A program made the position numbers and the translations under genes. Below the pieces are notes generated by a model, which saw nothing but the letters and a program-made list of their open reading frames with translations, had not been told where the DNA came from and ran no database searches. Shown in pieces: positions 1-39,656 of a stretch of 39,656 nt of DNA; within the stretch, counting starts at the first letter, position 1, and each line of letters begins with the position of its first letter. The stretch comes from Candidatus Kuenenia stuttgartensis (GTDB lineage: Bacteria; Pseudomonadota; Alphaproteobacteria; SMXS01), in NCBI GenBank assembly GCA_943329845.2, contig CALQFM020000035.1, positions 1-39,656 of the forward strand. Direction: 5' to 3'.

Positions 1-73
1 AGTGCCGTTGAAACTCAGGCAGCGACCGCGGAAATCCCAGATCGTCGCGCTGAAAAATGTCCATCGCCGTCAT
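1..73 (-). CDS. N-terminus of a transposase-like protein, probably IS1595 family (cut by window edge)
   Basis: A reading frame opens at the ATG at 73 and stays open to base 1. It encodes 24 residues containing DIFQRDDLGF followed by SLPEFQR. The SLPEFQR stretch near the start, normally followed by a zinc-ribbon region, is what I recall from IS1595-family transposases; this is recognition from memory, not a search. Everything downstream, including the zinc ribbon and catalytic core, lies outside the window. About 46 bases upstream of the start is a sequence that could be the IS end (119-145), which fits an IS layout. It could also be an unrelated short ORF. Confidence 0.4.
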   Translation of the reverse strand, partial: MTAMDIFQRDDLGFPRSLPEFQRH

Positions 74-118
74 GATACGATTCGCCCGTCCCGATCATCG
101 GGAGAGACTACATCTAGC

Positions 119-145
119 GGGTGTCTGGCTCAAGCGGATAGGCAC
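119..145. repeat. possible terminal inverted repeat of the edge IS
   Basis: A stretch running gggtgtctggct then caagcggataggcac lies just outside the presumed transposase start. Its position, a few tens of bases upstream of the transposase ATG, is where an IS end is expected. The matching end is beyond the window, so neither the repeat pairing nor a target-site duplication can be tested. Confidence 0.2.
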
Positions 146-248
146 GGTTCATTTGAATGCCCAGTTCGATGACGCTCCGACAACGGACGCGTGGGATGGA
201 TGATTTTCAGGCCGAGGCAGCGACGTGCCTACGGCCGAGTGTCGAGGA

Positions 249-461
249 CTACGATCCAGCGGGCGAAAGGTTCCGATACGCGCCGTTATTCATCGCGTCG
301 TCTTCCACGTCCGCCATCACCCAAAGGGCATGGAAGATCCCGGGGAAGACTCCGAGAGCGGTGAGCATGAGGCTGCACCAGAAACTGGCGTTGAACCCGC
401 GCTCGCGAAAAATCGCGAAGGGCGGCAGCAGGATGGCGGTGAGGATGCGCATTGTGTTCAT
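249..461 (-). CDS. Pmp3/YqaE-family small membrane protein
   Basis: This 70-residue protein belongs to the Pmp3/YqaE family of tiny inner-membrane proteins linked to membrane potential and salt or cold stress. The family signature is visible: RILTAILLPPFAIF near the start, then a second hydrophobic segment CSLMLTALGVFPGIFHALWV. Two membrane helices are expected. The C-terminal tail of about 20 polar residues makes it slightly longer than the usual 50-60 residues. The start at 461 is chosen because GGAG sits six bases upstream; the ATG at 473 overlaps that ribosome binding site and is unlikely. It stands alone between the presumed IS and the downstream end of the large minus-strand cassette. 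Confidence 0.75.
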   Translation of the reverse strand: MNTMRILTAILLPPFAIFRERGFNASFWCSLMLTALGVFPGIFHALWVMADVEDDAMNNGAYRNLSPAGS

Positions 462-597
462 GGCGGTCTCCATTTGCGACCCCCGCGTTCATTCGAATGA
501 GTCGAGGGCCTATGTATCGAGAACCGGATTCCCGGCGCTCGAGTTCCTGCGGGCCGGGTTTGCAAGGATGAATGGTTGCACGCTTGCCGGTGACGCG

Positions 598-1458
598 TCA
601 GACGATGCCTGCAAGCCGACGCGCGGCGCCGACCGACGGGCAGGTCCAGCGCACGAGCCCGTAAGGGTTGCCGCAGATCACCGGCTCGGGTTGGCAGGAC
701 CGTTCCTTGAAGCGCCGCCACATGGGCGACGCGCTCATGGCGGCGAGCACGGGCCGCAGTTCGCGCACACCTTCGGCGACGGCCGCCTCGACCGCCAGCG
801 GCAGTTCGCCGGCTTCCGGGTAGAATGGCGACAGCGTCTCGGCCCGCCGGGCGTCCTCGGCGGACCAGAGCACCGCATCGACGATCATGGCGACCGCCTC
901 CTGGTAGCCGGGCACCGCTCTCAGCCCGGCGGCGGCGAGCATGGCCAGCACATTGGCGTTCACCGTGCAATCCGCCATGTCGGGGTCAAGCCCCGGCCGC
1001 ATCCAGGTCCTGAAGGCGCCGACCCGCGGCCATGCCGGTCCGGGCTGGACGGTGGCTGCCAGGCGGTGGCTGACGACGGTGCGGCAGGCGGTCAGGCGCA
1101 GGTCATCGAGCGACAGCCGGTCCGCCTTCCACAGCAGCAGCGCGAACAGGGACGTGTCGTCGGCGTCGTCGGGCAGATCCGGCGCCCAGGCAGGGCGCTC
1201 GCCCAACGGCCAGAAGCGGAACCCGCCGGTCTGGGGGTTCCGGCACCGTTCGAGGGCACGAAGGGAAGCGTCGTGGCTCCGGGACCCGAGCGTCCGGCCC
1301 GCATGCGCGCCGAGCGCGCGCAGCACCTGGGCGGTCGCGAAGCCGTTGCGGTCGTCGTGGTCCATGCCGCTGCCGGTCACCCGGCAGGCGAACAAGCCGT
1401 CCTGGTCCTCCAGGCCCGGCTGTCGCGAACTCAGGGCCGCAAACCCACCTGCAACCAT
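598..1458 (-). CDS. terpene-cyclase-like alpha/alpha-toroid protein of unknown function
   Basis: A 286-residue soluble protein, last gene of the cassette. I see features of the prenyltransferase/squalene-cyclase toroid fold. These are helical repeats with alternating small and hydrophobic residues, an acidic stretch DDADDTSLFALLL around residues 78-90, and DCTVNANVLAML around 162-173, which resembles the repeat helices of that superfamily. It is much shorter than a squalene-hopene cyclase (about 650 residues) and has no clear QW repeats, so a full cyclase activity is doubtful. The start at 1458 overlaps the end of the upstream gene by 28 bases, suggesting translational coupling with the ABBA-like protein. 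Fold assignment is inference; substrate unknown. Confidence 0.6.
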   Translation of the reverse strand: MVAGGFAALSSRQPGLEDQDGLFACRVTGSGMDHDDRNGFATAQVLRALGAHAGRTLGSRSHDASLRALERCRNPQTGGFRFWPLGERPAWAPDLPDDADDTSLFALLLWKADRLSLDDLRLTACRTVVSHRLAATVQPGPAWPRVGAFRTWMRPGLDPDMADCTVNANVLAMLAAAGLRAVPGYQEAVAMIVDAVLWSAEDARRAETLSPFYPEAGELPLAVEAAVAEGVRELRPVLAAMSASPMWRRFKERSCQPEPVICGNPYGLVRWTCPSVGAARRLAGIV

Positions 1459-2372
1459 GGCTTCCCGTCCTCGGTGACGCCGAAGCCGATCATGCCGTGG
1501 CGACCCGACTTGTCGGGCGCGCCGGTGCCCAGCATCGCTTCATAGATGGCCGTATCCCAACCGTAACGCTTGGCGAGCTCGCGCAGCTTGCGGCTGACCG
1601 ATTCGTCGCCGCCGAGCATCGGCCCGGCCTGGACGAAGAATCCGGCCGCGACCAGCCGCCCATCCATGGTGGCGAGACTGAGACCGGCGGTGCCGGGCAG
1701 CAGGTATTCGTCACAGGGACGGCCGGTGAGATGTGCCGCCAGATCGATGACAGACGCGGCGTCGAGGCCGCACCTGATCAGCAGCCGCTCGATCTCCCAG
1801 ATCTCGGGCCGCTGCAAACGGCCATAGAGTTCGACCGTGCCCGCGCCACCGTCGATGCCCGCCATGCGCCAGATGACGCGGGACGGGATCGAATGCAGGA
1901 TCGACGGGCGCAACAATTCGGCCGGCAGCTCGGCGCCCGCCATGTCGACATAGAGCTTGTAGCGGTCGCGGTCGACGTCATGGCGACCGCCTATCCAGGC
2001 ACCGAATCGCAGCGCCTGTCCAGCCTGGGGCACCAGCCAGTCAGGCACGCCGGTGTTGACGCCCAGACCCTGCAGCACCTGCATCGCGTGGCCGAGCCGC
2101 TCGCCCTCGGGCGTATCCGGCCCGGAAGCCTCCGAGGTCCAGCGCACGGAGGAATCCCGTGAGGACCACGACATTTCCACCGGAAATCCGGTGTTGGTCA
2201 GGCTGCTCGCCCGCCAGGCGATCTCCGGCCATCGGGACCGGCGCATGTTGGAGAGGGTCGCGTCCAGCGCCCGGCTCGCCCGCCGGGCCGCGAGCGGCGC
2301 GACAGGTCGTAACCGGGTAAGCGCGGCGTCCAGGGGCGCCGCTTCCGGCGCGATGCGTGCTGCGAAGCTCAT
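1431..2372 (-). CDS. protein resembling ABBA-fold (LynF/TruF-type) prenyltransferases
   Basis: A 313-residue protein with no signal peptide. Its second half alternates predicted helices and paired strands: RYKLYVDM (about 137-144), TVELYGRLQRPEI, GLSLATMDGRLVAAGFFV, and a final strand MIGFGVTEDGKPWLQVGL. This pattern and spacing resemble by eye the cyanobactin peptide prenyltransferase family, in which repeated alpha-beta-beta-alpha units form a barrel and Lys/Arg/Tyr residues on the strands hold the prenyl diphosphate. The length (about 300) fits. The start ATG overlaps the upstream stop as ATGA, so it is translated together with the large 757-residue protein. The assignment rests on remembered similarity only; it may instead be a distant non-catalytic relative or something new. 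Confidence 0.55.
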   Translation of the reverse strand: MSFAARIAPEAAPLDAALTRLRPVAPLAARRASRALDATLSNMRRSRWPEIAWRASSLTNTGFPVEMSWSSRDSSVRWTSEASGPDTPEGERLGHAMQVLQGLGVNTGVPDWLVPQAGQALRFGAWIGGRHDVDRDRYKLYVDMAGAELPAELLRPSILHSIPSRVIWRMAGIDGGAGTVELYGRLQRPEIWEIERLLIRCGLDAASVIDLAAHLTGRPCDEYLLPGTAGLSLATMDGRLVAAGFFVQAGPMLGGDESVSRKLRELAKRYGWDTAIYEAMLGTGAPDKSGRHGMIGFGVTEDGKPWLQVGLRP

Positions 2373-4642
2373 AGCTGTATGGGCACCACTTCCTCGTCTG
2401 ACGTCTGGAAAGCTAGACGCCTGAAATCGCCGTTTGTTCCAACCACCGTATAGCGGAACCGGAACTGCCTCTGGTCCGGGTCCAGCAGCGCGATTCTGAG
2501 CTTCACGTTGTCGGTCTGGTCGCCCTTGATATCGAGCCTTTCCGACCGGCTGTAGTTGTTCGCCGGGTCGTCATACTCCACGTCAATGAACACCTGCTTA
2601 ACGGCGGTGATGTCGAACAACGGAATGAACTCGATACTCAGCGCCTGGTCGAACGGATCGTGGACCAGCAGGGCCGACGAGGTCAGCTCTTGCGCCAGCT
2701 GTTCGCGCACGCTGCCGTCTTTCAGATGGTGCTTGAGGGCAAAGGTGACCGTGCGCGTGTCCGGCGCGACCGGTTTGGGTGCCCGGAGCTTCCAGACCTG
2801 CGGCGGCGAGTCCGGCAGGACGATGAAGGTCTTCTTCATGTCGAAGCCGGTCGGGCCGAGCGCGCGCAGGGTGACCTCGGTCGAGGTGATGATGCCGGCA
2901 TCGATGTCGCCCGGCGTAACCGAGATCTCGAGGAAGTCGAGCACGTCGTAGGGATTGATGAACAGCGTGCGATCGGCGGTTCGCGACGCCGGCAGCTCGA
3001 TGCTCGAGCGGTCGGAATCCCAACCCGCGTCCGGGCTGAAGTGGAACTGCTGCTGCTGCTGGTAGTCGACGTCGTGGGTCGAGTTGAGGAACACGGTGAA
3101 GTCCTTGGGCCCCTTGTCGCCCTCGCGGAACACGAAGTCGCCGTGCTTGTGGTCGGCCGCGTTGGCCGGATCGCCATAGTCCAGCGCCACCTGGGCCGAC
3201 GACAGCCCAATGCGGGCGAAATCGATGGGCACTTCCGCCTGCACCTTGAACTCGCGGAAGAACGGATCGTCCAGGTCCACCTCGGTGAAATAGCTGTCCT
3301 TGTCAGCCAGATCGCCCAGCAGCAGGCCGAAGAAGCCCTGCGGCGCATAGGTCCGCCGTGTCGCCTCGGCCCGGTTGTAGTGGAACGTCAGCTTCTTGCG
3401 CTCCTCCTGCCGGATGAACTTCAGCTTGAGGCTGACCACGCCGGGCATGGTGCTGGCCGTCGGCGTGGGCGTGGGCGTATATTCCTCGATCTTGTGATCG
3501 CGGCCGTGCAGGTAGGAGAGCTTGGCCTCGACGTTGAAGATCGGCAGGTTGGCGAAGTCGGCGTTGACCCGCACCGAGACTTCCAGGGTCTGGAAGAACG
3601 GATCGTTGAGATCGACCTCGAGGGCGTAGTCGGCCCAGTTGAATCCCTTGCCGTCCGGGCCCTTCATGGTGGTGATGTTGGGCAGCAGGCCCTGCGGCAC
3701 GATGTTCCACTCGATCACCTGGCTTTCCTTGAACGAGATGTTCACGTCGGCGATCTGGGTCTTCGACACCGTGCGCTTGATGTCCTCGATGTCCTGGTCC
3801 TCGCGCAGGCTCTTGGTATCGGGATCGGTCTTCTCGATCTCCTTGAGCATGTTGCGCTCGACCGCCTCCTCGAGCTGGCGGGTGACGGCGGACCGGATAT
3901 CCGCTTCCATCTTGCGCTGGTCCTCGGCCGACATGGCCGGGTTTCCGACGAAATTGAACTCGGTGCCCATCACCTCGTTCTTGCGCATGGTCTCGCGGAT
4001 GTTTTCTTCGTAGCTGTCCTCGCTCCAGAAATTGTCCTCGGTGTTGATCTCCTGGACGAAGGAATAGAACTGGCTGGCGTGCCACCAGCCACGGGCGGTG
4101 ACTGGCGGCAGCTTGGCCCAGATCTTCAGGTCGTAGACCACCGAGACGAAGCCGCCCTGGCCCTGGAGCGCGGCCTCGAACACGGTGGCGCCGGCCTTGG
4201 TCAGCTCGACCCAGAAGGTGGCGACGTTGTTGCCGTAGAGCGACGGCTTGCCGGCGCCGCGCACCTTCTCGACCAGGGTGCTGCCCTCGCCGATATTGAG
4301 ATTGGCGGTGCCGCCCGTGTAGGTCAGCGGGCCAACGATCACCACCGACGGCTGCTGGCCGCGCGGCTGGTAGATGGCGTTGACCTGGCTCTGCAGCGCC
4401 TGCTTCACCGGTTCCAGCTTCTCGGGCGCGACGACGAACTCGGTGTCGAAGGCGCAGACGCCGCCGAACAGGTCGTTCCCGTCCTTGCGCAGTTCGCGGT
4501 ACTTGATGAACTTGAACACCGGCTTGCCGTCCTCGAGACGGAACCGCGGCGTCTGCGGCACGAGGTAGAACGTGAAGTCGCTCTTGTCGTCGCCATAGAC
4601 GGTGACGTCGTTAATCTGCTGAACCTTGTCGATCTGAAGCAT
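2369..4642 (-). CDS. 757-aa modular beta-rich protein of unknown function with four DPF-type repeats
   Basis: I do not recognise a named family. The start at 4642 is set by a strong AGGAGGG site four bases upstream; an earlier ATG at 4672 lacks one. Residues 22-180 contain a module (FYLVPQTPRFRL, then EFVVAPEKLEPVKQAL, then WVELTKAGATVFEAAL) that recurs in the three upstream proteins of the cassette. Residues 236-305 are highly charged and probably helical or coiled-coil. After that come four related strand-rich segments at about 341-377, 454-489, 560-596 and 658-692; the first two start VDLNDPFF and VDLDDPFF. A TPTPTPTAS linker (389-397) and a QQQQQ run (528-532) separate domains. No signal peptide or membrane helix is visible. 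It looks structural rather than enzymatic, but that is inference. Confidence 0.85.
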   Translation of the reverse strand: MLQIDKVQQINDVTVYGDDKSDFTFYLVPQTPRFRLEDGKPVFKFIKYRELRKDGNDLFGGVCAFDTEFVVAPEKLEPVKQALQSQVNAIYQPRGQQPSVVIVGPLTYTGGTANLNIGEGSTLVEKVRGAGKPSLYGNNVATFWVELTKAGATVFEAALQGQGGFVSVVYDLKIWAKLPPVTARGWWHASQFYSFVQEINTEDNFWSEDSYEENIRETMRKNEVMGTEFNFVGNPAMSAEDQRKMEADIRSAVTRQLEEAVERNMLKEIEKTDPDTKSLREDQDIEDIKRTVSKTQIADVNISFKESQVIEWNIVPQGLLPNITTMKGPDGKGFNWADYALEVDLNDPFFQTLEVSVRVNADFANLPIFNVEAKLSYLHGRDHKIEEYTPTPTPTASTMPGVVSLKLKFIRQEERKKLTFHYNRAEATRRTYAPQGFFGLLLGDLADKDSYFTEVDLDDPFFREFKVQAEVPIDFARIGLSSAQVALDYGDPANAADHKHGDFVFREGDKGPKDFTVFLNSTHDVDYQQQQQFHFSPDAGWDSDRSSIELPASRTADRTLFINPYDVLDFLEISVTPGDIDAGIITSTEVTLRALGPTGFDMKKTFIVLPDSPPQVWKLRAPKPVAPDTRTVTFALKHHLKDGSVREQLAQELTSSALLVHDPFDQALSIEFIPLFDITAVKQVFIDVEYDDPANNYSRSERLDIKGDQTDNVKLRIALLDPDQRQFRFRYTVVGTNGDFRRLAFQTSDEEVVPIQL

Positions 4643-4675
4643 CTTACCCTCCTCTAGAAATGCTCGCGGCACCGC

Positions 4676-5323
4676 CTAGCGGGCCGTCGTCCAGTCCGCG
4701 GCGTCCAGCTGGGCGCCCAATTTCTCGGTTTGCATGACGGTCTCGCGGCTGGCCGATGTCTCGGCATGGCCAGAGGCCGAGCTCCACGAGCCATCCGGCC
4801 CGTCTCCTTCAGCCGCCTCGCTGGTCGCCACATGCCCGGCCGAGGCCGAGGTCACGGGCGTCTGGCGGGTGATGTCGTAGCGCAGCACCATCTGGTGCCG
4901 CTTGCCGTCGAGGCCCTCCTTGACGGTCTTGAGCTGCTTTTCGTCGAGCATGACGTTGAACGCCGCGTGGAACGGCGGCATGCCCGACGACTTGCCCTGC
5001 TGCAGCACGGTGTAGCCGTCGGCCCCGTCGTCCATCAGCAGCGAGACGCCGTCGATGGTTTCGGGCACCGGCATGAAGTTCAGGCTGGCCGGGTCCTTGC
5101 CCAGCTTGCCGGCCAGCTCCCGCTTCGCCGCGTCGACATCGGCGGCGCTGAGGCTCCAGGTCCCGGTGATCTGCAGGAACGATACCGGCCCCGCGGCGAG
5201 CAGGTTGAACTGGGGCCGGCCGTTGCCGTCCAGGGCGATGCCGAGAGTCCTGGGCGCGTAGTACCAGACACCCGACTCTTCGTCGGGAATCACCATGGCA
5301 TTCTTCAGCTCGATGACGCTCAT
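4676..5323 (-). CDS. 215-aa single-module protein of the cassette, unknown function
   Basis: A short member of the cassette's shared-module family. Residues 18-156 align by eye with the N-terminal module of the 757-residue neighbour: VWYYAPRTLGIAL with GRPQFNLL, then an ADVDAAKREL helix, then AAFNVMLDEKQLKTVKEGL and QMVLRYDI. The remaining 60 residues are rich in Ser, Ala, Gly and Glu and are probably disordered. The ATG overlaps the stop of the upstream 610-residue gene as ATGA, and the 757-residue gene begins 33 bases after its stop. It may be a minimal subunit or adaptor of whatever the larger proteins build. No known family was recognised. Confidence 0.85.
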   Translation of the reverse strand: MSVIELKNAMVIPDEESGVWYYAPRTLGIALDGNGRPQFNLLAAGPVSFLQITGTWSLSAADVDAAKRELAGKLGKDPASLNFMPVPETIDGVSLLMDDGADGYTVLQQGKSSGMPPFHAAFNVMLDEKQLKTVKEGLDGKRHQMVLRYDITRQTPVTSASAGHVATSEAAEGDGPDGSWSSASGHAETSASRETVMQTEKLGAQLDAADWTTAR

Positions 5324-7152
5324 CGCGCGTCCTCCATGACGGTGGCGGCTGCGCCCGCCCGCTGGCTGCTGCGCAGCGCGAGCGGGCCGAGCGACGGATC
5401 GATGCGGTCGGACCAGGGCTCGGGCGTCTCGCCGGCGGGCCGGAACCAGCGCCAGCGGAAGCCGTCGAGCAGCGGGTTGGTCACCAGCCAGCGCCAGTCG
5501 CGCGCCGGCGCCGCCAGCGTCAGCCGCACCAGGCCGATGGCGTCGGTCTCGTCGAGCCGGTCCTCGGGCGCACATTCGATGGCCGCCATGCCTGCGCCGT
5601 CGTCGAAATGGCAGACGATGTCGATTTTCGCCGGGCCGGCGGTCGGGAAGCTGGACAGGTCGAGCCAGCAATCCTCCAGCGGCCGCGTGTCCAGCGTCAG
5701 GGTCCGGCCGCCATCCGGCGTCGTCGCCGTCACATCGAGCGCGCCGCCCTCGATCTGGCGTGGGACCGCGAAGGCCAGCGCGCCGGTCGCGCTGGTGAGG
5801 TCGGCCTCGGCCGACCAGGGCTTGCCATTCTGGCTGCCTCCGCAACGAATATGCAGGTTCACGGCTTCGAGCAGCGCGGGCGTCGCATCGACCCGCAGGA
5901 AGCGCACGGGGAAGCTGTCTGGCGTGATGGTGAGGTGCGCGCCCTCGTGGCGCAACGACGGTCCGGTCAGCCGTTGGGCGCCGGCGAGGCCAGCGACGAA
6001 GGCGACCGCCTGATAGTCGAACGCAACCGGTTCGGCGGGCGACAGCCGGACGGTTACCGTCTTCGAGGTTTCGCCCTCGCGAAACAGGGCCGACGCGGTG
6101 ACGGTCTGGGGCCGGTCCGGCGGGAATGGCGGCACGCGGATCTCGGCGCCCAGCATCAACACGCCGACCCGCTTCGGCGGCAGGTTCGGGAACACGCTGA
6201 GGACGTGCAGGCCGGTGGCGAACGGCACCACCGGCGCTTCGCGCGTCAGCCTGAAGCCGTTGGCGGTTGCCTGCCGCGCCGTCTCGAGCGGGTTGGATGC
6301 CAGCGTCACCGCGCGTGGCACCAGCAGCGGCTCGTTCAGGTCCCAGTCCATCTCGCCGTCCAGCATGGCGGCGGTGTCGAACGCATAGACCGGCCCCGAG
6401 GTTGGATCGTCCGCCGGCGCCAGCGCGGCGAAGCGGCCGATCAGCCGCTCGGTGAAGGCGTCCGCCGCCGCGACCCGTTCCGCATCGCTGCCGATGCCGG
6501 AAAAGCCGAGTACCGGTGTGTCGGCACGGGCGACAAGCGCTGCCGCCAGCGCGCCGGGCGCGACCTTGCCGTTCACCGCCACGCCGCCGATCAGCGAGGG
6601 CAGCACGGCGGGATTGAAGGTCACATGGGCGGGCACGCGGCGCGCTACACCCCAAGTTTCCAGCTCGGCCACCGCGGTGACCGTCACCAGGCCGTTGACC
6701 AGCGCGTCGTTGAGCAGCTGGGTCGCAGCCTGGCTAAGCTGAGCGGCGAAGGTGAGCGCGCCGGCGCCGGCCCATACGAGAGGCTTGGGTAAAAGCAGGT
6801 CGGCGGGCAGATCGAGTGCTTCGGCCGCCTGGAAGCGCAGGAAACCGCCGCGCGGCACGAGCGGCTCGACCCGGACCTCCTGATGCTCGGCGAACACCGC
6901 CTTCTGCCGGTCGGCGATGGCGAAGTCGGCGACGAAGCGGATGGTGAGCAGGCCGAACACCATCGGCCCGTCCGCGGCGCCGGAAAGCCGGATCAGCTCA
7001 AGCGCCATGGCCGGTGCGCCGCCCGGCTCGTCGGAAACGCGCAGCGCCGCCGGCGGCACAAACGCGCGCAACGGCTCCTCGAAGGCCAACCAGACATCGC
7101 CGCCCGCCGCCTTCAGCGGGTTGGACCAGTCGGGCGTGCCCTTCAGCGACAT
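5320..7152 (-). CDS. 610-aa beta-rich protein of the cassette, unknown function
   Basis: No named family recognised. The first 180 residues follow the same order as the shared module: a strand region VWLAFEEPLRAFVPP, ALRVSDEPGG, MALELIRLSG, FGLLTIRF, then GALTFAAQLSQAATQLLNDAL and AVAELETWG. The rest is strand-rich, with WDLNEPLLVPRAVTLASNPLE near 278-298 and a string of probable beta-sandwich segments up to a conserved-looking LVTNPLLDGFRWRWFRP near the C-terminus. It lacks a signal peptide, membrane helices and cysteine-rich or catalytic-looking motifs. It starts seven bases after the 772-residue gene and ends overlapping the 215-residue gene, so the four are surely co-translated. Confidence 0.85.
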   Translation of the reverse strand: MSLKGTPDWSNPLKAAGGDVWLAFEEPLRAFVPPAALRVSDEPGGAPAMALELIRLSGAADGPMVFGLLTIRFVADFAIADRQKAVFAEHQEVRVEPLVPRGGFLRFQAAEALDLPADLLLPKPLVWAGAGALTFAAQLSQAATQLLNDALVNGLVTVTAVAELETWGVARRVPAHVTFNPAVLPSLIGGVAVNGKVAPGALAAALVARADTPVLGFSGIGSDAERVAAADAFTERLIGRFAALAPADDPTSGPVYAFDTAAMLDGEMDWDLNEPLLVPRAVTLASNPLETARQATANGFRLTREAPVVPFATGLHVLSVFPNLPPKRVGVLMLGAEIRVPPFPPDRPQTVTASALFREGETSKTVTVRLSPAEPVAFDYQAVAFVAGLAGAQRLTGPSLRHEGAHLTITPDSFPVRFLRVDATPALLEAVNLHIRCGGSQNGKPWSAEADLTSATGALAFAVPRQIEGGALDVTATTPDGGRTLTLDTRPLEDCWLDLSSFPTAGPAKIDIVCHFDDGAGMAAIECAPEDRLDETDAIGLVRLTLAAPARDWRWLVTNPLLDGFRWRWFRPAGETPEPWSDRIDPSLGPLALRSSQRAGAAATVMEDAR

Positions 7153-7159
7153 GGCGCCC

Positions 7160-9478
7160 TCACACGATCGGCAGGACGAGGAGGCTGAAATCCGCCTCCC
7201 GCCAGCTGGGATCGACGGTCTGGCTGCCGTTGCGGCGGATGATCTGCTGGCGGAAGCCGTACTTGCCCTGGGTATCCTTGCCGAGCAGCAGGTCCATCAG
7301 CGGCAGCTGCACCTGCGCCACGCCCTGCGTCTGGTCGCGGCTGAGCTTCAGATTGCCGCCGCCCCGAAACTCCACATTGATCAGGAGGATGGCGTTGGGA
7401 TCGGCAGCGTCGCCCATCAGCTCGGGCATGGTCATCACGTCGATCTGCCGCTCGTACTGGGCCGGCACCGAGGTGTCGCTGATCAGCGGCAGGATCTTTT
7501 CCGGGTCGGGCAGGATTTCCAGCGGCGCCGTATCGAACACCGCATCGAGCATGCCCTCGCCGGCGAGCCCGGCGCCCGGCCGGACCGTGAACGACAGCTC
7601 GCCGCCGGACACCAGTTCGATGGGCACGTCGAAGCTGATGCCCTCGACGGTGGCGGCAACCTCCTGGTCGCCCTTGCGGACCCGCACGGGCAGTGATCTC
7701 AGCCGGATGGTGCTTTCGATGTCGTTCTTCATCCGCACGGCGATGGTGCCGTCAGCCTCCGACGGCTGTTCGCCGAAGGAAAGCACCTCGCCCTGGGTGT
7801 CGGCGAAGCGGATCTCCACCGGCACCGGCTCGGGCGTCGACAGGCCGGTCTCGACCAGCACCTGCCCGGAGAACAGGCTGGTGGCGTCACGGCTGTAGGC
7901 GGCGGCATAGAGCTGGCGGAAGCCTTCGAGCGGCAGTGTCAGGCTGTGCATGAAGCCGTTGGCCAGGTCGATGGCCACGTCCTTCTGATCGGCCAGCGTC
8001 GAGCCGCCCGCTCCCGGCACCCACAGTTTCAGGCTGGCGCGGGCCTGCAGCGGACGCAGCTCGGGCTCGGTCTTCTGCGTGGTCGCGGCCGGGATTTCGG
8101 CCTTGAGCGCCGCGGCTGCGGCCTTTAGCCGGGCCGGATCGATCCACGGCTCGACCATGTAGTCCATGCTGACCGTGGCGCTGTCGATGGCGCCGTCGGG
8201 CGCGGCGATGCGCACCACCATCTGCGGCAGGAACGGCGCCACGTCGCGGCGCGCCAACTTGAACCGGTCGGGCAGGTAGTAGAACACCCAGGGCTCGCCC
8301 TTGTCCTGCAGCCAGGCGTGGAACCGGGCGTCCGGCGCGCCCTTTGGATGGGCGATGACGATGCGGCGGAACTCCGAGACTTTCGCGCCGCCGCCGCCCA
8401 CCGCGGCGCCGTCGTAGAGATAGGGATGCAGGCGCGGGTCGAGCACGAAGGGCTCGGGATCGGCCACGTCGTCGAGCGCGCGGTCGATGCTGCGGTAGCG
8501 GTCCACCGGCTGCGGCGGCGCCGTATCGGGCTGGACGAAGACCGGGCTGCCTTCGAGCGCCTCCACCGCCAGCGGACGGGCGCGCATGCGCATCATCGCC
8601 GGCCGCGCCATCATGGCGACGGGCTGGGCCGCCGCGGGTTGAACGGACGCCGCATGGGCCATCCTGAAGGCCGCCGGCTGAGCCGCCGCCATCACGGCGA
8701 TGTTGGGTCTGGCGACCAGCATGGGCAGGTCTTGCGTGGCGCCGCCCTGGGCCGGAATCCTCGCCGCCACCGTGATCGCGCGGCGCACCACCAGCGTGGG
8801 CCTCGCGGCAGGCGTCTGCAGGGCGAACAGCAGATTGTCGCGTTCGTTCAGCGACAGCGCGACCGAGACGGACACGCCCTTGGGATCGTCGGACTTTTCG
8901 TTGAAGTCGACACGCTTCTCGATGGCGTTGGATGGTCCGGCACCGTAGCGAAAGAAGACCGCGATGGTGTGCGTCAGCTCGGCCGCGCCCTGGGCGCCGG
9001 CGCCAAGTTCCGGCGCGGGGAAGCGTTCGAGGCCGATGCCGAGGCGCCAGGTGCCGTCCTGGGCGGCGGCGATGCCGATCTCGTAGCGGCCGCCCTGCTC
9101 GCGCAGCCGGTAGCGCGGCAGATAGTATTTCTTCGACGCGTCCGCCGGATCCTCGAACAGCACCGCGTCGGTCGGTTCCGGCACGGGCGAGATCGGCAGC
9201 GTGATGTGCTCGCGGGCATCGCCCTCGGCCGCTTGGCCGATTACGTCGAAGATGTGCGGCCTGATCCTGGTCATCCGCATGGCGAGGCGCGGATTGGTCA
9301 TGGCCACGGGCTGTTCGAAGGTGGCGAGGCGCGCCTCGGACATGGTCGTCGTCATCCGGGCGGCCGGCGCCGCGGCCGCGGCAACGGTGATCGAGGGCTG
9401 GACGCGCGCGGCCATCATTGCCGGCCCGGCACGCATGAAGGTGGGTGCGTTAGGCATGTCCAGCACGCCTGGCATCAT
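7160..9478 (-). CDS. 772-aa first protein of the cassette, low-complexity linkers plus two shared modules
   Basis: The most upstream gene of the cassette and also without a recognised family. The N-terminal 75 residues and residues 258-305 are rich in Ala, Met, Pro, Val and Arg and look disordered. Between them, residues 108-180 contain KKYYLPRYRLREQ, a form of the module seen in its neighbours. A second copy at 398-460 (FYYLPDRFKLARRD, then EPWIDPARLKAAAAALKAE) aligns closely with the 757-residue protein, and LEGFRQLYAAAYS at 518-530 continues the match. The C-terminal 200 residues are strand-rich. No ribosome binding site is obvious at 9478, and ATGs at 9475 and 9457 are possible starts. 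Confidence 0.8.
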   Translation of the reverse strand: MMPGVLDMPNAPTFMRAGPAMMAARVQPSITVAAAAAPAARMTTTMSEARLATFEQPVAMTNPRLAMRMTRIRPHIFDVIGQAAEGDAREHITLPISPVPEPTDAVLFEDPADASKKYYLPRYRLREQGGRYEIGIAAAQDGTWRLGIGLERFPAPELGAGAQGAAELTHTIAVFFRYGAGPSNAIEKRVDFNEKSDDPKGVSVSVALSLNERDNLLFALQTPAARPTLVVRRAITVAARIPAQGGATQDLPMLVARPNIAVMAAAQPAAFRMAHAASVQPAAAQPVAMMARPAMMRMRARPLAVEALEGSPVFVQPDTAPPQPVDRYRSIDRALDDVADPEPFVLDPRLHPYLYDGAAVGGGGAKVSEFRRIVIAHPKGAPDARFHAWLQDKGEPWVFYYLPDRFKLARRDVAPFLPQMVVRIAAPDGAIDSATVSMDYMVEPWIDPARLKAAAAALKAEIPAATTQKTEPELRPLQARASLKLWVPGAGGSTLADQKDVAIDLANGFMHSLTLPLEGFRQLYAAAYSRDATSLFSGQVLVETGLSTPEPVPVEIRFADTQGEVLSFGEQPSEADGTIAVRMKNDIESTIRLRSLPVRVRKGDQEVAATVEGISFDVPIELVSGGELSFTVRPGAGLAGEGMLDAVFDTAPLEILPDPEKILPLISDTSVPAQYERQIDVMTMPELMGDAADPNAILLINVEFRGGGNLKLSRDQTQGVAQVQLPLMDLLLGKDTQGKYGFRQQIIRRNGSQTVDPSWREADFSLLVLPIV

Positions 9479-9631
9479 GCCGCCACGACGAAATGACTGG
9501 CGCGAAGCCCATGTCTGCTTGCGGGTAGCACGTCACGGTCAATCCCCCTTCCGGATCTCGCGTCGATGCGGCACCCCAGCCTGCCGAACCGTTTTCAGTC
9601 CCTTAATTCGCGGCCCCGATAATCCCTTTGA

Positions 9632-9691
9632 GACTCTTTAATTGAGTCGTTGTTACTTATTAGAAACAAAATAGACCCATGCGAGTAACAA
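9632..9691. promoter_or_regulatory. inverted repeats in the AT-rich leader upstream of the cassette
   Basis: Two inverted repeats stand close together in an unusually AT-rich stretch. One is GACTC (9632-9636) with GAGTC (9644-9648); the other is TTGTTACT (9650-9657) with AGTAACAA (9684-9691). They lie 150-210 bases upstream of the cassette's first start, so they could be regulator sites or hairpins in the leader transcript. Which of these applies is not shown by the sequence. Confidence 0.35.
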
Positions 9692-9748
9692 TAACCCGCA
9701 GACATAGCGCCAGTGGACTCGGTAAACGCCACCGATTTCTATTGTTCG

Positions 9749-9777
9749 TCTAGATTGCCCAGGATGATTCCTGTCAA
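9749..9777 (-). promoter_or_regulatory. possible sigma-70 type promoter for the cassette
   Basis: On the minus strand a perfect TTGACA (9777-9772) is followed after 17 bases by TCTAGA (9754-9749), a poor -10 match. It would give a leader of roughly 260 nucleotides to the start at 9478. The AT-rich context supports a promoter here; the exact -10 is uncertain. Confidence 0.3.
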
Positions 9778-9994
9778 ATCTTTATGGCCAAACTGTGACC
9801 CATACGTCAGGTCTCAGCCCGATGGAGGCAAGTCCGCCATTGTCGTGCGTTTTGTGGTAACAGGATGGAGCCCCGGACGATGTGACATTCGCCATAGATG
9901 GCAGAAACAAGGCGCATCCCGGCGGTAGTAGCGACCATGTGAGTAATACAATCGGCGATTGTGCCGAGTCGCCGTCCGGCACCGTAAATGCAAA

Positions 9995-10019
9995 AGCCCC
10001 GCGGCAGGGCCGCGGGGCT
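9995..10019 (-). terminator. intrinsic terminator of the first Rieske gene
   Basis: AGCCCCGCGGC (9995-10005) pairs perfectly with GCCGCGGGGCT (10009-10019) around a three-base loop. Read on the minus strand it is followed by TTTTGCATTT. It lies 33 bases past the stop of the Rieske oxygenase gene and is a convincing rho-independent terminator. Confidence 0.85.
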
Positions 10020-10051
10020 GAATGCAGGCCGGAAAACCCAGCCGGTCGAGA

Positions 10052-11452
10052 CTATTTCTGCAGCTTCTCGCCCGGCGGCGTGGCGACGTAGCGGTCGAGC
10101 AGCCGGTGCATGTGGCGCAGGCGGGACTCCTGGTAGTTGCCCAGTGTCACGCCGTTCTCCAGCATCTTCATGCCCTTCTGCACCCGCGGCATGTTCGACA
10201 CGTCCTGCTCGAAGATGAACGAGATCTGGTCGAGCTCGGGCGCTTCGCAGAACGACTGGTCGGGCCGCAGGATCTTCAGCGGCGCCGGCTCGGGGCGAGG
10301 GCCCTCGTCGGGCACCGGATGCAGCAGCATCACATCCATGATCGAGCTGTCCGGGTCGTTGCCGTTGGGCCGGAAGCGGTAGACCAGGGGCAGGCTGAAA
10401 TTGAACCAGGGGAAGAAGTTGGGGAACAGGAAGTACTCGATGTTGTCGAGGATCTCCGTGGTGGTCAGCTTCGACAGGTCGGCGCCGAAGCGGTCCTCCA
10501 GATCCTTCCTCAAGGCCTGCAGATAGCGGCTGCGCGCGGTCTCGCCGGGCTTCAGCGGCAGGGCGCCGCCCCGCTCCTTCAGCCGCGGCGACTGCATCAT
10601 GATGTCGGCGATCTCCTGCTCCGACAGCGCCGGCAGGTGCGGACTGGTGACACCAGGCTGGGTGTAGAGACGGCTGATGCGGTCGCCGTAGAGATCGTAC
10701 TGGGTGTTGGCGTCGCCGGTCACGGGCATGGCCTGGGCGTGCGCCTCGACCACATGATAGGACTCGATGAACGCTTCCTGCGCGACCTTCCAGTTGCACG
10801 GCATGATGCGGCGGACATTCGCCGTCATGTAACGGCGCTCCAGCGGGAAGGTGGAGAAATGCTGCGGCAGTACGCCCAGCCACTCGTCGAGCGGCATGGC
10901 GTCCTTGTCCATGTTGATGAACACGAATCCGCCCCAGGTGCCGACCCTCACTTCCGGCAGGCTGTACTCGGCCTCGTTCACATGCGGAAAATCCCACTTG
11001 CAGGGGATTTCCTTGAGCGAGCCGTCCAGGTTCCAGGTCCAGCCGTGGAACGGGCAGCGGAACTGGTCGACGCTGCCGTCCTCCGCCCGAAGCTGGGTGC
11101 CGCGATGCAGGCAGGCGTTCTTGAACGCCTTGATGGTGTTGTCGTCTGACCGGACGATGATGAACGACCAGCTGCCGATGTCGTAGACGATGTTATCGCC
11201 GACCTCGGGAATCTCCTCCTCGCGGCAGGCCATCTGCCAGACCCGCGACCACATCCGCTCCATTTCCCGGTTGTGATACTCCTGGCTGATGTAGCGATCG
11301 ACCGTCAGGTTCTCGTCGCCCAGGTACTCCCATGTCTCCGAGTGGAACCATTTGGGCGGGTTGTCGCCGTCCCGGTCGATGATCTGTTGCACACTGGGTC
11401 CGACGCTGCGCGCGTCACCGGGCTTCAGCCCGCCTTTAACCTGCTTATTCAC
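10052..11452 (-). CDS. Rieske aromatic ring-hydroxylating oxygenase, alpha subunit
   Basis: A 466-residue terminal oxygenase. The Rieske [2Fe-2S] site is complete: CLHRGTQL and CPFHGW at about residues 112-137. The mononuclear iron site shows as ESYHVVEAH with its two histidines. The C-terminal catalytic domain, including FPNFFPWFNFSLP, is of the size seen in ring-hydroxylating and related oxygenases. The start is placed at the GTG at 11452 because GGGGAG lies six bases upstream; the TTG at 11473 would overlap that site. No reductase, ferredoxin or beta subunit gene is adjacent, so electrons must come from elsewhere. It follows the MFS gene by about 80 bases on the same strand, and the transporter may import its substrate. 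The substrate cannot be named. Confidence 0.92.
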   Translation of the reverse strand: MNKQVKGGLKPGDARSVGPSVQQIIDRDGDNPPKWFHSETWEYLGDENLTVDRYISQEYHNREMERMWSRVWQMACREEEIPEVGDNIVYDIGSWSFIIVRSDDNTIKAFKNACLHRGTQLRAEDGSVDQFRCPFHGWTWNLDGSLKEIPCKWDFPHVNEAEYSLPEVRVGTWGGFVFINMDKDAMPLDEWLGVLPQHFSTFPLERRYMTANVRRIMPCNWKVAQEAFIESYHVVEAHAQAMPVTGDANTQYDLYGDRISRLYTQPGVTSPHLPALSEQEIADIMMQSPRLKERGGALPLKPGETARSRYLQALRKDLEDRFGADLSKLTTTEILDNIEYFLFPNFFPWFNFSLPLVYRFRPNGNDPDSSIMDVMLLHPVPDEGPRPEPAPLKILRPDQSFCEAPELDQISFIFEQDVSNMPRVQKGMKMLENGVTLGNYQESRLRHMHRLLDRYVATPPGEKLQK

Positions 11453-11534
11453 CGTCGTCTCCCCGTTCGGCAAACATGGTCGCGATAAGTACGCCAGCTA
11501 ACCATGAAGCGCGTCCCGAGTCACGCCCGAGAGG

Positions 11535-12740
11535 TCATCCCTGCGCCCGTCTCGCCCGGTCGGCGGCGAGCAGGGTCGACGCCAGCAGCACGGCGCCGAA
11601 CAGGAAGCAGCCGGTCGACATCCAGGCGACCAGCGGGTAGCCGCCGATGTCGATGACCCGGCCGCTGATGATCGGCGCGACGGCGCCGCCGACGGTGACG
11701 AACGCCGGGTTCGCGGCGGCCAGCCGGCCGCTGGGATCGTGCCGCGCGAAGGCGGTCAGCACCACCGGCATCATCGCCGTGGGCAGCGTCGCATAGAGCG
11801 CGCAGCCAACGATGAACATGGGCAGGTCGTGGGCATTGGCCATGATGTTGGCCGCGACGGCGAGCATCGCCAGCACCACGCCGGCGAACAGGGCGGCGGG
11901 CACCTTGACGCCGTAGAGGCCCGACAGCACCGGCAGCACCACCGACAGCGCGCTGATGGCGATGAACACATAACCCAGCGTGGTCATCGGCACGCCGGTG
12001 CCGACGCCGATGCGGACGATGAAGATGGCCAGCGCCGAATGCCCGAGGAAGATGATGCCCAGCCCCAGCAGCGGCAGCCACTGCTCCATGCCGAGCGACG
12101 GCGCCTTCGGTTGGCCGGGTTCGCCTGCCACGGGCGCGGCCTTCCCCGGCAGGGTCAGGATGAACCCGAGCGCGAGCACGGCCAGCGCCGCGTAGAGCCC
12201 GTAGGCGCCGGTGATGTCATAGGCGCCGACAAGTCGCGGGAGCGCGACCGACAGCAGGATGCCAAGCACGCCCACCGAGCTGTTGAGCGCGCCGAAAAGC
12301 ACGTTGGGCCGGTCGCTGCGCCCGGCCATGAACATGACGACGGCGACGACGCTGCCGCTACCCAGCCCCGCGAGCACACGCACCGCCATCAGCTGGTCGA
12401 TGGAGGCGGTGAGGATGCCGCCGAGATTGGCGGCAACCGCCAGCGCCATGCCGGCGAAGGCCACCATGCGCGGGCCGAGCCGCCCGGCGAGGCGGCTACC
12501 CGCCAGCGTGCCGGCGGCGATCGACAGCAGTTCGACGGTCGCCAGCGTGCCGTAGGCGGCGTTGCTGCCGCCGAAGCGCTTGGCGACCGCCTCGATGTTG
12601 AACGCCATGCCGATGGACGCCGCGATCGCCGCGCCCAGGATGAACGACAAAAAAATGATCGGCGCGAGACCACGCCAGCGTCCTGGCAGGTGATCGATAT
12701 CTCCAGCGATCCCGTCCGTCACAGGGTCACCGCTACACAA
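11535..12740 (-). CDS. MFS transporter
   Basis: About 400 residues with twelve hydrophobic segments, as in major facilitator superfamily carriers. The typical loop between helices 2 and 3 shows as GSRLAGRLGPR, and helix 4-5 has RVLAGLGSGSVVAVVMFMAGRS. A short cytoplasmic loop rich in Pro and Gly (about 205-222) separates the halves. Substrate is unknown; the layout, just upstream of the Rieske oxygenase on the same strand, suggests uptake of the compound that oxygenase attacks. The start is unclear: TTG at 12740 has no good ribosome site, and a GTG at 12722 preceded by GGTGA is an alternative. Confidence 0.85.
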   Translation of the reverse strand: MCSGDPVTDGIAGDIDHLPGRWRGLAPIIFLSFILGAAIAASIGMAFNIEAVAKRFGGSNAAYGTLATVELLSIAAGTLAGSRLAGRLGPRMVAFAGMALAVAANLGGILTASIDQLMAVRVLAGLGSGSVVAVVMFMAGRSDRPNVLFGALNSSVGVLGILLSVALPRLVGAYDITGAYGLYAALAVLALGFILTLPGKAAPVAGEPGQPKAPSLGMEQWLPLLGLGIIFLGHSALAIFIVRIGVGTGVPMTTLGYVFIAISALSVVLPVLSGLYGVKVPAALFAGVVLAMLAVAANIMANAHDLPMFIVGCALYATLPTAMMPVVLTAFARHDPSGRLAAANPAFVTVGGAVAPIISGRVIDIGGYPLVAWMSTGCFLFGAVLLASTLLAADRARRAQG

Positions 12741-13201
12741 TATGCCGCCAGACGCATCTCGAGCCCCTCCCCCGGACGGCGAGGCGCGCGCCCCACACGC
12801 ACACCCCGTTCAATCACCGCCCTGCGAGGATGTTACCCTCTGGTAAGGCCAACGTCTCGCCCTTTGTGACCACAACCGCCTTACTGGCGAGAGCATCCGG
12901 CCGGCTTGGGGAGGCTCAGATAAATTGCAACGGCTCGCAGCAGGCAGCGTGTAAATGTCGGCCGTCTTACGGTCTCACACCACCGCCGCGGCATCGATTA
13001 TTATGCAGGCACTTGCCCATGATTTAATCAAACGAAGTATCCATGTTACCGCACCGGGCAAATATTGGCGTATCCCATGCGAAAACCAGTAGCGCGGAAA
13101 TATTCTGGCAGTTGACACCGTCGATGAACCTCGGTGACACTTTTGCTATCGGAGCCGGAGCGGGGCCAGCCGCTCATCTGTCTGCAACAGAGGACGGTGC
13201 G
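12741..13201. promoter_or_regulatory. divergent intergenic region between the MFS gene and the amine-utilisation operon
   Basis: This 461-base gap has no convincing gene. It should hold promoters for both directions. Visible elements are TTACC-CTCT-GGTAA (12833-12846), an AT-rich patch near 13020-13110, and a perfect -35 box TTGACA at 13112-13117 on the plus strand. No regulator gene lies next to it, so the controlling protein must be encoded elsewhere. Confidence 0.5.
13112..13140 (+). promoter_or_regulatory. TGACAC repeat and candidate -35 before the permease gene
   Basis: TGACAC occurs at 13113-13118 and again at 13135-13140, 22 bases apart, about two helical turns. The same stretch contains an inverted pair CACCG and CGGTG. 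The first copy overlaps TTGACA. This arrangement suits an operator, but a matching -10 is not obvious. Confidence 0.3.
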
Positions 13202-14698
13202 ATGAGCGAGATCAAGGGTACACAGGGCGTTTCCTACAATACGGTCGACGGTCAGTATTTCGAGAAGCGCGGCCTGAGGCGATATGCCGGGGTTTTCTCG
13301 CTCTGGGCGCTGGGCGTGGGCGCCGTCATCTCGGGCGACTTCTCGGGGTGGAACTTCGGCCTGGCCTTCGGCTGGGGCTCGCTGTTCGTTGCCACCGTCA
13401 TTATTTCGGTCATGTATCTCGGCCTGATTTATTCGATCGCCGAGATGTCGCCTGCCCTGCCGCATACGGGCGGCGCCTATTCCTTCGCCCGGTCGGCGAT
13501 GGGGCCCTGGGGCGGATTCGTCACCGGCATCGCCGAGAACATCGAATACATCCTGACGCCGGCGGTGATCGTGTTCTTCATCGGCACCTACATGGAAGCG
13601 ATCCTCGGGACGCCGCCGATGTTCCAGCCGTTCTACTGGCTGGCGGGATACGTGATATTCCTGGGCCTCAACCTGTTCGGTGTCGAACTGTCGTTCAGGG
13701 TTACCGTGTTCGTGACGCTGGTGGCGCTCGCCGTGTTGTTGATCTTCTTCGTCAGCGCCATCCCGCATGTGGATTTCAGCCGCTGGGCGATGAATATCGG
13801 CGTCGGCCCCGACGGCGCGCTGATCGAGTTGCCCGACGGCGGCGGACCCTGGTTCCCCGACGGCATCCATGGCATCCTGGGCGCCCTGCCCTTCGCGGTC
13901 TGGCTGTTCCTCGCCATCGAGCAACTGCCGCTGGCCGCCGAGGAGTCGGTGGATCCCCGCCGCGACATGCCCAGGGGCATCCGGCTGGGCATCTTCACCC
14001 TGATCCTGACCGGCTTCGGCGTGCTGTTCTTCAACGCCGCCATCGGGCCCGGGTCATGGGGCCTGAAAACGTCCGGCGAGCCGTTGCTCGAGGGTTTCCG
14101 CACCATGTACGGCACCAATATCGCCAAGGTGTTGTCGCTGGCGGCGATCCTGGGCCTGGTCGCCAGCTTCCATGCGATCATGTACGCCTATGGACGGCAG
14201 ATCTATTCGCTGTCGCGCGCGGGCTATCTGCCCAAGGGCCTGTCGATCACCCACGGCAAGCACAAGACGCCCCATGCGGCGCTGCTCGCCGGCAGCGTGG
14301 CCGGACTCGCGGTGATGCTGATCATCTGGTTCGCCTACCCCAACGACAGCGGCACGCTGATCGGCGCCACCCTGCTCAACATGGCCGTGTTCGGTGCCAT
14401 GCTGTCCTACATCTACCAGGCGCTATCCTTTGTCCTCCTGCGGATCAAGATGCCGCATATCGAGCGGCCCTACCGCAGCCCGTTCGGCATCCCCGGCGCG
14501 GTCGCGACCATGATCATCGGCCTCGTCACCATCTATTTCCAGGTCACCGACCCGGCGTTCCGGACGCCGGTGATCGCCACCGCCTGCTACTATGCGGTCA
14601 TGATCCTCTATTTCGCGGTGTTCGGCCGGCACCGGCTGGTGCTGTCGCCGGAAGAGGAATTCGCCATGACCAAGGGTGCGTCGGGCCACAGCGGCTGA
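13202..14698 (+). CDS. ethanolamine-type permease (APC superfamily)
   Basis: A 498-residue, twelve-helix transporter. The N-terminal block YFEKRGLRRYAGVFSLWALG followed by GVGAVISGDFSGWNFGL is the characteristic start of the ethanolamine permease group of amino acid-polyamine-organocation transporters. A further conserved region is EMSPALPHTGGAYSFARSAMGPWGG. The start at 13202 is preceded by AGAGGA at good spacing, so the longer upstream reading frame is not used. It heads an operon in which the ligase, two dehydrogenases and an amidotransferase follow in order, which supports import of ethanolamine or a similar amino alcohol. The exact substrate is inferred. Confidence 0.88.
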   Translation: MSEIKGTQGVSYNTVDGQYFEKRGLRRYAGVFSLWALGVGAVISGDFSGWNFGLAFGWGSLFVATVIISVMYLGLIYSIAEMSPALPHTGGAYSFARSAMGPWGGFVTGIAENIEYILTPAVIVFFIGTYMEAILGTPPMFQPFYWLAGYVIFLGLNLFGVELSFRVTVFVTLVALAVLLIFFVSAIPHVDFSRWAMNIGVGPDGALIELPDGGGPWFPDGIHGILGALPFAVWLFLAIEQLPLAAEESVDPRRDMPRGIRLGIFTLILTGFGVLFFNAAIGPGSWGLKTSGEPLLEGFRTMYGTNIAKVLSLAAILGLVASFHAIMYAYGRQIYSLSRAGYLPKGLSITHGKHKTPHAALLAGSVAGLAVMLIIWFAYPNDSGTLIGATLLNMAVFGAMLSYIYQALSFVLLRIKMPHIERPYRSPFGIPGAVATMIIGLVTIYFQVTDPAFRTPVIATACYYAVMILYFAVFGRHRLVLSPEEEFAMTKGASGHSG

Positions 14699-14760
14699 TA
14701 GGCTTTGCGGCGCGGTGCCCGGGCACCGCGCCGCCATAACCGAGACGAGACGCGGAGCTC

Positions 14761-16128
14761 ATGGATCCAAGACAGGTGAAGACCGCCGACGACGCCAGGG
14801 CGATCGTCGAGCAGCGGGGGTTGGACTACATCAAGGTCGGCGTGTTCGACGTCGACGGCGTCATGCGCGGCAAGTACATGGCCAAGGACAAGTTCTTCTC
14901 GGCCCTCGACCATGATTTCGGCTTCTGCGACGTGGTGCTGGGCTGGGACTCGAACGACCAGCTCTATGACAACGTCAAGGTGACCGGCTGGCACACCGCC
15001 TATCCGGACGCCATGGTCCGCATCGTTCCCAACAGTTGCCGGGCCGTGCCCATGGAAGGCGACATGCTGCTGTTCCTGGGCGAGTTCGCCGGCCAGGCCG
15101 AAGGCGTCTGCCCGCGCGGCGTGCTGCGCAACGTGCTGGGCCGCGCCAACCGGCTGGGCTATGGCGTGCGCGCCGCCGCCGAGTTCGAGTTCTTCGTGTT
15201 CGACGAGACGCCCCATTCGGTGCGCGAGAAGCATTACCGTGACCTGAAGAACATCACGCCCGGCTATTTCGGCTATTCCATGCTGCGCAGTTCGGTCCAC
15301 GCCGACTTCTACAAGGAGCTGCTCGACATGGCGGCGGCGATGGACTTCCCCATCGAGAGCCTGCACACCGAGACCGGCCCAGGCGTGATCGAGGCGGCGA
15401 TCAACCACGACGTGGCACTCGCCGCCGCCGACAAGGCCGCGCTGTTCAAGACCTTCGTCAAGATCCTGGCGCAGAAGCGCGGCTGGATGGCGACGTTCAT
15501 GGCCAAGTGGTCGCCCAGCTGGCCCGGCCAGAGCGGCCATCTGCACCTGTCACTGACCGGCAAGGACGGCAAGCCCGTGTTCCATGATCCGGCCAAGCCG
15601 CACGGCATGTCGGACGTGATGCGCTGGTTCGTCGGCGGCCAGCAGAAGCTGATGCCCGAGCTGCTGTCCATGGTCGCCTGCACCGTCAATTCCTACACGC
15701 GGCTTATCCCCGGCTTCTGGGCGCCGACCCAGGCCAGTTGGGGCGTCGAGAACCGCACCTGCGCGCTGCGCATCATCGGCGGTTCGCCCAAGGCGCAGCG
15801 GATCGAGTACCGGATCGCCGCCGCCGACATCAACCCCTACATCGCGCTGGCCTGCGCCATCGGCTCGGGCCTGTGGGGCATCGAGAACCGGGTGGAGCCG
15901 GACGATCCCGTTACCGGCAACGCCTACGCCATGGACTTCCCGGCGGCGCGCAGCCTGCCGCGCACCCTGTCGGAAGCGGCCGAGCGGCTGCACAAGTCGA
16001 GGGCGGCGCGCGACCTGTTCGGCGACGCCTTCGTCGAGCACTACGCCGCGACCCGCGACTGGGAAGAGCGCGAGTTCCGCAAGGCGGTCACCGACTGGGA
16101 ACTGGCCCGCTACTTCGAGATCATCTGA
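14761..16128 (+). CDS. glutamine-synthetase-family gamma-glutamyl amine ligase
   Basis: A 455-residue member of the glutamine synthetase superfamily, of the PuuA / GlnA3-GlnA4 / IpuC type that joins glutamate to an amine instead of ammonia using ATP. Metal and substrate motifs visible are AAAEFEFFVFDE, HTETGPGVIEAA, GQSGHLHLSL, NSYTRLIPGFWAPT, NRTCALRI and IEYRIAAADINPYIAL. The N-terminal beta-grasp region carries VGVFDVDGVMRGKYM, a form common in these ligases. It lies between an ethanolamine-type permease and oxidative enzymes, so the likely product is gamma-glutamyl-ethanolamide; a polyamine or isopropylamine-like substrate is possible. Its stop overlaps the next start (TGATG), showing coupled translation. 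Confidence 0.9.
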   Translation: MDPRQVKTADDARAIVEQRGLDYIKVGVFDVDGVMRGKYMAKDKFFSALDHDFGFCDVVLGWDSNDQLYDNVKVTGWHTAYPDAMVRIVPNSCRAVPMEGDMLLFLGEFAGQAEGVCPRGVLRNVLGRANRLGYGVRAAAEFEFFVFDETPHSVREKHYRDLKNITPGYFGYSMLRSSVHADFYKELLDMAAAMDFPIESLHTETGPGVIEAAINHDVALAAADKAALFKTFVKILAQKRGWMATFMAKWSPSWPGQSGHLHLSLTGKDGKPVFHDPAKPHGMSDVMRWFVGGQQKLMPELLSMVACTVNSYTRLIPGFWAPTQASWGVENRTCALRIIGGSPKAQRIEYRIAAADINPYIALACAIGSGLWGIENRVEPDDPVTGNAYAMDFPAARSLPRTLSEAAERLHKSRAARDLFGDAFVEHYAATRDWEEREFRKAVTDWELARYFEII

Positions 16129-17522
16129 TGGCCGCGACCCTGCAATGCGTGAGCCCGGTCGACGGCCGGGTCTATGTCGAACGGCCGCTGGCGGACGCCG
16201 CCGCGATCGAGGCCGCGCTGGACAGGGCCGTCGCCGGCCAGCGGGCATGGAAAGCGACGCCGCTGCCCGAGCGCCAGGCCCTGCTGGCGAGGGCGGTCGA
16301 TGCCTTCGTTGCGCACGGGCCAGAGATCGCCACCGAACTGACGTGGATGATGGGCCGGCCCATCGCCTATACACCCGGCGAGGTGCGCGGCTTCGAGGAC
16401 CGGGCGCGGACCATGATCGCGCTGGCGGCGGACGCGCTCGCACCGCTCGATCCCGGCCCGAAGCAAGGCTTCAAGCGCTATGTTGCCCATGAGCCGCTGG
16501 GCGTGGTCGCGGTGATCGCGCCGTGGAACTATCCCTACCTGACAGCGGTGAACGCGGTGATCCCGGCGCTCGCCGCCGGCAACGCGGTGATCCTGAAGCA
16601 TTCGCACCAGACGCCGCTCTGCGCCGAGCGCTTCGCCCAGGCTTTCGAGGAAGCCGGACTGCCCGAAGGCGTGTTCACCCACCTGCATCTGAGCCACGCG
16701 GACACGGCCGCGCTGATCGCCGACGGGCGGATCGGCGGCGTTTGCTTCACCGGCTCGGTCGAAGGCGGCCACTCGGTGCAGAAGGCTTTGGCAGGCAAGT
16801 TCGCCGCCGCCGGGCTGGAGTTGGGCGGCAAGGACCCGGCCTATGTGCGCGCCGATGCCAACCTGGCCCACGCCGTCGAGAACCTGGTCGACGGCGCCAT
16901 GTTCAATTCGGGCCAGAGTTGCTGTGGCATCGAGCGCATCTACGTCCATGACAGCCTGTTCGACGACTTCGTCTCCGGCGCGTTCGAGCTGACCCGGAAA
17001 TACATCCTGGGCGATCCGACCAAACCTGAAACCACGCTCGGACCCATGGTGCGCGCCTCGGCCGCTGCCTTCGTGCGCTGCCAGATCGACGAGGCGGTGA
17101 AGCAGGGCGCCTCGGCGCTGCTGGACCCGGCGCATTTTGCGGCAGACTCCCCTGGAACGCCCTATCTCGCGCCCCAGATACTGGTCCATGTAGATCATTC
17201 CATGCGGATCATGAGCGAGGAGACCTTCGGCCCCGCGGTCGGAATCATGAAGGTGACGTCGGACGAGGAGGCGGTGCGGCTGATGAACGACAGCGCCTAT
17301 GGCCTGACCGCCGCCATCTGGACCGAGGACGTCGAGGCCGCCGAGCGCATCGGACGCCTCATCGACACCGGCACGGTGTTCATGAATCGCTGCGACTATC
17401 TGGACCCGGCGCTGGCCTGGACCGGCGTCAAGGACAGCGGCCGCGGCTGCACCCTGTCGGCGCTGGGCTACCAGTACCTGACCCGGCCCAAATCCTTCCA
17501 TCTGCGCACCACGACGCGCTAG
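16128..17522 (+). CDS. NAD(P)-dependent aldehyde dehydrogenase
   Basis: A 464-residue aldehyde dehydrogenase superfamily protein. The cofactor region VIAPWNYPYLTAVNAVIPAL, the glutamate of LELGGKDP and the catalytic cysteine in NSGQSCCGIERIYV are all present, and the C-terminal EETFGP motif closes the fold. It overlaps the ligase gene by one base and precedes the alcohol dehydrogenase by nine. In the pathway suggested by the operon it would oxidise gamma-glutamyl-aminoacetaldehyde to gamma-glutamyl-glycine. Its preference for a glutamylated substrate is inferred from context only. The first ATG, overlapping the ligase stop, is the natural start. Confidence 0.92.
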   Translation: MAATLQCVSPVDGRVYVERPLADAAAIEAALDRAVAGQRAWKATPLPERQALLARAVDAFVAHGPEIATELTWMMGRPIAYTPGEVRGFEDRARTMIALAADALAPLDPGPKQGFKRYVAHEPLGVVAVIAPWNYPYLTAVNAVIPALAAGNAVILKHSHQTPLCAERFAQAFEEAGLPEGVFTHLHLSHADTAALIADGRIGGVCFTGSVEGGHSVQKALAGKFAAAGLELGGKDPAYVRADANLAHAVENLVDGAMFNSGQSCCGIERIYVHDSLFDDFVSGAFELTRKYILGDPTKPETTLGPMVRASAAAFVRCQIDEAVKQGASALLDPAHFAADSPGTPYLAPQILVHVDHSMRIMSEETFGPAVGIMKVTSDEEAVRLMNDSAYGLTAAIWTEDVEAAERIGRLIDTGTVFMNRCDYLDPALAWTGVKDSGRGCTLSALGYQYLTRPKSFHLRTTTR

Positions 17523-17531
17523 GACATCGAA

Positions 17532-18710
17532 ATGAGCGACACCCTGACCGGCAACTGGAACTACCCGACGCGGGTGCTGCACGGCCCCGGGCGCATCGGC
17601 GAACTGGCGCAGGCCTGCAGGTCGCTGGGCATTACCCGGCCGCTGTTCGTCACCGACAAGGGCCTGCTGCCGTCGCCCATCGCCCAGGCGGCGCTGGAAG
17701 GTCTGCGCCGGGAGGGCCTGGAGTCGGCCGCGTTCGCCGACATCAAGCCGAACCCGGTGGGTGCCAACATCGACGACGGCGTGTCGGTCTACAAGCAGGG
17801 CGGCCATGACGGGGTGATCGCCTTCGGCGGCGGCTCGGCGCTCGACGCCGGCAAGGCCATCGCCTTCATGAGTGGCCAGACGCGGCCGATCTGGGACTTC
17901 GAGGACGTTGGCGACTGGTGGACCCGCGCCGACCCGAACGGCATCGCCCCCATCGTCGCCGTGCCGACAACCGCAGGCACCGGCTCGGAAGTGGGGCGCG
18001 CCGCCGTGGTGCTGAACGAGGACGCCCATGAGAAGAAGATCATCTTCCACCCGAAGATGCTGCCCGGCATCGTCATCTCGGACCCGGAACTGACCGTCAA
18101 GCTGCCGCCGCACATCACCGCGGCGACCGGCATGGATGCGTTCACCCACTGCTTCGAGGCGTTCTGCGCGCCGGGCTTCCATCCCATGGCCGACGGCATC
18201 GCGCTCGAAGGCATGCGGCTGATCGTCGAGCACCTGCCGCGCGCCGTCCAGGACGGCACCAACATCCTCGCCCGTTCGCGGATGCTGACCGCCGCCTCCA
18301 TGGGCGCCGCCGCGTTCCAGAAGGGTCTGGGCGCGGTCCATGCCATCTCGCATCCCGTCGGCGCGCTCTACGACACCCATCACGGCCTGACCAACGCCGT
18401 GGTGCTGCCCTATGTGATGATGCACAACCGCCGCGCCATCGAGGGCAAGATGGGCCATCTTGCCGCCGTACTCGCTCTCAGCCATCCCGGTTTCGACGCG
18501 GTGCTGGCCCATGTGCTGTACCTGCGCGAGCACATCGGCATCCCGCACACCCTGGCCGAGATCGGCGTCGACGCCGCGCGCGCCGCCGAGATCGGCCGCT
18601 TCGCCGAGGCCGATCCGTCGGCCGGGGGCAACCCCATCGAGGTGAAGGCACCGGTGCTCGAGCGCATCTTCCGCGCGGCCGTTTCGGGCAGGATCGAAGA
18701 CGCGGCCTGA
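17532..18710 (+). CDS. iron-containing (group III) alcohol dehydrogenase
   Basis: A 392-residue protein with the two-domain layout of metal-dependent alcohol dehydrogenases. The nucleotide site shows as FGGGSALDAGKA and PTTAGTGSEVG. Metal ligands lie in TGMDAFTHCFEAF and in GAVHAISHPVGALYDTHHG, with the expected Asp and three His. In this operon it would oxidise the alcohol end of gamma-glutamyl-ethanolamide to the aldehyde, feeding the dehydrogenase encoded just before it. An AGGAC sequence overlapping the upstream stop is the ribosome binding site. The next gene begins two bases after its stop. Confidence 0.93.
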   Translation: MSDTLTGNWNYPTRVLHGPGRIGELAQACRSLGITRPLFVTDKGLLPSPIAQAALEGLRREGLESAAFADIKPNPVGANIDDGVSVYKQGGHDGVIAFGGGSALDAGKAIAFMSGQTRPIWDFEDVGDWWTRADPNGIAPIVAVPTTAGTGSEVGRAAVVLNEDAHEKKIIFHPKMLPGIVISDPELTVKLPPHITAATGMDAFTHCFEAFCAPGFHPMADGIALEGMRLIVEHLPRAVQDGTNILARSRMLTAASMGAAAFQKGLGAVHAISHPVGALYDTHHGLTNAVVLPYVMMHNRRAIEGKMGHLAAVLALSHPGFDAVLAHVLYLREHIGIPHTLAEIGVDAARAAEIGRFAEADPSAGGNPIEVKAPVLERIFRAAVSGRIEDAA

Positions 18711-18712
18711 CC

Positions 18713-19546
18713 ATGCCGAGGATTCTCATTGTCGAGGGCAACACCGCCGAAGGCCGCCAGCGCGCCGTCGCCGCCCGCGGCCGCGAGGCCAACGTGCTCT
18801 ACGCCGCGTCGCTGCGGCGCATCCGCGACGACCTGACGCTCGACGTGGCGTTCCCCGCGGACCCGGATACGGTGCTGCCCGACGCGGCGGCCCTGAAGGC
18901 CTATGACGGCATCGCGTGGACCGGGTCGTCGCTCAACATCTACAATGGCGGCCCGGAGATCGAGCGGCAGCTCGCGTTCTGCCGCACCTGCTTTTCGTCT
19001 CGCGTGCCCCAGTTCGGCAGTTGCTGGGGCTTGCAGGTCGGCGTGGCGGCGGCGGGCGGCGCGGTGCTGCGCAACCCCCTGGGCCGCGAGATCGGCCTCG
19101 CCCGCAAGATCCTGCTGACCGACGCCGGCCGCGCCCATCCGCTCTACGCGGGACGTCCGACCGTGTTCGACGCCATCGCCGTCCACCGCGACATCGTCAC
19201 CGCCCTGCCCGAGAACGCCCAGGTGCTGGCCTACAACTCAATGACCCGCGTGCAGGCCACCGCGTTCCACGTGGACGGCGGCGCGTTCTGGGGCGTGCAG
19301 TACCACCCGGAATACAATTTCGGGGAGATCGCCGCGTCCATGCGCCGCTATGCCGCCGGCCTTGTCGATGAAGGACTGTTCGAGTCCGAGGAGGCCGCGC
19401 GCGACGCTGCCGAGACCTTCGCCTCGTTCGACCAGGGCGGCACCGCGGGCGACCGATGGCGCTTCGGAATCGACGCCGACGTGCTCGATCCGAAGGAAAG
19501 GCTGCGCGATCTTGCTAACTGGATGCGGTTCATTTCGGATGAATAA
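18713..19546 (+). CDS. class I glutamine amidotransferase, likely gamma-glutamyl hydrolase of the pathway
   Basis: A 277-residue protein with a class I glutamine amidotransferase domain. The nucleophile elbow GSCWGLQ is at about residue 101-107 and the His-Glu pair is in VQYHPEYN. The N-terminal 95 residues form the usual sheet with AYDGIAWTGSSLNIY; about 60 residues follow the catalytic domain. No synthetase partner is nearby, so a free-standing gamma-glutamyl hydrolase role, like PuuD or IpuF, is more likely than ammonia transfer. As the last gene of the operon it would release glutamate and glycine. No clear intrinsic terminator follows. Confidence 0.88.
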   Translation: MPRILIVEGNTAEGRQRAVAARGREANVLYAASLRRIRDDLTLDVAFPADPDTVLPDAAALKAYDGIAWTGSSLNIYNGGPEIERQLAFCRTCFSSRVPQFGSCWGLQVGVAAAGGAVLRNPLGREIGLARKILLTDAGRAHPLYAGRPTVFDAIAVHRDIVTALPENAQVLAYNSMTRVQATAFHVDGGAFWGVQYHPEYNFGEIAASMRRYAAGLVDEGLFESEEAARDAAETFASFDQGGTAGDRWRFGIDADVLDPKERLRDLANWMRFISDE

Positions 19547-19734
19547 CAACCGTTCGCCTTGCGCCTACCGCAATTCTGGCTTGCGTTGGCGCTCCATGCT
19601 GCCCATCATTCCGCAGTCATGCTGCTGCGGTTTGCCGATCGTCTCGCCAAGTTTGGGTATGGATTGCTGCCAATCGTTCAGGTTGATGCACGGCTCGTCC
19701 GACGCCGTGCCACTTAATTGATTGGAGAACGCCG

Positions 19735-19944
19735 ATGCCCGTCGGTACCGTGAAGTGGTTCAACAGCACCAAAGGTTATGGCTTCATTCAGCCCGACGCC
19801 GGCGGCCCGGATGTGTTCGTGCACATCTCCGCCGTGCAGCGCGCCGGCCTGGAAAGCCTCAATGAAGGCCAGAAGGTCTCCTACGAGGAGCAGCGCGATC
19901 CCAAGCGCGGCAAGACCTCGGCCGAGAACCTCAAGAAGGCCTGA
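19735..19944 (+). CDS. cold-shock domain protein (CspA family)
   Basis: A 69-residue single cold-shock domain. Both RNA-binding motifs are seen: KGYGFIQP (RNP1) and VFVHISAV (RNP2), after the usual [13 protein letters not shown] start. Such proteins bind single-stranded RNA and DNA and melt mRNA structure. The ATG is preceded by GGAGA. The 188 bases upstream contain no gene and probably serve as promoter and a longer leader, as is common for this family. Its transcript ends at a strong terminator 20 bases after the stop. Confidence 0.97.
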
Positions 19945-19963
19945 GTCACCACTGGAATGCAGC

Positions 19964-19990
19964 AAAGGGCGCCGGCTGCCGGCGCCCTTT
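19964..19990 (+). terminator. intrinsic terminator after the cold-shock gene
   Basis: AAAGGGCGCCGGC (19964-19976) and GCCGGCGCCCTTT (19978-19990) are perfect reverse complements around a single base, so the loop must open by a base pair or more. It is followed by GTCTTTTCC. This is a strong rho-independent terminator and isolates the cold-shock gene from creA, whose start lies 33 bases further on. Confidence 0.9.
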
Positions 19991-20023
19991 GTCTTTTCCG
20001 GCGTCCCGTGACAGGATGCGGCC

Positions 20024-20515
20024 ATGCGCCCGCATATCCTGGCAACCTTCATCCTTTCCTGCTTCGTGTTCTCGCCGCTGGCGCCGCCGGCGCGCGCCGA
20101 GCCGGTGGGCTGCGTGTCCACTACCTTCCGCGGCCTGGGACTGCTTAATGACAAGGTCTGCGTCGACAGCTTCCGCGATCCCAAGGTCGACGGCGTGGTC
20201 TGCCATGTGAGTCGCGCCAAGACCGGCGGCATGAAGGGCGCCGTCGGCCTCGCCGAGGATCCCTCGGATGCCTCGGTATCGTGCCGGCAGGTCGGCCCGA
20301 TCACGTTCAAGGGCAAGCTGAAGGACGGCGAGGACGTGTTCCGGGAAAGCCGGTCCTGGCTGTTCAAGAAGCTGCAGGTGGTGCGGTTCTATGACCGGCC
20401 CAACAATTCGCTGGTCTATCTGAGCTATTCGGACAAGCTGGTCGAAGGCTCGCCGAAGAACACGATCTCGACGGTGCCGATCATGCCGTGGGGCCAGCCC
20501 ACGCCGGCAAGATAG
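20024..20515 (+). CDS. creA: CreA-family exported protein
   Basis: A 163-residue protein with a cleavable signal peptide (hydrophobic stretch to about residue 23, then PARAEPVG). The mature part matches the CreA family: VGCVSTTFRGLGLLNDKVCV, FRDPKVDGVVCHVSRAKTGG, an ASVSCRQVGPI segment and VVRFYD near the end. The four conserved cysteines (positions near 30, 46, 60 and 87) suggest disulfides in the periplasm. The family is widespread and its function is unknown despite the name, which comes from the E. coli creABCD locus. No creBCD genes are here. Confidence 0.9.
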   Translation: MRPHILATFILSCFVFSPLAPPARAEPVGCVSTTFRGLGLLNDKVCVDSFRDPKVDGVVCHVSRAKTGGMKGAVGLAEDPSDASVSCRQVGPITFKGKLKDGEDVFRESRSWLFKKLQVVRFYDRPNNSLVYLSYSDKLVEGSPKNTISTVPIMPWGQPTPAR

Positions 20516-20552
20516 CTAAATTTCCGTAAGGCTTCTTTTCGGGAGGCGACGG

Positions 20553-21743
20553 GTGCGCATAACCAGGCGGCAGGCGCTGAAGCGCGGCCTCACAGGCGTG
20601 ACAGTAATTGCAGCCGGCGGCCTGGTCTGGCGCGCGTGGGACAATGGCGCGCTCAACGTCGGTGGTGGCCCGCCCTATGAAATGTGGCGCGACTGGCGTG
20701 AGGCCCGGCTCGATGGGCCGCTGGCCATCGTTCGCGCCGGCATCCTGGCCGCCAACGCCCACAACACCCAGCCATGGCGCTTCACCATCGGCGAGCACGG
20801 CGTCGCGCTGTACGCCGATCCCGGTCGCAATCTCGGCAGCTTCGATCCGTTCCGGCGTGAACTGACCCTGTCGCTGGGCTGCGCACTGGAGAACATGGCG
20901 CTGGCCGCCGACGCGCAGGGCGGCTCAACCCTGATCCTGCCCACGGCGGGGCGCAGAACCTCGACACTCGATGCCACGCTCCCCGTCGCCGTCCTGATCC
21001 CCGAGAGCGTGGCGGCCAATGCACCGCCACTGTTCGACGCCATCGACAGGCGCCACACCAATCGCGGGCCCTATGCGGCCGGGCGCGGCCTGTCCGCCGC
21101 TCTGGAAATGGAACTGATGGCGCTGGCGGATATGCCGGGCAGCCGCCTGATGCTGTTCGACAGTGATTCCCAGCGTGCGGCCCTTGGCCGGCTGATCGTC
21201 TCGGCCACGGAATCCATCGTTGCCGATCCGGCCATGGCGGCCGACAGCGCCCACTGGTTCCGCTTCGCTCGCGGCGACATCGACAAGCACCGGGACGGCA
21301 TCACCCTGGACGCCACGGGCCTGACGGATTTTGTGAGCGTCGCGGCCAAGCTGATCCCGGCGCCGTCACCCGAGATGGCCGACCGTCAGTGGCTGGGGGC
21401 CACCCGCGATGTGCATGTCGCCACCGCCCCGCTGTTCGGGATGATCGCGATCAAGGATCCCTATGATCTGCAGAGCGCGCTGGAAGCCGGCAGGCTCTGG
21501 CAGCGAATCCACCTATGGGCGACAGCCAGGGGACTGGCCGCGCAACCCCTGAACCAGCCTGCGGAGCTGGTCGATCGGGATTATCAGCTGAGCAGGCCGT
21601 CGCCAATGGAAAAGGCGCTGGCCGCCCTGACGGGCGATCCGGCATGGCGGCCGACCTTCATTTTCCGCATGGGGTATGCCGAGCGCGCGGCCCGGCCGAG
21701 CCCAAGACGTGCCGTCGAGGATGCCGTAACCCGGGAAGGGTGA
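20553..21743 (+). CDS. Acg-like nitroreductase-family protein with twin-arginine leader
   Basis: A 396-residue protein starting at GTG with GGGAGG just upstream. The first residues RITRRQALKRGLTGVTVIAAGGL form a likely twin-arginine signal, so the folded flavoprotein may be exported. The body resembles the Acg family of doubled nitroreductase domains: ANAHNTQPWRF near residue 66, a second domain beginning around DRRHTNRGPYA, and a C-terminal FIFRMGYAE. Acg-type proteins are thought to bind or store FMN and often lack normal reductase activity; that is family knowledge. It ends one base before the convergent ferritin-like gene. Confidence 0.8.
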   Translation: MRITRRQALKRGLTGVTVIAAGGLVWRAWDNGALNVGGGPPYEMWRDWREARLDGPLAIVRAGILAANAHNTQPWRFTIGEHGVALYADPGRNLGSFDPFRRELTLSLGCALENMALAADAQGGSTLILPTAGRRTSTLDATLPVAVLIPESVAANAPPLFDAIDRRHTNRGPYAAGRGLSAALEMELMALADMPGSRLMLFDSDSQRAALGRLIVSATESIVADPAMAADSAHWFRFARGDIDKHRDGITLDATGLTDFVSVAAKLIPAPSPEMADRQWLGATRDVHVATAPLFGMIAIKDPYDLQSALEAGRLWQRIHLWATARGLAAQPLNQPAELVDRDYQLSRPSPMEKALAALTGDPAWRPTFIFRMGYAERAARPSPRRAVEDAVTREG

Positions 21744-21744
21744 C

Positions 21745-22236
21745 TCAGGCGCCCAGCAACGCCTTGGCCTGCTGGGCGCGCTCGCCGTGGCGGCGTTCTT
21801 CCTTGCCGTTCTGGCGCAGCAGCCCGGCGACCTCGTCGTTGCCGATCTTCGCGGCCCAGTTCTCGTACATCAGCTCGCCGCCGAACTCGCCAGTGGCCAT
21901 GTTGTCGAGCAGCTTTTCGTCGACCGGCAGACTCGCGGGCGCCGTGTCGTAGGGATTGGCGTCGGGCGACGGGATCTCGAAGGTTTCGCCGGTCAGGATC
22001 ATGATCGCCTTCTGCAAGCGTCTGGCGTGGGCCATCTCTTCGCGGCCGTTGGCGCTCAGCAGGTCGCTGATCGCCTTCGACGGCGCGCCTGCGGCGAGCG
22101 CCTTGTAGAAGCTGAGACCGCTGGCTTCCAGGCAGACCATCAGCTTCAGGTCGTCGACGCTGGGCGTATCGATGGTGCCTATATAGGCGAAGGCGGCTTC
22201 CGACGTTTGCGGCATGCTTGCGGGCAAGGGGCTCAT
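21745..22236 (-). CDS. ferritin-like (rubrerythrin-type) diiron domain protein
   Basis: A 163-residue four-helix protein. The diiron ligands are readable: a Glu in LMVCLEASGLSFYKAL, EEMAHARRL, a Glu in GGELMYENW, and EERRHGERAQQA. Such proteins oxidise or store iron or detoxify peroxide. The ATG at 22236 is chosen because AGGAG lies seven bases upstream. It has no rubredoxin domain, so it is not a full rubrerythrin. It is divergent from the P450 gene and meets the Acg-like gene tail to tail. Confidence 0.85.
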   Translation of the reverse strand: MSPLPASMPQTSEAAFAYIGTIDTPSVDDLKLMVCLEASGLSFYKALAAGAPSKAISDLLSANGREEMAHARRLQKAIMILTGETFEIPSPDANPYDTAPASLPVDEKLLDNMATGEFGGELMYENWAAKIGNDEVAGLLRQNGKEERRHGERAQQAKALLGA

Positions 22237-22414
22237 CACATTCTCCTGTTTCCTTTCGGTAACATAGACTGCCGGCGGACATCACGGCAACCCCCACGGA
22301 AAATCGACATGTCCGTTTAAAACCATCATTTCTGATAGTTTTCCCAATGCGCGGCGAGTTCTAACGTTTGTTATGCAAACCGCGACTCAGCCGGAAAATA
22401 CGGGGACAGACATC

Positions 22415-23668
22415 ATGACCACCACCAACATCAATCTCTCCGACCCCGAGGTGCAGCGCTGCCCGTTCGGCGCCTACAAGGCGTTGCGCGACGAGGCGCC
22501 GGTGCACCGCATGCCCGATACCGGGATGTACGTGGTCAGCCGCTATGAGGACATCTGCGATATCGTCCGCGACCCCGACCGGTTCTCCATGGCCGTGCCC
22601 ATGGACTTCCTGTTCAAGACCGACGCCGCCAAGAAATACTACCGGGACCACGGCTACCCGCGCCGCACCCCGCTGTCGTCGGATCCGCCCTACCACACCG
22701 AGTTCCGCGACCTCCTTGAGCCGTTCTTCACCGCCGGCCGCATCCGCCAGTGGGAACCCAGGCTGCGCGAACTCATCGGCAACCTTGCCAGCGAGTTGGA
22801 AACGGACGAGCCGGTCGATTTCGTCGCCGACTTCTGCTTCCCGCTGCCGATGAGCGTCATGACCGTCCTGCTCGGGCTGCCGCTGGAGGACCACAAGATC
22901 CTCAAGCACTGGACCGATGTCTGGGTGCTGCCGTTCTCCCACGGCCTGACGCCCGAGAAAGAAATGTACGTCGCCGAAGAGGGCATCAAGCTGCAGCGCT
23001 ACCTGCTGGACGCATTCGAGCGCAAGCGCCGGGAGCCCGCCGACGATCTGCTGACCCTGCTGGTTCAGACCCGCCGGTCGGACGGATCGCCGCTGACCAC
23101 CCACGAGATGCTGGGCTTCGCCGAGCAGGCTGTCGTCGGCGCCAACGAAACCACCCAGAACGGCCTCGCCATGGCGATGAAGGAACTGATCGAGAATCCG
23201 GGCGTCGAAGAGCGGCTGCACGCCGAACCCGGCAAGATCCGCACCTTCGTGGAAGAATGCCTCCGCCTGCAATCGCCCACGGCCGGCATGTACCGGGTGA
23301 CGACGCAGGACGTGGAGTTGCATGGCGTGACCATCCCGAAGGGCTGCATCGTCCACCTCCGCTTCGCCGCCGGCAACCGCGACGAGCGCCACTTCCCCAA
23401 CCCGGACAAGCTGGACCTGGACCGGCGCAATGCCGCGTCGCACCTGGCTTTCAGCCAGGCGATCCACCACTGTCTGGGCGCGCCGCTCGCCCGGCTGGAA
23501 ATCAACCTGGCGTTCGAAATCCTGCTGTCGCGCCGCCGGCACTTCCGCCTGGCGCGCGGCGCCGACTCGTTCGACTACGTGCCCGGCCTCGCGCTGCGCC
23601 AGCTGAAATACCTGTGGATCCAGTCGGACCCCGCTGCTGCTGCGGCGGCACGGGCGACGGCGGCCTGA
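22415..23668 (+). CDS. cytochrome P450 monooxygenase
   Basis: A 417-residue soluble bacterial P450. The oxygen-binding I helix is GANETTQNG near residue 242, the ExxR pair is in EECLRLQSP, and the haem-cysteine loop is FSQAIHHCLGAPLAR with the cysteine at about 353. In that loop the position normally Gly or Asp is Ala. The start at 22415 has GGGGA upstream; an ATG at 22373 has none. The small ferredoxin gene follows after ten bases and is its likely electron donor; a ferredoxin reductase is not in the window. The neighbouring SnoaL and VOC proteins suggest a catabolic or tailoring set, but the substrate is unknown. Confidence 0.95.
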   Translation: MTTTNINLSDPEVQRCPFGAYKALRDEAPVHRMPDTGMYVVSRYEDICDIVRDPDRFSMAVPMDFLFKTDAAKKYYRDHGYPRRTPLSSDPPYHTEFRDLLEPFFTAGRIRQWEPRLRELIGNLASELETDEPVDFVADFCFPLPMSVMTVLLGLPLEDHKILKHWTDVWVLPFSHGLTPEKEMYVAEEGIKLQRYLLDAFERKRREPADDLLTLLVQTRRSDGSPLTTHEMLGFAEQAVVGANETTQNGLAMAMKELIENPGVEERLHAEPGKIRTFVEECLRLQSPTAGMYRVTTQDVELHGVTIPKGCIVHLRFAAGNRDERHFPNPDKLDLDRRNAASHLAFSQAIHHCLGAPLARLEINLAFEILLSRRRHFRLARGADSFDYVPGLALRQLKYLWIQSDPAAAAAARATAA

Positions 23669-23678
23669 GGACATCCCC

Positions 23679-23876
23679 ATGAAAGCCGTCATCGACGCCG
23701 CACGCTGCCAGGGCAAGGCCCGTTGTTTCAACCTCTATCCCAGCATTTTCGGGAAGGGTCCGGACGGAAAGGGCATCATCGTCCGGACGGAAGACCTCGA
23801 TACTGACGAACTGATTGTCGACGCCCAGTCCGCCGCCAACGCCTGTCCCCGGGGCGCCATCACGCTGGTGGATTGA
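23679..23876 (+). CDS. P450-associated [3Fe-4S]-type ferredoxin
   Basis: A 65-residue ferredoxin directly after the P450. Its cluster ligands are CQGKARC near residues 9-15 and CPRG near residue 55. Relative to a four-cysteine ferredoxin one ligand position is Lys (CxxKxxC), so a three-iron cluster is expected. This variable position is a known feature of P450-linked ferredoxins, where His, Tyr, Asn or others occur. The short length and acidic middle fit the group. It should pass electrons from an unlinked reductase to the P450. Confidence 0.93.
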   Translation: MKAVIDAARCQGKARCFNLYPSIFGKGPDGKGIIVRTEDLDTDELIVDAQSAANACPRGAITLVD

Positions 23877-23885
23877 GGGCCCTGC

Positions 23886-23930
23886 GCGAACCGTATGCCG
23901 GCAACTCCCCGTGTCCGGCGTATGGTTCGC
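23886..23930 (+). other. long RNA hairpin between ferredoxin and SnoaL genes
   Basis: GCGAACCGTATGCCGG (23886-23901) pairs with CCGGCGTATGGTTCGC (23915-23930); in RNA all sixteen positions pair, two as G-U. The loop is 13 bases. No T-run follows, so it is not a classical terminator. It may stabilise the upstream mRNA end or reduce readthrough to the next gene. Confidence 0.6.
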
Positions 23931-23999
23931 CGCGCCCTGCCAGTTGACTCGACGGCCTGTTGCAACCCACGCTGGGTCACCAACAAGCGGGGAACACGG

Positions 24000-24521
24000 A
24001 TGAACATCGAGACGCTGGACGTGAACGCACTGCTGGAGCGGCTGCACCGGGTGGAGGCCGTCACCGAGATCATGAACCTGAAGTCGCGCTACTGCGCCGG
24101 CTGCGACGACAACCACAACGCCGATTCGCTGGAGGCGATCTTCGTGCCGGAAGGCCGCTGGAAGTGCGACGCCATGCAGGTCGACGCCAAGGGACATGCC
24201 GAGCGCCGCGTGTTCTTCGACGGCCTGGCCAATTCGGGCCGCATCCGCAATTCCCAGCACATGGTGACCAACCCCAACATCACCGTGACCGGCGACCGGG
24301 CCACCGGCTACTGGCGGATGATGATGGTCTACGCGGGCAACACCCCGGACGGCGGCGTCCAGTTCTTCCGCATCCTGGGCTATTACCAGGACGACTTCGT
24401 CTACCGCGACGGCCGCTGGTACTTCGAGACCATCCGGCCGATGGTGGAGGACACCGAAGCCTATTCGGTCGAGCCGAGCAAGTTCGCCACCACCGGCCTG
24501 GTCATGGCCGACGAGATTTAG
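24000..24521 (+). CDS. SnoaL-like (NTF2 fold) protein
   Basis: A 173-residue protein with the SnoaL-like domain pattern. It has an N-terminal helix LHRVEAVTEIMNLKSRYCAGCDD, then EAIFVPEGRWKC, a helix with RRVFFDGLAN, a histidine in NSQHMVTNPNITV, and final strands DDFVYRDGRWYFE. The fold serves as dehydratase, isomerase or hydroxylase in steroid and aromatic breakdown and polyketide tailoring. Catalysis cannot be assigned. The ATG at 24000 follows GGGGA. It probably belongs with the P450 and ferredoxin, though 123 bases with a strong hairpin intervene. A second, distantly similar protein is encoded at 32392. Confidence 0.85.
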   Translation: MNIETLDVNALLERLHRVEAVTEIMNLKSRYCAGCDDNHNADSLEAIFVPEGRWKCDAMQVDAKGHAERRVFFDGLANSGRIRNSQHMVTNPNITVTGDRATGYWRMMMVYAGNTPDGGVQFFRILGYYQDDFVYRDGRWYFETIRPMVEDTEAYSVEPSKFATTGLVMADEI

Positions 24522-24583
24522 TTCCCCGATCGCCAGCCTGGAGGGTTTCACCAGGCGATCAGCGGAGATACCGCCAGAAAGGC

Positions 24584-24686
24584 CCCCTCACCCTTCCCTC
24601 TCCCCGGCGGGGAGAGGGGTTAGTCGGCACTGTCCATTCCCTTCTTCCCGCCGGGGAGAAGGCGGCGCGCAGCGCCGGATGAGGGG
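24584..24686. repeat. palindromic intergenic element, copy 1
   Basis: Outer arms CCCCTCA (24584-24590) and TGAGGGG (24680-24686) enclose two inner hairpins. One is CCCTCTCCCC with GGGGAGAGGG around GGC. The other is CCTTCTTCCC with GGGGAGAAGG around GCC. A third small hairpin, GGCGCGCAGCGCC, lies near the right arm. The layout matches the element at 34032, so this is a dispersed REP- or MITE-like repeat. It lies between two convergent genes. Confidence 0.75.
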
Positions 24687-24747
24687 AAGCCGCGTCAGCG
24701 GCACGCCGACCAGGTAGCCCTAGCGGATCGGCTGTGCCCACCAGCGC

Positions 24748-25299
24748 CTACTCGACGTCGTAGCCCGTCAGGTCCCACGGGATGATCAGGTCCTTGCCGT
24801 CCCAGGTGGCGGCCATGTCCCTGGTTTTCTGGTACATGGCGCGCACGGTCTTGTGCTGCGGGTAGAGTTCGATCATGTGGCCGAGCGGGTTGCGGGCGTC
24901 GATGTAGCAGAACTTCTTGCCGACGGCGATGAACTCGCTGGCGACCGGATAGCCGGCGGCGACAAAGGCGTCGCGCTCTTTCTCGTAGTCGTCGGTGAAG
25001 CAGGCCACATGGTGGAAGCCCTCCTCGCCGTTCGGGAACATGTCGTGGAAGGCGCTGGGCGTCTTCGATGTCAGCTCGACGATCTCGATGTTGAGGTCGC
25101 CCGACTGTACGAACACCCCCTTGATGCCGATAGGTTCCTCGGGCCGGCCGCGATAGGTGTGCTCGGTCAGCGACCCGGCCTGGCCGCCCAAGAACGGGCC
25201 GATGCCGTACATATGGTTCAGCCGCTTGCAGGCGGCCTCCAGGTCGCGGACGATGTAGCAGTTCTGGATGATCTTGGCGGCGTTCAGGATCGGTTTCAT
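24748..25299 (-). CDS. VOC-superfamily (glyoxalase/dioxygenase fold) protein
   Basis: A 183-residue protein with paired glyoxalase-fold modules. Module one begins AAKIIQNCYIVRDLEAACKRL with GIGPFL; module two begins GFHHVACFTDD and ends RNPLGHMIELYP, with His and Glu likely metal ligands. The pattern resembles the epimerase/lactoylglutathione-lyase type seen beside steroid and aromatic catabolic genes. The start at 25299 is chosen over an upstream frame because GGGGAGA sits six bases before it. It is transcribed toward the SnoaL gene, away from the diguanylate cyclase. Substrate unknown. Confidence 0.88.
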   Translation of the reverse strand: MKPILNAAKIIQNCYIVRDLEAACKRLNHMYGIGPFLGGQAGSLTEHTYRGRPEEPIGIKGVFVQSGDLNIEIVELTSKTPSAFHDMFPNGEEGFHHVACFTDDYEKERDAFVAAGYPVASEFIAVGKKFCYIDARNPLGHMIELYPQHKTVRAMYQKTRDMAATWDGKDLIIPWDLTGYDVE

Positions 25300-25404
25300 C
25301 GTGCGTCTCCCCATTCTGACGGATGATTCAAAAAAGCACTGTAGAGAGCGACCCGGTGCCTGAACAGGGCTGGTACGGCGGAATCTCCGCAAGCCCCAAA
25401 TATC

Positions 25405-25413
25405 TGCTATAAT
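25405..25413 (+). promoter_or_regulatory. extended -10 promoter before the diguanylate cyclase
   Basis: TGCTATAAT at 25405-25413 is a perfect extended -10 element (TGn plus TATAAT). No good -35 lies 17 bases upstream, as expected for this class. It sits 20-55 bases before the possible starts of the following gene. Confidence 0.6.
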
Positions 25414-25433
25414 TCTAAGTCGATGGGCATGCA

Positions 25434-27145
25434 TTGAGGCGTCGGGATTTGGAGCTAGACGACGCGATGCTTCGGCTCGACGGCCGGGTGCGTATCGAGC
25501 AGACGCGGATGATGTACCAGACACCGGTCATTCCGATGCTCAACGTGCTCACGGCCGGCATCACCGCCGCCGCCCTTTCCCGTGTCTTCCCGCCGCTGGT
25601 GCTGATCGGCTGGATCGCCGCCTTCATCATCGTCGCGGCCTGGCGGCTGTATTCGTGGCGCCTCTTCACCAGATCCGACCAGACCGTAGCCACCGAACAA
25701 TGGCGACACCGCTTCGTCGGTGGCGCAGTCGCGACCGGCCTTTTGTGGGGGCTCGCCGGATCCGTGGTCTTCGTTACCGGAGACCCCGGATACCATGTCT
25801 TCGTGGTGTTCGTGATCGGCGGCATGACGGCGGGCGCTGTCGTCGGCAACGCCACGTACATGCCGGCGTTCTACGGCTTCGCGTTGCCGGCGATCATGCC
25901 TATGGCCATGGCCCTTTTCATCCTCGGCGACTCGCGATCAGTCGAGATGGCGCTGCTGATGTTGGCGTTCTCGGCCGTGCTGGCGGTCGCCGGGCGCAAC
26001 ATGCATCGTTGGATCGAGAGCACCACGAGGCTGCAGATCGAACGCGAACTGCTGATCGACAGGCTGCAGCACGCCACCGAGACTCTGGAGCGGGAGGTCA
26101 TGACCAGTCGGGACCGCGAAACCACCCTGCAGGACATCACCGCCGCGCTGGAGGACCAGACCCGTTCGGTGCACCTGCTCAACGGCATGGTGCAGCGCCT
26201 GCAAGAGGCGACCACCGACCAGGAACTGACGGAGATCGTCGCCGGCTATGCGCCGCAGATTGTCCCTGGCCGCCCGGGCGCCCTGTTCCTGATGAACAAT
26301 TCGCAGAACCTGCTGACCGCCATTGCCAGCTGGGGCGATGCCACCGGCACGCGGATGGATTTTCCGCCCGACAATTGCTGGGCGCTGCGGCGCAGCCAGA
26401 CCCACTTCGTACAGGCTGATGGCCGTGAGGTGCGCTGCCAGCATGTGCACCCCACGTTCTCCGGCAGCTATGCCTGCTATCCGTTGCTGGGACGCGGCGG
26501 CATCGTCGGCCTCCTGTACATCGAGGCCGATGCCGCCGCCGCCGGACACGACGACGCGATGAACGCCTTCGCCGGCATCTGGGGCTGGCGCTGGCCAACT
26601 ACCGCCTGCGCGAGGCCCTGCGGGTGATGTCGCTGCGCGATCCGCTGACCGGCCTGTTCAACCGGCGCTACCTCGAGGAGGCGCTGGTGCTGGAGTTCGG
26701 CCGCGCGTCGCGCACCGATGAGGGCGTTGGCATCATCGTCGGCGACCTCGACCATTTCAAGCGGCTGAACGATACCTATGGCCATGACGGCGGCGACGCG
26801 GCGCTGCGTGCCGTCGCCCAGGTGCTGGTCGGCAATGTCCGCAAGGGCGATATCGCCTGCCGCCACGGCGGCGAGGAGTTCGTGCTGGTGCTGCCCGGCG
26901 CAACACTGGAGCAGACGCGCGAACGCGCCGACGAGCTGCGGCGCACCCTCGCCCAGCTGGAGGTGCCGTTCCACGGCAAGATGATCTCGCCGATCACCAT
27001 GTCGATCGGCGTCGCCGTCTACCCGAAGCACGGCAGTTCGCCCGACGCCGTGCTGCGGCAGGCCGACAAGGCCATGTACCAGGCCAAGCAGAACGGCCGC
27101 GACCGGGTCGTCATGGCCGGCACCTTCCAGGGCGTCCCGGACTGA
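25434..27145 (+). pseudogene. membrane GAF-GGDEF diguanylate cyclase, split by a one-base frameshift
   Basis: Two reading frames, 25434-26627 and 26624-27145, together make one protein of about 570 residues. The first gives several membrane helices (residues about 28-180), a coiled segment, then a GAF-like domain. The second gives a complete GGDEF domain: LRDPLTGLFNRRYLEEAL, DLDHFKRLNDTYGHDGGD, the inhibitory RKGD site and RHGGEEF. The frame breaks near 26576: adding one C after GGC restores GHLGLALANYRLREALRV joined to MSLRDP. If real, the cyclase domain could only be made from an internal start such as ATG 26624. The start is TTG 25434 or ATG 25467. Its function would be c-di-GMP synthesis. 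Sequencing error is an equally good explanation. Confidence 0.85.
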
Positions 27146-27223
27146 GAACGTTCTCATGGTTCGCGGCGTCGGGGACGGTTATATACAGTCCTCCGAACCG
27201 CAAGCCACCGGAGTAACAGGCCG

Positions 27224-29824
27224 TTGAGGCTATCGCCCGTACCCAGCGCCGTCGCGTTCAGCTGCCGCCATCCTGTCCTCGTCGCCCTTGCGGCCGCACT
27301 GCTGTGCGGCCTGTCGGCCTGGTACGTCTCCGGCCATTTCAGGATGACCACCAAGACCGAGGAGCTGGTCGCCGAGGACGTGAACTACCGTGTGCGCAAC
27401 CTCGCCTGGGATGAGGCATTTCCACAGGTCGCCGATGTCATCCTGGTGGTGATTGACGCGCAGACACCGGAACTGGCAGAAGCCGCCGCTGCCCGTCTGG
27501 CCCAAAAACTCAAGGGCAACACGATCGATTTCCGGGGCGTGCGCCGGCCGGACGGCGGCGAATTCTTCTCACACGCCGCGCTGCTGTATGGGTCGGTCGA
27601 GGACGTGCAGAAGGCGACCGATGCCATGGTCACGGCCCAGCCCTTCCTTGGCCAACTCTCCTACGATCCAAGCCTGCGCGGCGTGATGGACGTATTCAAC
27701 ACGTCGCTGCTCGGCATAAAGAACGGCGAGGCAAGCTTCGCGCAAGTCGACAAGCCGCTGTCTGCCCTTGCCAGCGCGCTGGACAAGGTGAATGCCGGCG
27801 AGCCGGCCTATTTCTCGTGGCAGACGATGCTCGAGGGCGGCGACGGCCTACGCCTGCAGGCACCGCTGCGCCGGTTCATACTTGTAAAGCCCGTGCTCGA
27901 CTACCAGTCGCTCAAACCTGCCAAGAACGCGTCCGATGCGATCCGGACCGCCGCGTTGAAGCTGGGACTCGACGCCGAGCATGGGGTGACCGTCCGGCTT
28001 ACTGGATCGGTCGCCATGGAGGACGAGGAATTCTCTTCTCTTGCTCACAACATCTGGCTGGTCAGCATCGCCATCATCGGATGCATGCTGTTGATGCTGT
28101 GGCTCGCCACCCGCTCGATACGCATCGTCACCGCCATCATGGTCACCACGCTGGTCGGCCTGCTGATAACTATGGCGGCCGGACTGGCGGCTGTCGGACG
28201 GTTTAACCTGATCTCGGTTGCCTTCATCCCGCTGTTCGTCGGCCTTGGCATCGACTTCGGCATCCAGCTCAGCGTCCGTTTCCGCCAGGAGCGGCTGACT
28301 GAACCCGACCCGAAGCTGGCGCTGCGGCATGCGGCCGAGGCGTTGGGCGGCGCCCTCACCCTTGCCGCCGCCGGCATCTGCCTCGGTTTCCTGGCCTTTC
28401 TGCCTACATCCTATGTAGGCATCTCTGAGCTGGGTATTATCGCTGCCATAGGCATGGCCATCGCCCTGGCGCTCAATGTCACCCTGCTGCCCTCACTGGT
28501 GCTGCTGCTGCGTGCGCCGCTGCAGTCGCTGGAGGTCGGGCGCAAGGCGCTGGCACCAGTCGATGCGTTCCTGTTGCGCCGGCGCAAGATGGTACTTTGG
28601 ATATTCGCCATATTGATGGTCGCCAGCATCGCCGGGCTTCCGCTGGTGAAGTTCGACTTCAACCCGCTGCACCTTCGTGACCAGGAAAGCGAGTCGGTCG
28701 CCACCCTGCACGACCTGATGAGCGATCCGAGCCGGACGGTCAACACCATCGACGTGCTGATGCCCGGCATCGCCGAGGCCGCCGCGCTTTCAGAGAAGCT
28801 GGCGGCGCTACCCGAGGTGTCCCAGACGGTCACCATCTCCAGCTTCGTGCCCAGGGACCAGGAGGCCAAGCTGGCGCTGATCGGCGACACGGCCAGCCTG
28901 CTCGATCCGACGCTCAATCCCATTGACGCCGCAACGCGGCCGACCGACGCCCAAACCGTCGCCAGCCTCACGGCGACCGCTAGGTCGCTGCGCGAGGCCG
29001 CCGCCGGACACAGCGACGCCGCCGCGGCGTTGCAGCTTGCCAGCGCGCTCGAAAAACTGGCTGCCGGTCCGGTCGTGAAAAGATCCCAAGCGGAAAAGAC
29101 GTTGATCGAGCCGCTCGAGGTCATGCTGGGACAGAGCCGCGCGGCGCTGAAGGCCAGGCTGATCACAATGGCCGACTTGCCTGACGACCTCGTGCGCGAC
29201 TGGGTGACCGAGGACGGCCGCGCCCGCATCCAGGTGTTCCCGAAGGGCGACAGCAACGACAACGCCACGCTGAAGCGCTTTGCCCATGCGATCCAGGCGA
29301 TGGCGCCCCAGGCCTCCGGGCCGCCGATCTCGGTGATCGAGGCGGGGGATATCATCTCCGGGGCGTTCGTGCAGGCCGGCATCCTTGCGCTGGTCGCCAT
29401 CACCTTGCTGCTGCTCATCGTACTGCGCAGCGTGACGGAAGTGGCCGCGACACTGGCGCCCATCGTGCTGTCCGGCTTCCTTACTCTTGGCACTTGCGTG
29501 CTGATCCAACTGCCCATCAACTTCGCAAACATCATCGCCTTCCCGCTGCTCTTCGGCGTCGGCGTGGCGTTCCATATCTATTTCGTCATGGCCTGGCGCG
29601 CAGGCGAGAAGAACCTGCTGCAGTCCAGCCTCGCCCGGGCCGTACTATTCAGCGCGCTGGCGACTGGAGCCGCGTTCGGTAGCCTGTGGATGTCGGACCA
29701 TCCCGGTACTGCCAGCATGGGCAAGGTGCTGGTGATCTCGCTGGTATGGACACTGGTCTGCGCCCTGATCTTCGAGCCTGCCCTTCTGGGGCCGCCGCGA
29801 AAAAAGCCGAAACGCCGGACGTAG
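27224..29824 (+). CDS. hpnN: hopanoid-associated RND transporter HpnN
   Basis: An 866-residue RND/MMPL-type exporter. It has an N-terminal helix, a large periplasmic domain, a bundle of helices beginning LAHNIWLVSIAIIGCMLLML with GLGIDFGIQLSVRFRQERL, then a second helix, periplasmic domain and helix bundle ending GVGVAFHIYFVMAWR. These features, the length and the FNPLHLRDQESESV motif fit HpnN, which moves hopanoids to the outer membrane in alphaproteobacteria. The start is TTG with GGAG ten bases upstream. The next gene is the hopanoid aminotransferase, which supports the call. It follows the cyclase by 78 bases. Confidence 0.9.
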   Translation: MRLSPVPSAVAFSCRHPVLVALAAALLCGLSAWYVSGHFRMTTKTEELVAEDVNYRVRNLAWDEAFPQVADVILVVIDAQTPELAEAAAARLAQKLKGNTIDFRGVRRPDGGEFFSHAALLYGSVEDVQKATDAMVTAQPFLGQLSYDPSLRGVMDVFNTSLLGIKNGEASFAQVDKPLSALASALDKVNAGEPAYFSWQTMLEGGDGLRLQAPLRRFILVKPVLDYQSLKPAKNASDAIRTAALKLGLDAEHGVTVRLTGSVAMEDEEFSSLAHNIWLVSIAIIGCMLLMLWLATRSIRIVTAIMVTTLVGLLITMAAGLAAVGRFNLISVAFIPLFVGLGIDFGIQLSVRFRQERLTEPDPKLALRHAAEALGGALTLAAAGICLGFLAFLPTSYVGISELGIIAAIGMAIALALNVTLLPSLVLLLRAPLQSLEVGRKALAPVDAFLLRRRKMVLWIFAILMVASIAGLPLVKFDFNPLHLRDQESESVATLHDLMSDPSRTVNTIDVLMPGIAEAAALSEKLAALPEVSQTVTISSFVPRDQEAKLALIGDTASLLDPTLNPIDAATRPTDAQTVASLTATARSLREAAAGHSDAAAALQLASALEKLAAGPVVKRSQAEKTLIEPLEVMLGQSRAALKARLITMADLPDDLVRDWVTEDGRARIQVFPKGDSNDNATLKRFAHAIQAMAPQASGPPISVIEAGDIISGAFVQAGILALVAITLLLLIVLRSVTEVAATLAPIVLSGFLTLGTCVLIQLPINFANIIAFPLLFGVGVAFHIYFVMAWRAGEKNLLQSSLARAVLFSALATGAAFGSLWMSDHPGTASMGKVLVISLVWTLVCALIFEPALLGPPRKKPKRRT

Positions 29825-29982
29825 GCACGCAGGGCTGGCCGTTGAATCAATCATTCGAGATCGTGGGGTGGGCGGATGCCCTATCCCGTTCCCATCTTTA
29901 AAGAAAATCGCGCTCTCGCGGTGAGCGGCGCCATGGTAGCTTTTTCCGAGGAAAGGGTGCTGGCGCTTGGAGAGAAAATGGA

Positions 29983-31374
29983 ATGACACTTGATCTTGCC
30001 CGACTGATGTCCAGCGACGGCCCCGACAAGTATGACCTGCACAACAGGTATCTCAACAGCCAGATGGTCAAGGTTCTCCGGACCATCGGGTTCGACCGGA
30101 ACTACGTGCGCGGCCAGGGTCAGTACCTTTACGACCAGGACGGTCACGAGTACCTGGACCTGCTGAGCGGATTCGGCACGTTCGCCATCGGACGCAACCA
30201 TGCGAACGTGATCGCCGCGCTGCAGGAAGTCCTAGGCGGCGGATTGCCGAACCTGGTGCAGTTGGACGTCTCGGTGTTGGCCGGCGTGCTGGCAGAACGG
30301 CTGCTCGACTACATGCCGGGCCTGGACAAGATGTTCTTCTGCAATTCCGGCGCCGAGGCGGTGGAGGCGGCGATCAAATTTGCTCGATTTGCCACCGGAC
30401 GGCCCCGCATCCTGTTCTGCGACCACGCGTTTCACGGATTGACCAATGGCGCGCTGTCGCTCAACGGTGAGAAGACCTACCGTGCCGGCTTCGAGCCGCT
30501 GCTGCCCGGCTGCACCCCCATCCCCTTTAACGGGCTGGAGCGGCTGGAGGAGGAACTGGCGCGCGGCGAGGTAGCCGCCTTCATCGTCGAACCGATCCAG
30601 GGCAAGGGCGTGACTATGCCCGTGGGCGACTATCTGCGGGAGGCGGCCGCGCTGTGCCGCAAGTACGGCGCGCTGTTCGTCGCCGACGAAATCCAGACCG
30701 GCGTCGGCCGCACGGGGCGGTTCCTCGCCATCGAGCACTGGGGCGTCGATGCCGACATGGTGCTGCTGGCAAAGGCGCTGTCGGGCGGATTCATCCCCGT
30801 GGGCGCGGTCGCCGCGAAGAAATGGGTCTATGACAAGGTGTTCGACCGCATGGACCGGGCTGTCGTACATGGCTCCACCTTCGCCAAGAACGACATGGCA
30901 ATGGCTGCCGGCCTCGCCACGCTGGAGGTGATCGAAACCGAGAACCTGATCCGCCATGCCGAGGAGATCGGCAACGGCATCATGGCCGACCTCGGTTCAA
31001 TGGTTGGCCGCCACGAGTTCGTCAAGGAAGTGCGCGGCAAGGGCCTGATGATCGGCATCGAGTTCGACAAGCCACGCAGCCTCGGCCTCAAGGCTGCCTG
31101 GGCGCTGCTGGAGCAAGCGCGTAAGGGCCTGTTCAGCCAGATGATCATCATCCCGCTGATGCAGGATCACCGTATCCTGTCGCAGGTGGCGGGTGACAAC
31201 ATGAACGTGATCAAGCTGCTCCCCCCGCTGACCATCAACGACACCGACCGTGCCTGGATACGCGAGGGCTTCGAGGCCGCCATAGTTGACGCCCACCGTG
31301 TGCCCGGGGCCCTCTGGGATCTTGGGCGGTCACTGGCCGGCGGCGGCATGAAAGCCCGCGTGGGAGCCGCATAG
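29983..31374 (+). CDS. hpnO: class III aminotransferase, probable hopanoid side-chain enzyme HpnO
   Basis: A 463-residue PLP enzyme of the acetylornithine/ornithine aminotransferase group. CNSGAEAVEAAIKFAR, HAFHGLTNGALSL, the cofactor Asp in FVADEIQTGVGRTG and the PLP lysine in LLAKALSGGFIPVGA are present. Its position just after hpnN, and its long N-terminus and C-terminal PGALWDLGRSL extension, point to HpnO, which makes aminobacteriohopanetriol. GGAGAG precedes the ATG. If mis-assigned, it would be another omega-aminotransferase. The other hopanoid genes (squalene-hopene cyclase, hpnH, hpnG) are not in this window. Confidence 0.83.
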   Translation: MTLDLARLMSSDGPDKYDLHNRYLNSQMVKVLRTIGFDRNYVRGQGQYLYDQDGHEYLDLLSGFGTFAIGRNHANVIAALQEVLGGGLPNLVQLDVSVLAGVLAERLLDYMPGLDKMFFCNSGAEAVEAAIKFARFATGRPRILFCDHAFHGLTNGALSLNGEKTYRAGFEPLLPGCTPIPFNGLERLEEELARGEVAAFIVEPIQGKGVTMPVGDYLREAAALCRKYGALFVADEIQTGVGRTGRFLAIEHWGVDADMVLLAKALSGGFIPVGAVAAKKWVYDKVFDRMDRAVVHGSTFAKNDMAMAAGLATLEVIETENLIRHAEEIGNGIMADLGSMVGRHEFVKEVRGKGLMIGIEFDKPRSLGLKAAWALLEQARKGLFSQMIIIPLMQDHRILSQVAGDNMNVIKLLPPLTINDTDRAWIREGFEAAIVDAHRVPGALWDLGRSLAGGGMKARVGAA

Positions 31375-31479
31375 CGCGAAAGGGCGGCCGAAGTCGCGGA
31401 TAAAGGGTTTTGCAAACCCGCGTTGCCCGCGCGATCATGCTGGCGTGCCTTGGGGGGACGGAATGGAACGGGAGGGATC

Positions 31480-32379
31480 ATGAGCAGGCTCTGCGAGGGG
31501 CGCGTCTGTATCGTCACGGGCGCGGGACGCGGCATCGGCCGCGAATATGCGAAACTGCTGAGCGCGCACGGCGCCAAGGTGCTGGTCAACGATCTGGGCG
31601 GCAGCGAAAGCGGGACGGGATCGGACAAGACGCCGGCCCAGTCGGTGGTCGACGAGGTCAAGGCAGCGGGTGGCGACGCCGTCGCCAACTATGACGACGT
31701 CTCCGACTTCAAGGCCGCCAAGCGGATGATCGACCAGGCCGTCGAGACCTGGGGCAAGCTGGACGTGGTGATCAACAACGCCGGCATCCTGCGCGACCGC
31801 ATGCTGGTCAACATGACCGAGGAGGAATGGGACGCGGTGATCAAGGTGCACCTGAAGGGCACCTTTGGTCCGGCTCACCACGCCGCCGCCCACTGGCGCG
31901 ACGTGGTCAAGCAGACCGGCGCGCCCGTCGACGCGCGGATTATCAACACCTCGTCGGTGTCAGGGATCTACGGCAATATCGGCCAGACCAACTACGGCGC
32001 GGCCAAGCAGGGCATTGCGGCGTTCAGCATCATCGCCGCCCGCGAGCTGCGCCGCTACGGCATCACCGTCAACTGCATCGCGCCCGGCGCGCTGACCCGC
32101 CTCACCGAGAATTTGCGCGAGCGCACCGAGGAGGAGAAGAAGCAGGGCGACCCGTTCTGGATCGCGCCTATCGTCACCTGGCTGGCCAGCACGGAATCGA
32201 AGGACGTCACCGGCCGCATGTTCGAGGCGTCGGGCCGCATCCTGGCCATCGCCGAAGGCTGGCACCGCGGTCCCATCACCGAACCCGTCGCCGACCCCAG
32301 CAATCTGGGCCCGGTGGTCGCCAGGCTGGTGGCCAAGGCGCGCAAGAACGCCGGCATGGACGGCATGGACCTGGACTGA
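31480..32379 (+). CDS. short-chain dehydrogenase, MFE-2 hydroxyacyl-CoA dehydrogenase-like
   Basis: A 299-residue SDR. It has the dinucleotide motif TGAGRGIG, NNAGILRD, the catalytic serine in NTSSVSGIYG and YGAAK. The long insert VLVNDLGGSESGTGSDKTPAQ after the second strand and the C-terminal extension are typical of the 3-hydroxyacyl-CoA dehydrogenase domain of peroxisomal-type multifunctional enzymes. That suggests beta-oxidation of a steroid side chain or fatty acyl-CoA. Start set by GGGAGGG six bases before ATG. It opens an operon with a SnoaL-like and a luciferase-type gene. Confidence 0.92.
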   Translation: MSRLCEGRVCIVTGAGRGIGREYAKLLSAHGAKVLVNDLGGSESGTGSDKTPAQSVVDEVKAAGGDAVANYDDVSDFKAAKRMIDQAVETWGKLDVVINNAGILRDRMLVNMTEEEWDAVIKVHLKGTFGPAHHAAAHWRDVVKQTGAPVDARIINTSSVSGIYGNIGQTNYGAAKQGIAAFSIIAARELRRYGITVNCIAPGALTRLTENLRERTEEEKKQGDPFWIAPIVTWLASTESKDVTGRMFEASGRILAIAEGWHRGPITEPVADPSNLGPVVARLVAKARKNAGMDGMDLD

Positions 32380-32391
32380 AGGATACGATTC

Positions 32392-32886
32392 ATGAGCGAT
32401 TTCACCCCCGACGAAATCAAGCGGCTGCGCAGGCTTCTTGATGTGGACGACATCAAGAAGCTGGGCCTGCTCTACTCGCAGCTGCAGGACCACGCCTATC
32501 TCGACAAGCTGGCCGACATCTTCACCGAGGACGCGTTGTGCGAGTTCGGTCCCTACGGCACCTGGAATGGCCGGCAGGAGATCCGCGAAAACTATGCCAA
32601 GGTGAAGGAAGCCAATGGCGGCAGCTCGTTCAGCGCCCTGCATGCCAACTCCCATCACTGGGTCGAGATGACCGGACCGGACTCGGCGGTGGGCCGTCGC
32701 TACCTGCTCGACCTGATGACCACCCGCCCCAAGGACGAAAGCCCGTTCATCTGGCTCGGTCTTTACGACGAGGAATACCGCAAGGTCGACGGCCAGTGGC
32801 TCATCGCGCGCACCACCCTGCAATTCCTTTGGCCGGAGAAGCACATCACCGGCGATTTCCCCGGCGAGTTCCCGCCCAGGAAATAG
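32392..32886 (+). CDS. SnoaL-like (NTF2 fold) protein
   Basis: A 164-residue protein with the same fold signature as the one at 24000. It shows DVDDIKKLGLLYSQLQDHAYLDKLADIFTED split over two helices, EFGPYGTWNGRQEIRENY, the conserved histidine pair in ANSHHWVEM, and closing strands YDEEYRKVDGQWLIART. AAGGA precedes the ATG, 12 bases after the SDR stop, and the flavin enzyme follows 10 bases later. The three are clearly one operon. Role within the pathway unknown; dehydratase, isomerase or binding subunit are options. Confidence 0.88.
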   Translation: MSDFTPDEIKRLRRLLDVDDIKKLGLLYSQLQDHAYLDKLADIFTEDALCEFGPYGTWNGRQEIRENYAKVKEANGGSSFSALHANSHHWVEMTGPDSAVGRRYLLDLMTTRPKDESPFIWLGLYDEEYRKVDGQWLIARTTLQFLWPEKHITGDFPGEFPPRK

Positions 32887-32896
32887 GAGAGCGGCG

Positions 32897-34015
32897 ATGC
32901 ATGTAGGCCTCGGCATGAACTTCCAGGCGCTGGACGGCAAGATGTCCGACGCCGAGGTCTACGAGTTCGAGCTCGGCCTCGCCGCACGGGCCGAGGCGCT
33001 GGGCTATGACAGCATCTGGACGCCCGAGCACCACTTCACCGACTACATGATGACGCCGAACGTGCCCCAGTTCCTGTCGTGGATCGCCGGCCAGACGACG
33101 ACGATCCGGCTGGGCACCATGGTGACGGTACTGCCGTGGCACGACCCGGTTCGGGTGGTCGAGAACTTCACCCTGCTCGATCATTTGTCGAAGGGCCGGG
33201 CGATCCTCGGCCTGGGGCGCGGGCTCGGCCAGGTGGAGTTCACCGCCTTCCGGGTGAAGATGGAGGAGTCCCGCCGCCGCTTCACCGAGTATACCGAGGC
33301 CATCGTCACCGCGCTGGAGAGCGGCGTCATCGAGCATGACGGCGAGCTCTACAAGCAGCCGCGCACCCGCATCCGGCCCGGTCCCTATGCCAGCTTCAAG
33401 GGACGTCGTTTCGCCTCGTCCAACTCGCCGGACTCGCTCGACCTGATCGCGCGGCTGGGGCTGGGCGCCATGATCATCGCCCAGAAGCCGTGGGACAAGG
33501 TGATCGTCGACCTGGACCGATACCGCAAGCGATTCCTGGAAGTGAACGGCGAGGAAGCGCCCAAGCCGGTGCTCGCCATGTTCGTCTGCGTCAGCGATGA
33601 CCCGGCCGAGGCCGAGCGCATGCGCCGTGTCTACATCCAGCGCTATGCCCGCTCGACCATCGAGCATTACGAGTTCGACAATGTGGGCTTCGCCGAGATC
33701 GAAGGCTACGAGTACTACGCCGGCCTCGCCCGGCTGATCGGCAAGCTGGGCATCGACGGCTTCAACAACATCCTGTCGGACCTGCAGGCCTGGGGCACGC
33801 CGGACAAGGTGGCCGACACGCTGCTGCGCTACGTCGACATGGCCCAGGCCGGCGGGCTGCTGGTGCAGTTGGCATTTGGCGGCATGGAGAAGGACGTGGC
33901 GCGGGCGAACTACGACCTGTTCGCCGAGAAGGTGCTGCCCCGCCTCAAGGCCTACGACGTGGGCGGTGATCTGGGCGTGCAGTACAGCCCGGCGGTGCAG
34001 TACGCGGCCGAGTAG
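32897..34015 (+). CDS. LLM-class (luciferase-like) flavin-dependent oxidoreductase
   Basis: A 372-residue TIM-barrel flavoenzyme of the bacterial luciferase family. Visible are the N-terminal strand HVGLGMNFQ, YDSIWTPEHHF, the core RLGTMVTVLPWHDPVRVVE and the GRAILGLGRGLGQVEF loop that lines the flavin site. Such enzymes use reduced FMN or F420 for monooxygenation. No flavin reductase is adjacent. AGGAGAG precedes the start. It ends the SDR-SnoaL-LLM operon; the palindromic element at 34032 begins 17 bases after its stop. Confidence 0.92.
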   Translation: MHVGLGMNFQALDGKMSDAEVYEFELGLAARAEALGYDSIWTPEHHFTDYMMTPNVPQFLSWIAGQTTTIRLGTMVTVLPWHDPVRVVENFTLLDHLSKGRAILGLGRGLGQVEFTAFRVKMEESRRRFTEYTEAIVTALESGVIEHDGELYKQPRTRIRPGPYASFKGRRFASSNSPDSLDLIARLGLGAMIIAQKPWDKVIVDLDRYRKRFLEVNGEEAPKPVLAMFVCVSDDPAEAERMRRVYIQRYARSTIEHYEFDNVGFAEIEGYEYYAGLARLIGKLGIDGFNNILSDLQAWGTPDKVADTLLRYVDMAQAGGLLVQLAFGGMEKDVARANYDLFAEKVLPRLKAYDVGGDLGVQYSPAVQYAAE

Positions 34016-34031
34016 GTAATTCGCATTAAGC

Positions 34032-34129
34032 AACGCCCCTCACCCTGCCCTCTCCCAAGGGGAGAGGGTTCCCATGGAGTGCGCGGCAATTCCCTCTCCC
34101 ACTGGGATAGGGTTAGGGTGAGGGGCGTT
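34032..34129. repeat. palindromic intergenic element, copy 2
   Basis: Outer arms AACGCCCCTCACCCT (34032-34046) and AGGGTGAGGGGCGTT (34115-34129) are perfect over 15 bases. They enclose two hairpins, CCCTCTCCC with GGGAGAGGG and CCCTCTCCC with GGGATAGGG. The three-armed fold is the same as that at 24584. It lies between convergent genes and may end transcripts from either side, or be a non-autonomous mobile repeat. Confidence 0.8.
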
Positions 34130-34158
34130 CTTGCCGCAAGTACTACCCGCAAAGACAA

Positions 34159-34186
34159 AGGGTGCGGACCATGCAGCCCGCACCCT
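34159..34186 (-). terminator. probable terminator of katG
   Basis: AGGGTGCGG (34159-34167) pairs with CCGCACCCT (34178-34186) around ten bases. On the minus strand it is followed by CTTTGTCTTTGC, a loose T-rich tail. It lies 25 bases past the katG stop. Confidence 0.7.
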
Positions 34187-34210
34187 CCAACCCAAAAACA
34201 AGGGTAACGG

Positions 34211-36387
<2,177 letters not shown>

Positions 36388-36491
36388 CTATTGCTCGAAG
36401 GTAGGCCGCCACCGCATGCCGGCCAGTCAATTTTTGCGAATTCGACGCATGAAAGTTTTGTAATCGCGTGCCGGCTGCGCCCGAAAACACA

Positions 36492-36521
36492 AAGGGCGCA
36501 GACCTCGCGGTCCACGCCCTT
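36492..36521 (-). terminator. terminator of the second Rieske gene
   Basis: AAGGGCG (36492-36498) pairs with CGCCCTT (36515-36521), and inside it GACC pairs with GGTC around TCGC; the CA/CA bases between form a small internal loop. On the minus strand a TGTGTTTTC tail follows. It separates the Rieske gene from katG. Confidence 0.8.
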
Positions 36522-36542
36522 GGCAACCCGGATGGTTGGAGC

Positions 36543-37736
36543 CTACTCGGCGGCTTGACGCTCGGGCTTCTGGAACAGGGCGTTGAGCTGGTCGTCCGGG
36601 GTCTCCAGCAGGCGCTGGACCCAGCCGTGAAAGCGCTGTCCGCCCCATTCGTTGCGACCGAACAGCGAGTGCGTCCGGGCGCCGGCGCCCAGCGCCTGCT
36701 GCACCTGCAGGCCGGTCTTGTAGTCCTCGTCGCGGACCACGTTCTCCAGCAGGTCGAACTGCACGCGGGCGCCGTCCTTGCCGGCCTGGTCGGGCTCGGA
36801 TTCCATCATATAGTACTGGGTGGTGAACGACTCGCCCACATTCTCGCCCGGGAACAGCTGCGAGATCATCACGCCACGCCCGCCGCCCTTGAACGAGGCG
36901 ATCGAGATGTGGGGGAAAATGGTCCAGACGCCGGTCATGACGTCTTCCATCGGCCACTGGTCTTCCGGCAGCTTGTCGAGATGGGCATAGCGGTCGGGCG
37001 AGGTCACGCGCTGGTGCGGGCCCCACGCATAATAATTCGCCTGCGGCGAGCGGGCGCCGCCGATGGTGTTCTTGTGCAGTACCGGCAGGTGGTAGAAGTC
37101 CAGGTAGCCGTCATAGGCCACCTTCCAGTTCGGGCCGCGCAGCACGCGCGAGTCGAACAGGTGCCACTTGTCGAAATTGAAGTGGGCCAGCATGTCGTCA
37201 TAGCCCGACAGGAAGTTTTCGATGTCGATGGTCGAGTGCGGGTCGAGCACCGCCCAGATCAGGCCGGCGCGCTCCAGGGTCGGCAGCGCGGGTAGCGCGT
37301 ACTCGTCGCGGTCGAACTCGCCGAACTCGTCGCTGGCGGCCACGCCCACGAGGTCACCCTCGTTGTTGTAGGTCCAGCCGTGATAGGGGCACACGAAGCG
37401 GCTGGCCTTGCCGCAGCCGACATCGCGCAGCTGGGCGCCGCGGTGGCCGCAGGCATTCAGGAACGCGCGGGCCTTGCCGTCCTTGCCGCGGGTGATCAGC
37501 ACCGGCGTGCCGAACGGCGTCATCGCCTTGTAGTCGCCCGGGTTCCGCACCTCGGCGCTCGGCGCCAGCATCAGCGGCATGCGCTTGAAGATCAGGTCGA
37601 TCTCGCGCTTGAAGCGCGCCTCGTCCGTATAGGCGGATGCCGGCACCTTGTAGACGTCCGGCGCCTGTTCCATGGTGCCCGCCTTGTAGTGCTCGATATT
37701 GTGGCGGACGATCTCGACCAGCTTCTCTTTCGACAT
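36543..37736 (-). CDS. Rieske non-haem iron oxygenase, alpha subunit
   Basis: A 397-residue terminal oxygenase distinct from the one at 10052. The Rieske cluster motifs are CGHRGAQL and CPYHGW at about residues 96-121, and the catalytic iron triad shows as DFYHLPVLH. The C-terminal domain contains TIFPHISIASF and a QLFPGENVGESF segment. Sequence and size fit the broad group acting on aromatic acids, quaternary amines or steroids. No partner reductase is nearby. AGGA precedes the start, and a promoter-like AT-rich palindrome lies in the divergent region upstream. A terminator follows it, so katG is a separate unit. Confidence 0.92.
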   Translation of the reverse strand: MSKEKLVEIVRHNIEHYKAGTMEQAPDVYKVPASAYTDEARFKREIDLIFKRMPLMLAPSAEVRNPGDYKAMTPFGTPVLITRGKDGKARAFLNACGHRGAQLRDVGCGKASRFVCPYHGWTYNNEGDLVGVAASDEFGEFDRDEYALPALPTLERAGLIWAVLDPHSTIDIENFLSGYDDMLAHFNFDKWHLFDSRVLRGPNWKVAYDGYLDFYHLPVLHKNTIGGARSPQANYYAWGPHQRVTSPDRYAHLDKLPEDQWPMEDVMTGVWTIFPHISIASFKGGGRGVMISQLFPGENVGESFTTQYYMMESEPDQAGKDGARVQFDLLENVVRDEDYKTGLQVQQALGAGARTHSLFGRNEWGGQRFHGWVQRLLETPDDQLNALFQKPERQAAE

Positions 37737-37834
37737 GATGGATATCCTCGTTTCCTGAGTGCGGAGCGGCTCCGCGAATCATGTACCAGCATAGCAGGGC
37801 CAGCCTCGCCGCGCATGGTACGACACGTGTTATA

Positions 37835-37852
37835 TTATGCACCCTAGCATAA
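37835..37852. promoter_or_regulatory. palindrome in the Rieske/DUF547 divergent promoter region
   Basis: TTATGC (37835-37840) and GCATAA (37847-37852) form a perfect inverted repeat with six bases between. It overlaps TATATT (37831-37836) on the plus strand, which reads TATAAC-like on the minus strand. A second inverted pair, GTACCA (37783-37788) with TGGTAC (37816-37821), lies nearer the Rieske gene. These are good candidates for operator sites. Confidence 0.4.
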
Positions 37853-37934
37853 AACCAGCGCCTCGTTAAATGGCGGATGTTGCTGGAACGAGGCGGGCGC
37901 ATTACGGTTTCCCGAAACTTGGGGAGGCTAGCCG

Positions 37935-38894
37935 ATGCAGATTTGCCGACACAGAAAAAGCCTCGTCGCCCTATGCGCGGCTCTTGTCATGTGTTTCGCC
38001 GCGCCAAGCGCCCGGGCGACGCTGCAGCCGCCGCCGCCCGACGGGCCGCTGCCGAAGTTCGCCGCCCATGACCCCAAAAGCATCCAGACCTACAGTTACG
38101 TGCTGTGGGCGCGCATTCTGGATACGGTGATCGAGAGCGACGACAAGGGAAATAGCGGCATCAACTACGGCGGGCTGGGTGTCACCGGGCGCAATGCGCT
38201 CGAAAGCTTTGTATCGGAACTGACCAGCGTGCCGGTGTCGACGCTCAACAGGAACGAGCAGCTCGCCTACTGGCTTAACCTGTACAATGCCGCGTCGCTC
38301 CGGCTGATGATCGACCAGTTCTCCAACCCGGTCGCGTCAGGGCAGGATTTCGCGGGCCGGAACCCCTACGCCACCGATCGGTTCAACGTCAAACGGATCT
38401 ATACGGGGAGGGAAAACCCCTGGACGGTGCGCAACCTGACCGTCGAAGGCGTGACCTTGTCATTGAACGACATCGAGCACCGCATCCTCTATGCCCAGTG
38501 GCCGGACGAACCGGTTGCCTATGGCCTGACCTGCCCGCTGCGCGGCTGCCCGACCCCGTCGCGCCAGCCGTTCCAGGGCGGGCTCGTGCATGAGCAGTTG
38601 CGCGATGCCGCCAGGCGCTTCATCGCCGACGACGACAATGTGGCGATCAAGGGCGATACGGTGAAGGTGTCCGAGATCTACAAGCAGTCCGTGTTCGGCG
38701 GCGAGGGCAAGGTGCCCGACCATCTGCGCCAGTATGCCGATGACGCGCGCAAGCAGCAGCTCGCGGCGGTAACGCGAGTCGCCGGCTACGTATTCGACTG
38801 GAAGCTGGCGGGCAAGCAGCCGCCCGCGTCGACCCGCATGCCGCAGGGCCAGATGAACCGCGGCGCCGGCGCCGGCGGCCAGATTCAGGAGTAG
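37935..38894 (+). CDS. DUF547 exported protein
   Basis: A 319-residue protein with a signal peptide (LVALCAALVMCFAAPSARA, cleavage near 29). The DUF547 core includes YVLWARILDTVI, LNRNEQLAYWLNLYNA, LTVEGVTLSLNDIEHRIL and the cysteine-bearing LTCPLRGCPTPSRQPF. The family is common in proteobacteria and has no known activity, though its Cys and conserved NLYNA stretch suggest an enzyme. GGGGAGG precedes the ATG. It reads away from the Rieske gene and is followed after four bases by an SDR gene, so the two are probably co-transcribed. Confidence 0.9.
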   Translation: MQICRHRKSLVALCAALVMCFAAPSARATLQPPPPDGPLPKFAAHDPKSIQTYSYVLWARILDTVIESDDKGNSGINYGGLGVTGRNALESFVSELTSVPVSTLNRNEQLAYWLNLYNAASLRLMIDQFSNPVASGQDFAGRNPYATDRFNVKRIYTGRENPWTVRNLTVEGVTLSLNDIEHRILYAQWPDEPVAYGLTCPLRGCPTPSRQPFQGGLVHEQLRDAARRFIADDDNVAIKGDTVKVSEIYKQSVFGGEGKVPDHLRQYADDARKQQLAAVTRVAGYVFDWKLAGKQPPASTRMPQGQMNRGAGAGGQIQE

Positions 38895-38898
38895 GACC

Positions 38899-39656
38899 AT
38901 GGCATTTCATCCCGCGATCGCGGCCGGCAACGTCGCCGTCATCACCGGCGGCGCCAGCGGCATCGGCCTCGCCGCGGCGAAACGCTTCGCCGGTCTGGGC
39001 ATGAAGGTTTGCCTCGCGGACGTCAGCGACCGGCTGGACTCGGCGCGCGCCGAGGTGGCGGCGCTGTCGCCCGATGTGATCGCCCTCCACACCGACGTCA
39101 GCCGCATGGAGGATGTGCAGCGCCTGAAGGACGCGGCCTATGACCGCTTCGGCGCGGTCCACGTACTGATGAACAACGCCGGCATCGGCGCCGGCGGCGG
39201 GCCGTTCGCCAATTACGACGGCTGGCATCAGGTGATGGCGGTCAATCTGTGGGGCGTCATCAACGGCGTGCACGCCTTCACACCGGCCATGATCGCGCAG
39301 GGAACCCTGGGCGCCATCGTCAACACCGGCTCCAAGCAGGGCATCACCTGCCCGCCGGGCAACACCGCCTACAACGTCACAAAGGCGGGCATCAAGGTGC
39401 TGACCGAAGGACTGCAGCACGAGTTGCGCAACACGCCGGGCTGCCGGATCAGCGCGCACCTGCTGGTGCCGGGATTCACCTTCACCGGCATCACCCAGGG
39501 TAACCGCGCCGAAAAACCGCCGGGCGCGTGGACCGCCGACCAGGTCATCGACTACGCCATGGATCACATGGCCGCGGGCGACTTCTACATCATCTGCCCG
39601 GACAACGACGTCTCCACCGACCTGGACCGCAAGCGCATCCGCTGGGCCGCCGACGA
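38899..39656 (+). CDS. short-chain dehydrogenase/reductase (cut by window end)
   Basis: At least 252 residues of an SDR, open to the last base with no stop. TGGASGIG binds the cofactor, the acidic residue in CLADVSDR after the second strand suggests NAD rather than NADP, NNAGIGAG follows, and the catalytic residues are the Ser of NTGSKQG and YNVTK. It resembles general alcohol dehydrogenases of the family; substrate unknown. An AGGA just before the ATG lies within the end of the DUF547 gene. The missing part is probably only the last few dozen residues. Confidence 0.92.
   Translation, partial: MAFHPAIAAGNVAVITGGASGIGLAAAKRFAGLGMKVCLADVSDRLDSARAEVAALSPDVIALHTDVSRMEDVQRLKDAAYDRFGAVHVLMNNAGIGAGGGPFANYDGWHQVMAVNLWGVINGVHAFTPAMIAQGTLGAIVNTGSKQGITCPPGNTAYNVTKAGIKVLTEGLQHELRNTPGCRISAHLLVPGFTFTGITQGNRAEKPPGAWTADQVIDYAMDHMAAGDFYIICPDNDVSTDLDRKRIRWAAD

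What the first reader, a model, noticed from the sequence alone, without database searches (positions are those of the whole stretch)
598..9478. Six-gene minus-strand cassette of unknown function, large modular proteins plus two terpene-enzyme-like proteins
Four proteins with no recognisable family (772, 610, 215, 757 aa) are followed, with ATGA overlaps at 5320-5323 and 2369-2372 and a 28-base overlap at 1431-1458, by an ABBA-prenyltransferase-like and a toroid-like protein. The packing implies one transcript and fixed stoichiometry. Nothing here matches secretion systems, phage tails or known biosynthetic clusters that I know. A multi-subunit assembly whose parts or cargo are prenylated is one hypothesis; it is speculative.
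Basis: partly seen in the sequence, partly recalled or inferred. Interest (0 to 1): 0.8.

Follow-up and report, generated by a model that had tools for sequence, protein, structure and literature searches.

The report
Prenyl-cyclase pair with Ig-like proteins
Distant bacteria keep a block of genes together that encodes several large related proteins with antibody-like domains plus two enzymes that look able to attach a terpene chain to an aromatic group and fold it into rings, which suggests a protein assembly decorated with a cyclised lipid that has not been described before.

Summary
The six genes are real, tightly packed and recur. The window holds a shortened copy. Two genomes of the same genus and Ca. 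Nitrotoga carry eight genes in one order: g1 g2 g3 gA gB gC g5 g6. The window's 757-aa g4 is an in-frame fusion of gA's front with gC's end; about 5.4 kb, including gB, is missing (real deletion or assembly error). g2, g3, gA, gB, gC and part of g1 belong to one undescribed family: a shared N-terminal domain, plus tandem Ig/FnIII-like domains in the long members. g5 is a divergent DMATS/ABBA aromatic prenyltransferase with the catalytic Glu and pyrophosphate-binding Arg and Lys invariant. g6 is a single-domain class II terpene cyclase with an invariant DADDT motif; its model matches drimenol synthase (Z 21.5). g5-g6 sits beside these large proteins in Alphaproteobacteria, Nitrotoga and a cyanobacterial plasmid, with variable partners (an HBL-type toxin set, very large proteins). 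The closest described logic is NctPC, a fused ABBA prenyltransferase and cyclase acting on a tryptophan in a ribosomal peptide. Best reading: the pair installs a cyclised isoprenoid on an aromatic acceptor, probably a side chain of a subunit. The enzyme assignments are firm; acceptor and purpose are inferred.

The parts
9745..9800 (-). Non-coding block upstream of g1, 77% identical over 57 bases to the same place in G003; holds TTGACA at 9777-9772; candidate promoter region
   Evidence: blastn of upstream regions, sequence; no sigma-70 hit by the simple scan
7160..9457 (-). g1, about 765 aa (772 from the upstream ATG at 9478); residues about 387-478 resemble the N-domain of the A-like family
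   Evidence: 58-71% identical to homologues in Nitrotoga, G003 and G006; hhalign P-value 1e-4; distant relatives in Pararhizobium and G114
5320..7152 (-). g2, 610 aa, diverged full-length relative of the A-like family
   Evidence: hhalign 97% probability over 561 columns against the A-like alignment; alignment of four
4676..5323 (-). g3, 215 aa, essentially a free-standing A-like N-domain with a conserved LDAADWxxAR tail
   Evidence: hhalign 98% over 158 columns; alignment
3480..4642 (-). g4, front part: N-half of ancestral gA (N-domain)
   Evidence: 87% DNA identity to gA of G003 up to gene base 1193; protein 91%
2369..3472 (-). g4, rear part: C-terminal Ig/FnIII-like domains of ancestral gC; joined in frame at a Thr-Pro repeat
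   Evidence: 79-81% DNA identity to gC of G003 and G006 from gene base 1201; three tandem Ig/FnIII-like domains in the model
1431..2372 (-). g5, 313 aa, DMATS/ABBA-type aromatic prenyltransferase; invariant E66, R77, K139, Y141, Y183
   Evidence: profile vs PDB 6zrx E 8e-10, TleC 4yzj E 3.2e-5; residues vs TleC Glu106, Arg119, Lys187
598..1458 (-). g6, 286 aa, single-domain class II terpene cyclase-like alpha-alpha toroid
   Evidence: AF2 pLDDT 80.7, pTM 0.84; Foldseek E 2.8e-7 and VIA Z 21.5 to drimenol synthase
1153..1167 (-). codons for DADDT (g6 residues 98-102), the DxDD-type general-acid motif
   Evidence: invariant in all 7 homologues down to 28% identity; aligned to the drimenol synthase motif region

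Best explanation
The operon encodes an assembly of large paralogous proteins (a shared N-terminal domain, with tandem Ig/FnIII-like domains in the long members) and a two-enzyme module. g5 transfers a prenyl chain from a prenyl diphosphate to an aromatic ring, probably an indole or a phenol. g6 then protonates the chain with its DADD acid and folds it into rings. The most likely acceptor is an aromatic side chain (Trp or Tyr) of one of the co-encoded large proteins, giving a subunit with a rigid cyclised lipid that could dock on or insert into a membrane or seal the assembly. SHOWN by computation: the operon recurs, the paralogy, the family and catalytic residues of g5, the fold and acid motif of g6. 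INFERRED: that both are active, that they act in sequence, that the acceptor is protein-borne, and the membrane role.
For: g5 profile hits DMATS enzymes at 8e-10 and TleC at 3e-5. Glu and Arg/Lys residues that TleC uses for the indole N-H and pyrophosphate are invariant in 9 of 9 homologues. g6 model Z 21.5 to drimenol synthase, 16 to squalene-hopene cyclase, 15 to MstE, a cyclase crystallised with prenylated aromatic acids; DADDT invariant. g5 lies directly before g6, overlapping or within a few bases, in the window, G003, G006, Nitrotoga, Azospirillum, Calothrix and G371, always beside A-like proteins. In an even sample of 397 other genomes of the phylum, the two with strong A-like hits are both among the three with strong g5 hits (p about 4e-5). 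No PKS/NRPS, P450 or transporter lies among the cassette genes, so nothing else there would make a special small acceptor. Precedent: NctPC, ABBA prenyltransferase plus MstE-like cyclase acting on a peptide Trp (PMC13290415). A related cluster in Paracoccus carries a tyrosinase next to A-like genes.
Against: No acceptor site identified; the conserved Trp in the g3 tail may simply be structural. A-like clusters without any detectable g5 or g6 exist (Paracoccus), and g5 occurs without g6 (G114, Bryobacterales), so the pair is not obligatory. Free aromatic metabolites such as tryptophan are possible acceptors too. The g5 homologue in G152, away from A-like genes, has lost the Lys-x-Tyr pair, so some members may be inactive.
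Confidence: 0.42

Rival explanations
1. g5 and g6 make a free small meroterpenoid from a common aromatic metabolite (for example tryptophan), and the large proteins bind, carry or respond to it or are only co-regulated.
For: g5 is nearest to DMATS enzymes that act on free tryptophan or indolactam; g6 resembles MstE and drimenol synthase, which act on small molecules.
Against: No tailoring or export genes within the cassette, and the two enzymes share one tight operon with up to six large structural proteins whose order is kept.
Confidence: 0.28
2. The cassette makes a toxin-like or conflict complex: A-like proteins are the delivery or receptor frame, the enzymes prepare a lipid or lipidated effector, and the variable neighbour is the effector.
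For: Azospirillum: three mutually related HBL/NHE-type helical pore-former-like proteins directly upstream of A-like, g5, g6; Paracoccus: trypsin-EAD1, EAD1 and STAND-type ATPase next to tandem A-like genes; 1197-aa and 1494-aa partners in G371 and Calothrix; patchy, partly plasmid-borne distribution.
Against: No toxin, EAD or STAND gene was recognised in the window, G003, G006 or Nitrotoga cassettes; no PADLOC match for the window cassette.
Confidence: 0.17
3. g5 and g6 have kept their folds but lost catalysis and serve as lipid-binding or structural parts.
For: Both are shorter than many relatives and fall below curated family cut-offs.
Against: Catalytic residues are among the most conserved positions of both proteins across homologues of about 22-36% identity.
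Confidence: 0.1

Closest known systems
NctPC-type peptide prenylation and cyclisation (Hubrich et al. 2024, as summarised in PMC13290415)
   Same: ABBA-barrel prenyltransferase plus MstE-like single-domain cyclase working in sequence on an aromatic residue
   Different: here two separate overlapping genes, no short precursor peptide found, and large Ig-like proteins instead
DMATS / indole prenyltransferases (TleC, 6zrx)
   Same: significant profile match over most of the chain; catalytic Glu, Arg, Lys kept
   Different: about 313 aa against 360-465; far below TIGR03429 and Pfam cut-offs; genomic company of structural proteins
Drimenol synthase (terpene cyclase domain), MstE and squalene-hopene cyclase
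   Same: alpha-alpha toroid over 240-255 residues and an acid DxDD-type motif
   Different: g6 is one domain with no HAD or gamma domain; 12-14% identity
Tandem FnIII/Ig-like adhesins and alpha-2-macroglobulin-type arrays
   Same: row of beta-sandwich domains in the C-terminal half
   Different: match is generic (Z up to 7.4); N-domain has no sequence match and its fold is unresolved; no evident signal peptide on reading the N-termini (not run through a predictor)

Membership tests
DMATS/ABBA aromatic prenyltransferase superfamily | sequence homology to solved members over most of the domain | tested here: met
   6zrx E 8e-10 over 48-301 of 318; 4yzj E 3.2e-5
DMATS/ABBA aromatic prenyltransferase superfamily | catalytic Glu and pyrophosphate-binding Arg and Lys | tested here: met
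   E66, R77, K139 invariant in 9 of 9 and aligned to TleC Glu106, Arg119 (alignment) and the Lys-x-Tyr/Phe pair
DMATS/ABBA aromatic prenyltransferase superfamily | ten-stranded ABBA barrel | not tested
   five strand-pair repeats can be read in the sequence, but no structure was predicted for g5
TIGR03429 / PF11991 DMATS (curated families) | score above curated cut-off | tested here: not met
   15.7 of 163.85 bits; 13.7 of 25 bits, so it is outside these curated families
Class II terpene cyclase | alpha-alpha toroid (beta-type domain) | tested here: met
   AF2 pLDDT 80.7; Z 21.5, rmsd 3.3, 250 aligned, drimenol synthase
Class II terpene cyclase | DxDD acid motif | tested here: met
   DADDT invariant in 7 of 7
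Class II terpene cyclase | cyclisation activity | not testable with these tools
   needs enzyme assay
NctPC-type RiPP system | prenyltransferase and cyclase fused in one chain | tested here: not met
   separate genes in all seven loci
NctPC-type RiPP system | short precursor peptide gene nearby | tested here: inconclusive
   no convincingly conserved small ORF upstream; the conserved small downstream ORF is Pmp3
EAD/STAND conflict systems (PMC7159879) | EAD domains and STAND or MoxR NTPase in the locus | tested here: not met
   none among the window cassette proteins; present only in the Paracoccus relative

The most novel reading that the evidence does not exclude
A bacterial post-translational modification system for large folded proteins, in which a DMATS-type prenyltransferase and a free-standing class II terpene cyclase build a polycyclic isoprenoid on an aromatic side chain of a multi-subunit Ig-like assembly, spread horizontally across several phyla with interchangeable effectors.
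Probability: 0.33. Interest if true: 0.88.

Novelty: new variant of a known kind. Interest (0 to 1): 0.72.

Why it matters
Cyclised terpenoid groups on ribosomal products are known from a few short peptides. A conserved pair of the needed enzymes, welded by operon structure to large proteins in Alphaproteobacteria, Nitrotoga and Cyanobacteria, would extend that chemistry to protein assemblies and give a ready test system. The paralogous large-protein family itself matches no Pfam or NCBIfam model and no solved structure by sequence, and its co-occurrence with HBL-type proteins and EAD/STAND regulators hints at a role in conflict or membrane attack.

Tried and rejected
Viral contigs and phage records: no relative of g4. 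PADLOC: no match for the cassette. I first read the middle of gC as an OmpA-like peptidoglycan-binding domain; Pfam and PDB searches do not support it, so I dropped it. Could the missing gB lie elsewhere in the genome? No. A short RiPP precursor: none found upstream. The Pararhizobium 304-aa protein as a hidden g5: no match. The two EAD/conflict papers do not mention prenyltransferases or terpene enzymes. The g4 model is poor in residues 1-450, so no claim is made on the N-domain fold; its Foldseek/VIA hits are generic beta-sandwiches. Weak g6 hits in G357, G438, G207, G341 and weak g5 hits in G109 and G182 were not accepted as relatives.

Full report
Observation. None of the proteins passes a Pfam or NCBIfam cut-off. 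Nucleotide comparison with two congeneric genomes gives dN/dS of roughly 0.1 to 0.65 (mostly 0.1 to 0.45) for every gene, including both halves of g4, so all are genuine, selected genes. That comparison spans the whole divergence and cannot date selection after the fusion described next.

The window copy is a shortened one. Searching the genus showed that g4's first 400 residues and its last 370 match two different genes in G003 and G006. Reading those loci and the Ca. Nitrotoga fabula locus found by the genome-wide scan gives one eight-gene order: g1, g2, g3, gA (728 aa), gB (about 760), gC (1017-1105), g5, g6. At DNA level the window follows gA to gene base 1193 and gC from base 1201, skipping 5357 bases relative to G003, in frame, at a Thr-Pro repeat. 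gB is absent from the entire window assembly. Either a real in-frame deletion or an assembly error explains this; reads would decide. Four other genomes of the genus lack the g4 family altogether, so the cassette is accessory.

The large proteins form one family. gA, gB and gC are paralogues. Profile comparison adds g2 (97% probability over 561 columns), g3 as an isolated N-domain (98% over 158 columns) and a stretch of g1. The AF2 model of g4 is confident only in its C-terminal part, which is a row of three Ig/FnIII-like sandwiches; structural matches there are generic. The N-domain is predicted poorly and finds no PDB relative by sequence. So six of eight ancestral proteins are, wholly or in part, variations on one theme, which makes a hetero-oligomer plausible but does not prove it.

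g5 is a DMATS-superfamily prenyltransferase. Single-sequence hits were marginal (TIGR03429 E 0.007), but a nine-member profile hits bacterial DMATS 6zrx at 8e-10 and TleC (4yzj) at 3e-5. The printed alignment pairs g5 E66 and R77 with TleC positions 106 and 119, which PMC4786772 gives as the glutamate that hydrogen-bonds the indole nitrogen and an arginine that holds the pyrophosphate; a Lys-x-Tyr pair matches the Lys187 region. E66, R77, K139, Y141 and Y183 are invariant in nine proteins that share as little as 22% identity with g5.

g6 is a single-domain class II terpene cyclase by fold and motif. The model (pLDDT 80.7, pTM 0.84) aligns best to the cyclase domain of drimenol synthase: Foldseek E 2.8e-7, VIA Z 21.5 over 250 residues at 3.3 A, then squalene-hopene cyclases (Z 16) and MstE (Z 15), well above glycosidase toroids (Z about 12). 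The only PDB sequence hit of the profile, though weak (E 1.4), is also drimenol synthase, aligned at the acid motif. DADDT is invariant in all seven homologues.

Recurrence. The g5-g6 pair beside A-like proteins is present in the window, G003, G006, Nitrotoga, an Azospirillum plasmid (L034), a Calothrix plasmid (L035) and G371 (L038). g5 without g6 sits with A-like genes in a Bryobacterales contig (L019) and G114 (L036). A-like clusters without detectable g5 or g6 occur in Pararhizobium and Paracoccus plasmids. In an even sample of 398 phylum genomes, strong A-like hits are in 3, strong g5 hits in 4 and strong g6 hits in 2, and all 3 A-like genomes carry g5 next door; leaving out the window's own genome the overlap has p about 4e-5. 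No relative turned up in viral or phage collections.

Partners vary. Azospirillum has three mutually related proteins, one a clear Bacillus_HBL match, just upstream. G371 and Calothrix have 1197-aa and 1494-aa proteins. Paracoccus has trypsin-EAD1, EAD1, a STAND-type ATPase, a PLD-like protein, a trypsin and a tyrosinase. G114 has a Nal1-type protease and an amidase. This modularity looks like a reusable frame with interchangeable enzymes and effectors.

Mechanism. The simplest chemistry is prenyl transfer to an aromatic ring by g5, then protonation-driven cyclisation by g6. That logic is known: a 2026 review (PMC13290415, citing Hubrich et al. 2024, which I could not read) describes NctPC, a fused ABBA prenyltransferase and MstE-like cyclase that geranylgeranylates tryptophan and then cyclises the chain; [quoted passage not shown] Here the two activities are on separate overlapping genes and no precursor peptide was found, while up to six large co-encoded proteins are available as acceptors. 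I therefore favour a protein-borne acceptor at moderate confidence. The LDAADWxxAR tail of g3, kept in Nitrotoga although the preceding 50 residues differ, is one candidate site; its Trp could be merely structural.

What is shown and what is not. Shown by computation: gene structure, fusion, paralogy, enzyme family and residues, fold of g6, recurrence. Not shown: activity, order of steps, acceptor, assembly, location, biological role.

Noticed in passing
window 249-473 (-): Pmp3-family small membrane protein (PF01679, E 1e-16) directly downstream of g6 on the same strand; also downstream of g6 in G003 and G006 but not seen in Nitrotoga, so probably a genus flank.
   Followed up: partly
L034:10481-13967: Azospirillum lipoferum 4B plasmid AZO_p5: three related helical proteins, one with a clear Bacillus_HBL match, upstream of the A-like/g5/g6 genes; looks like an undescribed tripartite pore-former-like set.
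   Followed up: partly
L065:11013-17803 and L033:8984-28037: Paracoccus plasmid: tandem A-like genes bracketed by EAD1-trypsin, EAD1, STAND-type ATPase, PLD-like, trypsin and tyrosinase genes.
   Followed up: partly
L032:24911-29182: Pararhizobium 1423-aa protein with P450 and weak Dyp-peroxidase matches next to the A-like cluster.
   Followed up: no
L055:10242-11222: G152 carries a lone g5 homologue away from A-like genes that appears to have lost the Lys-x-Tyr pair: a possible pseudoenzyme.
   Followed up: partly
window 13043-19546: Amino-acid permease, glutamine-synthetase-like, Fe-alcohol dehydrogenase and class-I GATase genes (with an aminotransferase at 29983-31374) resemble a glutamylated-polyamine catabolism group.
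   Followed up: no
L032:9221-10987 and L036:12442-14052: Homologous 588/536-aa proteins within A-like clusters with a GTC...(H)...N pattern suggestive of a papain-like cysteine peptidase; no Pfam match.
   Followed up: no
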